Assembly: GCF_013408535.1 (NCBI RefSeq)
Contig: NZ_JACBZA010000001.1
Span: 682,001-746,000, forward strand
DNA length: 64,000 nt
Direction of reading: 5' to 3'
DNA from: Actinopolymorpha cephalotaxi
GTDB lineage: Bacteria; Actinomycetota; Actinomycetes; Propionibacteriales; Actinopolymorphaceae
A program made the position numbers and the translations under genes. Position 1 is the first letter of the stretch, and every line of letters starts with the position of its first letter. Below are positions 1 through 64,000 of the stretch, piece after piece. The notes under the pieces are model-generated. The model was not told where the DNA came from and did no database searches. It worked only from the letters and a program-made list of their open reading frames with translations.

Positions 1-1
1 C

Positions 2-490
2 CTGCCGCTGACGGAGGCAGGCGAGCGCGCCGCCCGGGCGCTCGGCGACCGGCTGGCCGGTACGCCGTTCGACCTGGTGGTCACCAGCCCGCTGGCGCGC
101 GCCCGGGAGACCGCCCGGCTGGCCGGCTTCGGTGACCGCGCAATGGTCGAGCCGGACGTCCGGGAGTGGGACTACGGCGAGTACGAGGGGCGGACCACTC
201 CCGACATCCGTACCGACGTGCCGGGGTGGAGCGTGTGGAACGACCCGGTGCCCGCCGGGGAGACCGCCGAGCAGGTCGGCGCCCGCGCCGACCGGGTGAT
301 CGAACGGATCCGGGACGACGTGGCCGAGCGGGCGCTGATCGTCGCTCACGGGCACTTCCTGCGGGTGCTCGGCGCGCGCTGGCTCGGCCTGTCGGCACGC
401 GCCGGCGCGCATTTTCTGCTCGACGTGGCGACCGTGAGCGTGCTCGGCTGGGAACGCGAGACGCCGACGTTCGACCGCTGGAACTCCTGA
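2..490 (+). CDS. Histidine phosphatase family protein, 5' end missing
   Basis: The reading frame is open from the left edge, so the N-terminus carrying the expected RHGET motif lies outside the window. The visible part starts LPLTEAGERAARALGDRL and continues with VVTSPLARARETA, the block typical of phosphoglycerate-mutase-like phosphatases. The later AHGHFLRVLGARWL block supplies the second catalytic histidine. The acidic stretch REWDYGEYEG matches the family's proton-donor region. The fold is well supported. The substrate (a sugar phosphate, nucleotide or other phosphomonoester) cannot be told from sequence. The gene ends 56 bp before the stop of the opposite-strand esterase, so the two are convergent. 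Confidence 0.9.
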   Translation: MPLTEAGERAARALGDRLAGTPFDLVVTSPLARARETARLAGFGDRAMVEPDVREWDYGEYEGRTTPDIRTDVPGWSVWNDPVPAGETAEQVGARADRVIERIRDDVAERALIVAHGHFLRVLGARWLGLSARAGAHFLLDVATVSVLGWERETPTFDRWNS

Positions 491-546
491 GCAACCTGAG
501 CACCAGGCGGCGGCCGGGAAGCCCGGTCGCTTCGAAGCTGGTGGAC

Positions 547-1425
547 TCACAGGTTCCAGGCGAGGAAGCGGAGCTGCTCGGGTGCCATCCGGCGCCAGTA
601 GCCGACCGTATGCGCGCCCGGCTGGAAACCGCCGGCCGGAGGTGGTGTCAGCCCGTCGACGAACTCCCGGGTCGCCGCCGCGAACGGGTCGTCGCGACCG
701 CAGTCGACCCGCAGCCGGAGTCCGGCGAACGGCCGCTGGTCGGCGAACACGTCGTTGGCGGCGAAGTCGGTACGGCCGTCGAACGCGCCGGGCCGTACGT
801 CCGCGTACTCCCGCCACAGCGCGGGACTGAGGACCGCCGCCGCCCCCACCAGGTCCGGATGGGCGCCGGCGAACAGCAGGGCACCGAAACCGCCCATCGA
901 CCAGCCGATCAGCCCGATCCGATCCGTGCGCAGGCCGCGCTCGGCCACCCGCGGAAGGAGTTCGGTGAGGAGCATCGACTGCGGATCGTCCCCGTTGCGG
1001 CGGCGGTGCCAGAACGTCGCGGCGCCGCCGTCGACGGACACCAGCGCGAACGGCGTCCGCCAGTCGGCGGCGGCCGCGGCCATGAAGCGGTCCAGGCCGA
1101 GTTCGTCGAACGCCGAACGGTGGTCGCCGCCACGCCCGTGGAGCGCGAGTACGACCGGCAGCGGGGCGTCGGCGGGGGACCCGGGCGGGTAGACGACGGT
1201 CCAGGCCACCTGGGTGCCGGCCCGCGCCGCGGAGGTGAAGGTGCCGGTGACCGTCGGGCCCGGCTCGACGTCGGGCACGACGCCGTTCTCGCCGGTGAGC
1301 CCGAGCGCGGTGTGCAACATCGTCCGGCCGGGTATCAGCCCGGACTCGACCAGCCCGACCCCGGTGGCGCCCGCGGCGAGAGTTCCGATACCCGCGGACA
1401 GGAACGAGCGGCGACTCGGTGGCAT
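547..1425 (-). CDS. Tat-exported alpha/beta hydrolase (esterase family)
   Basis: The protein begins MPPSRRSFLSAG and continues into a hydrophobic Ala/Gly stretch, a twin-arginine signal, so it is probably exported folded. I chose the ATG at 1425 because it places the RR motif at the extreme N-terminus; a GTG at 1452 would add nine residues. The nucleophile elbow GWSMGG lies near residue 176, an oxyanion-type LHGRGGD near residue 95, an acidic DCGRDDPF segment follows, and a C-terminal GAHTVGYW supplies the histidine. This resembles the putative-esterase (esterase D / mycolyltransferase-like) family. Natural substrate unknown. Its upstream region is occupied by an array of six 14-bp repeats. 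Confidence 0.85.
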   Translation of the reverse strand: MPPSRRSFLSAGIGTLAAGATGVGLVESGLIPGRTMLHTALGLTGENGVVPDVEPGPTVTGTFTSAARAGTQVAWTVVYPPGSPADAPLPVVLALHGRGGDHRSAFDELGLDRFMAAAAADWRTPFALVSVDGGAATFWHRRRNGDDPQSMLLTELLPRVAERGLRTDRIGLIGWSMGGFGALLFAGAHPDLVGAAAVLSPALWREYADVRPGAFDGRTDFAANDVFADQRPFAGLRLRVDCGRDDPFAAATREFVDGLTPPPAGGFQPGAHTVGYWRRMAPEQLRFLAWNL

Positions 1426-1481
1426 GCGGGCAATCGTGGCATGACCACACACGCCATGATCACCCAGGCGAACCGGACGCT

Positions 1482-1565
1482 CGGGCCAGGACTCCCAGGC
1501 CGGGACTCTCGGGCCAGGACTCTCGGGCCAGGACTCCCAGGCCAGGACTCCCAGGCCAGGACGCT
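1482..1565. repeat. Six tandem 14-bp repeats
   Basis: Six adjacent 14-bp units vary around CGGGCCAGGACTCC, at 1482, 1496, 1510, 1524, 1538 and 1552. Differences are confined to the first two bases, one internal base and the last bases. The array fills the gap between the stop of the Nudix gene and the leader of the esterase gene, both on the minus strand. It has no spacers, so it is a minisatellite and not a CRISPR array. Confidence 0.9.
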
Positions 1566-1972
1566 CAGTCCAGCACGCCCCAGCCGCGCAGCGCCTCCAG
1601 CAGACCTGGTGTGGTGGGCAGCGCCGCGAGCTCGGCCGGGCTCACCCAGCGCGCGTCGGCCGCGTCGTCGCCCGCCCGCGGCGTCCGGTCCGGCGCGCAC
1701 GGCGTGCACACGTAGTCGAGGATCAGGTAGGTGACGCCACCCGGCCCGGGCCGCTCGACCGAGCCGAGCAACCGGCCGGCGGCGACGGCCAGGCCGGTCT
1801 CCTCGGCCACCTCGCGCACCGCGGCGGACGGTGCGGACTCACCGGGCTCGACCCGGCCGCCGGGCAGTGACCAGCGGCCGGCGTCCGGCGGCCGGCCGCG
1901 GCGTACCACCAGCAGCCGGTCCTCCTCGTCGCGAACGACCGCACCCACGCACAGCACCCGTCGCCGGTCCAT
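1565..1972 (-). CDS. Nudix hydrolase (MutT-like), 135 aa
   Basis: A compact Nudix domain with little else. The Nudix box is read directly: GGRVEPGESAPSAAVREVAE followed by ETGLAV, matching GX5EX7REUXEEXGU. The N-terminus MDRRRVLCVGAVVRDEEDR enters the first strand at once, supporting the ATG at 1972. Members hydrolyse nucleoside diphosphates linked to another moiety, from oxidised dNTPs to sugar nucleotides. No residue here fixes the substrate. The stop codon overlaps the last base of the 14-bp repeat array. Confidence 0.9.
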   Translation of the reverse strand: MDRRRVLCVGAVVRDEEDRLLVVRRGRPPDAGRWSLPGGRVEPGESAPSAAVREVAEETGLAVAAGRLLGSVERPGPGGVTYLILDYVCTPCAPDRTPRAGDDAADARWVSPAELAALPTTPGLLEALRGWGVLD

Positions 1973-2053
1973 TCCGCCAGGTTAGGGCGCCCGGGGTGCG
2001 ACACGTCCGAACGACCCTTGACGCGCGCAGCCGGAACGGGAACCGTCGTACCC

Positions 2054-2689
2054 ATGAAGGGCCACCCCGTATGCCCGAGATGCCATCGGGCGGTGCGTAC
2101 ACCGTCCGCCTGGGCCGACCGGTGGACCTGCCCGGTGCACGGTGCGGTGCCCCCGTTGCAGCCGTTCGTCCAGCCCAGCGCCGACCTGGTGCGCTGGCTC
2201 GCCGCCCGGTCGCGGCTGCCGCTGTGGGTGCCGTGGCCGCTGCCGCACGCCTGGGTGATCACCGGCATCGGCCACGCCGGTAGCGACGTCGAGGGAGTCC
2301 GCGCCACCGTCGTGGCGTGTTCGGGCCCCAACCCGCTGGGCGGGGCCGGTGAGCTCCTGCTGGTCGCGGAGGAGATGGGCGTCGGGCTCGGTGCGGCGTA
2401 CGCCGGCATAGAGGGCACCGACCCCGGCGGACGCGTCGGCCGGGGAACTCCGCAGGCGAAGGTGGATGCCGACTCCCACCCGACCGCACTGTGGCTGGCC
2501 GAGACACCGCCGGACCGCGCGGTCTACGTCGGTGAGTCGGCCGCGTCGTGGCTGTGGCTGGTCTTCCATCCCGACACCGCAGGCGCCCTGCTGCTGGAGC
2601 CGATCGAGCTGATGGACGTCCGCGCGCTCGGGCACGAGGTCGACCTACTGCCCTACGGCGCCCTCACGCCGAGGCTGCGCGAACCCTGA
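2054..2689 (+). CDS. DUF6758-like conserved actinobacterial protein
   Basis: The 211-residue product starts MKGHPVCPRCHRAV. Two CxxC-type elements (CPRC near residue 7 and a Cys in WTCPVHG) suggest a small zinc ribbon at the N-terminus. The middle holds the conserved WPLPHAWVITGIG and VVACSGPNPLGGAGELLLV blocks that I recognise from a widespread actinobacterial family of unknown function. I chose the ATG at 2054 over an in-frame start at 2018 because the family begins just before the CxxC. Biochemical role unknown. It precedes a PHP phosphoesterase in the same direction, 125 bp away. Confidence 0.75.
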   Translation: MKGHPVCPRCHRAVRTPSAWADRWTCPVHGAVPPLQPFVQPSADLVRWLAARSRLPLWVPWPLPHAWVITGIGHAGSDVEGVRATVVACSGPNPLGGAGELLLVAEEMGVGLGAAYAGIEGTDPGGRVGRGTPQAKVDADSHPTALWLAETPPDRAVYVGESAASWLWLVFHPDTAGALLLEPIELMDVRALGHEVDLLPYGALTPRLREP

Positions 2690-2814
2690 CCGGCCGGGCG
2701 GTGGACCCCGAAGGCGCGCAGACCCTAGGGTCGGACCCGCCCCCGCACGATCCACACTCCGCGCCCGCCGCCGCACACCGTCGTGAAGCCGGGCACCCGT
2801 CGGCTGGAGAACCG

Positions 2815-3696
2815 GTGCGCCTCATCGACCTGCACACCCACTCGAACTGTTCGGACGGGACCGACCCGCCGGCCGAGCTCGTACGCCACGCCGCCGCTGC
2901 CGGTGTGGACGTCCTCGGGCTCACCGACCACGACACGTTCGCGGGCTGGGACGAGGCCCGCGCCGAGGCGCGCCGCCTGGGCGTCGGACTGGTACCCGGT
3001 GCGGAGGTGTCCTGCCGGCTGGGCGGGGTGAGCGTGCACATGCTGGCGTACCTCCCCGACCCCGCCGACGCGGAGCTGGACCGCACACTCGCGCGGGTAC
3101 GCGAGGGCCGCAACGCGCGCGTGCCCCTCATCGTCGACCGGCTGCGCGAGCACGGCATCGACCTGACGCCGGAGGACGTCGCCGAACAGTCCCGGGCGGC
3201 CACCTCGCTCGGCCGCCCGCACGTCGCCGACGCGCTGGTCGCGCGAGGGTACGCGCGGGACCGGCGGGAGGCCTTCGACCGGTGGCTGAGCGAGGGCAAG
3301 TCGGGGTACGTCACGCGGTACGCCCCGGAGCCGGCCGAGGTGATCGGGCAGGTCCGCGCGGCCGGCGGGGTCTGCGTACTCGCTCATCCTCGTGGACGTT
3401 CCAGCCACCGGGTGCTCACCGACGAGGTGATCGGTGACCTGGCCGAGGCGGGGCTGACGGGCCTCGAGGTCGACCACCGTGACCACTCCCCGCAGGTGCG
3501 GGCGAGGTTGCGCGAGCTCGCGGGTGCGCTGGACCTCGTGGTCACCGGTGCCAGCGACCACCACGGTGCCGGCAAGACCGACCACGACCTCGGCTGCTTC
3601 GGCACGTCGGAGGAGGAGTTCGCCCGGCTGCTGGACCGTGCACGGTCCGCGGCCGAACGCTCCGGCCGGCAGACGCCGGCGCCCTACCTTCCCTGA
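2815..3696 (+). CDS. PHP-domain phosphoesterase (TrpH/YciV-like)
   Basis: The protein opens VRLIDLHTHSNCSDGTDPP, the first PHP metal-binding motif (HTHxxxSDG), then shows LTDHDTFAG, GAEVSCR, VLAHPRG and ASDHHGAG, the remaining histidine/aspartate metal ligands. Order and length (293 aa) match the RNase AM / 3',5'-nucleoside bisphosphate phosphatase group, which uses a trinuclear metal centre. The GTG at 2815 puts the first motif at residue 5, normal for the family. An in-frame extension to 2548 lacks family similarity and overlaps the previous gene. The stop codon lies inside a 24-bp tandem duplication. Confidence 0.9.
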   Translation: MRLIDLHTHSNCSDGTDPPAELVRHAAAAGVDVLGLTDHDTFAGWDEARAEARRLGVGLVPGAEVSCRLGGVSVHMLAYLPDPADAELDRTLARVREGRNARVPLIVDRLREHGIDLTPEDVAEQSRAATSLGRPHVADALVARGYARDRREAFDRWLSEGKSGYVTRYAPEPAEVIGQVRAAGGVCVLAHPRGRSSHRVLTDEVIGDLAEAGLTGLEVDHRDHSPQVRARLRELAGALDLVVTGASDHHGAGKTDHDLGCFGTSEEEFARLLDRARSAAERSGRQTPAPYLP

Positions 3697-3730
3697 GGTC
3701 CGGCGGCCTACCTTCTCTGAGGTCCGGCGG
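3683..3730. repeat. 24-bp tandem duplication across a stop codon
   Basis: The segment starting CCTACCTTCCCTGAGGTCC at 3683-3706 is repeated at 3707-3730 with one base change. The first copy contains the stop codon of the PHP gene at 3694-3696, so the second copy is untranslated. Confidence 0.9.
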
Positions 3731-3789
3731 TCGACTCCGGGGCCGACTCCGGGGGCCGTCCTGGGGGTGGGCCTTGGCAGGATGGCCGG

Positions 3790-4770
3790 ATGAGCGCGAT
3801 GGAGCAGCTGGGTTTCGAGGCGATGCCGCGCCGGTTGTTCCGGGCGACGCCGACCAGACTGGTGAACTGGCTGGACTGCCCGCGCCGCTACCGGTTCACC
3901 TATCTCGACCGGCCCACGCCACCGAAGGGTCCGCCGTGGGCGCACAACAGCGTGGGCGCGTGCGTGCACACCGCGCTGGCGGCGTGGTGGCGGCTTCCGG
4001 TGGAGGAACGCACACCGGTGGCCGCCGCCCGGATCGCCTGGCGGGCCTGGATCGACGAGGGTTTCCGTGACGACGCCCAGAGCCAGCGCTGGCGCATGCA
4101 CGCGTGCCGGCTGGTGGAGGACTACGTCACCGACCTGGATCCGGCCGACGAACCCGTCGGCGTCGAACGCACCGTCGCCCTCACCACGTCCACGCTCGCG
4201 TTGTCCGGACGGGTCGACCGCATCGACCTGCGTCCGGTCACCGCTGATGGTTACCGCGACGAGGACGACGACGAGGAAGTGGTCGACGGCGACGAAGAAG
4301 TCGGCGCTCCGGTAAACGCGGACGAGCCCGACGGCGCCGCCGCGGGTCACGACGACAACGCCCTCGAACTCGTCGTGGTCGACTACAAGAGCGGCGCCCG
4401 GGTGCTCACCACCGCCGACGCGCGAAGCTCGCTGGCACTCGCGGTCTACGCCGCCGCGACCGCACGCACCCTGCGCCGGCCGTGCCGGAAGGTCGAGCTG
4501 CACCACCTCGCCTCGGGCACTGTCGTCGGCTGGGAGCACACCGAGGAGTCGCTGCGCCGGCACCTCCACCGGGCCGACCAGATGGGGGCGGAGGCGGCAC
4601 GCGCCGAGCAGTCGTTCGCGCAGGGGCTGTCCGCGGCGGACCTCGACGAGGTGTTCCCACCCCGGCCGGGTCCGCTGTGCCAGTGGTGCGACTTCTCCGC
4701 ACACTGCCCGCAGGGACGTTCCGCCTATCCGGCGAAGCGACCCTGGGACGGCCTCGACTCGAACGTGTGA
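3790..4770 (+). CDS. RecB-like PD-(D/E)XK nuclease with probable Fe-S cluster
   Basis: A stand-alone nuclease of the RecB/AddB C-terminal type. The N-terminal block TRLVNWLDCPRRYRFTYL contains the first cysteine, and the C-terminal LCQWCDFSAHC gives the CX2CX5C trio. Together these form the four-cysteine staple that binds 4Fe-4S in AddB-like nucleases. The active-site core is SGRVDRIDL followed by VVVDYKSG, the D...DxK pair. Between them lies an acidic insert (about residues 156-190) rich in Asp and Glu. No helicase domain is attached. The ATG at 3790 follows the preceding gene by 93 bp. It is probably a DNA-processing exonuclease; its partner is unknown. Confidence 0.88.
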   Translation: MSAMEQLGFEAMPRRLFRATPTRLVNWLDCPRRYRFTYLDRPTPPKGPPWAHNSVGACVHTALAAWWRLPVEERTPVAAARIAWRAWIDEGFRDDAQSQRWRMHACRLVEDYVTDLDPADEPVGVERTVALTTSTLALSGRVDRIDLRPVTADGYRDEDDDEEVVDGDEEVGAPVNADEPDGAAAGHDDNALELVVVDYKSGARVLTTADARSSLALAVYAAATARTLRRPCRKVELHHLASGTVVGWEHTEESLRRHLHRADQMGAEAARAEQSFAQGLSAADLDEVFPPRPGPLCQWCDFSAHCPQGRSAYPAKRPWDGLDSNV

Positions 4771-4858
4771 GGCGCGAACCCCGAACTCCGGGCGGTGGGG
4801 AAGGTGCCGGGATTGTCATCGTGGCCCGCTCGCACCGGCGTAGTGCGGCACCTACGGT

Positions 4859-5137
4859 ATGTACATGGATCTGCTTCGCCTGTTGACCACACCACGCAAG
4901 TTGCTCGGCGGGGCGACCGTCGTGTTGTCGGCGCTGGCGGCGGTGTGGGTGTTCGGTCAGAACAACGGCAGGCTGCCCGCGGGTCTCGTGCTCCTGCTGC
5001 CGGTCGTCATCCTCAGCGTGCTGGCGTGGAAGCAGCGCCGGGCCGGCCGCGGCTGGATCTACCTCTTCTTCGCGTGGGCGCTGGCGTTCGTGGCCTACGG
5101 CGCGTTGTTCCCGGGCGGGCTGAAGCTACCCGGCTGA
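4859..5137 (+). CDS. Small membrane protein, three predicted helices
   Basis: The 92-residue product has hydrophobic segments at roughly 17-33, 41-57 and 66-84, separated by short basic turns such as KQRRAGRG. It looks like a small integral membrane protein. Two ATGs lie two codons apart (4859 and 4865), and either could be used. I do not recognise a named family. Its stop is 12 bp inside the 3' end of the opposite-strand hydrolase gene, so the two genes converge and overlap slightly. Confidence 0.7.
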   Translation: MYMDLLRLLTTPRKLLGGATVVLSALAAVWVFGQNNGRLPAGLVLLLPVVILSVLAWKQRRAGRGWIYLFFAWALAFVAYGALFPGGLKLPG

Positions 5138-6016
5138 CCCCGCCGCGTCGCGGTGGAGAGAGTCCCAGTACGCCGTGAGCGCTTCCGCCGTGGCGTCGGG
5201 CCGGTCCACCGCGGGGGAGTGGCCCGCACCGTCGATCTCGTGCACCGGCGCGCCGAGCCGGTCGGCCATTTCGCGTTGTACGGCAGGGCTCCACGCGTCG
5301 TCGTCGACCCCGAAGGCGACCATCGTGGGTACGCCGGTCGAGGCGAGTTCGGCCACCAGGTCGGGAGCCTCGACGAGCTGGCGGGTGAACTCCGTGAGCG
5401 AGACCGGGTTGTTGGCGCGGAACCTCCGGGCGAGGAACTCCTCGATGTGCGCGGGTTCCTCGGCCGCGCCGTTCCTGCGTTCGAGTTCGCGCTTGGCGGC
5501 GTACACCGCGGGCAGCCCCTGCGTCGGTATGGCCTCCACCATCAGGTTGAGCAACTGCGCCTGCTGACCGCCCAGCCCGGCCGGGCCGGACCCGAGCAGG
5601 GTGAGCGACGCGAACCTGTCCGGCCTGGCGAGCACCGCGGCCCGGGCGACCAGGCCTCCGAAGGAGTGACCGACCAGGTGGGCAGGGCCGGCGTCGATGG
5701 CCTCCGCCATCGCGTACGCGTCCAGCCCGAGCTCGTTCAGGTCGTACGCCGACGGCTCGTCCGGTCCGGCGGTGTCGTACTGTCCGCGCTGGTCGACCGC
5801 CACCGCACGCCGCCCCGTTCGGGCCAGCGCGGGCAGCAACGACAGAAAGTCCTCCTTGCTTCCGGTCCAGCCGGGAAGCAGCAGAGCAACCGAGCCGGGA
5901 CCGTCGGAACTTCGTTCGGCCGGCGTGGCTTCCAGCACCGCGAACTCACCCCGGGACGTGCCGAGCCGGGCGGAGCGGACACCCGCGGGCAAGTCGAGGA
6001 ACCTCGGCGTGCTCAT
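5126..6016 (-). CDS. Alpha/beta hydrolase (alpha/beta fold lipase or esterase)
   Basis: A soluble 296-residue hydrolase. The oxyanion strand LLLPGWTGSKEDF and the DQRGQYDTAG loop precede the nucleophile elbow VGHSFGG near residue 120. A late GAGHSP block supplies the catalytic histidine and FGVDDDAW the acid. No signal peptide is visible, so it is probably cytoplasmic. I prefer the ATG at 6016 (MSTPRFLDL) over an upstream start at 6076. The family includes haloperoxidase-like, epoxide-hydrolase-like and lactonase enzymes; the substrate is not assignable. It is divergent from the L,D-transpeptidase gene with about 130 bp between. Confidence 0.85.
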   Translation of the reverse strand: MSTPRFLDLPAGVRSARLGTSRGEFAVLEATPAERSSDGPGSVALLLPGWTGSKEDFLSLLPALARTGRRAVAVDQRGQYDTAGPDEPSAYDLNELGLDAYAMAEAIDAGPAHLVGHSFGGLVARAAVLARPDRFASLTLLGSGPAGLGGQQAQLLNLMVEAIPTQGLPAVYAAKRELERRNGAAEEPAHIEEFLARRFRANNPVSLTEFTRQLVEAPDLVAELASTGVPTMVAFGVDDDAWSPAVQREMADRLGAPVHEIDGAGHSPAVDRPDATAEALTAYWDSLHRDAAGSAG

Positions 6017-6145
6017 GGAACGCCACGCTAGCGTTGCCGGAGTTCGGTGCGGCGACAGGGCGTGAAATTGCGCCACCGAAACGCACTAGGATGGGCGGCC
6101 CGTGATCATCGCGGTTTTCCGTTCCCCGTAAGGAGAGGTGCTGCC

Positions 6146-6919
6146 ATGAGGCACGCCGTGTCGCGCGAGCGCCAGCGTCCGCGCACCCGGCTTCGTAGGT
6201 GGCGACTGCTGGCGGCGAGCGGGTCCGCGCTCGTGGTCGCCGTCGCACTCCTCGGTGCTGCCGGCGTGCTGCCTCTCGGGAACGTCCGCATGGTTGCCTC
6301 GGCCGGAGACTCCGTTCTGGTCGATCGCTCGCGGCAGATCGCCGACCGTTCCCAGCGCGCCGGCGGCGAGCAGCCGACCAGCAGGCCGGCGGCGACCGCA
6401 CGGCCCACGGCCGCTCCTTCGCCCAGCCACACCACGGCCACCAAACAGGCGCCGGCCGGGGTGGCCGACGCGACGGTTGCCCTGGACGCGGTGTCGGCGA
6501 CCGTCGGCGACAAGATGCCCGCGGGGACCGGCGACGGCAAGCGGATCGTCTACTCGCTGTCCGCCAACCGGGTGTGGCTCGTCGGCGCGGACGACACCGT
6601 GGGCCGGTCCTACCTCGTGTCCGGCACGAAGTTCGGCCAGGTCTCGCCGGGCAGCTACCAGGTGTTGCGCAAGCGCCGGCACACCACGAGCTACGACGGC
6701 GCGGATCGCATGCAGTACATGGTGACGTTCACCCACGGCCGGAACGCCGCGATCGGATTCCACGACATCCCGATCGTGATCTCCACCGGACGGGCGATCC
6801 AGACCCGGCTGCAGCTCGGCCAGTCGCTGTCGGACGGATGCGTACGACAGGATCCGGCCGACGCCAAGGCGCTGTGGGAGTTCGCGCCGGTGGGCACCAA
6901 GGTCGTCGTCCTGCGCTAG
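6146..6919 (+). CDS. L,D-transpeptidase (YkuD domain), membrane-anchored
   Basis: The ATG at 6146 follows a clear AAGGAGAGG ribosome site at 6130. The 257-residue protein has an Arg-rich N-terminus, one hydrophobic helix at about residues 20-43, a Thr/Pro/Ala-rich linker (about 80-115), then a YkuD catalytic domain. The domain shows the IGFHDIP block and SDGCVR with the catalytic cysteine near residue 232. These enzymes form 3-3 crosslinks in peptidoglycan or attach proteins to it, outside the membrane. The anchor and flexible linker suit work in the wall zone. A terminator hairpin follows at 6976. Confidence 0.92.
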   Translation: MRHAVSRERQRPRTRLRRWRLLAASGSALVVAVALLGAAGVLPLGNVRMVASAGDSVLVDRSRQIADRSQRAGGEQPTSRPAATARPTAAPSPSHTTATKQAPAGVADATVALDAVSATVGDKMPAGTGDGKRIVYSLSANRVWLVGADDTVGRSYLVSGTKFGQVSPGSYQVLRKRRHTTSYDGADRMQYMVTFTHGRNAAIGFHDIPIVISTGRAIQTRLQLGQSLSDGCVRQDPADAKALWEFAPVGTKVVVLR

Positions 6920-6975
6920 CGCGGGTTCCCGGAAGAGTCGCCGCGGCGTCCCGGTAGACAGATCCGCAGACAGAT

Positions 6976-7015
6976 CCGCGGGCCGATCGTCAACCGGCCC
7001 GCGGGTTCTTCATTC
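6976..7015. terminator. Intrinsic terminator between convergent genes
   Basis: A perfect 10-bp stem pairs CCGCGGGCCG (6976-6985) with CGGCCCGCGG (6995-7004) around a 9-nt loop, followed by the T-rich GTTCTTCATTCGTTC. It lies between the ends of the L,D-transpeptidase (plus strand) and the helicase (minus strand). Confidence 0.8.
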
Positions 7016-7022
7016 GTTCGGT

Positions 7023-8675
7023 TCAGTCGGCGGTCGAGTCGGCGGTGCTGTCGGGCGCGTTCGCACCGCTCCCGTTGGTCTCCCCGCTGCCACCACTGCC
7101 ACCGCGCCGGCGGGTACGCGTACGACGCCGCCTCGGTGCGCTCGCTCCGGACTCGTCCCCGCCCGCTTCGGATCCGCTGCCGGTCGGGCCGGCGGCCACG
7201 GCCTCGGCCTCACCGGAACCGTCGCCGCGTTCGGCGACGACCACGCCGGCACGGGTGCGCCGGCGCGACCGGTTGCGCCGGGACCTCGGACGGTCGCCAC
7301 TCTCCTCGTGCGCGTCGGTGGACTGCCCGGCCTCGGCCGTCCGGCCGCGTCCGCCGTCGCTGCCACCGCCACCGGAGCGCCGCCGCTCCCGTGAACGCCC
7401 ACCCTGGTCGCGGCCGCCGTCGCGGGCGCCCTCGCGGTCACCGGAACGGGTGCCACCCTTCGGTGCGCCGACCCGGCCGGTCACCTCCTTCGGAATACCG
7501 AGGTCGGTGAACAGGTGGTCGGAGGTGGAGTACGTCTCCACCGGCTCCTCGAACGGCAGCCCGAGAGCGTTGTTGATCATCTTCCAGCGGGTCAGGTCCG
7601 CCCAGTCGACGAACGTGACCGCGATGCCCGAGGCGCCCGCACGACCGGTCCGGCCGATGCGGTGGACGTAGGTCTTCTCGTCGTCGGGGCAGGTGTGGTT
7701 GACGACGTGGGTGACGCCCTCGACGTCGATGCCGCGGGCGGCGACGTCGGTGGCGACCAGGACGTCGACCTTGCCCGAGCGGAAGCGTTCGAGGCCCTTC
7801 TCCCGGGCCACCTGGCCCAGGTCGCCGTGGATGGCGGCGACGGAGAACCCTCGGTCTGCCAGGTCGTCGGCCAGTCGCTGCGCCGCGCGCTTGGTCGTAC
7901 AGAAGCACATCACCCGGCCGCAGCCCTCCGCCTGCAGAATCCGGGCGATCACCTCGGGCTTGTCCAGGTCGTGGCAGCGGTAGACGAACTGCGCCGTGGC
8001 GGGGACGGTCTGGCTTTCCTCGGCCGACTCGGCCCGGACGTTGATCGGGTGGCGCATGTGCCGCCGCGCCAACTGCACGATCGAACCGGGCATGGTGGCC
8101 GAGAACAGCATGGTCTGCCGCATCTCGTGCGTCTTCGCGATCAGCCGCTCGACGTCGGGCAGGAAGCCCAGGTCGAGCATGCGGTCGGCCTCGTCCAGCA
8201 CCAGCAGCTTGACGTGGGACAGGTCGAGCGCCCTCCGGTCGGCGAGGTCGAGCAGCCGGCCGGGAGTGCCGACGACGATCTCGACGCCCGCGGTCAGCGC
8301 GTCCAGCTGGGGCTCGTAGGCGACCCCGCCGTAGACGGTGAGGATGCGGGCGGCGCGCACGGACGCGGCGACCTTGAGGTCGGCGGTCACCTGCAGCGCG
8401 AGCTCGCGGGTGGGGGCGACCACCAGCGCCTGCGGCTTGCCCGGCGCGTCCAGGTCGTCGAAGTCACGGTCGGCGGGTACGACGATCCGCTGCAGCAGCG
8501 GAACCCCGAACGCCAGCGTCTTGCCCGTACCGGTGCGCGCCTGAGCGATCAGGTCGGAACCGGTGAGCGCGATCGGAACCGCCATCTCCTGGATCGGGAA
8601 CGGTTCGATGATCCCGACGTGCGCGAGGGCCTCGACGATGTCGGGCAGCGCGCCAAGTTCTTTGAAGGTCGTCAG
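7023..8675 (-). CDS. rhlE: DEAD-box ATP-dependent RNA helicase, CTG start proposed
   Basis: Contains the DEAD-box set: a Q-motif (EPFPIQE), motif I ARTGTGKT, PTRELALQ, VLDEADRM, SAT, and HRIGRTGRAG. The C-terminal ~150 residues are a low-complexity Arg/Gly/Ser/Glu tail, common in RNA-annealing helicases. The first ATG (8585) would delete the Q-motif. The frame is open upstream only to a stop near 8700, and the only start-like codon there with proper spacing is CTG at 8675, preceded by AAGAGG nine bases away; this gives 550 residues. Such helicases remodel rRNA and mRNA. It is divergent from the MiaE-like gene, as in Mycobacterium. An upstream frameshift is the alternative explanation. Confidence 0.88.
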   Translation of the reverse strand: MTTFKELGALPDIVEALAHVGIIEPFPIQEMAVPIALTGSDLIAQARTGTGKTLAFGVPLLQRIVVPADRDFDDLDAPGKPQALVVAPTRELALQVTADLKVAASVRAARILTVYGGVAYEPQLDALTAGVEIVVGTPGRLLDLADRRALDLSHVKLLVLDEADRMLDLGFLPDVERLIAKTHEMRQTMLFSATMPGSIVQLARRHMRHPINVRAESAEESQTVPATAQFVYRCHDLDKPEVIARILQAEGCGRVMCFCTTKRAAQRLADDLADRGFSVAAIHGDLGQVAREKGLERFRSGKVDVLVATDVAARGIDVEGVTHVVNHTCPDDEKTYVHRIGRTGRAGASGIAVTFVDWADLTRWKMINNALGLPFEEPVETYSTSDHLFTDLGIPKEVTGRVGAPKGGTRSGDREGARDGGRDQGGRSRERRRSGGGGSDGGRGRTAEAGQSTDAHEESGDRPRSRRNRSRRRTRAGVVVAERGDGSGEAEAVAAGPTGSGSEAGGDESGASAPRRRRTRTRRRGGSGGSGETNGSGANAPDSTADSTAD

Positions 8676-8936
8676 AGCGTTTCGCCTCTTGGTTCGTCAC
8701 ACTCGGTGGTGTGCTGGATCTGGACTGTGCGCGTAGGGGTGGGGCTGCGACATCCGCGCGGCGGCCAGCAGATGATCAATGGCTGCCGGGACGGCTCCCC
8801 GCCACCGTGAGTGTATCCGCCGCCCGTTCCGGCTCCTTGACCAGGCGGCCGGACCGGGCTCGCGGAGCCGACGCGGCCGCCCTGATCACCGCACCCTTCG
8901 CCGCCTGATCCACCGGAAACGCCCTAAGCTCGGCCC

Positions 8937-9659
8937 ATGAGCGACAGCCCGGAAAGTTCGCCTGCCCGCACGTCGTCCGCCGGGGTTGCGGCCTACGACG
9001 ATCCGGTCTACCGGCCCGCGGTGATCGACCTGCTCGGTGTGCTGGCGTACGGCGAGCTGACCGCCTTCGAACGCCTCGCGGACGACGCCACCCTGGCGCC
9101 CACGCTGGAGGACAAGGCGGAGCTGGCCGCCCTGGCGGTGACGGAGTTCCATCACTACGAACGCCTGCGCGACCGGCTGCGCGACCTCGGCGTCGAGCCG
9201 GTCTCGGCGATGCGGCCGTTCCAGGCGGCGCTGGACACCTTCCACCAGCACACCGCACCGGCCGACTGGCTGGAGGGGCTGGTGAAGGCCTACGTCGGGG
9301 ACGGCATCGCGACCGACTTCTACCGCGAGGTGGCCGCCTACGTCGACGCCGACACCCGCGGGCTGGTGCTGGAGGTGCTCGAGAACACCGGGCACGCGGT
9401 GTTCGTGGTGGATCGGGTCCGCAAGGCCATCGCGGAGGAGCCCCGGGTCGGCGGCCGGCTGGCCCTGTGGGGGCGGCGGCTGGTCGGGGAGGCGCTGTCG
9501 CAGGCCCAGCGGGTCGCCGCCGAACGCGACGTGCTCACCGCGTTGCTGGTCGGCGGGGTGGACCGCCCCGGCATGGACCTCGCGGCGATCGGCCGGATGT
9601 TCGCCCGGCTGACCGAGAAGCACGCCCAGCGGATGGCGACGCTCGGCCTGCAGGCCTAG
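8937..9659 (+). CDS. Ferritin-like fold protein (MiaE-like)
   Basis: A 240-residue helical protein related to the ferritin-like MiaE group (tRNA hydroxylases). Potential di-iron ligands sit in AYGELTAFERL (Glu), AVTEFHHYERLR (Glu/His) and LEVLENTGH. The family is common in actinobacteria next to an rhlE-type helicase, which is the arrangement here. Iron binding is inferred from these residues. A tRNA substrate is not shown. The ATG at 8937 follows a 260-bp divergent promoter region shared with the helicase. Confidence 0.8.
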   Translation: MSDSPESSPARTSSAGVAAYDDPVYRPAVIDLLGVLAYGELTAFERLADDATLAPTLEDKAELAALAVTEFHHYERLRDRLRDLGVEPVSAMRPFQAALDTFHQHTAPADWLEGLVKAYVGDGIATDFYREVAAYVDADTRGLVLEVLENTGHAVFVVDRVRKAIAEEPRVGGRLALWGRRLVGEALSQAQRVAAERDVLTALLVGGVDRPGMDLAAIGRMFARLTEKHAQRMATLGLQA

Positions 9660-9729
9660 GCCCACGGCGCCGGGCGGGCGGGGGAACCGGGCCGGCGAGA
9701 AGTAGCCGGACAGACCGGACAGAAAATGA

Positions 9730-9773
9730 AGAACGCGCCGGCCGGGCCTGGCGGGCCCGGACCTGCGCGTTCT
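9730..9773. terminator. Long interrupted hairpin, probable bidirectional terminator
   Basis: The outer stem AGAACGCGC (9730-9738) pairs with GCGCGTTCT (9765-9773) and the inner stem CCGGGCC (9742-9748) with GGCCCGG (9754-9760). It sits between the convergent MiaE-like and GlsB/YeaQ genes. There is no strong T tract. Confidence 0.6.
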
Positions 9774-9886
9774 GTCGTACCGCCTGGCGCGGGTGGCGCT
9801 GCGAGCTCGGCAGCTGTCCCGAACCGGACTTCCCGGAAATCCGGGAACTCACGTGCGGACTCGTACGTACCTCACCTTGTGACGCA

Positions 9887-10156
9887 TTACCTCCGGGCAC
9901 CACGGCGGCTGGTCAGAGCCGACGCGATGGCCACGAAGATGGCGGCGAGGATGATGCTGATCAGCCAGCGGATCCAGTCCGGGCCAGAGGTCGCCGCGAC
10001 ACCCAGGGCGCCGGCGACGTAGTAGCCGACCAGGACACCGACGATTCCGCAGATGATGGTCAGCCAGATCGGGATGTTGTCCCGGTTGCTCGGGGCTACC
10101 CACTTCCCGAGCAGACCGATGATGATGCCTGCGATCAGAAGGCCGATAAGGCTCAT
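9887..10156 (-). CDS. GlsB/YeaQ/YmgE-type stress membrane protein
   Basis: An 89-residue protein that is mostly membrane: LIGLLIAGIIIGLLGKWVAP, then IWLTIICGIVGVLVGYYVAG, then WLISIILAAIFVAIASAL, ending in SRRGARR. Three helices, the Gly pattern and the size match the transglycosylase-associated (GlsB/YeaQ/YmgE) family, small membrane proteins linked to stress in other bacteria. The biochemical function of the family is unsettled. Confidence 0.88.
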   Translation of the reverse strand: MSLIGLLIAGIIIGLLGKWVAPSNRDNIPIWLTIICGIVGVLVGYYVAGALGVAATSGPDWIRWLISIILAAIFVAIASALTSRRGARR

Positions 10157-10190
10157 CTAGGTCACCTTCCATGGAGCTGCAAAGTTGTTC

Positions 10191-10218
10191 CCCCCGGGGC
10201 CCGTTCGGGCCCTGGGGC
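10191..10218. terminator. GC-rich hairpin after DUF3107 gene
   Basis: A stem of about 11 bp including one G-U pair forms from CCCCGGGGCCC (10192-10202) and GGGCCCTGGGG (10207-10217). It lies just beyond the stop of the minus-strand DUF3107 gene. Confidence 0.6.
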
Positions 10219-10271
10219 GGTGCTCCTTCGACCGAAGCCGTTCGTCCCCCGTGGTTGGCGCGGCCGAAGGG

Positions 10272-10499
10272 TTACATGGCGCCGAAACCGACGCGACGCT
10301 CCGACTCGGGACCGATCTCGACGTAGGCGAGTTTGGCGGCGGGAACGACGACGCGGCGGCCTCGCTCGTCAGCCAGGCTGAGCAACCCGTCGTCACCGTG
10401 GAGAGCCTTGCTCACCGCGGCCTCGACGGCCTCGGGACTGTCGTTGCTCTCCAACACGATCTCCCGAGGAGCGTGCTGGACACCGATCTTGACCTCCAC
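10272..10499 (-). CDS. DUF3107 protein (TB9.4 family), 75 aa
   Basis: The sequence VEVKIGVQHAPREIVLE through VVVPAAKLAYVEIGPE matches the DUF3107 family, whose M. tuberculosis member is Rv3208A (TB9.4). I chose the GTG at 10499: it is preceded by GAGAGGG and gives the normal 75-residue length. An upstream start at 10598 adds a low-complexity tail not seen in the family. Role unknown. As in Mycobacterium, a TetR gene is the neighbour. Confidence 0.88.
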   Translation of the reverse strand: MEVKIGVQHAPREIVLESNDSPEAVEAAVSKALHGDDGLLSLADERGRRVVVPAAKLAYVEIGPESERRVGFGAM

Positions 10500-10717
10500 A
10501 GGTCGCCCTCTCTTCTTGGTCGAATTGTCCGTCTGTCGGGGCGCTTCGTCGGTCGGTTGACCTCCGGTGCCCCAATTTCGGCGGCCTCTCACCCCCATGG
10601 TGCACCGGCGGGACGAGGCTAGCCGACAACGTGCACTAAGTCGCGCCGGAACATCCCACTTCGTCCCGGTGCCGCGACGGCCGTCGAGCGCGGACGAGCC
10701 GCCCCCGAACCGAGCAG

Positions 10718-10750
10718 AACCGGTGCGTAACCGGTGCGGAACCGGTGCCG
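10718..10750. repeat. Three 11-bp repeats
   Basis: AACCGGTGCGT, AACCGGTGCGG and AACCGGTGCCG follow one another just beyond the TetR stop codon. The rest of 10500-10760 shows no gene. Confidence 0.8.
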
Positions 10751-10760
10751 GAGTGAGTGG

Positions 10761-11372
10761 TCACTCGGCCCGTGGGAATCCCCGCAGGCCCCGCCAGGCG
10801 AGCGTGGTCAGCAGCCGGGTGGCCTCGTCCCGGCCGATCGAACCCTCCGAGGACAGCCACCACCGCGCGGTGACCTGTGCGGTGCCGGCGAGCCCGGCCG
10901 CCAGCAGGAGCGCCTGCTCCCGCGGGCCCCCGGTGTCCTCCTGGATGACGTCGGCGATCGCGTCCGCGCACTGGTGGGCCACCCGGTCCACCCGCTCGCG
11001 GACGGCGGGTTCGCCGGTGAGGTCGGACTCGAACACCAGGCGGAACGTGCCGTCCTCGTCGCTCACGAAGTCGAGGTAGGCCCGCATCGTCGCCGCCACC
11101 CGCTGCTGGTTGTCGGTCGTCGAGGCCAATGCGGCGCGTACGGCGTCCACCAGGCCGTCGCAGGTGGCGTCGAGCAGCGCGAGGTACAGCTCGAGCTTGC
11201 TCGGGAAGTGCTGGTAGAGCACGGGTTTGCTGACTCCCGCGCGGTCGGCGATGTCGTCCATCGCCGCCGCGTGGTAGCCGACCGCCACGAAGACCTGGCG
11301 CGCCGCGTCGAGCAGTTGGGCACGTCGGGCCAGCCGGGGGAGTCGGCCTCCGCGGGGGCGGGCCTCGGACAT
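10761..11372 (-). CDS. TetR-family transcriptional regulator
   Basis: The N-terminal helix-turn-helix reads RRAQLLDAARQVFVAVGYHA, then IADRAGVSKPVLYQHF, the classic TetR recognition helix. The C-terminal ligand domain (about 55-203) is helical and diverged. The ATG at 11372 is preferred; a GTG lies two codons upstream. It sits beside DUF3107 in the same order as Rv3208 and Rv3208A, so it is probably the orthologue. Target genes and ligand are unknown. Confidence 0.9.
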   Translation of the reverse strand: MSEARPRGGRLPRLARRAQLLDAARQVFVAVGYHAAAMDDIADRAGVSKPVLYQHFPSKLELYLALLDATCDGLVDAVRAALASTTDNQQRVAATMRAYLDFVSDEDGTFRLVFESDLTGEPAVRERVDRVAHQCADAIADVIQEDTGGPREQALLLAAGLAGTAQVTARWWLSSEGSIGRDEATRLLTTLAWRGLRGFPRAE

Positions 11373-11400
11373 GGTCACGTGCGCTCCTCAGTGCCGGCGG

Positions 11401-11565
11401 TCAGCGGTAGTCGTCGTCATCGAGGTCGACCTCGCGGTGTTGTTCGGCGAAGTCGGCCTCGGGCGTCTCGAGGTCGGGCTCGTCGGACTCCCCGGTGTCG
11501 GCGGACTCCTCCTCCAGGGCGGGCGCCTGGGCCTCGCCGTCGAAGGGTACTTCGGTCTCGGACAT
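11401..11565 (-). CDS. Small acidic protein, 54 aa
   Basis: The ATG at 11565 is preceded by a consensus AGGAGG six bases away. The product starts MSETEVPFDGEAQ and is extremely acidic, ending in a motif like DFAEQHREVDLDDDDYR. I recall similar short actinobacterial proteins ending in a (D)xAEQxxxV...DDDEYR motif, of unknown function. It is probably disordered. An upstream in-frame extension to 11739 lacks a ribosome site and was rejected. Confidence 0.75.
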   Translation of the reverse strand: MSETEVPFDGEAQAPALEEESADTGESDEPDLETPEADFAEQHREVDLDDDDYR

Positions 11566-11762
11566 GGCCTGCCTCCTCATTCGTTCCGTTCCATCCGTGC
11601 GCGAACCGGTCGCGACCCGGGTGGTACGAGCGTTCGAGTCCGGCGTACCCACCGCCTTCCTCCCGACAGTAACCCGACAGTAACCGCGACGGTGGGTCGG
11701 CGGCAGCCCGAACCGCGCGAATCGGGTGAACGTCCGCAACCACCCTTCCCGGCGGGTTCCGG

Positions 11763-12674
11763 TCAGGGCAGCCGCTGCTCCAGCGTCGACAGGTCAGCGA
11801 ACAGGTCCCCGAACTCCTCCACCCGGTCGAGGACGTCGGCCGGCCCGAAGGACAGCTCGGCGGCGTCCTCGCAGCCCTCCACCTCCTCCCAGGTGAGGGG
11901 GGTGGAGACCGTCGGGGTCTCCCGCCCGCGCAGGGAATATGCCGCGATAGTCGTCTTCGCGGGGTTGTTCTGGCTCCAGTCGAGCAGCACCTTGCCCGGC
12001 CGCAGGGACCTGCGCATCGAGGAGACCACCAGCTCGGGGCGGTCGTGGGCCAGCTTCTCGGCCAGCTCCTTGGCGTACGCCGAGGTGGTCTCCCCGGAGG
12101 TCTCGGCGACCGGGACGTACAGCTGCATGCCCTTCCCGCCGGAGGTCTTGGCCCAGGCGCGCAGTCCGTCGGCGTCGAAGAGGTCGCGCAGCAGCAGCGC
12201 CACCTCACAGCAGGCCACCAGGTCGGCCGGCGGGCCCGGGTCGAGGTCGACCACGAGCAGGTCCGGCTTCCGGACGCCGCCGCGCGGGCCGACCCGCCAC
12301 TGCGGGACGTGCAACTCCAGGGCGGCGAGGTTGGACAGCCACACCAGCGTCGGCAGGTCGTCGGCGACGACGTACTCGACCTCCTCCCGGTCGCGGGTGC
12401 TGCCCGGGGAGGCGACGGTCACGGTGCGTACCCAGTCGGGGGTGCCGCGGGGGACGTTCTTCTCGAAGAACGGCTGCCCGCTCACGCCGTCCGGCCACCG
12501 CTTGCGGGTCAGCGGGCGGTCGGTGAGCCGGGGGAGCAGCACCGGCGCGATCCGGGAGTAGTAGTCGATGACCTCACCCTTGGTGAACCCGACCTCGGGG
12601 TAGAGCACCTTGTCGAGGTTGGACAGGGAGAGCACGTGCCCGTCGATGCGGACGCGGGTCGCCTTGTCTGCCAT
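11763..12674 (-). CDS. LigD-type NHEJ polymerase domain protein
   Basis: A 303-residue stand-alone polymerase/primase domain of the LigD type. Hallmarks: LSLSNLDKVLYPEVGFTKGE at the N-terminus, RYPDG-like RKRWPDGVSG, the metal-binding DLDPG (Asp143 and Asp145), and KTSGGKGMQLYVP. The family adds nucleotides during non-homologous end joining and repair. No ligase, phosphoesterase or Ku gene is adjacent, so it resembles the separate PolD paralogues of mycobacteria. The ATG at 12674 (MADKATRV) is the family start. Confidence 0.9.
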   Translation of the reverse strand: MADKATRVRIDGHVLSLSNLDKVLYPEVGFTKGEVIDYYSRIAPVLLPRLTDRPLTRKRWPDGVSGQPFFEKNVPRGTPDWVRTVTVASPGSTRDREEVEYVVADDLPTLVWLSNLAALELHVPQWRVGPRGGVRKPDLLVVDLDPGPPADLVACCEVALLLRDLFDADGLRAWAKTSGGKGMQLYVPVAETSGETTSAYAKELAEKLAHDRPELVVSSMRRSLRPGKVLLDWSQNNPAKTTIAAYSLRGRETPTVSTPLTWEEVEGCEDAAELSFGPADVLDRVEEFGDLFADLSTLEQRLP

Positions 12675-12745
12675 GGGCTCCATCCTGCTCGGTCGCGGCA
12701 GGTTCGGCCAGGCGAGCCGCCCGCGACGCGCCGTGAACATGCGGA

Positions 12746-12779
12746 GGGCCCCGCCACGACGTCTCGCGTGGCGGGGCCC
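12746..12779. terminator. Strong hairpin downstream of the M6 protease gene
   Basis: A perfect 13-bp stem pairs GGGCCCCGCCACG (12746-12758) with CGTGGCGGGGCCC (12767-12779) around an 8-nt loop. It is about 100 bp beyond the protease stop on the minus strand and ahead of the polymerase gene. The stretch between carries repeats of GGTCACCTG (about 12855-12880). Confidence 0.75.
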
Positions 12780-12875
12780 GGTGGTCACCGCGGATGATCC
12801 GGTCGGTCGATGCCCGGCCGACCGGCTCACCCGTCTGCTGGTTACCCGACTACCTGGTCACCTGGGTCACCTGGG

Positions 12876-15188
12876 TCACCTGGTCGTCTGGGTCTTCTTG
12901 GTCAGCTGCTTCTTCGTGACCGGCGCGACGACGACGGTCATCTGCTGCTTGTCCGCCGACTGCCCGGTGATGTTCATCCGGACGCCGTACCCCGCGACCT
13001 TCACGCTGTTGTTGGGCAGCGACGCGTCCCAGTAGTTGTTCGGCTTGGAGTCGTCGAACACCGTGACCGGCGCCTGCTTCGGCACGTACGCCGAGAGGAT
13101 CTGCACCCGGCGGCCGTTGCGCACCTCACGGCTCAGCGACAGCGGGTCGGTGGACTCCGGCCCGAACGTCGCGTCGAAGGTCTGCGCACGCAGGTTGAGG
13201 GTCGAGCCGTTGTCCCAGCGGATCGGCTTCGGGCGCGCGTCGACCGGCAGGATCAGGCCCTCGCCCGGGTGCTCGCTGGTGTTGTTGTCCTCCTGGCGTT
13301 CGTTCCAGTAGGTCACCAGCAGGCCGTTCTGGTAGGGGTAGTGCTCCACCCAGTCCGGCCGGGTGATGCCCCGGTTGAAGTTGTACGGGCCCGTCCGCAG
13401 AGTGTCGTCGTAGCCGATGTACTGGCGGTTCTCGGCGATGTAGTAGCTGCCCTTGTACGTCGTCACCGTGCCGTTGATGCGCTTCCAGCCGTTGGTGGTC
13501 CAGCCGTTGGTGCCGCCTTCCACGTTGTCGGAGAAGACGGTCGCACCGGCCGCGGTGACCGCGATGTCGTCGAGCATCGGGCCGGCGTAGTGCAGGCCGC
13601 CGTCGGTGGCGTAGCGGAACCGGAAGACGATCGACTTGCCGGCGTACTGCGACAGGTCGTACGTCAGCGTGGTCCAGCCGTCGGACTTGCCGGTGACAGG
13701 TGCGGCGACCCGGCTCCAGTGGGTGCCGCCGTCGGCGGAGACCTCCGCGTGCAGGAAGTCGTAGCCCTTCTCGATGTCGTACCACGCCTTGGTGGTCAGC
13801 GTCACCGGGCCGGACTTGCCGCGCAGGTCGATCGGCCGGCGCAGCACGTTGTTCAGGTTGTCGTCGGCTCCTCCCCACCACTCGTACGACCCGGAGTAGG
13901 GGTCGTTGTAGTGGTCGACGACCTCGTCCTTGGGCAGAGGGACGACCAGGGCCTGCGGGTTGCCGGTCTCCAGCTCCGCCGGGCCGAGCACGTTGGTGGA
14001 GGTGGCGTCGGGGGAGGCGACGTCGTAGTCGACCCAGCCGAGCTGCAGCTTCTCCCACGCGCCCATGTAGCCGGGTGTGGTGCCGATGCTGTCCTTGCCG
14101 TGGTTGAGCCACGAACCAGACGACATCAGGGTCCAGAACCCGGTGCCGTTGTCCCCGCCCGCGGTGTCGTAGAGGTCGGGCAGCCCGAGGTCGTGGCCGA
14201 ACTCGTGGCTGAAGACGCCGAGGCCGCCGTTCTCCGGCTCGGTGGTGTAGTCACCGGCCCAGATGCCGGAGTCGCCGAACTGCACGCCGCCGCGCTGGTT
14301 GAGCTCGGGCCCGCTCTGCCCGTCGGGGAAGGCGTACCACCGGTGGGACCAGACCGCGTCCGCTCCCTGAGCGCCGCCGCCGGCCTCCTCACCCTCGCCG
14401 GCGTGCACGACCTGGAAGTGGTCGACGTAGCCGTCCGGCTCGTCGAAGTTTCCGTCGCCGTCGAAGTCGTAGCGGTCCCAGTTGTCGAACTGCGCGAGGT
14501 AGTCGCGGATCTGCGCGGGCGTCCTGCCCGCGGCGCGCTGCGCGTTGTACCACGCGGTGGCGGAGTCCTTGACGAGGTTCCAGTAGCCGTCGGAGGAGGG
14601 GATCTCGTTGCTGCCGTAGCGCGCCTCGTTGTAGGGCAGGCGCACCCAGTCGCTCACGTCACCGGCGACGGTGTACTGGCCCTGCGACTGCGCGCGGTAG
14701 AACGTCGACATCGACTCGCCGGTTTGGCCGAAGAACATGTCGAGGTAGTGCGCGCGGCTGAAGTCGGGCGTCCAGTACGTCGTGTTGTCACGGCTGCGGT
14801 CGGGCTCCGGGATCTGGTTGTGCACCGGACCGGCGGAGCCGCCGGTGCGGGGGTCGGTCTTGTCCCCGAAGTCGACCAGAATGGTGAAGATCTTGTCGGT
14901 CTTCTCCATGCTGAGCTGGGCGAACTTGTTCTTGCCCAACTGCACGACGTCGGACTTGCCCCGGCGCTGCACCTTGGCCTCGCCGCGCAGGACCTTCTCC
15001 AGGGCGACCTTGCGGGTTGCCCGCATCTTGTCGCCGAGAGGGTTGGGCATGTCGTCGGGCGCGTGGGTGCGCGCGGGCCCTGGCTTTGCGGGCGGTGACG
15101 CGGACGCCGGCATCCCGGCCGCGGCGGCGGCGAGGGCGGCGACGGTCACCACCGAGGCCACGGCGGCGGTGGCTCTGCGAACTCTCAC
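12876..15188 (-). CDS. Secreted M6 metalloprotease (immune inhibitor A-like)
   Basis: A 770-residue protein with a Sec-type signal (MRVRRATAAVASVVTVAALA then AGMPASA). The zinc site HEFGHDLGLPDLYD (HExxHxxGxxD) lies near residues 325-340, as in immune inhibitor A and other M6 peptidases. C-terminal to it are beta-rich regions, including a stretch (about 420-580) resembling the carbohydrate-binding/MAM-like region of this family. A DFDGDGNFDEPDG segment looks like a calcium site. It is probably an extracellular protease. It ends with Lys/Thr-rich residues and is divergent from the aldo/keto reductase gene. Confidence 0.92.
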   Translation of the reverse strand: MRVRRATAAVASVVTVAALAAAAAGMPASASPPAKPGPARTHAPDDMPNPLGDKMRATRKVALEKVLRGEAKVQRRGKSDVVQLGKNKFAQLSMEKTDKIFTILVDFGDKTDPRTGGSAGPVHNQIPEPDRSRDNTTYWTPDFSRAHYLDMFFGQTGESMSTFYRAQSQGQYTVAGDVSDWVRLPYNEARYGSNEIPSSDGYWNLVKDSATAWYNAQRAAGRTPAQIRDYLAQFDNWDRYDFDGDGNFDEPDGYVDHFQVVHAGEGEEAGGGAQGADAVWSHRWYAFPDGQSGPELNQRGGVQFGDSGIWAGDYTTEPENGGLGVFSHEFGHDLGLPDLYDTAGGDNGTGFWTLMSSGSWLNHGKDSIGTTPGYMGAWEKLQLGWVDYDVASPDATSTNVLGPAELETGNPQALVVPLPKDEVVDHYNDPYSGSYEWWGGADDNLNNVLRRPIDLRGKSGPVTLTTKAWYDIEKGYDFLHAEVSADGGTHWSRVAAPVTGKSDGWTTLTYDLSQYAGKSIVFRFRYATDGGLHYAGPMLDDIAVTAAGATVFSDNVEGGTNGWTTNGWKRINGTVTTYKGSYYIAENRQYIGYDDTLRTGPYNFNRGITRPDWVEHYPYQNGLLVTYWNERQEDNNTSEHPGEGLILPVDARPKPIRWDNGSTLNLRAQTFDATFGPESTDPLSLSREVRNGRRVQILSAYVPKQAPVTVFDDSKPNNYWDASLPNNSVKVAGYGVRMNITGQSADKQQMTVVVAPVTKKQLTKKTQTTR

Positions 15189-15394
15189 TGGACTCCTTCG
15201 GAACGCCCGGCTCCGGGTTCGCCGGTCACGGGCGTGCTGGAAACGGTCGCTGTCGATGGTCGATGATCGGCAACTTCACCGACGATGATCCACAACGATC
15301 CACAAACTGGCACAAGATGGCCACATCTGTCCGGTCGTTCGCAGAAGACTTTCGTGAGCGAACGTCTGTCGGCGCGAGGTCGTAAGGTCGCCGC
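15189..15394. other. Divergent intergenic region, no gene seen
   Basis: This separates the M6 protease and aldo/keto reductase starts. It holds a near-repeat GATCCACAAC at 15288-15297 followed by GATCCACAAA at 15298-15307. No confident promoter boxes were identified. Confidence 0.5.
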
Positions 15395-16336
15395 ATGCGC
15401 TATCGATCTCTTGGACGTTCCGGTCTGCTGGTCTCGGTCGTCGGCCTCGGCTGCAACAACTTCGGCGGCCGGCTCGACCTCGCCGCCACCCGTGCGGTCG
15501 TCGACGCCGCCCTCGACGCAGGCGTCACGTTGTTCGACACCGCCGACGTCTACGGCGGCCGCGGCGGCTCGGAGGAGCTGCTCGGCCAGGCGCTCGCCGG
15601 CCACCGCGACGAGGTGGTGCTGGCCACGAAGTTCGCCGGGGACATGGGGTACGGCCCGGTCGCGGGTGCGCCGGGAGGGCGTGCCTACATCCGTCGCGCG
15701 GTCGAGGCGTCACTGCGGCGGCTGCGCACCGACCACATCGACCTCTACCAGATCCACCGTCCGGATCCGGACACCCCGATCGAGGAGACCCTGGCCGCGC
15801 TGGACGAGCTGGTCAAGGAGGGCAAGGTCCGCTACCTCGGCCACTCCAACTTCTCCGGCTGGCAGCTCGCCGAGGCCCATCACGTCGCCCGCGAGCTCGG
15901 CACGACCGCGTTCGTCTCCGCCCAGAACCACTGGTCCCTGCTCGAGCGGGCGGCCGAGACCGACCTCGTGCCCGCTGCCGCGCACTACGGCGTGGGCGTG
16001 CTGCCCTACTTCCCGCTGGCCAACGGCCTGCTCACCGGCAAGGTCCGGCGCGGAGGCGCGATTCCGGAAAACTCCCGGCTGGCCGGCCGGGAAGGCTACG
16101 TCACCGAGGAGAAGCTCGACCGGGTGGAGGCGCTGGCCGCCTGGGCGAAGGAGCACGACCGGTCCTTGCTGGAGGTCGCCGTCGGCGGGCTGGCGGGGCG
16201 CCCGGTCTGCGGGTCGGTCATCGCCGGCGCCACCTCCGCGGAGCAGGTGCGGGCCAACGCCGCCGCGGCCGAGTGGGAGCCGACCGAGGCGGAGCTCGCC
16301 GAGATCGACCAGCTGGTGCCGCCGCCCGGACGCTGA
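15395..16336 (+). CDS. Aldo/keto reductase
   Basis: A 313-residue TIM-barrel oxidoreductase. It starts [20 protein letters not shown], shows FDTADVYGG with the catalytic Asp and Tyr, ATKFAG with the Lys, and YQIHRPDP with the His: the D-Y-K-H tetrad. NADPH is the usual cofactor, bound by the C-terminal [12 protein letters not shown] region. It resembles the YhdN/general-stress aldo/keto reductases. The substrate is not predictable. The gene stands alone upstream of moeZ. Confidence 0.92.
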
Positions 16337-16535
16337 GGTCCGCGCGTCCGGCGCCGCCTCGATCCGTCCGACCTGGTTGCGTGGCGTCACCGCCCGGCGA
16401 CGCCACGACGATGCGTCCCGCTCGGGACCGGTGCCGACCACCCCGTCCGGGGCCTGTCGGTGGGGCGCGGGAACATGGGAGGCAAACCGGTGGTTGCCCC
16501 CGAAGAGGAACACCCGACAATCTGAGGAGTCAGAC

Positions 16536-17708
16536 GTGTCCGTGCCGCCGCTCGTCGAGCCAGCCCCCGACCTCAGTGTGGACGAAGTACGCCGATACTC
16601 CCGGCACATCATCATCCCCGAGGTCGGCATGGACGGGCAGAAGCGCCTGAAGAACGCCAAGGTCCTCGTCATCGGGGCCGGTGGGCTCGGCAGTCCCGCC
16701 CTTCTCTACCTCGCCGCGGCCGGGGTGGGCACGCTCGGCATCGTCGACTTCGACGTGGTGGACGAGTCCAACCTCCAGCGCCAGGTGATCCACGGGCAGA
16801 GCGACGTCGGCAAGCCCAAGGCGGTGTCCGCCAAGGAGTCGATCGCCGAGATCAACCCGTACGTCAAGGTCAACCTGCACGAGGAGCGGCTCGACTCCGA
16901 CAACGCCCTGGAGATCTTCGCCGACTACGACCTGATCCTGGACGGCACGGACAACTTCGCCACCCGCTACCTCGTCAACGACGCGGCGGTCATCCTCGGC
17001 AAGCCCTACGTCTGGGGTTCGATCTTCCGGTTCGAGGGCCAGGTCAGCGTGTTCTGGGCCGAGCACGGCCCGCACTACCGCGACCTCTACCCCGAGCCCC
17101 CGCCGCCCGGCATGGTTCCCTCCTGCGCCGAGGGCGGCGTGCTCGGCGTGCTGTGCGCCTCCATCGGCTCGGTGATGGTCAACGAGGCGATCAAGCTGAT
17201 CACCGGCATCGGCGATCCGCTGATCGGCCGGCTGCTGATCTTCGACGCGCTGGAGATGAGCTGGCGCGAGCTCAAGGTCAACCGCGACCCCGAGACCGCG
17301 CCGGTCAAGGAGCTCATCGACTACGAGGCGTTCTGCGGCGTGATCTCCGACGAGGCGGCCGAGGCGGTGGTCGACTCCACCATCGACGTCCGCACCCTGA
17401 AGCAGTGGCTGGACGCCCGGGAGCGGGGCGAGCGCGACTTCTTCCTGGTCGACGTGCGAGAGCCCAACGAGTACGACATCGTCAACATCGACGGCGCCGT
17501 GCTGATCCCGAAGGGCGAGTTCCTCAACGGCCAGGCGTTCGAGAAGCTGCCGAAGGACAAGCAGGTCGTGCTGCACTGCAAGGTCGGCGGCCGCTCCGCG
17601 GAGGCACTGGCCGCGGCCAAGGGCGCGGGCTTCGCCGACGCCGTGCACGTCGCGGGCGGCATCTCAGCCTGGGTCAGCCAGATCGAGCCCGAGAAGCCGT
17701 CCTACTGA
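16536..17708 (+). CDS. moeZ: MoeZ: adenylyltransferase/sulfurtransferase
   Basis: Two domains. The N-terminal E1-like/ThiF domain (about 1-275) shows the nucleotide loop [12 protein letters not shown] and the [14 protein letters not shown] block. The C-terminal rhodanese domain (about 285-390) has the active-site loop HCKVGGRS carrying the catalytic cysteine. MoeZ adenylates the C-terminal glycine of sulfur carriers such as MoaD, ThiS or CysO and transfers sulfur. The GTG at 16536 follows CTGAGGAG. The moaE fragment at the right edge belongs to the same cofactor pathway but is 46 kb away. Confidence 0.94.
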
Positions 17709-17755
17709 TCCGCCTGATCCGCTTCCGCGGCTGAACCCGCAGGACCACCGAGCCG

Positions 17756-18091
17756 ATGCCGTCCGAGGAGTACGTCGAGCGGGTGCTCTCCGTCGTGGAG
17801 CGCATCCCGCCCGGCGCCGTGCTCGCCTACGGCGACGTCGCGGAGTATCTCGGGGACGGCGGTCCCCGGCAGGTCGGCTGGGTGATGTCGCACTACGGCG
17901 GAAGCGTTCCCTGGTGGCGGGTCGTCCGTGCGGACGGGCGGCCCGCCGACTGCCACGCCGGCGAGGCGGTGCGCCGGCTGCGCGCGGAAGGCGCGCCGTT
18001 CCGGGAAACCTCCGGCCGGGTGGACATGGCCGCGGCCCGCTGGGACGGCGCGGCCGCGGACGGTCCCATGGTCGAGGAGGGCCCGACCTAG
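17756..18091 (+). CDS. Alkyltransferase-like (ATL) DNA-binding protein
   Basis: A 111-residue member of the MGMT DNA-binding domain family. The active-site PCHR of true O6-alkylguanine transferases is replaced by PWWRVV, so the acceptor cysteine is absent, as in ATL proteins that flag alkylated bases for nucleotide excision repair. YGDVAEYLG and RQVGWVMSHYGG are the DNA-contact blocks. M. tuberculosis has a related gene (Rv3204) in the same neighbourhood. The stop overlaps the opposite MarR-type gene by 4 bp. Confidence 0.9.
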   Translation: MPSEEYVERVLSVVERIPPGAVLAYGDVAEYLGDGGPRQVGWVMSHYGGSVPWWRVVRADGRPADCHAGEAVRRLRAEGAPFRETSGRVDMAAARWDGAAADGPMVEEGPT

Positions 18092-18624
18092 CTCCGCCTC
18101 GCCTTGGCCCTGTGCTCCGCCTTCGTGGTGCGCTCCGCCTCCCATTTCGCCATCAGGTCGACCAGGGCGCCGTCGATGAAGGTGTAGAAGTCGCGCATCT
18201 GTTCCATCCGCCGTCCGGACGGGGTGTCCGAGCCGCCGAGTGAACGAGCGCCCTCGTCGGCGAGCGCGGCGACGTTCGCCAGAGCTCCGCGCTTGTTGAT
18301 CGAGGTCTCGTACCACACGTCGTCGGGCAGCCGGTAGCGATGCGTGCGGGAGCCGGGCACCGGCTCCCGGCTCAGCATCCCCAGGTGCTGCAGGTAGCGC
18401 ACCGCGCCGGAGATCGCGGCCGCGCTGACCTCGAGCCGCTCGGCGAGCTCACCGGCGGTCAGCGTCTCCTCGTCGGCGGCCATCATCGTCAGCAGCACCC
18501 GGGCCGCCATCCTGGGGAAACCCCAGTCCTCGAAGACCATCGCCATGTGTTCGACGAACCGGCGTACCTTCTCCTCGTCGCGCTCCGCGGCCGGGCCGGC
18601 GTCCCTCGTGGTCTCGGTGGTCAT
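18088..18624 (-). CDS. MarR/GbsR-type transcriptional regulator
   Basis: A 178-residue winged-helix protein. The core reads VLLTMMAADEETLTAGELAE, then LEVSAAAISGAVRYLQHLGM with wing residues VPGSRTHRYRL. The C-terminal half is helical, suiting a dimer. It is divergent from an ABC exporter operon, the usual arrangement in which such a regulator controls drug or peptide efflux. A TTCAC-N6-GTGAA inverted repeat in the gap (18685-18700) is a candidate operator. The ligand is unknown. Confidence 0.88.
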   Translation of the reverse strand: MTTETTRDAGPAAERDEEKVRRFVEHMAMVFEDWGFPRMAARVLLTMMAADEETLTAGELAERLEVSAAAISGAVRYLQHLGMLSREPVPGSRTHRYRLPDDVWYETSINKRGALANVAALADEGARSLGGSDTPSGRRMEQMRDFYTFIDGALVDLMAKWEAERTTKAEHRAKARRS

Positions 18625-18684
18625 GCTCGCCTCACCCTTCAGCAGCCGGTCACGAACTTCCTCAGCATAACGCTGTAAACAAAC

Positions 18685-18700
18685 TTCACGAGTGTGTGAA
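18685..18700. promoter_or_regulatory. Inverted repeat, candidate MarR-type operator
   Basis: TTCAC (18685-18689) and GTGAA (18696-18700) form a perfect inverted repeat with a 6-bp centre. It lies 61 bp upstream of the regulator start and 387 bp upstream of the exporter ATPase. The rest of 18625-19086 (462 bp) shows no convincing gene; the local sequence near 18680 is the most AT-rich part. Confidence 0.45.
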
Positions 18701-19086
18701 TCTCATGTAGCGTGCGAATCGTACGCCTCGGAGGTTGCCAGCCGCGATCCGTCGACTGCGCCGGGGCAGAGGAGAACCGCGATGAGCTCGCTGCAGGGCG
18801 CTCCGGCGCCGTGGCGGACAAACGCTCACCCATCCGTACGGCCGACCGGCCGCCTGGTCGCCCCCTCCAGGGCGCTGACCGCGGCCGCCCGCAAGGCCGA
18901 CTCCGACCCGCCGCGCTGACCCCGCCGCTTAGGCCACGCCAGGGCCGGCCAAGCCGAACGAATCCGGACGGACGTAATGAATCCGTACGGACCTCCGGAC
19001 GGTCCGGTCCGGTCCGGCACCCGCGAGCGGTAGCAGCGCATCTCCCCGACTCCACGACTTCCACGTACGACGAAGGACACACTTCG

Positions 19087-20007
19087 ATGACCGACCTCGC
19101 AATCTCCGTGTCCGGGCTCCGCAAGAGCTTCGGCCGCACCGTCGCCCTGGACGACCTCGACCTGAGCGTCCGCGCCGGTGAAGTACACGGCTTCCTCGGC
19201 CCCAACGGCGCCGGGAAGTCCACCACCATCCGCGTCCTGCTCGGCCTGCTGCGCGCCGACGCGGGCCAGGTGAACCTGCTCGGTGGCGACCCGTGGAAGG
19301 ACGCCACCTCCCTGCACCGGCGGTTGGCGTACGTCCCCGGCGACGTGACGCTGTGGCCCAGCCTGTCCGGCGGTGAGGTGATCGACCTGCTCGGCCGGCT
19401 GCGGGGCGGGCTCGACCCGCACCGCCGGGCCGACCTGCTGGAGCGGTTCGAGCTCGACCCGCGCAAGAAGGGCCGGGCGTACTCCAAGGGCAACAAGCAG
19501 AAGGTGGGGCTGATCGCCGCGCTCGCCTCCGACGTCGAGCTGCTGCTGCTGGACGAGCCCACGTCGGGCCTGGACCCCCTGATGGAGGAGGTGTTCCAGC
19601 AGTGCATCCACGAGGAACGCCAGCGTGGCCGGACGGTCCTGCTGTCCAGTCACATCCTCGCCGAGGTGGAGGCGCTGTGCGACCGGGTGAGCATCATCCG
19701 GCGGGGGCGCACGGTCGAGTCGGGCACGCTGGCCGAGCTCCGCCACCTCACGCGTACGTCCATCCAGGCCGACCTGGCCAGCCCGCCGAACGGTCTGGCG
19801 TCGCTGCCGGGTGTACACGATCTGCGGATCGACGGCACGCGGGTGCGGTGCGAGGTGGACACCAGCCAACTCGACGGACTGATGGCCGAGCTCACCCGCT
19901 CCGGCCTGCGCGGGCTGACCAGCCAGCCGCCCACCCTGGAGGAGCTGTTCCTGCGGCACTACCAGGACGACGTGTCCGGGGCCGAGCCGGCGGAGGTGGC
20001 CCGATGA
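19087..20007 (+). CDS. ABC exporter ATP-binding protein
   Basis: A 306-residue ATPase of the DrrA/CcmA type. Walker A is GPNGAGKST, the signature region is [10 protein letters not shown] (a degenerate signature where LSGGQ is usual), Walker B is [13 protein letters not shown] and the switch histidine is in LLSSHILAE. The C-terminal ~80 residues are a typical extension of antibiotic exporters. Its stop overlaps the permease start in an ATGA, so both subunits are coupled. The degenerate signature is common in this exporter subfamily. The divergent MarR-type gene likely regulates it. Confidence 0.93.
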
Positions 20008-21608
20008 GCGCCCTCGTCGGCACCCGCCGGATGGTGCGGCTGATCCTGCGCCGCGACCGATTCGTCCTGCCGTTGTGGATCGTGTTGCTCGGCCTGCTCC
20101 CGGCCAGCCTCGCGACCGGGACCCGCGACCTGTATCCCACCCTGGCCCAACAGGAGCAGTACGCCCAGACGGCCGGGACCAACCCCACCTTCCTGGCGTT
20201 GTACGGCCCACTGCACGCCAGCGGGCTCGGCGGCCTGGTCGCCCAGCGGGTCGGCTTCTTCCCGGTGGTGGTCGCGGTGATCAGCATCCTCGCCGTCGTC
20301 CGGCACACCCGGACCGAGGAGGACGCCGGTCGGCGCGAACTGCTCGGCGCCACCGTCCTCGGCCGGCAGGCCGGGTTGGCCGCCGCGCTGCTCGTCACGG
20401 TCTGCGCGAACCTCGCCTTCGGGCTGCTGATGGCGGCCGGCCTGGTTAGTGCGGGCCTGCCGGCCACCGGCTCGTACGCGCTGGGCTTCGCGTGCGCGCT
20501 GGGCGGCTGCGTGTTCACCGCGCTGGCCGGCCTGGCCGCCCAGCTCACCGAGGGGGCGGGTGCGGCCCGCGCGATCGCGCTCGGTGTGCTCGGGGCGGCG
20601 TTCGTGGTGCGGGTCGCCGGCGACATCGGCGGTCCGGACTCGGGTGCGGCCTGGCTGTCCTGGCTCTCGCCGATCGGCTGGTCGCACGCGGTCCGGGCGT
20701 ACGGTGACGAGCGCTGGTGGGTGTTCGGCCTCGGTGCCGCGGTGACCGTACTCCTCGCCGTGGTGGCCGCCGCCCTGTCGGCGCGGCGCGACCTCGGGGC
20801 GGGGATCCTGCCGGCGCGGCTGGGCCCGGCGCAGGCCTCGCCGGGACTGTCCGGTGCGTTCGGCCTGGCCTGGCGGCTGCACCGCGGGTTGCTGCTCGGC
20901 TGGACCATCACGCTGGCGCTGCTCGGCGTGGTGTACGGCGGGGTGGCCGACGGCGTACGCGACATGATGAACGGCAGCCCGCAGCTGACGGAGATGTTCC
21001 AGCGCATGGGCGGCCAGTCCGCCATCGTCGACGCCACCCTCGCGGCCATGCTCGGCACGCTCGGCCTGATCGCGTCGGCGTACGCCGTGCAGGCGGCACT
21101 GCGGATGCGCGCGGAGGAGACCGGCGGCCGGGCCGAACCCGTCCTGGCCACCGCCGTCGGCCGGGTGACCTGGGTGGCGAGCCACCTCGGGTTCGCGCTG
21201 CTCGGCCCGACGGTGGCGCTGGCCGCCGCCGGGATCACCGCCGGACTCGCGCACGGCGCCAACACCGGCGACGTGGCGGGTCAGCTGCCCCGCGTCCTCG
21301 CCGGTGCGATGGTGCAGTTGCCCGCGGTGTGGGTGCTCGCCGGCGTCGCGATGGCGCTGGTCGGGCTGGCGCCGCGGCTGGCCGGGGTCGCCTGGGCGGT
21401 GTTCGCGGCGTTCCTGCTGGTGGGTCAGGTGGGCGTGCTGCTCGGCCTGAGCCAGAAGGTGCTCGACCTCTCGCCCTTCACCCACATCCCGCGGCTGCCG
21501 GGCGGGCACGCGTCCGCCACGCCGTTGCTGTGGCTGACGTTGGTCGCCGCGGTGCTCGTGGTCGCCGGGCTGGCCGGCGTACGGCGACGGGACGTGCCGG
21601 TCGGCTGA
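20004..21608 (+). CDS. ABC exporter permease, 534 aa
   Basis: A polytopic membrane protein with about twelve hydrophobic segments, apparently two six-helix halves: the first starts [17 protein letters not shown], the second [19 protein letters not shown]. This fused layout matches the large permeases of TnrB/tetronasin-type antibiotic exporters. A periplasmic-type segment [15 protein letters not shown] follows helix 1. It works with the ATPase encoded just upstream. The exported compound is unknown. A terminator hairpin follows at 21629. Confidence 0.88.
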
Positions 21609-21628
21609 GGCTGGCCCGGCGGCACGCT

Positions 21629-21671
21629 CGGTCGGCAGCCGTTCGCGGACGACGCGGGCGGCTGCCGACCG
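21629..21671 (+). terminator. Hairpin terminator of ABC exporter operon
   Basis: A perfect 13-bp stem pairs CGGTCGGCAGCCG (21629-21641) with CGGCTGCCGACCG (21659-21671), loop 17 nt, followed by GCTTGTCC. It starts 21 bp after the permease stop. Confidence 0.7.
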
Positions 21672-21733
21672 GCTTGTCCAAGGGGGCTGTCCCCCGGGGC
21701 TGTCCGAAGGAGCTGTCGGCGCGGTCTGATGGA

Positions 21734-24700
21734 ATGCGGGGCGTGTCGGTCGTTTCCGTCTCTTCCGTCTCTTCCGGTTCCTCCGGTTCGCCCGGTTCCC
21801 CGGCCTCGCCCGGCGGTTCGGGCGCGCCGGCCTACCGCCTCGTCCGGCGCCCCCGGTCCAGCGACCCGGCACGGCTGACCGGCCCCGAGCTCGACGAGTC
21901 CCAGCGGCGGGTCGTGGAGCATCGCGGGGGTCCGCTGCTGGTGCTCGCCGGGCCGGGCACCGGAAAGACGACCACGCTGGTGGAGGCCGCGGTCGACCGG
22001 ATCGAGCGGGACGGCATCGAGCCCGAGCACGTGCTGCTGCTGACGTTCGGACGGCGGGCCGCCGCCGAGTTGCGCGACCGGATCGCCGCCCGGCTCGACC
22101 GCACCATCCGCGAGCCGCTCGCCCGCACCTTCCACTCCTACGCCTTCGGTCTGCTGCGCAACGACGCGGTGCTGAACGACCTGCCGGTGCCGAGGTTGCT
22201 GGCCGGCCCGGAGCAGGACCTGATGATCCGCGACCTGCTGCGCGGCGACGTCGAGGAGTTCGGGGCGAAGGACTGGCCGACCCGGCTGCGGCCGGCGCTC
22301 GGCACCCGCGGGTTCGCCCAGGAGCTGCGCGACCTGTTGCTGCGGGCGGCCGAGCGGGGGATCGAGCCGCCGGGCCTGGGTGCCCTCGGCCGGCAGCAGC
22401 GCCGCGACGACTGGCGGGCGGCGGCGAGGTTCGCCCGGCAGTACGCCGCGATCACCGCGCTGCGCCCGGAGACTCCCGCCTACGACCCGGCCGAGCTGGT
22501 CCGGGCCGCGGTCGACCTGCTGCGCGCCGACCCCGAGCTGCTCGCCCGGGAGCGGGCCAACCGGGCCGTGGTGTTCGTGGACGAGTACCAGGACACCGAC
22601 CCCGCCCAGGAGGAGCTGCTGCGGCTGCTCGCCGGCGGCGGCCGTGAGCTGGTGGTGGTCGGCGACCCCGATCAGTCCATCTACGCCTTCCGTGGTGCGG
22701 ACAGCGAGGCGATCCGCCGGTTCACCGAACGCTTTCCCACCGTCGGCGGGACCGACGCGCCCACGGTGGCGCTGACCCGCAGCCGCCGGGCCGGGGCCAC
22801 GCTGCTGAAGGCGTCCCGTCGGATCACCGACCGGCTGGGTGGGCCGCCGGCGCACCGCCGCCTGGTCGCCGAGCCCGGCTCGTCGCCGGGAGAGGTGCAG
22901 GCGCATCTGCTGCACACCCGTAACCAGGAGGCGTCGTTCGTCGCGCAGCGGCTGCGGGAGGCGCACCTCGTCGACGGCGTGGAGTGGTCGCGGATGGCCG
23001 TGCTGGTCCGCGCCGCGTCGTACATCCCGCTGCTGCGCCGCAGCCTCGCCGCCGCCGGCGTGCCCGCGACCGTCCGGCTGGAGGAGACGCCGCTGGTCGA
23101 CCAGCCGGCCGTACGCCCGCTGCTGACCGTCCTCTCGATCGCGACGGAACGCACCGAGCTCACTTCGGAGGAAACCCTCGACCTGTTGGTCAGCCCGTAC
23201 GGCGGCGCCGACGCGCTCGCCCTGCGCCGGCTGCGGCAGGAGCTGCGCCGCAGCGAGCTGGCCGCCGGGGGCAAGCGGTCCTCCACTGTCCTGCTGGTCG
23301 AGGCACTGGCCGACCCGCGGGTGCTGATCCCGCTCGATCCCGCCGCCACCGCACCGGCGCGCCGGATCGGGCACCTGCTCACCGCCGCCGTCGAGGCCGT
23401 GGAGGCGCCGAACGCCACCGCCGAGACCGTGCTGTGGGCGGTGTGGTCGGCCGGCCGGGTGTCCGACCGCTGGGCACGCCGCGCCGCGTCCGGTGGACCG
23501 GGCGCGTCCGCGGCCGACCGTGACCTGGACGCGGTGACCGCGCTGTTCGACATGGTCGCGCGGTTCGTGGACCGGATGCCGGCGGCAGGTCCGGCGGTGT
23601 TCCTGGACCACCTGCTCGGCCAGGAGATTCCCGCCGACACGCTCGCGCCCCGGGCACCGGAGGGCGACACGGTCACGGTGCTCACGGCACACGCCTCGAA
23701 GGGGCTCGAGTGGGACGTCGTGGCGGTGGTCGGCGTACAGGAGGGGGTGTGGCCCGACCTGCGGCTGCGCGGCTCCCTGCTGGGTTCGGAGTCGCTGGTC
23801 GACCTGGTCGCCGGGCGTGACCCGTCGCCGGTGGTCACGGTGAGCCATCTGCTCGCCGAGGAGCGCCGGCTGTTCTACGTCGCCGTCACCCGCGCGCGGC
23901 GGCGGCTGATCGTCACCGCCGTGTCCAGCGAGGAGACGCACCCGTCCCGGTTCGTCGACGAGCTGGTGCCCTGGAGCGGCCCGGGCGAGGAGCGTCCGCT
24001 CACCCGGGTGCCCCGCGGTCTGGAGCTGGCGGCGGTGGTGGCCGAACTGCGGTCGGTGGTGTGCGCCCCCGGCAACGGGACCGGCGCCGGCACCGGCTCG
24101 GACGAACCCGACGACCCGCGCCGGCTGGCCGCCGCGCACCAGCTCGCCCGGCTGGCCGCCGCCGGCATCCGCGGCGCCGATCCGGCCGAGTGGTACGCCG
24201 TGGCGCCGCTCACCGACGACGCGCCGCTGCGCGGACCGGAGGAGCAGGTCCGGGTCTCGCCCAGCAAGGTGGAGGCGTTCGCCCGCTGCGCGCTGCGCTG
24301 GCTGCTGGAAAGCTGCGGCGGCAACGCCGGGGATCTGCTCAGCCAGGGTGTCGGCACCCTCGTACACGACCTGGCGTACGACGTGGCGATCGGCGCGGTC
24401 GTGCCCGACGAGATCATGTCGGCGTTCGAGACCCGCTGGGCGCGGCTGGACAGCGGCACCGGCTGGCACTCCCGCCGCCAGCACGAACACGCCCGCACCC
24501 TGGTCGAGCGGCTCTCCGGCTGGCTGCGGAGCAACCCGCGGGAGCTGGCCGCGGCCGAGGAGACGTTCGCCGTCGAGGTCGGCCGGGCCGTGCTGTCCGG
24601 CCGGGTCGACCGGCTCGAACGCGACGCCGAGGGGCGGCTGGTGGTGGTCGACCTGAAGACCGGCAAGAGCAAGCCGGTGGCCGCCGACCTGCCCATGCAC

Positions 24701-25063
24701 CCGCAACTCGGCGCCTACCAGCTCGCGGTCGAGCAGGGCGGGTTCGAGCGCGGCCCCGAGGAGGGTACGGCGGACGGCCCCGGGGATGGTTCCAAGAGCA
24801 GCCCAGAGGACGGCGCGGAGGGCGGCCCGCGGTCGGGTGGCGCGGTTCTGGTCCAGCTCGGCAGCGGGTCGAAGGTCACCGAGCAGTCGCAGCCGCCGCT
24901 GTCCGGCGCCGAGGACCCGAAGTGGGCGCAGCGGCTGGTCGAGGAGACGGCCGAGGGCATGGCCGCGGCCGACTTCGACGCCACCGAGAACCGCTGGTGC
25001 GGGGTGTGCCCGTCCCGGAGGTCCTGCCCGTTGCACGTCGAGGGTGGCCAGGTGACCCCGTGA
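21734..25063 (+). CDS. adnA: AdnA: helicase-nuclease subunit
   Basis: A 1109-residue UvrD-like motor fused to a RecB-like nuclease. Walker A is GPGTGKTT (about 73-80) and motif II VDEYQDTD (about 280). Later motifs include LTAHASKGLEWD and YVAVTRARRR. The nuclease core is SGRVDRLE plus VVVDLKTGKSK (about 971). Four cysteines (FARCALRW, then WCGVCPSRRSC) form a probable Fe-S staple. A Ser/Gly/Pro-rich N-terminal tail precedes the motor. AdnAB is the actinobacterial double-strand-break resection machine. The ATG at 21734 is preferred; a GTG follows at 21743. The stop overlaps adnB in a GTGA. Confidence 0.93.
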   Translation: MRGVSVVSVSSVSSGSSGSPGSPASPGGSGAPAYRLVRRPRSSDPARLTGPELDESQRRVVEHRGGPLLVLAGPGTGKTTTLVEAAVDRIERDGIEPEHVLLLTFGRRAAAELRDRIAARLDRTIREPLARTFHSYAFGLLRNDAVLNDLPVPRLLAGPEQDLMIRDLLRGDVEEFGAKDWPTRLRPALGTRGFAQELRDLLLRAAERGIEPPGLGALGRQQRRDDWRAAARFARQYAAITALRPETPAYDPAELVRAAVDLLRADPELLARERANRAVVFVDEYQDTDPAQEELLRLLAGGGRELVVVGDPDQSIYAFRGADSEAIRRFTERFPTVGGTDAPTVALTRSRRAGATLLKASRRITDRLGGPPAHRRLVAEPGSSPGEVQAHLLHTRNQEASFVAQRLREAHLVDGVEWSRMAVLVRAASYIPLLRRSLAAAGVPATVRLEETPLVDQPAVRPLLTVLSIATERTELTSEETLDLLVSPYGGADALALRRLRQELRRSELAAGGKRSSTVLLVEALADPRVLIPLDPAATAPARRIGHLLTAAVEAVEAPNATAETVLWAVWSAGRVSDRWARRAASGGPGASAADRDLDAVTALFDMVARFVDRMPAAGPAVFLDHLLGQEIPADTLAPRAPEGDTVTVLTAHASKGLEWDVVAVVGVQEGVWPDLRLRGSLLGSESLVDLVAGRDPSPVVTVSHLLAEERRLFYVAVTRARRRLIVTAVSSEETHPSRFVDELVPWSGPGEERPLTRVPRGLELAAVVAELRSVVCAPGNGTGAGTGSDEPDDPRRLAAAHQLARLAAAGIRGADPAEWYAVAPLTDDAPLRGPEEQVRVSPSKVEAFARCALRWLLESCGGNAGDLLSQGVGTLVHDLAYDVAIGAVVPDEIMSAFETRWARLDSGTGWHSRRQHEHARTLVERLSGWLRSNPRELAAAEETFAVEVGRAVLSGRVDRLERDAEGRLVVVDLKTGKSKPVAADLPMHPQLGAYQLAVEQGGFERGPEEGTADGPGDGSKSSPEDGAEGGPRSGGAVLVQLGSGSKVTEQSQPPLSGAEDPKWAQRLVEETAEGMAAADFDATENRWCGVCPSRRSCPLHVEGGQVTP

Positions 25064-28000
25064 CCGACCGACTGTCCGCCACCCAGCTCGCGCTGCCGCT
25101 GGTCCGCGCCGACGGTGTCCGCTACACCGCCGTCGACCTGGCCCGGCTGTTGCGGCAGCACCCGCCGACCGCCGAACAGGCCGCGGTGATCCAGGCGCCG
25201 CTGGAGCCGGGCGTGATCGTCGCCGGCGCCGGTTCGGGCAAGACCGAGACGATGGCCGCCCGGGTCGTGTGGCTGGTCGCCAACGGGCTGGTGCTGCCCG
25301 AGCAGGTGCTCGGCCTCACGTTCACCCGCAAGGCGGCACGGGAGTTGTCGGCCCGCATCCGGCATCGGCTCGGCCAGCTGAGGGCCCGCGGTCACGTCAG
25401 CGTGGAAGCCGACGGGGACGCACCGCCCGGCGAGGTCAACGTCGCCACCTACGACGCCTACGCCCAGCGCATCGTGTCCGAACACGCGTTGCGGCTCGGG
25501 CGCGAGCCGGCCTCACGGCTGGTCACCCCGGCCACCGCCTGGCAGTACGCCACCCGGGTGGTGGAGACCTACGACGGGCCGATGGACGCGGTGGAGGCGG
25601 CGTTCTCCACCGTGGTCGACGCTGTCCTCGCCCTGCACGGCGAGATGAGCGGCCACCTGGTGACGGCCAGGCAGATCGCCGACTTCACCGCCGACCTGGT
25701 GGCCACCGTGACCAGCAAGCCCGCGGTCGCGCGCACCCGCAAGGCGCTGTACAGCAACGTCGCGGAGGCACTCGCCCGCCAGCAGGCACGGGTCGCCCTG
25801 CTGCCGCTGGTGCAGGCGTTCGAGGCGGAGAAACGCAAGCGGGAAGCGGTGGACTTCGCCGACCAGGCCGCGCTGGCCGCCCAGCTGGCCGAGGGTTTCG
25901 AGGAGGTCGGTGAGCGGGAACGCGAGCGCTACCCGATCGTGTTGCTGGACGAGTACCAGGACACCAGCCATGCCCAGCTGGCGATGCTGCGCGGGCTCTT
26001 CGGTGACGGCACCGGCCACCCGGTCACCGCCGTCGGCGACCCGTGCCAGTCCATCTACGGCTGGCGGGGCGCCAGCGCCGCGACGCTGGCGTCGTTCGGC
26101 AGCCACTTCCGCACCTCCGGCGGTGCGTCCGCGCCGACCCGCTCGCTCACCACCAGCTTCCGCAACGGCTCCTCGGTCCTCGCGGTGGCCAACGTCCTGG
26201 CCACGCCGCTGCGTCAGGGCGGCCTCGACGTACGAGAGTTGGCCGCGCATCCGGCCAACCCGAAGGGCCGGGTCGTGGTGTCGCTGCACCACACCGTGGA
26301 GGACGAGGCGGCCGACGTCGCGGTCCGCGCGCGGACGGTGTGGGACGCCGACGCGGACAACCGCGCCAAGGGGAAGCCGGGACGTACGGTCGCGGTGCTG
26401 GTCCGGCGCCGCAGCCAGATCGACCGGCTGGCCCACGCGTTGCGCGATGCCGGGTTGCCGGTGGAGGTGGTCGGCGTCGGCGGCCTGCTGTCGGCGCCCG
26501 CGGTCACCGACGTGGTGGCGACCCTGCGGGTGCTCGCCGACCCGGGCCGCGGCGACGCGCTGATGCGGCTGCTCACCGGGGCCAGGTGGCGGATCGGCCC
26601 ACGTGACCTGGACGCCCTCGGCCGGTGGGCTCGCCGGCTGGCCGCCGCCCCCGGGCTGTCCGGCGCCGGATCGAGTGGATCGGAGGGCTCGGAAGGAACG
26701 GGTGGAACGGACGGAGCCGGATCGGCCGAGCCAACAGCGTCAGCAGGGTCGGCAGCGTCAGCAGGGTCGGCAGAGTCAATGGGGTCGGCAGGGTCAACGG
26801 GGTCGGCCGGGTCGGACGAGCAGGCCGAGCCCGACGACGTGGACAACGCCAGCATCATCGACGCCCTGGACGCGGTGGACACCGCACCCGCAGACGGCTG
26901 GTTCTCACCGGAGGGGCGCCGGCGGCTCACGCTGTTCGCCCACGAGCTGCGATCGCTGCGCCGGCGGGCCGCACAGCCGCTGGTCGACCTGGTGGCCGAC
27001 GTCGTACGCACTCTCGGACTGGACGTGGAGATCGCCGCCCGTACCGGCGACGTGGCGGTGAGCCGGGCGGACCTGGACGCCTTCCTCGACGTCGCCGTCG
27101 GGTTCGCCGAGAGCGGCGAGGGCGTCTCGGTGGCGGCGTTCCTCGCCTACCTCGACGCGGCCGACACCGAGGAACGCGGCCTGGAGCCCGGGCAGGTGGA
27201 GGTCGCCGAGGAACGCGTCCAGGTACTCACCGTGCACGGTGCGAAGGGTCTGGAGTGGGACGTCGTGTTCGTACCCGGCCTGGTGGAGGGCGTCTTCCCG
27301 ACCGCCGGCGCGAAGGACAAGGCCTGGCTGACCGACCTGGGCGCGCTGCCGTTCCCGCTCCGCGGAGACCGGGACGCACTCCCGGTGCTCGACGTCGAGC
27401 ACACGCTGGACCAGAAGGAGGTCAAGGAGGCGTTCGACCAGTTCGTCGAGGACTGTGGCGAGCGTGCCCGGATCGAGGAACGCCGGCTCGCCTACGTCGC
27501 GGTCACCCGCGCGCGGCAGTTCCTGGTCTGCTCCGGCTACCGCTGGGACGAGACCCAACGGCCGCGGGAGCCGGGGGAGTACCTCCTGGAGATCGCCGAC
27601 GCCTGCCGCGCCGGTGCCGGCAAGGTCGGCATCTGGCACGGTGAGGTCGACCTGGAGGCGGGGAACCCGCTGACCGCACAGCCACGCCGGCACGCGTGGC
27701 CCTACGACCCGCTCACCTCGCGGCGCCGCACCGAGCTGGAGGTGGGAGCCGAGCTCGTCCGCCGGTCCAAGGCCGAGCTCGAGGCCGAGCGTGAGCTTCC
27801 CACGGAGGTGGCGCAGGCGGCCCTGGAATGGCAGCGGGACGTCGACCTGCTGCTCACCGAACGAGCCCGCCGGGTGAACCGCGACGAGATCGTCGTCACC
27901 CTGCCCGACCGGATGTCGGTGAGCCAGTTGGTGCAGTTGAAGCGCGAGCCGGAGGCGCTGGCGCGGTCGATCCGCCGGCCGGTCCCGCACGCGCCCAATC

Positions 28001-28557
28001 CGCTGGCCCGGCGGGGCACCGCGTTCCACGCCTGGCTGGAGTCGCGGTACGGCCTGCAGCAGTTGCTCGACATCGACGAGCTGCCCGGTTCGGCCGACGC
28101 GGAGGCCGAACCCGACGACGACCTCATCGCGTTGCAGGAGGCGTTCCTCGCCTCGGAGTGGGCCGACCGTGAGCCGCTCGAGGTCGAGGTGCCGTTCGAG
28201 CTTCTGGTCGGCGGCGTGGTCGTTCGCGGTCGCGCCGACGCCGTGTTCCCGGTCAGAGGCGGCGGCTCACCCGGGTCGGTGACCGCGGTCGTCGGCGGCC
28301 GGTCGGTCACCGCGATCGAGGTGGTCGACTGGAAGACCGGGCGACCGCCACGAGACGCAGAGGACGAGGCCGCCCGCACGGTGCAGTTGGCCGCGTACCG
28401 GCTGGCGTGGGCCCGGCTGACCGGGTTGCCGCTGGAGCAGGTGCGGGCCGCGTTCCACTACGTACGCCACAACCGGACCGTCCGGCCCGTCGACCTGCTC
28501 GACGCCGAGGGCCTGGAGGCACTCATCGCCGGTGTCCCCGAAGAGGACGGCGACTGA
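25060..28557 (+). CDS. adnB: AdnB: helicase-nuclease subunit
   Basis: The second AdnAB subunit, 1165 residues. Walker A is AGAGSGKTE (about 54-62), motif II LDEYQDTS (about 295), then GDPCQSIYGWRGA, LTVHGAKGLEWD and YVAVTRARQF. The nuclease domain has RGTAFHAWLE, RGRADAVF and EVVDWKTG (about 1087); it lacks the Fe-S cysteines seen in AdnA. A Gly/Ser-rich insert of about 60 residues (roughly 532-595) interrupts helicase domain 2. In mycobacteria the two motors and two nucleases work together on broken DNA ends. The GTG start overlaps the adnA stop, so expression is coupled. Confidence 0.93.
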   Translation: MTDRLSATQLALPLVRADGVRYTAVDLARLLRQHPPTAEQAAVIQAPLEPGVIVAGAGSGKTETMAARVVWLVANGLVLPEQVLGLTFTRKAARELSARIRHRLGQLRARGHVSVEADGDAPPGEVNVATYDAYAQRIVSEHALRLGREPASRLVTPATAWQYATRVVETYDGPMDAVEAAFSTVVDAVLALHGEMSGHLVTARQIADFTADLVATVTSKPAVARTRKALYSNVAEALARQQARVALLPLVQAFEAEKRKREAVDFADQAALAAQLAEGFEEVGERERERYPIVLLDEYQDTSHAQLAMLRGLFGDGTGHPVTAVGDPCQSIYGWRGASAATLASFGSHFRTSGGASAPTRSLTTSFRNGSSVLAVANVLATPLRQGGLDVRELAAHPANPKGRVVVSLHHTVEDEAADVAVRARTVWDADADNRAKGKPGRTVAVLVRRRSQIDRLAHALRDAGLPVEVVGVGGLLSAPAVTDVVATLRVLADPGRGDALMRLLTGARWRIGPRDLDALGRWARRLAAAPGLSGAGSSGSEGSEGTGGTDGAGSAEPTASAGSAASAGSAESMGSAGSTGSAGSDEQAEPDDVDNASIIDALDAVDTAPADGWFSPEGRRRLTLFAHELRSLRRRAAQPLVDLVADVVRTLGLDVEIAARTGDVAVSRADLDAFLDVAVGFAESGEGVSVAAFLAYLDAADTEERGLEPGQVEVAEERVQVLTVHGAKGLEWDVVFVPGLVEGVFPTAGAKDKAWLTDLGALPFPLRGDRDALPVLDVEHTLDQKEVKEAFDQFVEDCGERARIEERRLAYVAVTRARQFLVCSGYRWDETQRPREPGEYLLEIADACRAGAGKVGIWHGEVDLEAGNPLTAQPRRHAWPYDPLTSRRRTELEVGAELVRRSKAELEAERELPTEVAQAALEWQRDVDLLLTERARRVNRDEIVVTLPDRMSVSQLVQLKREPEALARSIRRPVPHAPNPLARRGTAFHAWLESRYGLQQLLDIDELPGSADAEAEPDDDLIALQEAFLASEWADREPLEVEVPFELLVGGVVVRGRADAVFPVRGGGSPGSVTAVVGGRSVTAIEVVDWKTGRPPRDAEDEAARTVQLAAYRLAWARLTGLPLEQVRAAFHYVRHNRTVRPVDLLDAEGLEALIAGVPEEDGD

Positions 28558-28623
28558 CGCGGGTGGCGACCGGGAACCCCGGGTCCGGGTGTCCTGCGAA
28601 GCACCAGGAGCGGGACCGGCGCG

Positions 28624-29577
28624 TCAGCCGGCGGTCGGCGCCGCCCACAGCCGGTCCGGGCCGATTCGGTAGAAGTCGCACGCGGTGCCGAAGAACACCG
28701 CGCGTTGTTCGCTCGCCGACAGGTCGGCGGTGAGGTCCTGGAAGCCGCCGAAGATCTGCGCGTACGTCGCCCACAGTGCGTCCACCGGGAAGTTGCTCGC
28801 GAACATGCACCGCTGCGGGCCGAACAGCTCGAGGGTGGTGAGCACCACCTCCCGCTGCAGGTCCGGTGTCCAGGTGGTGTGTGGAACCCCCAACCCGGAG
28901 ATCTTGCAGTACACGTTGGGGTTTCGCGCCACCAGTCGCATCGCGTTCCGCCAACCGGCCAGTCCGGGTAGTGACCGGTCGGCCGGCAACCCGGTGTGGT
29001 TGAGGACGATCCGGGTGCGGTCGAACTCCGCCGCGAGGTCGGCCGCCTCGTGCAGGTGCCACCACGGGACCTGCAGTTCGTAGTGCAGGCCGAGCGGCGC
29101 CAACCTCGCGAACCCTTCCCGCCAGCGCGGGTCGGTCATCGACGTGGGTTCGGACCGCGCCCGGTCCGGGGTGGGCGCGCCGCCGGGCTTGTGCCGGATC
29201 CCGCGGGTCAGCGGCGCGGCGGCGACCGCCGCCAGGTGTTCGGCGACGTCGGGTGCGTCCAGCACCGCGTGCCCGACGACCACGCTGGGCACGCCCGTCT
29301 TCTCCGCCAGCCCGCTCACCCAGGCGATCTCCGACAGCGTGTCGTCGACCCGCCACTCCGTCTCCACGAAGACGCTGCCCACCACGTCGAGCCCGCGGCC
29401 GGCGACGGTGGCGACGTCGGCGCGGAAGTCGGCCGGCAGGTAATCGCGCCGGATGCGCCCGTAGTCGCCGTACCGGAACGCGATCATCGGTTCCTCGACC
29501 AGCCACGGCTGCCCGCCCAGGCCGAGGTCCCACACGTGGTGGTGCGCGTCGACGACGGGACCGGTGTAGGGGCTCAT
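28624..29577 (-). CDS. Amidohydrolase-2 family protein (lactonase-like)
   Basis: A TIM-barrel metal-dependent hydrolase of the amidohydrolase-2 (PF04909) type. It shows VVDAHHHVWDLG at the N-terminus, then VETEWRVD, RGIRHKPGG, VLNHTGLP and MFASNFPVD. HHHxWD plus a late NFPVD resemble fuconolactonase and 2-pyrone-4,6-dicarboxylate lactonase relatives, so a lactone or cyclic acid substrate is plausible. The ATG at 29577 fits the family; another lies at 29607. It is divergent from a LacI gene, with a perfect 16-bp palindrome between them, and is probably co-regulated with the transport operon. Confidence 0.88.
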   Translation of the reverse strand: MSPYTGPVVDAHHHVWDLGLGGQPWLVEEPMIAFRYGDYGRIRRDYLPADFRADVATVAGRGLDVVGSVFVETEWRVDDTLSEIAWVSGLAEKTGVPSVVVGHAVLDAPDVAEHLAAVAAAPLTRGIRHKPGGAPTPDRARSEPTSMTDPRWREGFARLAPLGLHYELQVPWWHLHEAADLAAEFDRTRIVLNHTGLPADRSLPGLAGWRNAMRLVARNPNVYCKISGLGVPHTTWTPDLQREVVLTTLELFGPQRCMFASNFPVDALWATYAQIFGGFQDLTADLSASEQRAVFFGTACDFYRIGPDRLWAAPTAG

Positions 29578-29637
29578 CGCGGCCGCGTCGTCGAATGGCG
29601 AACGCATTTCGGCATGGCCATATTCGACCGCGCGGAA

Positions 29638-29653
29638 CGCTTTCCGGAAAGCG
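29638..29653. promoter_or_regulatory. 16-bp perfect palindrome, candidate LacI operator
   Basis: CGCTTTCCGGAAAGCG is self-complementary over all 16 bases, with the central CG step typical of LacI-family operators. It sits in the 268-bp gap between the divergent amidohydrolase and LacI genes, within about 60 bp of the amidohydrolase start. Binding is inferred from position and symmetry. Confidence 0.65.
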
Positions 29654-29845
29654 CGTTGCCGGTTTCCAGACGGCCGAATACGGCTGAACTTTCAGTGTTC
29701 TCTTCACTTGTCGAAATGAGTGCGAAAGTGCTTGCCCGACTCCTGTCCACGACAGGACAGGGGCGTTCCCCGCTACGGACATGTGCACGTAACGTCCACG
29801 CAGACAGGGATCTGCCGAATGTTCAGTGAAACGCGAGGAGTGCGG

Positions 29846-31000
29846 ATGGGGGCACGGCGGCGGTCGACACTGCGCGAGGTCGCTGCGCGTGCCGGTGTTT
29901 CGATCGGCACTGCCTCGGGTGTCTTCACCAGCAATGCGTCCGTTTCCGAACAGGCCCGCACAGCGGTGCTGGCGGCCGCGGAGGAAATCGGCTACCAACC
30001 GCGCCGGCGGCCGGCGGACACTCTCGCCGCGGGCGTTTCGGCGTTCGGCCTGCTGGCCCGTGGTGAGCACTACGTCGGGCCGGCAAACCCCTTCTACGGC
30101 CCGGTTCTCTACGGCGCCCAGTCGGCGATCGCGGCGCTCGGGGTGTCGTTGGTGATGGAAACCCTGCACGACGGCGACCTCGACGGCCGCGGGCTTCCGC
30201 TGGTGCTGCGCCGCCGGCAGGCGCAGGGGCTGCTGCTGGCGGGTTACCACGAACACCGCTACGTCGCGAGGTTGCTGGAGACCGGGACACCCTGCGTGCT
30301 GATCGACCATCTGGTCGAGGACCTGCCGGTGGACTGCGTACGCGCCGACGACCATCGTGGCGGCTACCTGGCCACCACCCACCTGCTCGACCTGGGGCAC
30401 CGCGACCCGCCACCGGCCATCATCACCGGGCCGTCGACGGCGTACTCCATCACCGCGCGGCTGGCCGGATATCACCGGGCGCTGGCGGAGTACGGCGTCC
30501 CTGCCGACCCCGCCTACGTCCGCGGGGGCCGGTTGTGCGCGGAGAGCGGGCGGGAGGAGATGGCCGCGCTGCTGGACCTGCCGGTGCCGCCGACCGCGGT
30601 CTTCTGCGGCAACGACAACACCGCCCTCGGCGCGATCGACCTGCTCCGCGAACGAGGAATCGCCGTGCCCACGGACGTCTCGGTGATCGGGTACGACGAC
30701 ATCGCGATGGCCGCGCACAGCGTTCCCGGGCTCACCACCATCGCCGTCGACAAGGAACTGCTCGGCATGCAGGCGGTGTGGAACCTCACCGAGCGGCTGC
30801 GCTTTCCGCACATGGGCTGGCGGGAGACCCGGGTCGGCGTGCACCTGGTGGTCCGCGGATCCACCGCACCACGCAACCCTCCCGCACCGCCACACGAGCC
30901 GGTCCGGCGGTCCCGGCCGGCCACCACGACCTCGGCCACCACGAACCTCACCACCTCGGCGACCTCAACCACCTCCACGACCTCAACCACACAAGGGTGA
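29846..31000 (+). CDS. LacI-family transcriptional regulator
   Basis: The helix-turn-helix reads STLREVAARAGVSIGTASGVF. The hinge region and periplasmic-binding-like domain follow, with NDNTALGAIDLLRERGI and VSVIGYDDIAMAAHSVPGLT, conserved in the family. The ATG at 29846 has GAGGAG just upstream; an ATG at 29819 would add nine residues. The last ~25 residues are an unusual Thr/Ser-rich tail with no family counterpart. The stop is 7 bp before the dioxygenase gene, so the regulator heads the transport operon and probably represses it until a sugar-like ligand is present. Confidence 0.93.
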   Translation: MGARRRSTLREVAARAGVSIGTASGVFTSNASVSEQARTAVLAAAEEIGYQPRRRPADTLAAGVSAFGLLARGEHYVGPANPFYGPVLYGAQSAIAALGVSLVMETLHDGDLDGRGLPLVLRRRQAQGLLLAGYHEHRYVARLLETGTPCVLIDHLVEDLPVDCVRADDHRGGYLATTHLLDLGHRDPPPAIITGPSTAYSITARLAGYHRALAEYGVPADPAYVRGGRLCAESGREEMAALLDLPVPPTAVFCGNDNTALGAIDLLRERGIAVPTDVSVIGYDDIAMAAHSVPGLTTIAVDKELLGMQAVWNLTERLRFPHMGWRETRVGVHLVVRGSTAPRNPPAPPHEPVRRSRPATTTSATTNLTTSATSTTSTTSTTQG

Positions 31001-31007
31001 TCGACAG

Positions 31008-31775
31008 ATGCGGCTGACCACGGCCGACAAACAGGCGTTGTACGACGACGGTCTCGTCCGCCTGCCCGGGATCGTTCCCAGCGAGCTTGTCAACGCGGCC
31101 TTGCGAGCGATCAACGGATCCCTCGGTTCCGAGGGCATCCATCCCGACGAGCTGGTGACCTTCCGGTCCCGGTCCTACACCCCCGAACTGCAGACCTCGC
31201 CGGCCATCACCGACCTGCTGTACCGGTCCCCGCTGTGGGAGGTCGCGGAGTCCGCGATCGGGGAGGGCGCGATCACGCCGGTGAACGGCGGTCAGATCGC
31301 GTTGCGCTTCCCCACCCCGGACGCGCCACACGACCCGCACGCCCACATCGACGGCATGTACAGCCCGCACAACGGTGTGCCCAAGGGGACGATCGCCAAC
31401 TTCACCGCACTGGTGGGGGTGTTCCTCAGCGACGTACCCACGCCGTACGCCGGGAACTTCACCGTCTGGCCGGGAAGCCACCGCCGGTACGAGAGCTACT
31501 TCCGCGAGCACGGCCCGGACTCCCTGCTAAACGGTATGCCGGACGTGGAGGTGGCCGAGCCGGTGCAGGTCACCGCCCGGGCCGGTGACGCGGTGCTGGC
31601 CCACTACCAGCTCGGGCACGGCATCGCCGGCAACGCCTCCCCGCACATCAGGTATGCGATCTTCTTCCGGCTCAGTCACGTCGACCACCAGTCGGTGCGC
31701 TGGGAGTGCATGACCGACATCTGGCGGGAGTGGGCGGGGATGCGCGACGTGGCGGCGGACGCGCCGGCCACCTGA
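31008..31775 (+). CDS. PhyH-type Fe(II)/2-oxoglutarate dioxygenase
   Basis: A 255-residue member of the phytanoyl-CoA dioxygenase superfamily. The iron-binding HxD is in HAHIDGMYS (about residues 111-115) and the distal His and 2-oxoglutarate-binding Arg in LGHGIAGN...HIRYAIFFR (about 203-223). FTVWPGSHRRY is the conserved product-side block. It begins 7 bp after the LacI gene. Members hydroxylate varied small molecules, so the substrate may be the compound imported by this operon. That link is inference. Confidence 0.9.
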   Translation: MRLTTADKQALYDDGLVRLPGIVPSELVNAALRAINGSLGSEGIHPDELVTFRSRSYTPELQTSPAITDLLYRSPLWEVAESAIGEGAITPVNGGQIALRFPTPDAPHDPHAHIDGMYSPHNGVPKGTIANFTALVGVFLSDVPTPYAGNFTVWPGSHRRYESYFREHGPDSLLNGMPDVEVAEPVQVTARAGDAVLAHYQLGHGIAGNASPHIRYAIFFRLSHVDHQSVRWECMTDIWREWAGMRDVAADAPAT

Positions 31776-31810
31776 CCCCGACCGATCCGTCTACCTACAA
31801 GGCGAGCCGA

Positions 31811-31846
31811 CTCGCCAACCGATCCGCCAACCGAATCGCCAACCGA
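31811..31846. repeat. Three 12-bp repeats ahead of the first ATPase
   Basis: Near-identical 12-bp units around TCGCCAACCGAT follow one another in the 116-bp gap between the dioxygenase and the first MalK-type gene. Confidence 0.85.
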
Positions 31847-31891
31847 CAAAGCGATCCGACCCGCGAACTGATCCCGGAAGGAGTGGTTGCC

Positions 31892-32998
31892 GTGCCCACC
31901 CTGGAGGTACGCGGCCTGGTGAAGCAGCTCGGTGACCACCGGGCGGTCGACGGCATGTCGTTCACGGTCGAGGACGGGCAGTTCTTCGTACTCCTCGGCC
32001 CGTCCGGCTGCGGCAAGACGACCACCCTGCGGATCGTCTGCGGGCTGGAGCATCCCGACGCGGGCGAGGTCGTCATCGGTGGCCGGGACGTGACCTCGCT
32101 GCCCTCGCGCGACCGCAACCTCGGGATGGTCTTCCAGGAGTACGGCCTCTACCCGAGCATGGACGTCTTCGGCAACATGGCGTACGGACTGCAGGCCCGC
32201 GGCGGCGTGGCCAAGGACGAGATCGAACGCCGCATCCGGGCGGCCGCGGACCGGCTCGACCTCGGCCCGCTGCTGAGCTCGCCGATCACCGACCTGTCCG
32301 GCGGCGAGCAGCAGCGGGTGGCGCTCGGCCGGGCGATGGTGAAGGACGCCGACGCGTACCTCTTCGACGAGCCGCTGTCCAACCTGGACCCGAAGCTGAG
32401 GTACCGGCTGCGCCGCGACATTCTCGCCCTGCACCGCGACAAGGGCCGCCCGAGCGTCTACGTCACCCACGACCAGACCGAGGCGTTCGCGATGGGCGAC
32501 GTGGTGGCGGTGCTGGCCAACGGCCGGGTACAGCAGATCGGCCCGCCGGACGAGCTGGCCGAACGCCCCGCCAACGTGTTCGTCGCCGGCTTCGTCGGCT
32601 CCCCGCCGATGAACCTGCTGCCCGCCCGGCTGCGGCCGGTGAACGGCGCGTACGTCGCGCACGGGCCGGACGGATCAGACACGGCCCTCCCGCTGCCGCC
32701 GGCGTGGAGCGACACGCTGTCGCGGTACGGCAAGGAGCAAGTGACGGTGGGCATCCGCCCCGACGCGCTGGTGCCGGCCGCCGACGGCGACGCGGCCATC
32801 AGCGGCGAGGTCACCGACGTGGAGCCGCTGATCGGGGAGACGGTGGTCCGGCTGCGGACAGCGGGCCGGATGATGGCCGCGATCTTCCGGGCCGGCGAGG
32901 AAGGCTCGCTCGCCCCCGGCGACTCCGTACGCCTCGACGTCGCCCCCGAGGGGCTGCGGCTGTTCGACCACGACAGCGAACAGGCGCTGATGCCATGA
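31892..32998 (+). CDS. MalK/UgpC-type ABC transporter ATPase (first of three)
   Basis: A 368-residue sugar-importer ATPase. Walker A is GPSGCGKTT (about 36-44), the signature LSGGEQQR, Walker B YLFDEPLSNLD and the switch HDQTEA. A C-terminal TOBE-like regulatory domain (about 235-368) follows, as in MalK and UgpC. The GTG at 31892 is preceded by GGAAGGAG. The stop overlaps the GroEL-like gene in an ATGA, so the ATPase and chaperonin-like protein are translationally coupled. Which permease pair it serves is uncertain because two more ATPases lie downstream. Confidence 0.93.
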   Translation: MPTLEVRGLVKQLGDHRAVDGMSFTVEDGQFFVLLGPSGCGKTTTLRIVCGLEHPDAGEVVIGGRDVTSLPSRDRNLGMVFQEYGLYPSMDVFGNMAYGLQARGGVAKDEIERRIRAAADRLDLGPLLSSPITDLSGGEQQRVALGRAMVKDADAYLFDEPLSNLDPKLRYRLRRDILALHRDKGRPSVYVTHDQTEAFAMGDVVAVLANGRVQQIGPPDELAERPANVFVAGFVGSPPMNLLPARLRPVNGAYVAHGPDGSDTALPLPPAWSDTLSRYGKEQVTVGIRPDALVPAADGDAAISGEVTDVEPLIGETVVRLRTAGRMMAAIFRAGEEGSLAPGDSVRLDVAPEGLRLFDHDSEQALMP

Positions 32999-34620
32999 CA
33001 ACCAGGACCACCGCGACTGCATCGGCTGCCGGCCGGGCCGATGGGCTGGCGGCCGGCTTCGACACTCTCGCCCGGCTGCTCGCGCTCACCCTCGGCCCGG
33101 GCCGGGGCGTGGTGCTCAACGACGCCGGCGGCGGGACCGCCGAGGGCCTGGCCGATGCGGCGACCATCGCGCGCCGGGTCACCGCCCTGCCCGAACGCGG
33201 TGCGAACGCGGGCGCCGCGGTGCTGCGTGAGGCGGTACGCACGGTGGTCGCCCGGCACGGCGACGGCGGCGCCACCACCGCGGTGCTGACCGCGGCGATC
33301 GTCCGGCACGCGCGCCGGATGGTGGCCGCCGGCGCCAACCCGGTGCTGGTCCGGGACGGGATCACGGCCGCGGTCCGGTGCGCCGCCGACGAGCTGAAGG
33401 GCCAGGCGAGTCCGGTCACCGGGCGGGACGACCTGGCCGGGCTGGTCGCGGCGGCCGGCGGTGACCGGGCGCTGGCTGCGTCGGTCGGGGAACTGCTGGA
33501 CGTGCTGGGCCCCGACGGGGCGGTCGTGGTGGAGGAGTCCGTACGTACCGGCGTGACGCACGACTACGTGGACGGCAGCCGGTGGCCCGCTCGCCCGGCC
33601 GGGCCCGAGCTGCTGTCCGGCGGTGGCGCGTTCGGCGGTTCGCACACCGAGCTGACCCTGGCCGACCCGGCGGTAGTGGTCGCGGACGTCGTACTCGACG
33701 ACCCGGCGCAGGTCGTCCCGATCCTGGAGGCGGTGCGTGCGCTGCCCGGCCGGCCGCCGCTGCTGCTGGTGGCCCGGGACGTGACCGGCGGCGCAGCCAC
33801 GACGTGCCTGCTGAACGACCGCCGCGGGCTGGTGGTGACCGCGCCGGTCGTCCTCACCACGGCCGGCGTCCGGCAGGGTGAGGACCTCGCCGACCTGGCG
33901 CTGCTGACCGGTGCCACCGTGCTGTCGCCGGAGTCCGGCCGCCCGCCCGAGCGGTTCGTCCCGGCGTACGCCGGCCGGTCGCGGCGCGCCGTCGTGCGGT
34001 CCGGTCAGCTGTCCGTCGCCGGCGGTGCCGGCGACCGGGGCACGCTCGTCGAACTGGCCGCTCGGCTGCGGACCCGGGCCTGGGAGCTCGGCGACGGCGC
34101 GGAGGCGACCACGCGTACCGCCGACCGGATGTGGCTGCGTCAGGCGCGTCTGCTCGGCCGGGTCGGTGCGGTCAAGGTGGGTGCGGACACCGAGGCCGAA
34201 CGCGAGGACCGGCTGCGGACCGCCCGCCGGGCCGTGCGGCTCGCCCGGACCGCGCTGCGGGACGGTGTGGTGGCCGGCGGCGGGGTGGCCTATCTGGACT
34301 GCGTTGATGCCGTACGCACGGCGCGGGCGCACTGCACCGACTCCGACCGTGCCGCCGGCATGGACGCGGTGGCGGCCGCCCTGGAGACGCCGTTCCTGCG
34401 GATGGTCGCCAACGCCGGCCGCCGCGAACCCCGGGTGGCACTGGCCGCGGTTCGCGCGCTCGGGCCCGGCCACGGGATCGACGTACTGACCGATCGGTGC
34501 CTGCCGATGCGAGCGGCCGGGGTGCTCGACGTCGCGGGCGTGGCCGTCGCCGCATTGGAGGCGGCCGGCGCCACCGCCGGTGTCCTGGTGTCGGCATCGG
34601 TGGTGAGCGGCCGTGGGTGA
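32995..34620 (+). CDS. Divergent GroEL-like (cpn60) protein in a transport operon
   Basis: A 541-residue homologue of GroEL spanning the whole chaperonin length. Recognisable blocks: LARLLALTLGPGRGVVLND at the N-terminus, GDGGATTAVL (GroEL has GDGTTTATVL) with Asp90 matching D87, Asp54 matching D52, and VAGGGVAYLD near 427. A gapless hand alignment from KVGADTEAE to AGGG puts Arg412 at GroEL D398, the aspartate needed for ATP hydrolysis. The apical KAPGFGDRRK motif and the GGM tail are also absent. It is unlikely to be the housekeeping chaperonin. It may be a scaffold or a slow ATP-binding chaperone for operon products. It overlaps both neighbours. Confidence 0.88.
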   Translation: MTTRTTATASAAGRADGLAAGFDTLARLLALTLGPGRGVVLNDAGGGTAEGLADAATIARRVTALPERGANAGAAVLREAVRTVVARHGDGGATTAVLTAAIVRHARRMVAAGANPVLVRDGITAAVRCAADELKGQASPVTGRDDLAGLVAAAGGDRALAASVGELLDVLGPDGAVVVEESVRTGVTHDYVDGSRWPARPAGPELLSGGGAFGGSHTELTLADPAVVVADVVLDDPAQVVPILEAVRALPGRPPLLLVARDVTGGAATTCLLNDRRGLVVTAPVVLTTAGVRQGEDLADLALLTGATVLSPESGRPPERFVPAYAGRSRRAVVRSGQLSVAGGAGDRGTLVELAARLRTRAWELGDGAEATTRTADRMWLRQARLLGRVGAVKVGADTEAEREDRLRTARRAVRLARTALRDGVVAGGGVAYLDCVDAVRTARAHCTDSDRAAGMDAVAAALETPFLRMVANAGRREPRVALAAVRALGPGHGIDVLTDRCLPMRAAGVLDVAGVAVAALEAAGATAGVLVSASVVSGRG

Positions 34621-36523
34621 ACCGGCGAGCCCGATCCTGTCCGCCGCGGCGGGTCCCCGGCCGGGAGAACTGTGGCTGGGCGGGGTCGGCGGGGTGGTGT
34701 CCACCGGCACGTCCGGCGAGGCCGGCGCGTCCGGCGCGTCCGGCGGCGCGGCGGCCGGGGTGAACGGTCCGCTGACCTGCGTGGCCGCGCTCGGGACCGT
34801 GGCGGGCCGGCTGCTCGCCGGTGGCGCTGAGGGGATCGCGCGCCGCGGCGCCGGCGGCTGGGACCTCGCCCAGGTGCAGGGGAGCGGCGCCCCCGTGGTG
34901 GCATTCCTCGACGTACGGATGCCCGGAGCTGATGTGGATCCGGCGGGCCCCGGTGAGAGCCGTGAGGACCGCGAGGATCACGACGGCGACGTCGTCCTCG
35001 CGGCCACGCTCGGGGACGGCGTACTCCGCAGCGCCGACGGTGGGCGTACGTGGGAGCCGGTGTTCGGGCTGGCCGACATCGAGGTCACCGCGCTGGCCCG
35101 CACGCCCTGCGGGCGGCTGCTCGCGGGTACGCCGGAGGGCGTCTTCGCCAGCGAGAACGCCGGCCGGGCCTGGCGACCGGCCGGGCACGATCCGGGGCAC
35201 GATCTGCCGGGTTCGGACGAGCAGGTGGCGGCGTTCGCGGTGGCGGCGTTCGCGGTGGCCGCGGACGGCACGGTCGTCGCCGGACTGGAGTCCGGCGACC
35301 TGTGGGGCTCCGCCGACGACGGGCGGACCTGGGCGCCGATCGGCTCGCTCCCGGCGCCGGTCACCGCGCTGGTCGCGACCTCGGCCGGAACCCTGCTCGC
35401 GGGTACGTCCGGCGCGGGGGTGTGGCGGTCCGCCGGTGGCGCCGGCTGGTACGAGACGGCACCGGAGAAGCCGGCAGGGACGGTGTACTGCCTGCTGGCC
35501 GACGGCACGACGACGTACGCCGGCACCGACACCGGCCTGCTGGTCAGCCGCGACGACGGCCGCACCTGGTCCGAGGTCGGCGTGCCCTCCACCGCCGACC
35601 TGGACCGGATGGTCTGGTGGGACGACCGGCCGCTGCTCGCCGGGCCCCGGTCGGGGATCGTCCGTCCGGCCGCCGCGCCGAACGAGTGGCAGTCGCTGCC
35701 GGGAGTGCCGTTTCCCCTGCTGGGGCTGGGAGTCGCGCCCGACGGTGCGCTGCTGGCGTCCGGGCCGGACGGGCTGTTCCGGCGGACGCCGGCCGACGCC
35801 GACTGGACCCCGGTGGTGGAGGGGAGTGTCGGGGAGGTCGGCCGGTTGGCGTTCGCCGCGGACGGGCGCGGCTGGGCGGCGCCGGCCCGGCACGGTGACA
35901 CGCTGCTGCACAGTGCCGACGCCGGGCGTACCTGGAGCCGGCACCCGGCGCCGTTCGGCACCTTCCCGCTCGCCGCGCTGGGCTGGGCCGGGCAGGATGC
36001 ACTCGTGGCGGCGACGTTCGACCACCGGCGCAATCTCGTGACCGTCTTCGACTCCGGCGACGGCGGCCGGACCTGGCGAACGCAGCTCACCGCCGAGACG
36101 GCGTGGCCGGACGTGCACGTCGCCCGCGCCGGCGCCGACGGCCCGGCCGTGCTCGGCATCGGGCGGCTGGTGCTCCGCCGCGATGGCGACGGCGGCTGGG
36201 AACACCTGGCGACCTTCGAGACAGGCGTACGGGCGATGACCGGTACGCCAACCGGCCTGGCCGTCCTCACCGGGGACGGACTCTGGTCGTACGACCTGCC
36301 GACCAGCACCGGCTCGGGGTCCGGCCCGGCACCCGGCCCGGGCACCAGCCGAGTGACCGGCACCGACGGTACCGATGGCACCGACGACACCGGCTGGCGC
36401 CGCGTCGAGGACGCCCCGGACCCGGCGTCGGCGTACGACCTTGCCGGCCGCGGCGACGAGCTCCTCGTCCTGCTCGCGGGCGGCGGCGTGTGGACCTCGA
36501 TTCCGACGAGGAGGGGACGATGA
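34613..36523 (+). CDS. Asp-box beta-propeller protein, no signal peptide
   Basis: A 636-residue repeat protein. At least six Asp-box/BNR units are visible: SADGGRTW, SENAGRAW, SADDGRTW, SRDDGRTW, SADAGRTW and SGDGGRTW, spaced 45-150 residues apart, as in sialidase, sortilin and YCF48-type propellers. LLAGT-like strands recur between them. No signal peptide or membrane helix is seen, so it is probably cytoplasmic, unusual for this fold. Sialidase catalytic arginines were not identified. The GTG at 34613 overlaps the GroEL-like stop by 8 bp. The stop overlaps the solute-binding protein gene in an ATGA. Role unknown; a protein-interaction platform is a guess. Confidence 0.8.
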   Translation: MGEPASPILSAAAGPRPGELWLGGVGGVVSTGTSGEAGASGASGGAAAGVNGPLTCVAALGTVAGRLLAGGAEGIARRGAGGWDLAQVQGSGAPVVAFLDVRMPGADVDPAGPGESREDREDHDGDVVLAATLGDGVLRSADGGRTWEPVFGLADIEVTALARTPCGRLLAGTPEGVFASENAGRAWRPAGHDPGHDLPGSDEQVAAFAVAAFAVAADGTVVAGLESGDLWGSADDGRTWAPIGSLPAPVTALVATSAGTLLAGTSGAGVWRSAGGAGWYETAPEKPAGTVYCLLADGTTTYAGTDTGLLVSRDDGRTWSEVGVPSTADLDRMVWWDDRPLLAGPRSGIVRPAAAPNEWQSLPGVPFPLLGLGVAPDGALLASGPDGLFRRTPADADWTPVVEGSVGEVGRLAFAADGRGWAAPARHGDTLLHSADAGRTWSRHPAPFGTFPLAALGWAGQDALVAATFDHRRNLVTVFDSGDGGRTWRTQLTAETAWPDVHVARAGADGPAVLGIGRLVLRRDGDGGWEHLATFETGVRAMTGTPTGLAVLTGDGLWSYDLPTSTGSGSGPAPGPGTSRVTGTDGTDGTDDTGWRRVEDAPDPASAYDLAGRGDELLVLLAGGGVWTSIPTRRGR

Positions 36524-38199
36524 ACACCGATCCCGCAAGTCCGAGAACGCCCGCGCCGCAAGGATCCGCGGCTGCGCCCACCCGACGGCAGATGCTGTCC
36601 CTGATGGCGTCGGGGACCTTCCTCGCCGCCGGCGGCGGGCTACTGAGCTCGTGCGCGCGCCGGGGTGCCAGCACCGACGGCCATGTCGTACTGAAGACGT
36701 CGGGCGGCTGGCCGTGGGGCCCGATGCCGACGAAGAAGGAACAGAAGGCCAACCCGGGAACGAAGTCCTACGCGGACGTGCTCGGCGCCTGGATGGACAA
36801 GAACCCCGGCGTCACGATCCAGGACGTCAAGCTGGACGTGTGGAACCAGCAGACGCTGTCCACCGCGATCACCGGCGGCACCGCGCCCTCGATGTTCCCC
36901 GGTGACGTGCTCGGCGGCTGGAACCGCCAGGCGGTGCGCGCGGCGATGGCGCAGGGGCTGTCGGCCGACGTGACCGAGCATCTGAAGGCGCACGACATCG
37001 TCGGCAAGCTGGAGACCTACGTCAAGCCCATCTGGGAGAAGTGGCAGGTCGACGGGAAGTTCTACGCCGCGCCGTGGATCTACAACGTCGGGACCGGCCT
37101 GCACTACCGCGTCGACCTGGTTCGCGAACTGGGGCTGAAGGAACCGACGCCGGACTGGACCTGGGACGACGTACGCACCCTCGCCAAGGGCCTCACCGAG
37201 GGCAAGCGCAAGGGAATCGTCCTGCAGGGCTGGGGCCTGAACATGCGGATGAGCGCGGACGGGATGGACTTCCACGGCAAGCTGCCCGCACCGTCGACGA
37301 ACTGGAACTGGCGCTGGGACTACCTGTCCGGCGCGGACCGCTGGGTGCCGCTCATCCAGGGCATGCGGGACATGGTCTACAAGGACAAGAGCGTGCTCGC
37401 CGACGTGAGCATGGGCGACGGCGACACGCTGGCGGCGTTCGTCCGCGGCGACGCCGCGATCCACAACAACACGGTGATCTTCTTCGCCAACACGCCGGGC
37501 AGTGACACCGCACCGGCCGACCTGGCCGCCCGGCTGAAGAAGCCGATGGAGGACGTCGTGGGGTGGATGACCCAGCCGGTAGGCCTGAACGGGCGTACCG
37601 GCACCACCCAGGGACAGGTGGACCTGGTCGGCTTCTCACCCGACATGGACGACCTCGCCCTGGACAAGGCGATCAGCCTGCACGCGTGGATGAAGGGACC
37701 GGGCTGGGTCGAGCAGAAGAAGGCGACGTACGCGGCCACCAAGGATGCCAAGCGGGTCTTCGACGGGGCCGACTTCATGCCGTTGTTCGCCGGGCTGCTG
37801 GAGCAGATGCCGGTCACTCCCGACGACGCGTGGGGCAAGCCGTTCATGGATCAGGTGCGCCGGGCGTCGAAGATCCCGCTGGTGCCGAACGAGGCGTTCT
37901 ACTTCCCTGCGGAGCTCAGCCCCGGGCCGACCGGGACCGCCCGCGACGACATGACGTCGCGGTGGGCGAACGAACGCGGCACCCTCGACCTGCGCGGCGA
38001 CCTGGCGAAGATGCAGGCGACGATGAACGCGCAGGCGGGGAGCTTCTCCTCCAGCACCTCCGACCCGGACTTCGTCAAGGCTGCCCGGGAGTACTTCGGC
38101 GCGCACGACACCTACTGGCGGGACAACGCACCGGACTACCACCGCGACGTCTTCTCGCCGTGGTACCAGAACTCCGTCCTGCCGGCCCTGAAGGGATGA
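36520..38199 (+). CDS. Tat lipoprotein solute-binding protein of sugar ABC transporter
   Basis: A 559-residue family-1-like extracellular solute-binding protein. The N-terminus carries TRRQMLSLMASGTFLAAGGG followed by LLSSC, a twin-arginine signal ending in a lipobox cysteine near residue 45. The mature part has features of carbohydrate binders: FPGDVLGGWNRQAV, YAAPWIYNVGTGLHYR and aromatic-rich WNWRWDYLSGADRW. It should capture substrate outside the cell for the MalF/MalG-like permeases encoded next. At 559 residues it is longer than the usual 400-450, suggesting an oligosaccharide-type site; this is inference. Confidence 0.92.
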   Translation: MNTDPASPRTPAPQGSAAAPTRRQMLSLMASGTFLAAGGGLLSSCARRGASTDGHVVLKTSGGWPWGPMPTKKEQKANPGTKSYADVLGAWMDKNPGVTIQDVKLDVWNQQTLSTAITGGTAPSMFPGDVLGGWNRQAVRAAMAQGLSADVTEHLKAHDIVGKLETYVKPIWEKWQVDGKFYAAPWIYNVGTGLHYRVDLVRELGLKEPTPDWTWDDVRTLAKGLTEGKRKGIVLQGWGLNMRMSADGMDFHGKLPAPSTNWNWRWDYLSGADRWVPLIQGMRDMVYKDKSVLADVSMGDGDTLAAFVRGDAAIHNNTVIFFANTPGSDTAPADLAARLKKPMEDVVGWMTQPVGLNGRTGTTQGQVDLVGFSPDMDDLALDKAISLHAWMKGPGWVEQKKATYAATKDAKRVFDGADFMPLFAGLLEQMPVTPDDAWGKPFMDQVRRASKIPLVPNEAFYFPAELSPGPTGTARDDMTSRWANERGTLDLRGDLAKMQATMNAQAGSFSSSTSDPDFVKAAREYFGAHDTYWRDNAPDYHRDVFSPWYQNSVLPALKG

Positions 38200-38208
38200 G
38201 CGGCACCG

Positions 38209-39246
38209 ATGACTGGTGAACGAGTGATTCCCGGGGCCGCGGGCTCCGGCCAGAACTCCGGCGACGACCGGAACTCTCCAGGTACGCGGGGCGCGGCGCC
38301 GACCGCGGCGCCGACCGCGGTGACCGAACCTCCCGGCACCGCGACTTCCCAAGCCACGCAGGGAAAGAGCACCGTGGCGGCGCCCAGGCTGAGCCGCCGG
38401 CGCCGGCTGGAGGGTGCGCTGTTCGTCGCGCCGGCGTTCCTCTTCCAGCTGTCGTGGGGGTGGTACCCCCTGTTGATGGCGTTCGTCATCAGCTTCACCA
38501 ACGCCCGCTTCCGCGGCCCGGTGGAGTTCACCGGGCTGACCAGCTACCTGCGGATGTGGCGGGACCCGCTGGTCGGCGAGGCGTTCAAGGTCACCGCGAT
38601 CTACACGGTGCTGAGCCTCGGGCTGACGTTCATGATCCCGGTGGTGGTGGCGATCCTGCTGATGGAGATGCCGCGCCGGCACATCCGCTGGATGATGCTG
38701 CTGTGGTTCCTGCCGTTGTCGGGAATCGCCAGCACGCTGTTGTTCCGGTACATGTTCAACGCGCAGTACGGCCTGTTCCAGTGGGTGGCCACCGAGGTCC
38801 TGCACCTGTCGCCGCAGCCGTTCCTCAACAGCGGCAACCAGGTGCTGTTCTGGCTGGTCTTCCCCGGCATCCTGTTCTTCGGGCCCGGGCTGATCTACAT
38901 GGCAACCCTGCAGGGGATTCCGGCCTCCTACTACGAGGCGGCCGAGATCGAGGGCGCGGGCTTCTGGCGCAAGATCTGGACCATCTCGCTGCCCCGGCTG
39001 CGACCCGTCATCTCGATGTTGCTGATCTTCGCGGTGATCGGATCCTCACAGGCGTTCGAGTTTCCGCTGATCATGACCGGCGGCGGGCCGGGCGGTGCCA
39101 GCCGCACCGTCGTCATGTATCTCTACGAGCTCATGCGCAGCCTGCGCTACGCCGACGCGACCGCACTCGGCGTCTTCCTCTTCGTGGTGACGATGGTGCT
39201 GGTCGTCATCCAGCGCAGGTTCTTCCGCGAGGACCCCGACCAGTAG
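38209..39246 (+). CDS. Sugar ABC transporter permease (MalF-like)
   Basis: A 345-residue inner-membrane permease. After a hydrophilic Ala/Thr/Gly-rich N-terminal tail of about 60 residues come six or so helices, beginning LEGALFVAPAFLFQLSWGW. The EAA loop that docks with the ATPase reads YYEAAEIEGAGFWRKIWTI (about 240-258). The long polar tail is not needed for the fold and may be cytoplasmic. It starts 10 bp after the solute-binding protein gene. Confidence 0.93.
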   Translation: MTGERVIPGAAGSGQNSGDDRNSPGTRGAAPTAAPTAVTEPPGTATSQATQGKSTVAAPRLSRRRRLEGALFVAPAFLFQLSWGWYPLLMAFVISFTNARFRGPVEFTGLTSYLRMWRDPLVGEAFKVTAIYTVLSLGLTFMIPVVVAILLMEMPRRHIRWMMLLWFLPLSGIASTLLFRYMFNAQYGLFQWVATEVLHLSPQPFLNSGNQVLFWLVFPGILFFGPGLIYMATLQGIPASYYEAAEIEGAGFWRKIWTISLPRLRPVISMLLIFAVIGSSQAFEFPLIMTGGGPGGASRTVVMYLYELMRSLRYADATALGVFLFVVTMVLVVIQRRFFREDPDQ

Positions 39247-39282
39247 GCCACGGACCAGTAGAACGGTAGGAGGACCGAAGAC

Positions 39283-40308
39283 ATGCTCTTCCCACGCGTG
39301 GGGCGTAAGCAGCCGATGCTGCGGATCGCCTGGTGGCTGGTCGTGGCGTTCCTGTGCCTCGGCATCACCCTGCACCTGTTTCCCTTCTATTTCATGGCGA
39401 TCACGTCGTTCAAGTCCGGCCAGGAGGTGCTGCAGTTCCCGCCGACCTGGTGGCCGCACGACGGGACCCTGGCCGGCTGGCGGCTGGTGGTGAGCCTGGT
39501 CCAGGGCAGCAACACCGCCGCGACGACCCTGATGGACGGGCCGTTCTGGCAGTTCTTCCTGAACTCGGTGAACATCACCTTCTGGGTGCTGGTGCTCGGC
39601 ATTCCGATCACCTCGCTGGCGGCGTACGCCAACTCCAAGTTGCAGACGGGTCCCCTTGCCCGCTGGTCGTTCCTGTTCTTCATCGGCACGCTGATGATGC
39701 CGGCGGCGCTCACCCTGATCCCCAACTACCTGCTGACCCGCAACTTCCCGTTCGCCCTTCCGGACGCGCCGTCGTTCTTCGGCAGCGACACCCTCGTCTG
39801 GCCCAACGTCCGGATCTGGGACACCCACTGGGCGGTGATCCTGCCGATCGTGTTCCAGGCATTCAACTTCCTTCTTTTCAAGGGGTTCTTCGACACGATC
39901 CCGAACTCCGTGATCCAGGCGGCCCGAGTGGACGGCGGTTCGGAGTTCAACATCTTCCGCCGGATCGTGCTGCCGATGAGTGTGCCGGTGTACGCCGTGG
40001 CGATCTGGGGTGCGTTCAGCGGCGCCTGGGACCAGTTCCTGTGGCCGCTGGTGGTGTTGCAGAGTCCGGACAAGATGCCGGCCTCGGTGGAGATCTACAA
40101 CCTGTTGCAGAAGTTCACCCAGGCGGGCGCGACGGACGCCAACCAGGCCAGCGCGGCGGCCCAGCAGATGCAGCAGATCCTGTCCGCCGGCATGTCGTGG
40201 AACGGCCTGATGGTGCTCGGCATCCTGCAGTCGCTGCCGGTGTTCATCGCGTTCATCGTCTGCCGTGAGTACCTGCTGCGCGGCATCCGCCTGCGCGGCC
40301 TGAAGTGA
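39283..40308 (+). CDS. Sugar ABC transporter permease (MalG-like)
   Basis: A 341-residue permease with six helices and a large extracytoplasmic loop containing LVQGSNTAATTLMDGPFWQF. The EAA-type loop is FDTIPNSVIQAARVDGG (about 205-221). It ends CREYLLRGIRLRGLK, typical of MalG-type subunits. The ATG at 39283 follows GTAGGAGG. It pairs with the preceding MalF-like subunit. The next gene, an ATPase, begins 10 bp later. Confidence 0.93.
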   Translation: MLFPRVGRKQPMLRIAWWLVVAFLCLGITLHLFPFYFMAITSFKSGQEVLQFPPTWWPHDGTLAGWRLVVSLVQGSNTAATTLMDGPFWQFFLNSVNITFWVLVLGIPITSLAAYANSKLQTGPLARWSFLFFIGTLMMPAALTLIPNYLLTRNFPFALPDAPSFFGSDTLVWPNVRIWDTHWAVILPIVFQAFNFLLFKGFFDTIPNSVIQAARVDGGSEFNIFRRIVLPMSVPVYAVAIWGAFSGAWDQFLWPLVVLQSPDKMPASVEIYNLLQKFTQAGATDANQASAAAQQMQQILSAGMSWNGLMVLGILQSLPVFIAFIVCREYLLRGIRLRGLK

Positions 40309-40317
40309 GGATGGCCG

Positions 40318-41436
40318 ATGGCGTCGATCGAGATCGAGCAGGTACGCAAGCGCTACCAGGCCGAGCAGGTGGTCGACCCGCACGGCGGGGGCCGGCCGGC
40401 CCTGGACGGGGTGAGCCTGTCCCTCGCCGAGGGTGAGACGGTCAGCGTGGTGGGCTCGTCCGGCTGTGGCAAGTCCACCCTGCTCAAGGTGGTCGCGGGG
40501 CTCGAGTACCCCGAGTCCGGCCGCGTCCTCTACAACGGCCAGGACGTCACCTACGTACGCCCGCAGGAACGCGGTGTGGGCATGGTGTTCCAGGACTACG
40601 CGCTCTACCCGTCGATGAAGGGGAAGGGCAACCTGGCCTACTACTTCGAGGTGCACGACCGCACCGAGGAGGAGGCCGAGCAGCGCACCCGGGAGACCGC
40701 CGAGCGGATGGGGATCGGCTTCGAGCAGTTGCTCGGCCGGGTGCCCGACACCCTGTCCGGCGGCGAGCAGCAGCGGGTGGCGATCGGGCGGTGCATCGTC
40801 CGGGAACCCCAGCTGTTCCTGATGGACGAGCCGATCTCCAACCTGGACGCCAAGCTGCGCGAACGCACCCGGGTGGAGATCCGCAAACTGCTGCGGAAGT
40901 TCGCGATCACCACGTTGTACGTCACCCACGACCAGCAGGAGGCCATCTTCATGGGCGACCGGATCGCGGTGATGCGCGACGGCCGGATCGAGCAGGTCGG
41001 CACGTTCGACGAGCTGTACTCCACCCCGGCCAACCTGTTCGTGGCGACGTTCGTCGGCGCCCCGCCGATGGCGGTGATCCCGGCGGCGATCGACGCGGGC
41101 CGGGTCACCGTGCCCGGAGGCGCCTGGCAGCTGCCGGACAATCTCGCCGGGTCGTTGCCGACCGGGCCGGTGCGGGTCGGCGTACGCCCGGAGGGGTGGC
41201 TGCTGGACACCGCCGACGGCGCGCCGCTGCGGGTGCGGCACCGCGAGCGGATCCCCACCGAGCGGGCGAGTTTCCTGTACGGCCGGCTGGGCGAGGCCAA
41301 CGTCGCGGTGACCGCGCCCGTCGACTACCCCGACCGGTCCGAGGTGGCGATCACCCCGGACTGGGAGCGGGCGTACGTGTTCGCCGCCGACGGAGAGGAG
41401 CCGCACCATGTCCCCGGGGTACTCGAACTGTTCTGA
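40318..41436 (+). CDS. MalK/UgpC-type ABC transporter ATPase (second of three)
   Basis: A 372-residue sugar-importer ATPase. Walker A GSSGCGKST, signature LSGGEQQR, Walker B LFLMDEPISNLD and switch HDQQEA are all intact. The C-terminal TOBE-like domain (about 240-372) contains GVRPEGWLLD. It lies directly after the two permeases. It differs clearly in sequence from the first and third copies, so the three are not recent duplicates. It is perhaps half of a heterodimeric motor with the next gene. Confidence 0.93.
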   Translation: MASIEIEQVRKRYQAEQVVDPHGGGRPALDGVSLSLAEGETVSVVGSSGCGKSTLLKVVAGLEYPESGRVLYNGQDVTYVRPQERGVGMVFQDYALYPSMKGKGNLAYYFEVHDRTEEEAEQRTRETAERMGIGFEQLLGRVPDTLSGGEQQRVAIGRCIVREPQLFLMDEPISNLDAKLRERTRVEIRKLLRKFAITTLYVTHDQQEAIFMGDRIAVMRDGRIEQVGTFDELYSTPANLFVATFVGAPPMAVIPAAIDAGRVTVPGGAWQLPDNLAGSLPTGPVRVGVRPEGWLLDTADGAPLRVRHRERIPTERASFLYGRLGEANVAVTAPVDYPDRSEVAITPDWERAYVFAADGEEPHHVPGVLELF

Positions 41437-41446
41437 GACGGCACCT

Positions 41447-41497
41447 GAACGACCGGAACCAGAACGGCCGGAACGACCAGAACGACCGGAACGAGGA
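41447..41497. repeat. Short GAACGACCG-type repeats in the leader of the third ATPase
   Basis: 9-bp units around GAACGACCG recur at 41447, 41471, 41480 and 41489 with an interrupted copy between. They fill the gap between the second and third ATPases and merge into the ribosome site ACGAGGAGG. Confidence 0.8.
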
Positions 41498-41508
41498 GGG
41501 CCGGCACG

Positions 41509-42708
41509 GTGAACGCGATCGCGGTGGACAACCTGGTCAAGCAGTTCGCGGAGAAACGCGCCGTCGACGGGGTGAGCTTCGAGATCGCCGCCGGTGAGTT
41601 GCTCGTCCTGGTCGGCCCCTCGGGCTGCGGCAAGACGACGACGTTGCGGTTGCTGGCCGGCCTGGAGCCCGCCACCTCCGGTGAGATCCGCTTCGGCGAG
41701 CGGCTGGTGAACGAGATCAGGCCGCGGGACCGCAACATCGCCATGGTGTTCCAGGACTACGCGATCCTGCCGCACATGACGGTGTTCGAGAACATCGCCT
41801 ACGGCCTGCGGTCCCGGCGTACGCCCCGCGCGGAGGTCCGGACCGCGGTGCCGAAGGCCGCGGCGACCTTCCGGATCGACCACCTGCTGGCCCGCAAGCC
41901 CCGGCAGCTGTCCGGTGGCGAACGCCAGCGGGTGGCGCTGTCACGGGCGATGGTGCGGGACGCCGCGCTGTATCTCTACGACGAACCGCTGTCCAACCTC
42001 GATGCCCAGCTGCGCTACCAGGCCCGCGAGGACATCCTCACCCTGCACCGGGAGAAGCGCCGGCCCACCGTCTACGTCACCCACGACCAGTCCGAGGCGA
42101 TGGCGCTCGGCGACCGGATCGCGGTGATGAACGCCGGCCGGATCCAGCAGATCGGCACCGGGGCGGAGCTGTACGACCACCCCGCCAACCTGTTCGTGGC
42201 GTACTTCATCGGCACGCCCAGCATCAACCTGTTCGACATGGTGGTGCGCGGCGACGGCGGCGGGCTGGTGGCCGAGGGCGCGGGCCTGCGGCTGCCGCTG
42301 GATCCGAGCGCGACCGAACGCCTGCGCCCGTACGTCGACCGGCCGGTGAAGCTGGGCGTGCGGCCCGAGCACCTGCACGTGCCGCGGATGGCGCCGTTCG
42401 AGGTCACCGAGGAGAACACCGTGCACGGCGTGGTCAACCTGGTCGAGCCCACGTCCAGCGGCAGCACCGTCTACCTCAGCCTGCCGGAGGGGCCGGGCGG
42501 CGCGGAGGGCCAGGACTTCGTGGCGACGTTCAAGGTGCGGGTGCCGGCCAGCTACCTCGACCAGGAGATCCCGCTCGGCGTGGACATGGCGAAGGTGCAC
42601 CTGTTCGACGCCGAGACCGGTGCGTCGCTGCCGGCCGCGGACGGGGCCGTCGCCGCCGGCGCGAACCCCTCGAGTGGGCAGGAGGCCGCCGGTGCCGTTC
42701 CTGGATGA
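41509..42708 (+). CDS. MalK/UgpC-type ABC transporter ATPase (third of three)
   Basis: A 399-residue ATPase with intact Walker A GPSGCGKTT, signature LSGGERQR, Walker B LYLYDEPLSNLD and switch HDQSEA. The TOBE-like domain contains GVRPEHLHVP. It is the longest of the three copies because of a ~25-residue Ala/Gly-rich tail. Signature LSGGERQR and the following helix differ from the other two. The GTG start at 41509 follows the 9-bp repeats. The stop lies 17 bp inside the next gene. Confidence 0.93.
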   Translation: MNAIAVDNLVKQFAEKRAVDGVSFEIAAGELLVLVGPSGCGKTTTLRLLAGLEPATSGEIRFGERLVNEIRPRDRNIAMVFQDYAILPHMTVFENIAYGLRSRRTPRAEVRTAVPKAAATFRIDHLLARKPRQLSGGERQRVALSRAMVRDAALYLYDEPLSNLDAQLRYQAREDILTLHREKRRPTVYVTHDQSEAMALGDRIAVMNAGRIQQIGTGAELYDHPANLFVAYFIGTPSINLFDMVVRGDGGGLVAEGAGLRLPLDPSATERLRPYVDRPVKLGVRPEHLHVPRMAPFEVTEENTVHGVVNLVEPTSSGSTVYLSLPEGPGGAEGQDFVATFKVRVPASYLDQEIPLGVDMAKVHLFDAETGASLPAADGAVAAGANPSSGQEAAGAVPG

Positions 42709-43393
42709 CATCGGGCCCGGCGACGAACGCCGGAGCCCGAGCTGGGCGACCTTCGCCACCGTCGCCGACCAGGTGGAGCGGATGGTGATGACGAACCTCG
42801 CCTGGGCGGCGGTGCTCGCGCCCGGCGTGGTGGCGCTGGCGTTCACCGGGCTGCCCGGGTGGCTGCGGGTGATCCTCGGGCTGGTCAGCGCGACGGCACT
42901 GCCACCGGCCACCGCGGTGGTGTACGGCGCCGCCGCCTCGGCCTGCCGGGGCCAGCAGGTCGACCTCGGGCTGGCCGGCGAACTTCTCCGTGAGCTCGGC
43001 GTATCCTCCCTCCGCAACCTGGCCCCGCTCTACGGGACGTTCGGTGTTCTCGTCTGGTCGGCGTGGGCCGCCTCGGCGGCCGGGCTCACCCCGCTGGTCA
43101 CGGTGCTGACGCTGGCCGTGCTGGTCTGGTCGGTGTGCGGGACGTACTGGGGGCCGCTGTTCGCCGCCGACCCCTCGCTGTCGCCCGCGCGGCTCGCGGC
43201 CGAGTCGGTACGCCTGGTCTGGCAGGCGCCGGAACGCGCGCTGGTCACCTGGCTGCTGGTGGGGCTGTGCGTCCTGGTGGGCGTGGTGACGATCGCCGGG
43301 GTGGCGCTGATCGTGCCGGTGCTCGTCGCCGTCGCCCAAACCCACCGACTTCGTGACCTCCACTCCGTCGTGTCGACCCCACTTGCCCGCTGA
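42692..43393 (+). CDS. YesL-like (DUF624-type) membrane protein
   Basis: A 233-residue integral membrane protein with about five helices, for example LAWAAVLAPGVVALAFTGLPG and LLVGLCVLVGVVTIAGVALIV. YesL-type proteins often accompany sugar ABC operons in Firmicutes and actinobacteria; their job is unknown. The GTG at 42692 has GGAGG at 42681 and overlaps the ATPase gene by 17 bp. The family call is moderate because divergence is high. Confidence 0.65.
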   Translation: MPFLDDIGPGDERRSPSWATFATVADQVERMVMTNLAWAAVLAPGVVALAFTGLPGWLRVILGLVSATALPPATAVVYGAAASACRGQQVDLGLAGELLRELGVSSLRNLAPLYGTFGVLVWSAWAASAAGLTPLVTVLTLAVLVWSVCGTYWGPLFAADPSLSPARLAAESVRLVWQAPERALVTWLLVGLCVLVGVVTIAGVALIVPVLVAVAQTHRLRDLHSVVSTPLAR

Positions 43394-43551
43394 CACCACC
43401 TAGCATTCGACCATACGTTCGACCGCAACCTCTCCCAGCGGTTCTCGTCGTCGACCGGTCCGGCGGGCGGCGATGCGGGGTGGGGGCGCGGGCGGACGTG
43501 GTCCCGGGGTGGGGGTGTCCTTGCGTTCCGCGACGGGGAGGAGCCTTCACC

Positions 43552-43698
43552 GTGCGTCGTCTCGACCGAGCCCGCGAATACCTGCTGTGGTACGAAACGC
43601 ACCGCCAACGATGGGTCGCCGTGCCGACCACGCGGGAGGGGATGCTCTTCGACGTGGAGTACGCCCTGCTCGTCGTGCTCGACCTCGACGGCTACTGA
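43552..43698 (+). CDS. Small hypothetical protein, 48 aa
   Basis: A short ORF starting VRRLDRAREYLLWYETHR and ending VVLDLDGY. The GTG at 43552 is preceded by a strong GGGGAGGAG, and the operon terminator follows 18 bp after its stop, which supports a real gene. There is no family match from memory and no membrane helix. The 158-bp gap before it is otherwise empty. Confidence 0.6.
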   Translation: MRRLDRAREYLLWYETHRQRWVAVPTTREGMLFDVEYALLVVLDLDGY

Positions 43699-43716
43699 CC
43701 CTGACCGCACCCACGA

Positions 43717-43750
43717 ACCGGGGCGCCGGCCACGTGGTCGGCGCCCCGGT
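43717..43750. terminator. Strong hairpin closing the transport operon
   Basis: A perfect 12-bp stem pairs ACCGGGGCGCCG (43717-43728) with CGGCGCCCCGGT (43739-43750) around a 10-nt loop that is itself partly palindromic. It separates the plus-strand operon from the convergent M36 protease gene and can serve both. Confidence 0.8.
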
Positions 43751-43789
43751 CGTGTGCTCCAGTTCGTGTACTCCGGTTGTGCACTCCGG

Positions 43790-46700
43790 TCAGTGACCTG
43801 TGCCGTACACCGCCAGCTCCACCGAGTCGACGAACTCACAACCGGTGTAGTTGCCCGGGCAGGTGGACCCACCGGCCTCGGCCAGCTGGGTGCCCAGCAT
43901 GGTGTAGCGGACGTACCTCACGCCGGTGGTGCCCGCCGACAGCGGCACGGCGTTCAGCTTGTTGCGGTTGGCCAGGCCGAAGTGGCCCTGGGCCGCCGTC
44001 GTCCAGGCCGTGCCGTCCCTCGAGGTCTCCACGCGGTAGTCGCCGGTGGAGGAGCTGCCGCCGTCGCCGCAGGTCGCGGTGGGGTCGACGGCCAGCTCGG
44101 AGATGTCCACCGCCCGCGGCAGCTGGACCACGACGTACCTCGGGTCGACCGAGCTCGCCGGGGTGCCGGGCACCGCGTCGGTCGACCAGCCCGAGCCCAG
44201 CGACTGGTCGAACATCGACTCCGGCCCGCAGCCGTAGTCGCTGTAGTCGTCGCCGTTGGCGTCGGTCACCGCGCTGCCTCCGGCGAGCGCGGCCCAGTCG
44301 CGCCGGATCGACCAGTCGAGCGTGTTGGCTCCCCGGTGTACGGACACGGTCCGGGTCACCCGGTCGTAGCCCGCTCCCTGCGCGAACACCTTCGGGTAGG
44401 TGCCCGCGACCACGCCGGACATGGTGTAGCGCCCCTGCGCGTCGGTGACCGCGGCGTAGTCGCCGGCGAAACCGGAGTTGTGGCCGCCGAACGCCACCGT
44501 CGCTCCGGCCACCGGGCCGCCGGAGTCCGCGTCGGTCACCCGGCCCGCGAGGGTTCCGGTGGGAGTGCCGGCCGGCGGCGGGGTGGAGAAGTCCTCCACC
44601 GGCGAGGTGTCGTCTCCGTCGACCGAGCCGGCGAAGTAGCCCATGCCCCGGTGGGCGAAGACCTGCCAGATCGCGGTGTGCGCCCGCCCGTGGTCGACCA
44701 CCAGGTCGGCCTGCAGGATGGAGTTGCGCATGTCGAGGTACGACGGGTTGGCCGGCGACAGCTCCATCGCCCGGGTGACCAGCGACTCGGTGCGGGTGGA
44801 CCCCAGCCGGGTACGCAGATCCCACAGCGTGGCTGCCCAGATCTCGCCGTCCGCGTGCACCTCCGGGCCGCCGCCGATCCGGCCGAAGTCGCCGTAGGTG
44901 TAGCCACCGGGGCCGGTCGCCGGCGTACCCGGGCACTTCGGCGAGGTGGACCCCACGGGACAGTCGATCGGCTGGCTGCGGATCAGGTCCTGCCCGTGGC
45001 CGACGTACTCGCCGACGCGCACCTCACCGGGCGCGCGGGTGTCCCTGACCAGGCCGGTGCGGACGAGGAAGTCCTCGGCGTACCAGTCGCTCCACGCCTC
45101 GCCCATCGAGCCGGCCTGGACGTTGCCCAGCGTGGACACGCCGTCGGCGTCCACGACGAGCCGGTTGGACAGGCCGTGGGTGTACTCGTGGTAGACGATC
45201 CCGGCGTCGTTGGCGCCGCTGGCGGCGAGGAACGGGTCGCTCGGGTCGCCGGGCATCCGCCAGAGGTACATCTGCATCCGCGGCTGGATGCCGTCGGGCG
45301 GGGTGGCCATGTTGGCGTTGTCGATGTGCAGCGGGTCGGGCAGCCCGCCGCTCGCGGTGGCCGCGCCGTCGAGGTTCTCGCCCTGCACGGCGTCGTCGTC
45401 GACCGCCTCGAAGTTGCCGGCCTGCCGGGTGAAGCCGATCGGGGAGGCGGCGAGGTGGTCGTGGTACTTCCCGAGGAAGTAGAACAGCTGGGCGCCGTCT
45501 CGACGCCGGTTGACCTGCCAGGACTTCGGCGTCGCGGGGTCCCAGGTGCACGGGAAGAGCGCCGAGCAGTCACCGCCCAGCGCGAACGCCCTGAGTGGGA
45601 ACCGGAACGAACCCCTGCCGGCCGGCGCGATCTCCTCGGTCGGCTCGGCGAAGTCGTCGTCGTTGGCGTCGGTGTAGACGTGGGCGACGTTGCCGGCCAG
45701 CTTCGGGGAGTCGGTCGGCAGCCACCTGGCGGGCAGGTTCACGGTGTGGGTACGCCCGCCGCGCGGCGCGCCGGGGTAGTTGTCCACGACGTCGGCGCGG
45801 TCGTGCTGCACCAGGTCGCGCCGGTAGAGCACCCGGCCGCTCGCCGCGTCGACCACGTGGAGGTACATCGCGGTGCGGCTGGGGGAGGTGATGGTCTGCC
45901 AGGCCAGGCGCGGACCGGCAGTGGTCACGAAGACCACCAGCTGCGCCCGGTCACCGCCAGAGAAGACCGTCTCGCGCGCCGGACCCCTGCCAGGCTTGGC
46001 GGTTGCCCGCTTCGGGGTGGCGAACACGTCGGCGACCGCGGCCCGCCGGGCGCGATCGGCGGACAACTGCGGCGCGGGCAGACCCGTCGGAAGCCCGGCG
46101 ACCGGAGAGCCGTCCAGCGAGACCAGCCGGCCGTCGCGGGCGACGTGCGCCTTCAGCCCGTTGCCGAACACCGGGACGCCGCCCACCGACTGGACGAACG
46201 ACAGATGGTGGGTGCCGCCGACGTCGACATAGTCCTGGCGCAGGGTCAGCCGGTCCACGTCGGCGGCCGACAGACCCAGCCCGGTCAGGTGCGCGCGGAC
46301 GTAGGACAGCGCGACCGACTTCGGCGCGGCCGTGCTCGGCGCGGTGAGGAAGCCGTCGGTACGCGCGACCTGGCGCGGCGTGCCGGTCACCGGGTCGATG
46401 TCGACGATGCCCTCCCGGCCCAGGGACCTGCGCAGCGTCGCGACCGCCGGCCGGGCGGCGAACTTCGCGGCCCGGCGCTGCAGGCTCGCCCTGGCGGCGG
46501 GCGGGGTGCGGGAGTCGTAGAACGCCGGCTTGTCGCCGGGGCCGGTCTGCCGGCTGCCGGACGCCACCGGCGACCCCGGGGAGTGGGCGCCGGCCGGGTG
46601 GCCCGGCCTGGCGGACCTGTGCGGCTGGGCCGTCTGCGGGGAGGCGGCGAAGGCGTTCGCCGCGGGCAGCAGTCCGGCGGTGAGCAGGGCTCCGGCCGCG

Positions 46701-46810
46701 AGCAGCGCCTGGCGGCGTACGCGAGCCGGCCGAGGGGAACGAGGTGGGGCGCCGGGCGCGGCACCCGGCGGAGAGCCGGGCGGGGAACCGGAGAGCGAAG
46801 CGAAACGCAT
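43790..46810 (-). CDS. Secreted M36 (fungalysin) metalloprotease
   Basis: A 1006-residue secreted protein. After a Pro/Gly-rich start, a signal-like VRRQALLAAGALLTAGLLPA runs to about residue 55. A fungalysin propeptide region follows, with TLRQDYVDVGGTHHLSFVQ, then the zinc site HEYTHGLSNR near residue 540. Downstream are a carboxypeptidase-regulatory-like domain (TLAGRVTDADSGGPVAGATV) and a C-terminal discoidin-like/F5-8C-type domain. It is probably an extracellular protease autoactivated after export. It is divergent from nudC. Confidence 0.92.
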   Translation of the reverse strand: MRFASLSGSPPGSPPGAAPGAPPRSPRPARVRRQALLAAGALLTAGLLPAANAFAASPQTAQPHRSARPGHPAGAHSPGSPVASGSRQTGPGDKPAFYDSRTPPAARASLQRRAAKFAARPAVATLRRSLGREGIVDIDPVTGTPRQVARTDGFLTAPSTAAPKSVALSYVRAHLTGLGLSAADVDRLTLRQDYVDVGGTHHLSFVQSVGGVPVFGNGLKAHVARDGRLVSLDGSPVAGLPTGLPAPQLSADRARRAAVADVFATPKRATAKPGRGPARETVFSGGDRAQLVVFVTTAGPRLAWQTITSPSRTAMYLHVVDAASGRVLYRRDLVQHDRADVVDNYPGAPRGGRTHTVNLPARWLPTDSPKLAGNVAHVYTDANDDDFAEPTEEIAPAGRGSFRFPLRAFALGGDCSALFPCTWDPATPKSWQVNRRRDGAQLFYFLGKYHDHLAASPIGFTRQAGNFEAVDDDAVQGENLDGAATASGGLPDPLHIDNANMATPPDGIQPRMQMYLWRMPGDPSDPFLAASGANDAGIVYHEYTHGLSNRLVVDADGVSTLGNVQAGSMGEAWSDWYAEDFLVRTGLVRDTRAPGEVRVGEYVGHGQDLIRSQPIDCPVGSTSPKCPGTPATGPGGYTYGDFGRIGGGPEVHADGEIWAATLWDLRTRLGSTRTESLVTRAMELSPANPSYLDMRNSILQADLVVDHGRAHTAIWQVFAHRGMGYFAGSVDGDDTSPVEDFSTPPPAGTPTGTLAGRVTDADSGGPVAGATVAFGGHNSGFAGDYAAVTDAQGRYTMSGVVAGTYPKVFAQGAGYDRVTRTVSVHRGANTLDWSIRRDWAALAGGSAVTDANGDDYSDYGCGPESMFDQSLGSGWSTDAVPGTPASSVDPRYVVVQLPRAVDISELAVDPTATCGDGGSSSTGDYRVETSRDGTAWTTAAQGHFGLANRNKLNAVPLSAGTTGVRYVRYTMLGTQLAEAGGSTCPGNYTGCEFVDSVELAVYGTGH

Positions 46811-47061
46811 ACCGTGCCTCCTTCGTGAGGCGTCGGGTCAGGTCCGCGAGCGACCTGGGCCGGCCGCGGAGCTGAGCGCTGGAAGTCGCAGCGGGAACGG
46901 TAGTCCCGCCTTCGGACAGTTCGTTCCCCTCTTTCCCCAAAGTTGACGTACGGCCCGCATGCGGGGCTCGGCCGGGAACGGTCGTCGGCCGGCGGTCCAC
47001 CGTGGCCCGCCGTGGACGCGCGGACGACGGGGCCGCGGTAGCGCCGTTACAGTGGTCGACC
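46811..47061. other. Divergent intergenic region between the M36 protease and nudC
   Basis: The 251 bp hold both promoters in principle, but no clear -35/-10 pair, repeat or hairpin was recognised. Confidence 0.4.
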
Positions 47062-48066
47062 GTGCCTCGCCTCTCCTCGCTCGCCCTTGCCCGCGCCACC
47101 CTCGACCGAGCGACGGAGCGTCGCCGCGACCCCGACTGGGTGGCCGCACTGTGGGCCGACCCCAGGGCTCGGGCCGTCCCCGTCCTCGCGGGGAAGGTGC
47201 CGGTGAGCGACGACCTCACGTCGCTGGTCTACGTCGGCCCGGCCGTGCTCGACTCGCTCGCTGTCGTGGGCGCCGGCGCCGGTACGCCCGACGATCCGGC
47301 CGGCGGGGCGGACCCCGCCGCGAGTGCGGGGGAGCGGTACTTCCTGGGCCTGGACTCCGACGACGTGCCGTACTTCGCCGTCGCGTTGGCCGGCGACCCC
47401 GGCGACCCGGATCTCGACGCGCTCCTCGGCGGCCCGGCCGCGGTGAAGGTCGGCTGGGCGGGACTGCGCGAGGTCGGCGGCACCCTGCCCGACCGGGACG
47501 CGGGCGTGGTCGTGCACGCCGTCGCCCTGGTCAATTGGCACGCCGCTCACCAGCACTGTGCGCGGTGTGGCGCGCGGACCCGGCCGACCGACGGCGGGCA
47601 CGTGCGCCGCTGCCCGGACTGCGAGACCCAGCACTTCCCGCGTACGGATCCGGCGATCATCGTCCTGGTCACCGACGCCGACGACCGCTGCCTGCTCGGC
47701 CGGCAGGGAAGCTGGCCGGTGGGGCGGTTCTCCACGCTGGCCGGCTTCGTGGAGCCGGGTGAGCCGCTGGAGCACGCCGTGGCCCGGGAGGTGCACGAGG
47801 AGACCGGCATCGACGTCGTCGACGCGGAGTACGCCGGCAGCCAGCCGTGGCCGTTCCCGTCCAGCCTGATGCTCGGCTTCTTCGCCCGGGCGATCTCCAC
47901 CGACATCAAGGTGGACGAGGAGGAGATCGTCGAGGCTCGCTGGCTGAGCCGGGCCGACCTCAGGGCCGCGGTGGAGTCGGGGGACCTGCTGCTGCCCGGC
48001 GAGGTGTCGATCGCCCGCCGGCTGATCGAGACGTGGTACGGCTCGCCGCTGTCCGGCTCGTGGTGA
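47062..48066 (+). CDS. nudC: NADH pyrophosphatase NudC
   Basis: Four zinc-ribbon cysteines (CARCGART ... CPDCETQHFPR) lie centrally. The Nudix box follows: GFVEPGEPLEHAVAREVHEE then TGIDV. The diagnostic SQPWPFPSSLM motif of NADH pyrophosphatases is present. NudC cleaves NAD(H) and removes NAD caps from RNA. M. tuberculosis Rv3199c is the syntenic counterpart, also near uvrD2. The GTG at 47062 is preferred over one at 47002, which adds 20 residues without similarity. Confidence 0.94.
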   Translation: MPRLSSLALARATLDRATERRRDPDWVAALWADPRARAVPVLAGKVPVSDDLTSLVYVGPAVLDSLAVVGAGAGTPDDPAGGADPAASAGERYFLGLDSDDVPYFAVALAGDPGDPDLDALLGGPAAVKVGWAGLREVGGTLPDRDAGVVVHAVALVNWHAAHQHCARCGARTRPTDGGHVRRCPDCETQHFPRTDPAIIVLVTDADDRCLLGRQGSWPVGRFSTLAGFVEPGEPLEHAVAREVHEETGIDVVDAEYAGSQPWPFPSSLMLGFFARAISTDIKVDEEEIVEARWLSRADLRAAVESGDLLLPGEVSIARRLIETWYGSPLSGSW

Positions 48067-48228
48067 CTCGCCCTTCCGCGCCCCTCCTGTCCCGCGCGGG
48101 CCCGAACGCCTCCTCCCGGGAAGAAGCACGGCCGCCCGGTCGTTGACCACTACGCCGCGTACGGCAGAACCGACAGAAGCGAAACGCCCGGCAGAAACGA
48201 CATGTCCGGCCCGTCTGGAAGGACCCCG

Positions 48229-48483
48229 ATGTCACAGACGTCGAACTCGATCACGATGTACTCCACACCGTGGTGTGGCTACTGCCGCCGGCTCAAGGGG
48301 CAGATGGAACGCGCCGGGATCGCCTACACCGAGGTCGACATCGAGCAGCAGCCCGAGGCGGCCGAACTGGTGATGAAGGTCAACGGCGGCAACCAGACCG
48401 TGCCGACCGTGGTGTTCCCGGACGGTTCGGCCCTGACCAACCCGTCGCTGGCCCAGGTGCAGGAGCGGCTCGCCGCCGTCTGA
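48229..48483 (+). CDS. mrx1: Mycoredoxin (glutaredoxin-like)
   Basis: An 84-residue thioredoxin-fold protein. The active site is TPWCGYCRRLK (CxxC), and QTVPTVVFPDGS has the cis-proline. In actinobacteria these proteins reduce mixed disulfides with mycothiol. The ATG at 48229 follows GGAAGGA; an upstream in-frame start at 48202 is less likely. It stands between nudC and uvrD2, as in M. tuberculosis (Rv3198A). Confidence 0.9.
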   Translation: MSQTSNSITMYSTPWCGYCRRLKGQMERAGIAYTEVDIEQQPEAAELVMKVNGGNQTVPTVVFPDGSALTNPSLAQVQERLAAV

Positions 48484-48578
48484 GCGGCAACCCTCCTGCT
48501 TTCCTTACCCCTTCCTCCCGGTTCGCCCCGGCACCCTGACCCGGGTGTCGGGGCGAGCTGTCGGAGCGAACTGGAATC

Positions 48579-50741
48579 ATGGGCGAAGTGACCGACCTTC
48601 TCACCGGGCTCGCCGGACTCGCCGGCGCCCCGGGATCCCGGCCCGCACCGACCGCCGACGAGGTGCTGGCCGCGCTCGATCCCGAGCAGCGTGAGGCGGC
48701 CACGTCGCTTTCCGGTCCGCTGTGCATCCTGGCCGGCGCCGGCACCGGCAAGACCCGGGCGATCACCCACCGGATCGCCTACGCCGTCCTCTCCGGCCGC
48801 TGGCAGCCGCAGACCGTGCTGGCGGTGACCTTCACCACCCGCGCGGCCGGCGAGATGCGCGGGCGGCTGCGCGAGCTCGGGGTGGCCGGGGTGCAGGCCC
48901 GCACCTTCCACTCCGCGGCGCTGCGCCAGGCGCGTTACTTCTGGCCGCAGGTGTACGGCGGTGAGCTCCCGCCGATCGTCGACAGCAAGCTGCGGTTCGT
49001 GGCCGAGGCCGCCTCGCGGTGCCGCGTCCAGGCCGACCTCGCCGGCCGCCGCGACCTCGCCAGCGAGATCGAGTGGGCCAAGGTCAGCAACGTCCGCCCG
49101 GACGACTACCCCCGGGTGGCCGCCAAGGCGGGCCGGCAGGTCGCGGGCTACGACGCCGCCACGGTGTCGCACGTGTTCGCCGCCTACGAGGAGGTACGCC
49201 GCGACCGCGGCCACCTCGACCTCGAGGACGTCCTGCTGTGCACCGTGGCGCTGCTGGCCGACTCGCCGAAGGTCGCCGCCGCCGTCCGCTCCCAGTACCG
49301 CCACTTCGTCGTGGACGAGTACCAGGACGTCAGCCCGGTCCAGCAGACCCTGCTCGACCTGTGGGCCGGGGACCGTTCCGACATCTGCGTGGTCGGCGAC
49401 GCGAGCCAGACGATCTACTCCTTCGCCGGCGCCAGCCCGGCGTACCTCCTCGACTTCACCAAGCGGCACAGCGGCGCCACCGTCGTCCGGCTGGAGCGCG
49501 ACTACCGCTCCACCCCGCAGGTGGTCCGGGTGGCCAACGGCCTGCTCGCCTCGGCTCGCGGCCCGGCCAGCCGGCATCGGCTCACCCTGCGCGCACAGCG
49601 TCCCGACGGCCCCGAGCCCACCTTCACCGAGTACGCCGACGAGGTGGAGGAGGCCGAGGACGTCGCCCGGGCGATCCAGCGGCTGGCCCGGAAGGGCACA
49701 CCCCTGCGGGAGATCGCCGTCCTGTTCCGGGTCAACGCGCAGTCGGAGGCTTTCGAGCAGGCGCTCGCCGAGCGTGGTGTCCGCTACCTCGTGCGCGGCG
49801 GGGAACGGTTCTTCGATCGGCCGGAGGTACGCGAGGCGATCGTCCTGCTGCGCGGAGCCGTCCGGGCCGCGGAGATGTCCGGCGCCGGGCTGGTCGCCGA
49901 CGTGCACGCGGTCCTCGCCGCCACCGGCTGGACGCAGGAGGCCCCGACCGGCTCGGGTGCGGTGCGTGAGCGGTGGGAGTCGCTGACGGCGCTGGCCTCG
50001 CTCGCCGGCGACCTCGCGGAGGAGTACCCCGACGCCGATCTCGCGGCGTTCCTCACGGTGGTCGACGAACGCGTCGCCGCCCAGCACGCCCCCGCCGCCG
50101 ACGGAGTCACCCTCGCCACCCTGCACGCGGCCAAGGGTCTGGAGTGGGACGCGGTGTTCCTGGCCGGTGTGCACGAGGGCACCGTTCCGATCACGTACGC
50201 CGAGACAGAGGAGCAGGTGGAGGAGGAGCGCCGCCTCCTGTACGTCGGGGTGACCCGGGCGCGGGAGCACCTGGCCGTGTCCTGGTCGCGGTCCCGCATC
50301 CCCGGCGGGCGGGGCCGTCGGGGGCCGTCCCGGTTCCTCGCCGCGGTCCGGCCGAAGGGGTCCGCCGCCGCCGACGCCACCGAGGTCCGCGGCGGGGGCG
50401 AACGATCGGGCAGGCGTACGACCACCCGGTCGGTGGCGCGCTGCCGCGCCTGCGGCCAGCCGCTGCACGATGCCGCGGAGCGCAAGGTGGGCCGCTGCAC
50501 CGACTGCCCGGCCACCTACGACGAGTCGATGTTCGAGCGGCTGCGCACCTGGCGTACCGAACAGGCCCAGGAACAACGCGTTCCGGCCTACTGCGTCTTC
50601 ACCGACGCCACCTTGATCGCGATCGCGGAGGCCTGCCCGTCAGGAGAGTCCGAGCTGGCCGGCATCCCGGGGGTCGGTGGGACCAAACTCAAGCGCTACG
50701 CCGACGACGTGCTGGCGATCTGTGCGGGCGAGCCCGGCTGA
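48579..50741 (+). CDS. uvrD2: UvrD2 DNA helicase with C-terminal HRDC domain
   Basis: A 720-residue superfamily-1 helicase. Walker A AGAGTGKT (about 50-57), motif II VDEYQDVS, GDASQTIYSFAGA, LHAAKGLEWD and YVGVTRARE are intact. A tetracysteine element (CRACGQ ... CTDC, about 620-650) links to a C-terminal HRDC domain ending GVGGTKLKRYADDVL. This architecture is the UvrD2 type known from mycobacteria, where zinc cysteines and HRDC support unwinding. It lies in the syntenic slot between mycoredoxin and whiB7 on the strand expected. Confidence 0.94.
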   Translation: MGEVTDLLTGLAGLAGAPGSRPAPTADEVLAALDPEQREAATSLSGPLCILAGAGTGKTRAITHRIAYAVLSGRWQPQTVLAVTFTTRAAGEMRGRLRELGVAGVQARTFHSAALRQARYFWPQVYGGELPPIVDSKLRFVAEAASRCRVQADLAGRRDLASEIEWAKVSNVRPDDYPRVAAKAGRQVAGYDAATVSHVFAAYEEVRRDRGHLDLEDVLLCTVALLADSPKVAAAVRSQYRHFVVDEYQDVSPVQQTLLDLWAGDRSDICVVGDASQTIYSFAGASPAYLLDFTKRHSGATVVRLERDYRSTPQVVRVANGLLASARGPASRHRLTLRAQRPDGPEPTFTEYADEVEEAEDVARAIQRLARKGTPLREIAVLFRVNAQSEAFEQALAERGVRYLVRGGERFFDRPEVREAIVLLRGAVRAAEMSGAGLVADVHAVLAATGWTQEAPTGSGAVRERWESLTALASLAGDLAEEYPDADLAAFLTVVDERVAAQHAPAADGVTLATLHAAKGLEWDAVFLAGVHEGTVPITYAETEEQVEEERRLLYVGVTRAREHLAVSWSRSRIPGGRGRRGPSRFLAAVRPKGSAAADATEVRGGGERSGRRTTTRSVARCRACGQPLHDAAERKVGRCTDCPATYDESMFERLRTWRTEQAQEQRVPAYCVFTDATLIAIAEACPSGESELAGIPGVGGTKLKRYADDVLAICAGEPG

Positions 50742-50794
50742 CCACCGGGCGTCTCGAGGAGCCGATCGGCGGCCGATCCGCCCGGCCCGGAAAC

Positions 50795-50849
50795 GTTGAA
50801 AACTCCCTCGTTAATTCCGTTGCCTGGCTCAGACAGCAGGCACTAGTGT
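50795..50849 (+). promoter_or_regulatory. Candidate whiB7 promoter with AT-rich WhiB7 element
   Basis: TTGCCT (50820-50825) and TAGTGT (50844-50849), 18 bp apart, look like -35 and -10. Directly upstream is the AT-rich stretch AAAACTCCCTCGTTAATT (50800-50817), the kind of element WhiB7 proteins recognise beside the -35 box in autoregulation. Confidence 0.6.
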
Positions 50850-50911
50850 CATCATCACTCCCGCCGCCGCTCTGCGGCGCCGCATGTCTAGACCGAGAGG
50901 AGGGGGTCCCA

Positions 50912-51181
50912 GTGATCGTTACGACCGACGTGTCGCGCGAGCTGATGGTCGACACCTCCGTCTCGGTTCACCTGATCGCGAGCCGTTGCGTCTCGCCCGT
51001 CAAGCTGCCGCGCCCGGGGACCACTGTGTCCGGCGGCGGTGTCGACGTTCGCGTCCGCGCGCTCGATGTCCGTGACGACGTCGTGACCAAGTCCCTCCCG
51101 GCCTTCCTGAAGGGCGTTTCCGCCCCGATCGCCAAGGCCCCCGTGTCGGGTGTTCCAGCCTGGAGCCCACCAGATCGATGA
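50912..51181 (+). CDS. Leader ORF upstream of whiB7, 89 codons
   Basis: The GTG at 50912 is preceded by GAGAGGAGGGGG, one of the strongest ribosome sites in the window. The product runs VIVTTDVSRELMVDTSVSV to PAWSPPDR, with no known domain. Its stop is 21 bases before the left arm of an intrinsic terminator. whiB7/wblC genes in mycobacteria and Streptomyces are known to have translated leaders that sense ribosome-targeting antibiotics by attenuation, so this ORF is likely the sensor. An independent protein function is not excluded. Confidence 0.7.
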   Translation: MIVTTDVSRELMVDTSVSVHLIASRCVSPVKLPRPGTTVSGGGVDVRVRALDVRDDVVTKSLPAFLKGVSAPIAKAPVSGVPAWSPPDR

Positions 51182-51202
51182 GAAATCACGACTGGCGCCT
51201 CC

Positions 51203-51245
51203 AAGGCCGCGGAATCCCGAACCGGGATCCGCGGCCTTCTTGTTT
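51203..51245 (+). terminator. Intrinsic terminator/attenuator in the whiB7 leader
   Basis: AAGGCCGCGGA (51203-51213) pairs with TCCGCGGCCTT (51228-51238). TCCC (51215-51218) pairs with GGGA inside, with one bulged A and a 5-nt loop. CTTGTTTC follows. It sits before whiB7 on the same transcript. Confidence 0.8.
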
Positions 51246-51269
51246 CTCCGGACCCAAAGGCGGCAGTCG

Positions 51270-51455
51270 ATGAGCCAGCACCACCGCAGATACGCACCAC
51301 AGCACCATCCGCCCCACCGCTACAACCCGCTTCACCCGCAGCACCCGCTCCACCCGCAGCACAGCACCACCGGTTGGTCACCGAGCACGGGGTGGCCGGC
51401 CACCGGATGTACGGGCCCAGCACGACACCAGACACAAGGAGGTGACTGGAAGTGA
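51270..51455 (+). CDS. His/Pro-rich small ORF overlapping the whiB7 start
   Basis: A 61-codon ORF starting MSQHHRRYAPQHHPPHRY with a duplicated LHPQHP segment. Its stop overlaps the whiB7 GTG in a GTGA, so it could couple whiB7 translation. The ribosome site (AAAGGCGG) is moderate. Composition is unlike any neighbour. It may be a second leader peptide, sensitive to His or Pro supply, or a chance ORF. Confidence 0.45.
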   Translation: MSQHHRRYAPQHHPPHRYNPLHPQHPLHPQHSTTGWSPSTGWPATGCTGPARHQTQGGDWK

Positions 51456-51736
51456 GTCTTAGCGTCCTCGACGCCGTGACAACGGACGTCGTGACGGAGG
51501 CAGAGCTTCCCTGCCGCTCTTCCGACCCGGAGCTCTTCTTCGCGGAGTCCCCGGCGGACGTCGAGTTCGCGAAAACCATCTGCCATGACTGCCCCATCCG
51601 GCGGGAGTGCCTCGAAGGCGCGCTCGCCCGGCGAGAGCCGTGGGGAGTCTGGGGTGGCGAACTCTTCATCGCAGGAGTGGTCGTCGCGCGCAAGAGGCCG
51701 CGCGGACGTCCCCGTAAGAACGAAGTCGCCGCATGA
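51452..51736 (+). CDS. whiB7: WhiB7 transcription factor
   Basis: The 94-residue protein holds the four iron-sulfur cysteines: Cys21 in PCRSSDPELFF and TICHDCPIRREC (CX2CX5C). GVWGGE follows. The C-terminal AT-hook RPRGRPRKNE identifies WhiB7 rather than other WhiB proteins. WhiB7 binds the primary sigma factor and activates intrinsic antibiotic-resistance genes. The GTG at 51452 has an AAGGAGG site. Leader elements at 50795-51245 suggest autoregulation plus attenuation. Confidence 0.96.
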   Translation: MSLSVLDAVTTDVVTEAELPCRSSDPELFFAESPADVEFAKTICHDCPIRRECLEGALARREPWGVWGGELFIAGVVVARKRPRGRPRKNEVAA

Positions 51737-51891
51737 CCACCATCCGACCGAGCACGTCGGCCCGGCCGCGCCGGACCGTCGCCTCCCTTCGCACAGGGAA
51801 TCCGATGACCGATCACCTCCACACCGAGCACTCCCTCACCCCGGCACTTCGGGGGAGGTCCACCAGCACCGCCAGCACAAGGAGCACCACG

Positions 51892-52056
51892 ATGAATCTT
51901 CTCCACGAAGACCTGGCACGAGCGCAGATACAGGCGCGCCTCGACGCCGGCCGGGAGCACCGGCGGGCCGCCGAGGCGCGCCGGGCACGGCGCCGCAACC
52001 GCGAGGAGCGCAAGCTCACCCTGCGGACCCTCCTGGTTCGGACGCGCTACGTCTGA
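51892..52056 (+). CDS. Small basic protein, 54 aa
   Basis: Starts MNLLHEDLARAQIQARLDAG and is rich in Arg and Ala, probably one long helix. The ATG at 51892 follows AAGGAG. A longer in-frame ORF beginning at 51733 (ATGA overlap with the whiB7 stop) exists, but its N-terminal part is low-complexity. I recall short proteins with an MNLxHEDLARA-like start in many actinobacteria, function unknown. A strong terminator follows at 52091. Confidence 0.65.
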   Translation: MNLLHEDLARAQIQARLDAGREHRRAAEARRARRRNREERKLTLRTLLVRTRYV

Positions 52057-52090
52057 CCGGTAGGTAACGGCACCGTCTGCAACTGATCCG

Positions 52091-52120
52091 GCCGGGGTAC
52101 CCCACACGGGGTGCCCCGGC
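52091..52120 (+). terminator. Terminator after the whiB7 region
   Basis: GCCGGGGTACCCC (52091-52103) pairs with GGGGTGCCCCGGC (52108-52120): a 13-bp stem with one G-U pair and a 4-nt loop. The tail is not T-rich. Confidence 0.7.
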
Positions 52121-52184
52121 CGTCGCATGTCTGCCACCCGTCGCCCGGGGTGATGCCCCCGGCCGTCGCATGTCTGCCGCCCGT
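52114..52184. repeat. 28-bp direct repeat, period 43
   Basis: The segment beginning CCCCGGCCGTCGCATGTCTG occurs at 52114-52141 and again at 52157-52184 with one mismatch. The first copy begins inside the 3' arm of the terminator. The rest of 52057-52351 has no clear gene. Confidence 0.85.
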
Positions 52185-52351
52185 AGCGACGGGATGTGTC
52201 GGACGGTGACCGGTCGCGGACCGAACGCCGGATAACGAAAAGGCCATGAGCAGGTGTCCGTAGCGTTGCTGTCACATTCGGCGTGGACCATGGGTGCATC
52301 GACCGGGCGCGGCCGCGGGGGAGCGGCCGCTGGCGAGAGGCGACGGCGATC

Positions 52352-52513
52352 ATGATCGACTGCGACCTGTGTGGAACGACCGCTCCGGGGGAAGTGCCCC
52401 CACTCGGCTGGGTGGTGTCACGGGAGCGGGGAAGTGTCCAGCACTACTGCGACCGCTGCGCGCGCGAGAACGTACGCAACATCGAGTGCAGGTTGGCGCG
52501 CAGCTACTGGTGA
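52352..52513 (+). CDS. Small zinc-ribbon-like protein, 53 aa
   Basis: Starts MIDCDLCGTTAPGEVPPLGW and contains CDLC and CDRC pairs about 30 residues apart, a likely zinc ribbon. No catalytic features. It resembles short actinobacterial proteins of unknown role. The ATG at 52352 is the first in the zinc-ribbon region; a longer in-frame start at 52283 is less likely. It converges with the ABC1 kinase gene 43 bp away. Confidence 0.65.
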   Translation: MIDCDLCGTTAPGEVPPLGWVVSRERGSVQHYCDRCARENVRNIECRLARSYW

Positions 52514-52556
52514 CGGACGGCCGGCCGGTCGCGGTGCGCCACCAGGCCGGTCCGGC

Positions 52557-53912
52557 TCAGGGCGCCGGCGACGCCTGACCGTCGGCCGCGCCGATCGCGG
52601 GTTCGTCGGTGAACCCGGGCAGCCAGCGTTCGAGTTCGGCCCGGAAGGGCGCCTCGGTGCCGAGCTGTGCCAGCACGCCGATGCCGCCGCTCCACACCCG
52701 GTGGATGAGGGCGTACGACGGCGGCAGGTTGAGCTTGAACGCCGTCTTCGCGCTCGTGCTGCGGACGTCGGTGATCCGCTGGAACTGCGACCGCATCCAC
52801 TCCCGGCTGAACGTGAACGTCTCGTGCTGGGCCGGCTCGACGAACGGCTGGAGGTAGGTGTACAGCTCGTCCGCGTCGAGATCGATGTGCGGCTTGACGA
52901 ATCCCTCGGCGCGCAGGCCCTCCAGGATGTTCTCGGCGTCGCCGTTCAGGCCGATGCGCAGCAGTCGGCCGATCTGGGGCGGGAAGCCGCCGGGAAGCCG
53001 GGCGACCAGGCCGAAGTCGAGCACGCCGAGCCGTCCGTCGGGCGTGATGCGGTAGTTGCCGGGGTGCGGGTCGGCGTGCAGCAGGCCGGCGCGGGCGGGT
53101 CCGGAGAACAGGAACCGCACGAACAGCAGGCCGGCGCGGTCGCGTTCCTCCTGCGTGCCGTGGGCGATCACCTGGCTGAGCGGCGTGCCGTCCAGCCAGT
53201 CGGTGACCAGCACATGCGGGGTGTGCAGCCGGACGTGCGGGATGGCGTAGTCGGGGTCGCCGTCATAGGCGGTGGCGAACTGCTCCTGGGCCTCCGCCTC
53301 GAGGCTGTAGTCGAGCTCCTCGTTGATCCGGGCCTTGAGCTCGGCCACCAGCGGCTTGACCTCCAGGCCGGGCATCCAGGTGGTGAACAGCCTGCTGAGC
53401 CGGGCGATCTGGTTGAGGTCGGAGCGCAGCGCCTCCGCGGCCCCGGGGTACTGGATCTTGACGGCGACGTCTCGTCCGCCCGGCCACTGGGCGCGGTGGA
53501 CCTGCCCGATCGACGCCGACGCGGCCGGTTCGTCGCTGAAGTTGCGCAACCGCCGTCGCCAGTGCGGGCCGAGCTCGCGTTCGAGCACCTTGTGCACCCG
53601 GTCCGCCGACATCGGCGGCGCGGAGTCTTGCAGCTTGGTCAGCGTGGCGCGGTAGGGCCCGGCGAGGTGTTCGGGTAGGGCTGCCTCGAAGATCGACAGC
53701 GCCTGACCGAACTTCATCGCGCCGCCCTTGAGCTCGCCCAGCACCTTGAACAGCTGGTCCGCGGTGCGCCGCTGAGCCTCGGAGAGCACGACCTCGGCGG
53801 GCTTGCCGCCCAGCCGCTTGCCCAGTCCGAGCGCCGTCCGGCCGGCGATGCCGATGGGAAGACTCGCGAGCCGCGCGGTCCGGGCGACAGTGTGTCGGGG
53901 AAGATCGCTCAC
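52557..53912 (-). CDS. ABC1/AarF (UbiB-like) atypical kinase
   Basis: A 451-residue protein of the ABC1 family. The KxGQ motif is in GGAMKFGQALS, the Ala-rich loop AASASIGQVHRAQ and the catalytic region HADPHPGN followed by DFGLVARL. These atypical kinases act near lipids or quinones; the M. tuberculosis counterpart next to whiB7 is Rv3197, which has been linked to antibiotic tolerance. The ATG at 53912 is the family start. Confidence 0.93.
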   Translation of the reverse strand: MSDLPRHTVARTARLASLPIGIAGRTALGLGKRLGGKPAEVVLSEAQRRTADQLFKVLGELKGGAMKFGQALSIFEAALPEHLAGPYRATLTKLQDSAPPMSADRVHKVLERELGPHWRRRLRNFSDEPAASASIGQVHRAQWPGGRDVAVKIQYPGAAEALRSDLNQIARLSRLFTTWMPGLEVKPLVAELKARINEELDYSLEAEAQEQFATAYDGDPDYAIPHVRLHTPHVLVTDWLDGTPLSQVIAHGTQEERDRAGLLFVRFLFSGPARAGLLHADPHPGNYRITPDGRLGVLDFGLVARLPGGFPPQIGRLLRIGLNGDAENILEGLRAEGFVKPHIDLDADELYTYLQPFVEPAQHETFTFSREWMRSQFQRITDVRSTSAKTAFKLNLPPSYALIHRVWSGGIGVLAQLGTEAPFRAELERWLPGFTDEPAIGAADGQASPAP

Positions 53913-54072
53913 GGATCCATTGTCCAGGTAGCAGTCAACCTGGGCGTCGGCCGAGGGATGTATGCCGCCCTGCTCCCGAGGGCCGACCCGCGCGTTCGTG
54001 CGCAGGGTGACCTCCTCCGTACGCTTCGGTCACGGCGACCGTCACAGTTTCGTACGCCCGGTGACCTGGGCG

Positions 54073-54942
54073 TCACGCGTCGACCCGGGGCGGCCCGGCG
54101 CGGAGCCGGCGTTCGGACTCGGCGCGCACCTGCTCGATGTCGAAGCCCAGGCTCCAGTCGGCGTCCAGCCACCAGGTCGCGCCGGCGGCCGCCCACGGGC
54201 GGACCCGCTCCGCCGCGGCCCGAGGATCGTCCGCCGGCGTGCTGCCCTCGACCACCACGTCGTAGTCGTCCATGCCGAGCCCGGCCCCGGCCCGATGTGA
54301 CCGGATCCACTCGACGCCGGACCGGAGCAGCTCGGGGGAGAACTCACCGCCCTGCCGGTCCGGATCGGTGGGAGCGTGATGGGGCAACCAGCCGTCCCAG
54401 CGCGCGGCCCGGGCCATCGACTTCGGGCGGGGCCAGGCGCCGACGACCCAGACGGGGATGCGGGGCCGCTGCACCGGTGCCGGTGGTGGCGGCGGAGCGA
54501 GCTCGCCGATCACGCGGGAGCGGTAGTGCCGGCCGTGGAAGTCGAACGCCCGCTCGCCCCACAGCCGCTGCAGCATCGCCAGGCCCTCGTCGAGTTGCTC
54601 GGCGCGCACTCGCCGGCCGGGGTCGTCCTCGAACAGCCAGAACCGGTCCTCGCCGGCGACGCCGAGGCCGACCGACAGCGTGACCCGGCCGCCGGAGAGG
54701 TTGTCCAGGGTGGAGGTCTGCCCGGCCAGCTCCCACGGCCGGCGCCGGGGAAGTGGGGTGAGCATCGTGCCTAGGCGAATCCGCCTGGTGCGGGTGGCCG
54801 CCGCGGCGAGGACGACCCACGGATCGATCGCCCAGATGCCCTCCCAGACGAAGAAGCCGTCCCAGCCGTGGGTCTCCGCGATCTCCGCCAGCTCCGCCGC
54901 CGCCCGGGCATCGCCGTAGGGCAGCACGAATCCGTATCTCAT
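54073..54942 (-). CDS. Luciferase-like flavin-dependent oxidoreductase
   Basis: A 289-residue TIM-barrel monooxygenase of the LLM class. It begins MRYGFVLPYGDARAAAELA, with FVWEGIW, RIRLGTMLTPLPRRRPWELA, TLDNLSGGRVTLSVGLG and HGRHYRS, conserved in F420- or FMN-dependent members. Cofactor choice cannot be decided here. It lies 67 bp downstream of the ThiF-like gene on the same strand. A short hairpin separates them. Confidence 0.9.
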   Translation of the reverse strand: MRYGFVLPYGDARAAAELAEIAETHGWDGFFVWEGIWAIDPWVVLAAAATRTRRIRLGTMLTPLPRRRPWELAGQTSTLDNLSGGRVTLSVGLGVAGEDRFWLFEDDPGRRVRAEQLDEGLAMLQRLWGERAFDFHGRHYRSRVIGELAPPPPPAPVQRPRIPVWVVGAWPRPKSMARAARWDGWLPHHAPTDPDRQGGEFSPELLRSGVEWIRSHRAGAGLGMDDYDVVVEGSTPADDPRAAAERVRPWAAAGATWWLDADWSLGFDIEQVRAESERRLRAGPPRVDA

Positions 54943-54972
54943 GGACAGAACCTAGAGGCGACCACCGACAGG

Positions 54973-54996
54973 GGCCGGCCACCGGGAGGGCCGGCC
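54973..54996. terminator. 8-bp GC hairpin between LLM and ThiF-like genes
   Basis: GGCCGGCC (54973-54980) repeats as GGCCGGCC (54989-54996); each is self-complementary, so they can pair with an 8-nt loop. It is probably a terminator for the ThiF-like gene. Confidence 0.5.
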
Positions 54997-55009
54997 GGGC
55001 GGAGTGCGG

Positions 55010-56077
55010 TCAGGCGGCGACCGGTGCGGGTTCGGGATCCCAGTGGCAGCCGCACGCCGGGTGGGCCGCCCACGACCGCCGCCGGATGGTTCCGTGCGGG
55101 AGGGTCATCTCCAGGGTCGCGTCCACCGACGGCGGCCGGCCGCCGTCGAGGAACGCCAGCACGTGCAGGACGGCGTGCCCGGCGACCGCGGTGGCGAGTA
55201 CGACGTCGCAGGCGGGCATCCCACTCGGCGCTTCGACGGTCTGGGCCAGGATGTCCGGCCATCGAGGGTCGCGGGCGGTGCGGTGCAGGTCGTGGCAGCG
55301 TACGCAGGAGGACGTACCGGGCAGGACGAACGGTCCGAGGATCGCCCGGCCCTCCCGCATCCGGACCACGAGGTGCGGGACCCCCGCGCGGACGAGCGCG
55401 TCGGCGAGGTTGCGGTCGGGCTCCTCGTCGGGCGCGAGCACCGCGAGGTCGGGACGTTCGGTCGTACCGCCGACGCCTCCGGCGCCGACCTCGGTCGAGG
55501 GCCCGGCGACCCTCGCGGCACGGGCGGCGCCGACGGCTCGCGGACGGCCGACGTCGCCCGTGCAGAGTCCGGCCGGCGCCAGGTCGGCGGGCCGGGTGAC
55601 CGTGCGGTCGCTCACGTCGACGCGGCCCAGCCCCCCGGCGGCGAGCAGGGCGGCCACCGACGCGCCGATCCGGCCGGCGCCGAACACGCAGACGGCGGCG
55701 TCCCGGCGACGGCGGAGCCACTCGCCGTCGTCCGCCGGCATACCGAGCCGGCGGGCGGCGTGGTCGGGGGTCAGGCGTTCGCGTTCGGCCGGCCCGACCC
55801 CTTCCCACACCGACTCGGCGGAGCCGGCGTCCTGCAGGGCTCCGGCCTCGTCGAGCAGCCGGAGCAGCCGGTGCACCCGCGGCAGGCTGACTCCGTGGGC
55901 GAGCGCGGAGGTGATCAGATCCTCCTCCGAGCACGCGCCGGACAGGCTCTCGACCACGTGCCGCAGGCCGGGGTCGACCCCGGTGACCACCAGAGCGTAG
56001 GCGGGGTCCAGCCCGATCTGGACGGTCTGTCCGTCCCGCCAGACCCGGCGCAGGGCGGGCTTGATCTGTGGGCGCAC
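55010..56077 (-). CDS. ThiF/E1-like protein (Rv3196-type)
   Basis: A 355-residue protein with a central Rossmann/ThiF-like segment VCVFGAGRIGASVAALLAAG (about 155-175) and cysteines in SCVRCHDLHR and HPACGCHW that may bind zinc. The N-terminal ~100 residues resemble a winged helix with leader-binding character, as in TOMM-type cyclodehydratase partners. No precursor peptide is nearby, so a peptide-modifying role is unproven. It occupies the syntenic place of Rv3196. The GTG at 56077 follows GGGGAGG. Confidence 0.7.
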   Translation of the reverse strand: MRPQIKPALRRVWRDGQTVQIGLDPAYALVVTGVDPGLRHVVESLSGACSEEDLITSALAHGVSLPRVHRLLRLLDEAGALQDAGSAESVWEGVGPAERERLTPDHAARRLGMPADDGEWLRRRRDAAVCVFGAGRIGASVAALLAAGGLGRVDVSDRTVTRPADLAPAGLCTGDVGRPRAVGAARAARVAGPSTEVGAGGVGGTTERPDLAVLAPDEEPDRNLADALVRAGVPHLVVRMREGRAILGPFVLPGTSSCVRCHDLHRTARDPRWPDILAQTVEAPSGMPACDVVLATAVAGHAVLHVLAFLDGGRPPSVDATLEMTLPHGTIRRRSWAAHPACGCHWDPEPAPVAA

Positions 56078-56197
56078 GGGTGACCTCCCCGGAGGAGTCG
56101 GCGGCGTCGGGAACGAAGCCTGCCACGACCGAGGGGCCGCCGGTGGGCGTCGTCCACAGGCGGAGTTGTCCACAGGCGGTGTTATCGTCGGCGCAGG

Positions 56198-56794
56198 ATG
56201 TGGGCGACCGCGATGCGCGCGGGGAGTGGAATCGACGTGGACGACAAGCCCGGCGCGAGCACGCTGGTCGACTCCGAGGAGTCCCGGCCCGCGCCCCCGA
56301 GCCTGGCCCGCCGGCTGCTCAGCTGGCAGTGGGTCGCCTTCACGCTGGTGGTCGTCCTGGCCGTCGCGGCGTTCCTGTTCCTCGCCTGGTGGCAGCTGGG
56401 ACGGTTCGAGTCGCGGGCGGGTGACTGGCAGAACTTCGGCTACGCGCTGCAGTGGCCGTTCTTCGCGGTGTTCACGGTCTACGTGTGGTGGCGGCTGCTG
56501 CGGGAGAGCCGACGGGAGTCGATGGAACGACAGACCGCCGAGGGGCAGCCCGATCCGGGGCCCGGCGCTCGCCGGGGAGCCGACCGGCGTACCGGCGACG
56601 AACTGACCGAGGTGCCGCCACTGCCGCCGAAGCGGCTGGTGCGGCCGAGCGGGGGGGAAGACGACTCGGCGGTGCCGGCTGTGCCGACCGGGCCGGGTGA
56701 GTCGGAGGACCCGGATGACGCGACGGACGAGGCGGCGCTCACGGCGTACAACCGCTACCTGGCGGCCCTCCAGGAACGCTCCTCGCGCGCCTGA
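56198..56794 (+). CDS. Membrane protein with acidic tail, 198 aa
   Basis: Two hydrophobic helices, WVAFTLVVVLAVAAFLFLAW followed by WQLGRF, and LQWPFFAVFTVYVWW, are followed by a long polar tail ending ALTAYNRYLAALQERS. The WQLxRF element after helix 1 recalls SURF1-like proteins. Similar actinobacterial proteins are sometimes labelled glucitol-operon regulators, which the sequence does not support. The start is uncertain: ATGs at 56198 and 56213. Confidence 0.7.
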   Translation: MWATAMRAGSGIDVDDKPGASTLVDSEESRPAPPSLARRLLSWQWVAFTLVVVLAVAAFLFLAWWQLGRFESRAGDWQNFGYALQWPFFAVFTVYVWWRLLRESRRESMERQTAEGQPDPGPGARRGADRRTGDELTEVPPLPPKRLVRPSGGEDDSAVPAVPTGPGESEDPDDATDEAALTAYNRYLAALQERSSRA

Positions 56795-56814
56795 CGGCCT
56801 GCCGGACACTCGGA

Positions 56815-56840
56815 CGGGCGGCCACCGGGGTGACCGCCCG
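56815..56840. terminator. Hairpin between convergent genes
   Basis: CGGGCGGCCACC (56815-56826) pairs with GGTGACCGCCCG (56829-56840) with one mismatch and a very tight loop, between the membrane protein and DUF5679 genes. Confidence 0.5.
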
Positions 56841-56860
56841 CACGAAGCGTCTGGGTTTCG

Positions 56861-57019
56861 TCAGGCCTTGCCCAGGATCCGGTTGAGGTTGGTGCCACAT
56901 TCGGGGCAGGTGGCCTTGGCCATCCTGGTGCCCTTGTCGTTGACCTTGATCTCACCGGTCGCGTTGCGCTTGGCCTTGCATTTCACACAGTAGAACTCGC
57001 CTGTGTAGGTCTCCGCCAT
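56861..57019 (-). CDS. DUF5679 zinc-ribbon protein, 52 aa
   Basis: Translating the complement gives MAETYTGEFYCVKCKAKRNA through TCPECGTNLNRILGKA, matching the DUF5679 family. Two CxxC pairs (CVKC and CPEC) form a zinc ribbon. The ATG at 57019 follows GAGGAGGG. Many actinobacteria carry it as a single short gene of unknown function. Confidence 0.85.
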   Translation of the reverse strand: MAETYTGEFYCVKCKAKRNATGEIKVNDKGTRMAKATCPECGTNLNRILGKA

Positions 57020-57603
57020 GACGGCCCTCCTCGCTGTGCTGGGTCGGGGCAGGGCGGACCAGCCCGGGCCGCCCGATCTCGGGTCACTTTATTGCAGCGC
57101 CGCTCACCGACGAGTGCTCGGCACGCGGATGGCTCACGTCCTGCCCATGGTGTGCACTTTTATGCCTGTGCGTGACCGATGGCCCGGGAAGGGGTCGATC
57201 GGCGCAGCGCCGTGTCGACGTTACCCCCAGGCGGGGGCGGAGCGGCGACCGAGTCCGGTGAGCCGGGATCCGGACGTACGAAACCCCCGGAGTTGTCCGG
57301 TCCGTTCGCCTTCCCCTTGCGAACGGCTCGGGCCTTCCGGGGGCCTCGTTCTGCCGAACCTACGACCGGAGCCGACAGGGCGTCAATGTCTGCTTTCCTC
57401 CCGATGTGGACGGATCTGTGGAGAGGTTGTGTACGGCGGCCGTACGGCGGTGGACAGGCTGGGGACCCGGCTGTGGACAATGTGCGCGATCTCGGCCAAA
57501 AATCTCTGTGACCTGCAGGTTTGGCTGTCCACCGGGTGTGGAGAAGAAACTCACCCGGCGAACCTGAGCCGCTCCTGTCGGTCCGGCGGGGTACGTTGCA
57601 CTC
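57020..57603. other. 584-bp divergent intergenic region with TGTGGA motifs
   Basis: No convincing coding sequence: ORFs here lack family similarity and ribosome sites. Between about 57405 and 57545 the motifs TGTGGA, GTGGACAGG, TGTGGACAA (57472-57480) and TGTCCACC recur; TGTGGACAA is the complement of the actinobacterial DnaA box TTGTCCACA. Confidence 0.5.
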
Positions 57604-58191
57604 GTGGCCAAGCCGGCACCGAGGCAGCGCGTGGAGCCGCGACCGGGCGGGAAGACCGACCCCTCGCGCTGTGAGCCGCGCCAGGTGGAGGTACGCCGGA
57701 GCCCGCGCCGGCGCCGCACGGTGAGCGCCTACCGCGAGGGCGACCGGGTGGTGGTGCTGCTTCCCGCGCGGATGAGCGTGGACGAGGAGCGCCGCTGGGT
57801 CGGGGTGATGCTCGACCGGCTCTCGGCGATGGAGCAGCGCCGGCGGCCGAGCGACGAGGAGTTGCTGTCGCGCGCCCGCACACTCACCCGCCGTCATCTC
57901 GGTGACGCTCCGCTACCGACCAGCGTCCGATGGGTCGGAAACCAGGGCATGCGGTGGGGTTCGTGCACACCCAGCGACGGCACGGTCCGGCTGTCCACCC
58001 GGCTGCGGGGGATGCCCGCCTGGGTGATCGACTACGTGCTGATCCACGAGCTGGTGCACCTGGTCGAACCCGGGCACACGGCCAGATTCTGGTCGCTGGT
58101 CCGCAACTACCCGCAGGCCGATCGGGCGCGCGGCTACCTCGAGGGGGTCGCGGCGGCCGCTCAGCTGCCGCTGGAGGAGTGCGCGGACTGA
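57604..58191 (+). CDS. DUF45/YgjP-like metallopeptidase
   Basis: A 195-residue zinc metallopeptidase-like protein. The zinc site is HELVHLVEPGHTARFW near residues 150-165 (HExxH plus a third His). MRWGSCTPSDGTVRLSTRL is the block that defines the DUF45/SprT-like group. An Arg-rich N-terminal tail precedes it. No signal peptide is seen. Substrates of the family are unknown. The GTG at 57604 is the first start in frame. Confidence 0.9.
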   Translation: MAKPAPRQRVEPRPGGKTDPSRCEPRQVEVRRSPRRRRTVSAYREGDRVVVLLPARMSVDEERRWVGVMLDRLSAMEQRRRPSDEELLSRARTLTRRHLGDAPLPTSVRWVGNQGMRWGSCTPSDGTVRLSTRLRGMPAWVIDYVLIHELVHLVEPGHTARFWSLVRNYPQADRARGYLEGVAAAAQLPLEECAD

Positions 58192-58230
58192 CCCGCGCCC
58201 CTGGTCGCCCCGCCGGGCCACGTGCCCGCC

Positions 58231-58274
58231 CATCGCCCCGACATCGCCCCGGCATCGCTCCGCCCGTCGCCCGC
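58231..58274. repeat. Imperfect 11-bp repeats
   Basis: CATCGCCCCGA, CATCGCCCCGG, CATCGCTCCGC and a weaker fourth unit follow one another after the DUF45 gene. The gap 58192-58429 holds nothing else recognisable. Confidence 0.7.
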
Positions 58275-58429
58275 CCGGTGTGATCAACCCGTGAGCGGCC
58301 CCGTCGGCCTGTCGGCCCTGTCGTAGCCCCCGCGTTTCATCCGCGACGGGTGTGGTGCGGCCCTCGGGTGCCGACCCAGGCTGGAGCGGGGGAGTGGCGA
58401 GTCTGGCGACTTCGCGCGGGGAGGTGCTC

Positions 58430-58855
58430 ATGCTGTGGCTGCTGACCGGCGCCGTGCTGGTGTGGATCTACCTCGGCATCCGGATCCTCGCCCGCAGACG
58501 CCGCATCCTCAACGCATCCGGGGTGTTCCGGTGCAAGGTGCGCAGTACGTCGTGGGGCGTGGAGGCCCTGGGCTACCGCTGGCCGCGCCGGCCGTCGTAC
58601 GCCGTCTGGGCCCACGACGTGCTGGTCGTGTACCGCCGGTTCGCCCTGAACGAGGTGCTCGTCCTCGAATGCCGGTTCGCCGAGGACCTCGAGGTGGCCC
58701 CGTCGACGCTGCGCCGGCTGGGGCCGTGCCCGTTGCTGCTACGGATCCGGCTGGACGACGGGGCGATGGTGGAGGTCGCCGCGCCGCGCCGGGCCTGCTC
58801 GGAGCTCGTCGGGCCCTACATCGCCGCCCAGCTCCACCCCTCCGAGCGCGGCTGA
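58430..58855 (+). CDS. DUF2550-like single-helix membrane protein
   Basis: A 141-residue protein starting MLWLLTGAVLVWIYLGIRIL, one membrane helix, then a soluble domain with GVFRCKVRSTSWGVEALGYR and VLVVYRRFALNEVLVLECRF. Helix plus FRC...R domain recalls the actinobacterial DUF2550 family. I am only moderately sure. The ATG at 58430 follows GCGGGGAGG. Confidence 0.6.
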   Translation: MLWLLTGAVLVWIYLGIRILARRRRILNASGVFRCKVRSTSWGVEALGYRWPRRPSYAVWAHDVLVVYRRFALNEVLVLECRFAEDLEVAPSTLRRLGPCPLLLRIRLDDGAMVEVAAPRRACSELVGPYIAAQLHPSERG

Positions 58856-58997
58856 TCTCCGGGCCGGCGCCCGGACCTGATCCCGCGGCTTGTGACCGTC
58901 CGGGGTTCATCCCGGCCGGGTGAGGTGAAGTCGCTCCGGGTTGCCGAGACTCCCCTCAGGAGCTGGTGGACAGACGTCGGGTGCGGGGGCTTGGCTG

Positions 58998-59597
58998 ATG
59001 ATCCTGGATGACGTGTTCGGACTGGCCCGTAAGGTCGCACCGCGTGGGACCAAAGGTGAACGCCGGACCGGACGTTCGGGAACCGAGCGGTTTCCAGGCC
59101 AGGTCGCACCACCACTCATCCACCCCGCCGTCGCCCAGCCCGTCGAACCCGCCCGCCCACGGCCGCTGACCGGCCGGGCGGCGGTCCCGCAGGACGTGCT
59201 CTGCCTGCAGCCGACCGAGGCGCTGCTGTGCCCGTCGGCGTCGGTCCTGGTCACCGCGGTGCTGCGACGGATCGGGGCCTGCCGGCCGCTTCCGTACGTC
59301 GTCGTGCTCACCCTCGACCAGGCGCCGGACATCGACGACGACGGGTGTGAGGCACTGGTCGAACTGTGTTACTCGCTGCGGGCGAGCGGGATGCGGATGT
59401 ACGTCGCTACCGGCTCGACCACCGTGCTGGACCGGCTGCGGGCGACCGGAGCGGTGAACCGGATGCTGGCCGGCACGGCCCACCTGAGACTGCGGACCGC
59501 GCTGCTGGCGGCGTTCGAGGACCTGCCCGGACCGGCCGTCACCACCCGCGACGTGCTCACGGAGCTGGAGAACCGGCTCACGCCGCTGCCGATCTGA
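58998..59597 (+). CDS. STAS-domain-like protein
   Basis: A 199-residue protein. The C-terminal half reads VVVLTLDQAPDIDDDGCEAL, RASGMRMYVATGSTTVLDRL and GAVNRMLAGTAHLRLRTALL, the strand-helix pattern and NR(M) helix of a STAS/anti-sigma-antagonist domain. The usual phosphorylatable DSSG is replaced by DDDG, so a classic SpoIIAA-type switch is doubtful. The N-terminal ~60 residues are low-complexity. The start is uncertain. Confidence 0.6.
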   Translation: MILDDVFGLARKVAPRGTKGERRTGRSGTERFPGQVAPPLIHPAVAQPVEPARPRPLTGRAAVPQDVLCLQPTEALLCPSASVLVTAVLRRIGACRPLPYVVVLTLDQAPDIDDDGCEALVELCYSLRASGMRMYVATGSTTVLDRLRATGAVNRMLAGTAHLRLRTALLAAFEDLPGPAVTTRDVLTELENRLTPLPI

Positions 59598-59644
59598 CCG
59601 CCCGCCGGCGGGTCGGGTCCCTGGCGGGGTGGCGGGCTCGCGGG

Positions 59645-60223
59645 TCAGCCGCCGGCCAGCCGGGACGAGACCGGCCAGTCGTCGGGGAAGTCCTCGGCGA
59701 CGATCTCCGCCTCCCCGAACAGCCTCCGGCGTACCCGCCGGGACAGCCGGTCGGCGAAGACCGTTCCGTCCAGGTGGTCGGTCTCGTGCTGCAGGCAGCG
59801 GGCCAGCATGCCGGTTCCGTGGAACTCGACCGGGTTGCCGTACTCGTCCGCGCCCCGGACGGTCGCCTCGTCGGGCCGCGCGCACGGTGCGTACGCGCCG
59901 GGGAGGGACAGGCAGCCTTCCTCCTCCTCCACCAGGCGGCGGCCGGGGCCGGTCGGCACGTCGAGGACGGGGTTGCACACCACGCCCTGGTGGAGAACCC
60001 CACCGTCGTCGGCGCAGCGGAAGACGAACACCCGAAGATCCACGCCGACCTGGTTGGCGGCCAGGCCCACGCCGTCCGCGGCGTCCATGGTCGCGGTCAT
60101 GTCGGCCACGAGCGCGTGCAGGCCGGGGTCGTACGTCTCGACCGGCCGGCAGGGGCGGTGCATGACGGGGTCGCCCCACCGCGTCATCGGGCGGACGGTT
60201 CCGCCCTCGGGCAACGTGCCCAC
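59645..60223 (-). CDS. def: Peptide deformylase
   Basis: A 192-residue enzyme with all three deformylase motifs: GVGLAANQ, EGCLSLPG and QHETDHLDG. The cysteine and two histidines bind iron, and Glu is catalytic. It removes the formyl group from nascent N-termini. The ATG at 60223 gives a normal length. Bacteria often carry a second copy, and this one lies away from fmt, so it could be secondary. Confidence 0.94.
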   Translation of the reverse strand: MGTLPEGGTVRPMTRWGDPVMHRPCRPVETYDPGLHALVADMTATMDAADGVGLAANQVGVDLRVFVFRCADDGGVLHQGVVCNPVLDVPTGPGRRLVEEEEGCLSLPGAYAPCARPDEATVRGADEYGNPVEFHGTGMLARCLQHETDHLDGTVFADRLSRRVRRRLFGEAEIVAEDFPDDWPVSSRLAGG

Positions 60224-60409
60224 GGTGTCTCCTCACCTCAGCAAGGTCGGGCCGGTGGATCGGGCGCCGGTTCGGGCCTTCGGCGATCACCGTATGCCAC
60301 ACCGGGGGCCGGATCCCCGGCGGCTCACCCCCGGCGAGGGCGGCGACACGCAGCGGGTCGGGGTAGCACCGACCCACGCCGAACGGGGACACATCGGTAT
60401 GGTCCTCGC

Positions 60410-60649
60410 ATGGCGGATCCGAACAAGCCACCGGCAGACCTGACCCAGCCACCGGTGAACGCGCCCCGACCGGAGGCCCAGCCGGGCGGATCCGAGGAGG
60501 ATCCGGGCGCCAACACGGTGATGTTCCAGAAGTACGTCGACCAGCGGGGCGCGGAGCCGCCCGGCGGCCGTACCCGGATGATCACGGTGGTCGCAGGTGC
60601 GGCCGTTCTCGTGGTGCTCCTGGTAGTCGCCTACCTCGCGCTGTCCTGA
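60410..60649 (+). CDS. Small tail-anchored membrane protein, 79 aa
   Basis: A Pro-rich soluble N-terminus (MADPNKPPADLTQPPVN) ends in one C-terminal helix, MITVVAGAAVLVVLLVVAYLA, with no residues beyond the bilayer. Orientation is probably cytoplasm-facing. No family was recognised. It ends 13 bp before the converging Nudix gene. Confidence 0.6.
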   Translation: MADPNKPPADLTQPPVNAPRPEAQPGGSEEDPGANTVMFQKYVDQRGAEPPGGRTRMITVVAGAAVLVVLLVVAYLALS

Positions 60650-60662
60650 GCGGGGAAGCGCC

Positions 60663-61232
60663 TCAGGCGAGCGCCGACACCGCCCGCCGCGCGGCCGCCA
60701 CGCTGTCCACGACTCCCGACGCCAGGTCGCCGGGGAGTTCCCCGACCCCGAACCACCGCACGTCCGCCGACTCCTCGCTCACCACCGGCTTCGCGCCGTA
60801 GGGAGCGGTCCCGAGGTACTGCACGTCGAGGTGCGTCTCCGCGTGGCAGGGCGCGCCGTGCCTGGACAACCTGAGTGGCTGGTCGCTCACGTGCAGGCCG
60901 GCCAGGCCGGTCTCCTCCACCGCCTCCCGGGTGGCCGCCGCGGCCAGTGAGACGTCGCTCTCCTCGCAGTGCCCGCCCGGCTGCACCCACCGGTGGATCC
61001 GTCCGTGCAGGACGAGGAGGACGTGCTCGGCCGTCGGGTCGACGACGACCATGCTGGCGGTGACGTGCGCGGGCCGGCACGCGCGCCACACGCCGTCCGG
61101 CCGCGCGGCGAGATGGTCGAGGTACGCCTGCCGCAGCGTCGCCTGTTCGGGTGACGGCGGCTCCCACGACGACAGGACGCGAACGGCGTCGGCGTGCAGG
61201 GAGTGCGCCTGGCCGGTGTACGGCGCGCTCAC
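60663..61232 (-). CDS. Nudix hydrolase, 189 aa
   Basis: The Nudix box reads GGHCEESDVSLAAAATREAVEE then TGLAG, an expanded spacing. The domain occupies about residues 55-175, after an N-terminal helical region starting MSAPYTGQAHSLHADAV. Substrate unknown. The gene overlaps the DUF2342 gene upstream by 4 bp, so both are probably one transcript. Confidence 0.9.
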   Translation of the reverse strand: MSAPYTGQAHSLHADAVRVLSSWEPPSPEQATLRQAYLDHLAARPDGVWRACRPAHVTASMVVVDPTAEHVLLVLHGRIHRWVQPGGHCEESDVSLAAAATREAVEETGLAGLHVSDQPLRLSRHGAPCHAETHLDVQYLGTAPYGAKPVVSEESADVRWFGVGELPGDLASGVVDSVAAARRAVSALA

Positions 61233-62569
61233 CGGGCGGTGCCGTCGCCGCGGCCCTCGTCCTCCGGCCGGTCGTCGTCAGGCCGGTCGTCACCGGACTC
61301 GTCGCCGTGGACCTGGCCGAGGTCGTCGAAGCCCAGGTCGCCGATGTCCATCCGGTCCGGCGAGGCGGCCCGCTCGGCGAAGCCCTTCGCGTCGTCCAGG
61401 TCCTCGCCCGTGGGCAGCATGTCGGGGTGGGCCCACAGGGCCTCCCGGCCACTGATGCCGCGGTTCTCCCGCAACGACGCCCACACCGTGGCCGCGTCCC
61501 GCATCCGCCGCGGCCGGATCTCCAGCCCCACCAGGGTCACGAACGTCTGCTCGGCCGGCCCGCCCTCGGCGCGGCGCCGGCGGATCGCCTCGTGCAACAG
61601 CGGGGCGGACGGCATCCGCGGTCCGGCGGCGGAGGTGACCACGTCGTCGACCCAGCCCTCGACCAGGGCGAGCGCGGTCTCCAGCCGGGCGAGCGCGGCC
61701 TTCTGCCGGGGAGTCTCCTCGGGCTCGAGGAGCCCGCCGGCGAGTGCGTCGTTGAGCGCCTCGGGGTTGGACATGTCGATGGTGCCGACGGCCTCCTCGA
61801 GCTTGGAGGTGTCGACGTGCATCCCGCGGGCGTACTCCTCGACCGCGGAGAACAGGTGCGCGGACAGCCACGGCGCGTGGTGGAAGAGCCGCTGGTGTGC
61901 GCACTCGCGCAGCGCGAGATACAGGCGTACGTCGTCCGCGGGCAGGTCGAGCCCGCTGCCGAACGCCGCGACGTTGGCGGGCACCAGCACCGGCTGACCG
62001 GCGGGTCCGAGCGGCAGCCCGATGTCGGTCGCGCCGACCACCTCGGTGGCGAGCTGGCCGAGGCCCTGACCGACCTGGGCGCCGAACATCATCCCGCCGA
62101 CCTGGGTGAGGACGCCGGTGAGCTGGGCGCCCATGCCGGCCGCCTGTTCCGGCAGCGCCTGGCCCATCGCACCGACCACGTGTGCGGCCAGCGGCTCGAC
62201 CAGCTTCTTCCACGCGGGCAGCGTTCCGTCCAGCCACTCGGCGCGGTTCCACGCCAGCGCCTGCCCGGCCGAGGCGGCCGGCAGGCTGGTGGCGTCGTCG
62301 AGCCAGTGCTCGGCGAGGCGTACGGTCTGGTCGACCTGGGCACGCTCCTCAGCGGTGAGGGACGCGTCACCGGTCTGGCGGATCGTCTGCTTGGCCGTCT
62401 CGACGGCGAGTTGCCAGTTGATAGGGCCGCCCTGCCACGAGAACATGTTCTGCAGCTGACCGAAGATCGCGCCGAGGTCGAACCCCGGGAACGGGTTGTC
62501 CGGGCCGCCGGGTGGACGCTTCTCGGGCTCCTCGCCCTCGCGACCCGGGCCGGGCTCGTCGTTGCTCAC
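61229..62569 (-). CDS. DUF2342 zinc-metalloprotease-like protein (Rv3195-type)
   Basis: A 446-residue protein with acidic tails and a central helical domain. The family's zincin-like motif is seen as ALRECAHQRLFHHAPWL (about 217-235), an E-x-A-H variant rather than canonical HExxH. Long Gly/Ala helices such as GVLTQVGGMMFGAQVGQGLG precede it. Catalysis has not been shown for the family. It occupies the Rv3195 position and heads a two-gene unit with the Nudix gene. Confidence 0.88.
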   Translation of the reverse strand: MSNDEPGPGREGEEPEKRPPGGPDNPFPGFDLGAIFGQLQNMFSWQGGPINWQLAVETAKQTIRQTGDASLTAEERAQVDQTVRLAEHWLDDATSLPAASAGQALAWNRAEWLDGTLPAWKKLVEPLAAHVVGAMGQALPEQAAGMGAQLTGVLTQVGGMMFGAQVGQGLGQLATEVVGATDIGLPLGPAGQPVLVPANVAAFGSGLDLPADDVRLYLALRECAHQRLFHHAPWLSAHLFSAVEEYARGMHVDTSKLEEAVGTIDMSNPEALNDALAGGLLEPEETPRQKAALARLETALALVEGWVDDVVTSAAGPRMPSAPLLHEAIRRRRAEGGPAEQTFVTLVGLEIRPRRMRDAATVWASLRENRGISGREALWAHPDMLPTGEDLDDAKGFAERAASPDRMDIGDLGFDDLGQVHGDESGDDRPDDDRPEDEGRGDGTAR

Positions 62570-62786
62570 GGTTGGACCTCCGGCAGGATGAGGGACAGCT
62601 GCGTGTGGTGGGGATCGGGTTCGGGCTGTGCCGCCCGACGTGTCCCAGCCGCACGAAGCGAGCAGTTCATGTCGTCCAACCTAGCCCGGGAGTTTCCCAC
62701 TGAACGACGAACCCACCCCCGTTGGTGCCCGGCGCCCCCGGCGCACCACGCGTCGCACCGCGCCGGCCCGTCGTGGCGGTGGTCTG

Positions 62787-63836
62787 GTGGTCGCGGTGAC
62801 CGGTGCTGCCTCCGGGCTGGGCCGGGCACTGGTCGAGCGGCTGGCCGGCCTGGCCGAGATCAACCGCGTCGTCGGCCTGGACGAGCGGCGCGGTGACGTT
62901 GAGGGCGTGGAGTGGCGGGTACTCGACATCCGGGACCCCGCGGTCGCGCAGCGGATCGCCGGGTGTGACGTGGTGGTCCACCTCGACGTCGACCTTTCGC
63001 CCGATACGGAGCCGCGGCAGCGGAGTGCCCGCAATGTCCGTGGCGCGCAGACCGTGCTGACCGCGGCGGCGGCGTCCGGCGTACCCCGGATCGTGCTGTG
63101 TACGAGCGCGATGGTGTACGGCGCGCTCGCCGACAACCCGGTGCCCCTGGCCGACGACGCGCCGCTGCGCGCCCGGCCCGAGGGCGTGGTGGCCGACCTG
63201 CTGGAGATCGAGTGGCTGGCCCGGCGGGCGCCGCGGGCGCACCCGGGTCTGTCGGTGACGGTGGTGCGGCCGGCGATGGTGGTCGGCGGCGCCGTCGACA
63301 CCTTCCTCACCCGGCACTTCGAGGCGGCGCGGCTGCTGGTGATCCGGGGCAGCCGGCCGAGCTGGCAGTTCTGCCACGTAGACGACCTGCTGAGCGGGCT
63401 GGAGTGGGCGACGCTCGGGCGGGTCGAGGGTTCGGTGACGGTCGGCAGCGAGGGGTTCCTGGAGCAGGACGAGGTGGAGAAGCTCGTCGGCCTGCCCCGG
63501 CTCGAACTCCCCGAGAGCCTCGCGCTGGGGGCGGCCGAACGCCTGCACCGGCTCGGGCTCACCCCGGCGCCGGCCAGCGACCTCGCCTACGTCAGTCACC
63601 CCTGGGTAGTCTCCTCGGACAAGCTGCTGGCCGCCGGCTGGCGTCCCGTTCACGACAACACCACCGCGTGCGAAGCCCTCGCGACCGACGTGGCCGGACG
63701 GCACACCGCGCTCGGCCGGCGGATCGGCCGGCGGGAGACCGCGACGTTGGGCGCGGCCGGTGCGACGGTGGCGCTGCTGGGTACGGCCGCGGTCGTCCGC
63801 AGGGCCCGGCGCCGCAAGACCAGAGGGGGAACGTGA
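62787..63836 (+). CDS. NAD-dependent epimerase/dehydratase-like protein, C-terminal membrane anchor
   Basis: A 349-residue extended-SDR protein. The N-terminal Rossmann loop is VAVTGAASGLGRALVERLAG, and a VYG-type block MVYGALADNP lies near residue 110. The usual YxxxK is not evident, so catalysis is uncertain. The C-terminus has one helix, TLGAAGATVALLGTAAVV, then a basic tail RRARRRKTR, so it is membrane-anchored with the enzyme domain inside. The GTG at 62787 is used; a CTG at 62700 could extend it by 29 residues. The stop overlaps moaE in a GTGA. Confidence 0.82.
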   Translation: MVAVTGAASGLGRALVERLAGLAEINRVVGLDERRGDVEGVEWRVLDIRDPAVAQRIAGCDVVVHLDVDLSPDTEPRQRSARNVRGAQTVLTAAAASGVPRIVLCTSAMVYGALADNPVPLADDAPLRARPEGVVADLLEIEWLARRAPRAHPGLSVTVVRPAMVVGGAVDTFLTRHFEAARLLVIRGSRPSWQFCHVDDLLSGLEWATLGRVEGSVTVGSEGFLEQDEVEKLVGLPRLELPESLALGAAERLHRLGLTPAPASDLAYVSHPWVVSSDKLLAAGWRPVHDNTTACEALATDVAGRHTALGRRIGRRETATLGAAGATVALLGTAAVVRRARRRKTRGGT

Positions 63837-64000
63837 CCGACGTGACCGACTCGACCGAGCCGACGGCGGCCACCGCTGTCACCGCGACGTCCGCCGGTGG
63901 GACGGCGCCGGACCGGATCCGGTTGCTCGACCTGCGTGAGACCCCGCTGTCCGCCGACGAGGTGCTCGCTGCGATCGCCGACCCGCGCGCGGGTGGCTTC
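63833..64000 (+). CDS. moaE: MoaE, molybdopterin synthase large subunit, 3' end missing
   Basis: The frame runs off the right edge after 56 codons. After a Thr/Ala-rich start, DRIRLLDLRETPLSADEVLA then AIADPRAGGF matches the N-terminus of MoaE, which with MoaD inserts sulfur into precursor Z for molybdenum cofactor. The start overlaps the preceding SDR-like gene. MoeZ at 16.5 kb acts in the same pathway. Confidence 0.85.
   Translation, partial: MTDVTDSTEPTAATAVTATSAGGTAPDRIRLLDLRETPLSADEVLAAIADPRAGGF

Follow-up and report, generated by a model that had tools for sequence, protein, structure and literature searches.

Why would a sugar-type ABC importer operon carry a gene for a GroEL-like protein and, overlapping it, a gene for an Asp-box propeller? 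The locus lies in a 64,000-nucleotide stretch of Actinopolymorpha DNA, which we call the window. Most of what is known of chaperonins concerns cages that fold proteins at the expense of ATP; we tentatively propose that this one now holds or scaffolds the product of the neighbouring gene, the propeller.

Overlapping genes in an importer operon

The initial annotation described genes for a MalK-type ATPase, a GroEL-like protein, a propeller and a solute-binding protein (SBP), in that order and joined by overlaps, and direct reading of the sequence together with Pfam matches confirmed this arrangement (Table 1). The three overlaps, read directly from the sequence, measure 4, 8 and 4 bp: the ATPase1 gene, which has a GTG start, shares an ATGA at its 3' end with the GroEL-like gene, the propeller gene begins at a GTG inside the GroEL-like gene, and a second ATGA joins it to the SBP gene. 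The 4-bp overlap of the ATPase1 and GroEL-like genes recurs in all five other Actinopolymorpha loci compared, and the 8-bp overlap in the same five and in L016 and L051, whereas the Jiangella overlaps are 8 bp and 4 bp. A frameshift or annotation artefact and chance were ruled out, the frames being open and the overlaps conserved in relatives. Since both neighbouring genes overlap the GroEL-like gene, there is no room for an adjacent groES, and none is found next to it. A consensus scan of positions 31600-38300, which is weak evidence, found no sigma-70-like site and no plus-strand terminator.

The MalFGK-type importer set is present, with a MalK-type ATPase, an SBP and two permeases, and the importer is predicted to be of the sugar type and to transport sugar. 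The N-terminus of the SBP has, judged by eye, a twin-arginine plus lipobox-like look. We considered whether ATPase1 is a degenerate third ATPase and ruled this out: its motifs read as intact in all 19 sequences aligned, a reading that supersedes stricter motif patterns, which missed some variants. PADLOC returned no match to the four proteins submitted, leaving an anti-phage system unsupported.

Table 1. Genes of the cluster, with positions counted from the first letter of the window
Feature	Position	Strand	Evidence and remarks
LacI-type regulator, cluster head	29831..31000	+	Pfam LacI and Peripla_BP_3; matches in L011-L015, L051, L061
Phytanoyl-CoA dioxygenase-like (PhyH) enzyme	31008..31775	+	Pfam PhyH 28.5 bits, cut-off 22
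ATPase1, MalK/UgpC-type ABC ATPase, third ATPase of the set	31892..32998	+	ABC_tran, OB_MalK, TOBE_2; catalytic motifs intact
Divergent GroEL-like protein, 541 aa, Asp398 to Arg	32995..34620	+	Cpn60_TCP1 92.3 bits, cut-off 34.3
Asp-box (BNR) beta-propeller, 636 aa	34613..36523	+	BNR/Asp-box 36.3 bits, cut-off 27
Solute-binding protein (SBP)	36520..38199	+	SBP_bac_8 37.8 bits, cut-off 27
Permease 1	38209..39246	+	BPD_transp_1 21.0 bits, below cut-off 26.4
Permease 2	39283..40308	+	BPD_transp_1 38.9 bits
ATPase2	40318..41436	+	ABC_tran 118.9 bits; motifs intact
ATPase3, MalK-type	41509..42708	+	ABC_tran and OB_MalK; motifs intact
Small membrane protein, 5 TM-like segments, start uncertain	42620..43393	+	No Pfam or NCBIfam match

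Sequence features of the GroEL-like protein and the propeller

By score, the GroEL-like protein is not a GroEL: it reaches 241 bits on the GroEL equivalog model TIGR02348 against a cut-off of 582.1, and on every GroEL subfamily model that it matches it scores below that model's own cut-off. In a phmmer search, its residues 16-536 align with chaperonins of solved structure. The Actinopolymorpha genome also has genes for two canonical GroELs, with 31-34% identity to the GroEL-like protein; against one of them, within the domain bounds that we presume, identity is 35% in the equatorial, 31% in the intermediate and 28% in the apical domain. The second of two chaperonin trees, rooted at its midpoint and built with seven close relatives left out, places the GroEL-like protein in a group separate from the canonical GroELs; it has long branches for L100, L111, L112 and L114. 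A housekeeping GroEL that had moved into the operon was ruled out by the two canonical GroELs elsewhere, the missed cut-offs and the changed residues.

In GroEL, Asp398 is needed for ATP hydrolysis, and the ATPase activity of the D398A protein is reported as ~2% of wild type (PMC3813556). The window protein has Arg at this position, and R, K or N is found in 17/17 readable members of its clade; the residue counts omit L051 (Phytoactinopolyspora), whose chaperonin gene contains a run of N (10160-10173). Of 37 divergent homologues, 34 have another residue in place of Asp398, the three that retain it being L100, L143 and L144, and D is found in all 11 co-aligned canonical and monooxygenase-linked sequences. 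T89 and T90, the threonines after GDG, are likewise lost in 17/17 clade sequences. The pocket motifs TLGP, GDG and GGG are largely kept in the clade, with Tyr for L31 in Jiangella, and the position of Asp495 is common to the window protein and canonical GroEL. ATP hydrolysis would have been lost, with much of the nucleotide pocket kept. Because Asp398 is lost in every readable clade member, the initial picture of a GroEL-like folding machine is unsupported.

The protein ends in VSGRG and has no Gly-Met-rich tail. The apical residues by which GroEL binds unfolded chains differ in the clade, where Pro or Ile replaces Y199 in 17/17 members; some of these positions are kept in the relatives that have the pair without a recognised importer. 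The chaperonin is under purifying selection, with dN/dS of 0.17-0.28 against three close relatives and values of 0.33 and 0.44 in the comparisons with two remoter ones.

The window propeller contains six Asp-boxes by a relaxed pattern and five by a strict one, the relaxed mean over 300 shuffles being 0.24. Propeller length varies from 308 to 662 aa among 17 measured, and dN/dS is 0.43-0.59 over five comparisons. Because hydropathy failed to separate propellers from solute-binding proteins, we infer location from the N-termini, which have no obvious signal peptide; the propeller is probably cytoplasmic.

Distribution of the gene pair

The chaperonin and propeller genes are adjacent in 18/18 clade loci, the propeller gene coming second, with genes of the same sugar-type importer in each stretch, and these loci fall into two phyla (Actinomycetota and Chloroflexota) and three gene orders. 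All nine components of the importer set occur in 14 of the 18, and the other four loci are cut by the end of the stretch or contig; for one of them, L087, a second contig of that genome (L060) carries the SBP and permeases. An orthologue of permease 1 is found in 17/18 clade stretches and, for the remaining one, L087, on L060, and a homologue of the small membrane protein also in 17/18, the L015 stretch ending before the gene. The PhyH gene is present in L011-L015 and in 0/12 of the remaining clade stretches. Profile scans of one class found the chaperonin (at least 467 bits) in 4/394 genomes and the propeller in 4/296, the same four, and the SBP in 2/148, both of them carriers. With 7/293 genomes of the order and 4/394 of the class, the distribution is patchy; this patchiness and the two phyla suggest horizontal transfer. 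Recurrence of the same gene set in two phyla suggests that chaperonin and propeller work together. Pairwise distances of 24 chaperonin-propeller pairs correlate strongly (r = 0.97, and 0.74 among the distant ones; 0/2000 permutations as high), a co-divergence that joint inheritance alone may explain.

Outside the clade, the pair occurs in 11 Chloroflexota loci whose stretches, several of them on short contigs, show no recognised importer operon; in two of the 11 an ABC-ATPase-like match lies nearby. Eight more have the chaperonin without an adjacent propeller. Neither the importer link nor the propeller link is therefore obligatory across the family. The initial proposal of a device dedicated to the uptake system thus stands for the clade, in which the linkage is real and conserved, and fails for the other Chloroflexota; relatives that have one gene without the other, or the two without transport genes, named at the outset as counter-evidence, occur in the wider family but not in the clade. 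L111 carries another, different chaperonin-propeller pair, and immediately upstream of it is an SBP-permease set that is different too. Six genomes scored as having no propeller were searched and gave propeller-profile scores of 74-154 bits, which cannot prove absence of the partner because the propellers beside the distant chaperonins of L111 and L112 reach only 97 and 65 bits; for the same reason, the score thresholds used in two of the scans undercount pairs. Sixteen genomes scored below the clade, and of the three examined, L142 is canonical and L143 and L144 are divergent. Sugar-processing genes lie near several relatives.

Candidate functions and comparison with known systems

The reading we favour, as a possibility somewhat short of an even chance, is that a non-hydrolysing chaperonin has its partner propeller as sole client, which it holds or scaffolds, and was recruited to a sugar-type importer. 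Rather than acting as a general folding cage, the chaperonin, presumably as a ring, would hold the propeller in a physical complex, and in this clade the pair would serve the importer encoded alongside it, most likely by helping the cytoplasmic ATPases of that importer to assemble or dock. Adjacency through three orders, the co-occurrence scans, the loss of Asp398 and the altered apical residues favour a holder, as do the correlated distances, the chaperonin dN/dS, the second pair beside an importer in L111 and the precedent of the BBS chaperonin-like proteins. Fast evolution and variable length of the propeller are odd for a tight scaffold, and the pairs without an importer, the chaperonins without a propeller, the Asp398 kept in L100, L143 and L144 and the apical substrate-binding positions partly kept in the pair-only group also count against it. 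A bolder version, which we regard as a long shot, has an ATP-binding but non-burning chaperonin form a lasting cage or ring, plugged or capped by the propeller in place of GroES, as a structural or regulatory platform; in the clade it would exert ATP-sensing control of the three-ATPase sugar importer.

An ordinary dedicated foldase seems rather improbable; in this reading an ATP-driven chaperonin would fold the other products of its operon, the role proposed for groEL genes in monooxygenase operons. Dedicated groEL genes are known in catabolic operons, several such monooxygenases are reported to require a co-expressed chaperonin-like gene for activity (PMC11057499), and the nucleotide pocket is largely retained here; yet Asp398, T89 and T90 are lost throughout the clade, whereas two monooxygenase-linked GroELs keep all three and fall inside the canonical group. 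Also unlikely is a catabolic operon in which the propeller, as a glycosidase inside the cell, would act on the sugar brought in by the importer, with the chaperonin helping it to fold. The profile relatives of the propeller include GH74-type xyloglucanases, to which its best PDB matches belong, the NCBIfam model F510_1955 (glycosylhydrolase) gives it 95.5 against a cut-off of 175 and the L090 partner an above-threshold 214.7, and sugar-processing genes occur near relatives. Profile matches extend, however, to Ycf48, HCF136 and sortilin, which are not known to be enzymes, and E226 is the sole acidic position away from the Asp-boxes that is conserved in the 14 importer-linked propellers and also invariant in the nine pair-only ones compared; D329 and D470 are confined to the importer clade, and D609 is Asp in four of the nine.

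That the protein is a subunit mixing into the cell's canonical GroEL rings, slowing or redirecting them, would fit the two canonical GroELs of the genome and the better-conserved equatorial domain, but with so low an identity to those GroELs, and with the constant propeller partner left unexplained, we think it very unlikely. Patchy distribution across two phyla would suit passive co-inheritance, in which genes of a mobile sugar-uptake island travel together without a joint function; this appears quite improbable, as the pair stays adjacent despite reshuffling into three layouts and a second, distant pair lies beside a different importer in L111. If the holder reading is true, the clade would offer a naturally occurring bacterial example of a chaperonin re-used as a holder or scaffold, with the hydrolytic residue lost, purifying selection kept and the propeller neighbour retained in two phyla, in a simple two-gene system for purification. 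By analogy, the eukaryotic BBS chaperonin-like arrangement could then be tested, and the locus would point to a so far unrecognised way in which a sugar-type importer is assembled or regulated.

A search of the open-access literature, in listings with abstract openings, found no prior description of this gene set, in agreement with the initial annotation; its remark that GroEL homologues are usually found alone or beside groES leaves out the monooxygenase operons that carry their own groEL. With canonical GroEL (TIGR02348; PF00118) the window protein shares full-length chaperonin homology, TLGP, GDG, GGG and Asp495, and it differs at Asp398, T89/T90, the Gly-Met tail and the apical hydrophobics. 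The SmoABCD-type monooxygenase operons (L103, L104) likewise devote a chaperonin gene to an operon of other function, but their GroELs keep Asp398 and T89-T91 and are nested in the canonical GroELs (support 100/100); around these groEL genes lie monooxygenase genes, and the annotation of the stretch viewed lists neither a propeller nor an importer, whereas no diiron monooxygenase gene adjoins the window gene, whose neighbours are transporter genes. BBS7 itself has a propeller. The chaperonin-like proteins BBS6, BBS10 and BBS12 stabilise BBS7, and the ATP-hydrolysis motif has diverged in BBS6 and BBS12 (PMC5534436). Loss of that motif is shared with the window protein as a resemblance only. The BBS proteins are eukaryotic and of group II, and the window protein scores 241 bits as GroEL against 26.5 for the best CCT/thermosome model. 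By profile, Ycf48/HCF136, GH74 and sortilin are Asp-box propeller homologues of the window propeller; Ycf48 and HCF136 are photosystem II assembly factors by title, and the window propeller falls far below the Ycf48 cut-off (26.4 bits against 326). MalFGK-type sugar ABC importers likewise combine an SBP, two permeases, MalK-type ATPases and a LacI regulator; unlike them, this operon encodes three ATPases, all distinct and intact, along with the chaperonin-propeller pair and a membrane protein that has no Pfam match.

Gene content and distribution of the importer locus

Direct reading of the sequence bore out the coordinates and overlaps of the initial annotation and confirmed its observation of a GroEL-like protein and an Asp-box propeller within a sugar ABC operon. 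Genes run in the order LacI regulator, PhyH-type enzyme, ATPase1, GroEL-like protein, propeller, solute-binding protein (SBP), permease 1, permease 2, ATPase2 and ATPase3, all by Pfam, followed by a small membrane protein without a match among Pfam or NCBIfam models. In 19/19 aligned sequences, the three ATPases have Walker A, signature, Walker B and H-loop motifs that read as intact; wherever a stretch shows the whole set, one permease pair is accompanied by three distinct intact ABC ATPases, which to our knowledge is unusual. The Amidohydro_2 and PhyH enzymes may hint at the importer substrate; among the other Actinopolymorpha loci, the former is present in L011–L014 and absent from the L015 stretch.

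Locations of ATPases and neighboring features
Feature	Location	Remarks
Long ORF	window 24061-28557	helicase-like by eye; Gly/Ser/Ala-rich repeat stretch mid-ORF
Amidohydro_2 enzyme	window 28624-29607	one side of LacI gene
PhyH enzyme	window 31008-31775	other side of LacI gene
12-bp repeat CGCCAACCGAAC	window 31813-31846	~2.8 copies, between PhyH gene and ATPase1
Three ABC ATPases	window 31892-32998 and 40318-42708	intact motifs
Tryptophan-halogenase-family flavoprotein	L136 12159-13865	after propeller in third gene order; Pfam on L136 alone; resembling ORFs in L137-L141
Another flavoprotein of this family	L060 2-1252	adjoins SBP

Distribution in Actinomycetota is patchy. The GroEL-like protein was found in 7 of 293 genomes of the order (E <= 1e-75), namely that of the window, five others from Actinopolymorpha (including G022, whose chaperonin and propeller genes match those of A. 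rutila exactly at the DNA level) and one from another family. Across 394 genomes of the class, a chaperonin profile gave four matches of at least 467 bits (own, G427, G470 and G486), with the next-best scores at most 331 bits, and a separate propeller profile matched the same four and no others among 296 genomes (E <= 1e-25). The three distant carriers were identified as Phytoactinopolyspora endophytica, Jiangella endophytica and J. aurantiaca. Of 148 genomes scanned with an SBP profile, the two that matched (E <= 1e-60) were both carriers, and a phylum scan of 396 genomes found the window's own genome alone at E <= 1e-105.

Scanning named GTDB contigs for the SBP yielded eight loci, two of them from Anaerolineae (Chloroflexota) MAGs. 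In one (L061), the whole set lies downstream of a LacI gene in the order SBP, permeases 1 and 2, ATPase2, ATPase3, membrane protein, ATPase1, GroEL-like protein and propeller; the other MAG has SBP and permeases on one contig (L060) and the remaining genes, from ATPase2 to propeller in the same order, on another (L087). In profile searches, 17 of 249 genomes from the Anaerolineae class had divergent chaperonins (E <= 1e-122; both MAGs included), and 23 of 151 genomes from the phylum gave matches (E <= 1e-112; the L061 genome included). Six of these 23 (531–546 bits) carry the set in a third gene order, with SBP and permeases placed between the ATPases and the chaperonin.

Linkage of chaperonin, propeller and importer

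In all 18 loci of the chaperonin clade that includes the window protein (the importer clade), no other gene of the set separates the propeller from the chaperonin that precedes it. The complete nine-gene set (three ATPases, SBP, two permeases, membrane protein, chaperonin and propeller) is present in 14 of the 18; L015, L139 and L140 are cut by a stretch or contig end, and in L087 the SBP and permeases sit on a separate contig. ATPase1, chaperonin and propeller stand ahead of the SBP in seven loci (window, L011–L015 and L051) and behind the membrane protein in five (L016, L052, L053, L061 and L087); in six (L136–L141), chaperonin and propeller follow the permeases and membrane protein, and wherever the sequence extends far enough, ATPase1 is grouped with the other ATPases. 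That the set persists through reshuffling into three orders is more than mere neighborhood would predict. An independent case of the pair beside importer genes is L111, in the L061 genome, where a distant chaperonin-propeller pair immediately follows a different SBP gene and two permease genes.

The initial annotation had proposed a device dedicated to this uptake system. Linkage in 18/18 loci supports this for the clade, but 11 fetched loci elsewhere in Chloroflexota, several on short contigs, hold the pair without a recognized importer operon (L088, L089, L090, L091, L093, L097, L099, L101, L102, L112 and L144; L089 and L097 have an ABC-ATPase-like match nearby), so the pair is not confined to this importer. 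In eight further Chloroflexota loci (L092, L094, L095, L096, L098, L100, L114 and L143), the chaperonin has no adjacent propeller; other permease or SBP genes lie near L092, L094, L098 and L100. The best genome-wide propeller scores for the first six of these are 74–154 bits, which is no proof of absence, since adjacent propellers score as low as 65–97 bits (97 in L111 and 65 in L112; 201–255 in eight pair loci by the same profile comparison; 36 in contig-cut L102). Sugar-processing genes (GH31, GH4, GH38, transaldolase and isomerase types, some neighbors being annotated) occur near several such loci.

Chaperonin and propeller distances are correlated (24 pairs, r = 0.97; distant pairs, 0.74), a value reached in 0/2000 permutations, which shared inheritance alone could explain. 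Against three close relatives, dN/dS was 0.17–0.28 for the chaperonin, 0.43–0.58 for the propeller, 0.12–0.18 for the SBP and ~0.09 for ATPase1. The corresponding values for two more distant relatives were 0.33–0.44, 0.49–0.59, 0.22–0.38 and 0.16–0.27. The chaperonin is under constraint, weaker than that on SBP and ATPase, and the propeller is under looser constraint.

Chaperonin and propeller sequences

The window protein scores 241 bits against a GroEL equivalog cut-off of 582.1 and reaches the cut-off of none of the GroEL subfamily models it matched. Its host genome, a single 6.86-Mb contig in which the window spans 682001-746000, encodes two further GroELs (34% and 31% identity to it), both canonical by tree position. 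In a second, midpoint-rooted tree with some long branches, 12 importer-linked rows formed one group (100/100) and 11 canonical rows another (100/100).

We aligned 37 divergent sequences and 11 GroELs, the latter either canonical or monooxygenase-linked, using E. coli GroEL residue numbers transferred by the motif spacing of a canonical GroEL from the window's genome. Asp398, present in all 11 of these GroELs, is changed in 34/37 divergent sequences (17 Lys, 6 Arg, 5 Glu, 2 Asn, 2 Gln, 1 Ala and 1 His); the three that keep it (L100, L143 and L144) fall close to the canonical group in the tree, in part on weakly supported branches. Within the importer clade, all 17 readable sequences have Asp398 changed and T89 and T90 lost, while T30, G32, P33, G86, D87, G88, G414, G415 and D495 are kept; position 31 is Tyr rather than Leu in the two Jiangella sequences, and position 52 is Asp, or Glu in L014. 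Apical positions that bind substrate in GroEL are altered in the clade (Y199 to Pro or Ile, 17/17) and partly kept in the pair-only group. The window protein also lacks the Gly-Met tail; many of the divergent Chloroflexota chaperonins of L088–L102 instead have a short HRxPxxSxEP-type terminus. The D398A variant of GroEL keeps ~2% of the ATPase activity and is slower to release unfolded protein (PMC3813556).

The window propeller has six Asp-boxes, compared with 0.24 in shuffled sequences, and its PDB profile relatives are GH74-type xyloglucanases (best), Ycf48/HCF136 and sortilin. Lengths range from 308 to 662 aa (n = 17), and L111 has a version of 307 aa, so the core may lie in the N-terminal part. 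Residues conserved in 14 importer-linked and 9 pair-only propellers include R139, R185, W187, R188 and E226. No classical signal peptide is evident in the propeller, which is probably cytoplasmic; hydropathy did not separate propellers from solute-binding proteins.

Parallels with known chaperonins

A chaperonin with a propeller partner in an importer setting was not found described in the open literature searched, most subscription journals lying outside it. The window protein is a specialized chaperonin, and its anatomy is consistent with a non-hydrolyzing chaperonin, which would hold one partner. A eukaryotic parallel to this proposed arrangement is the BBS6/BBS10/BBS12 group, chaperonin-like proteins that stabilize BBS7 and whose hydrolysis motif differs (PMC5534436). 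CCT is reportedly required to fold Gbeta and other WD40 proteins (PMC8544692). In bacteria, the monooxygenase groEL sets a precedent for an operon-dedicated chaperonin (PMC11057499), although monooxygenase GroELs (two sequences compared) retain the catalytic residues, whereas the window chaperonin is without Asp398, T89 and T90.
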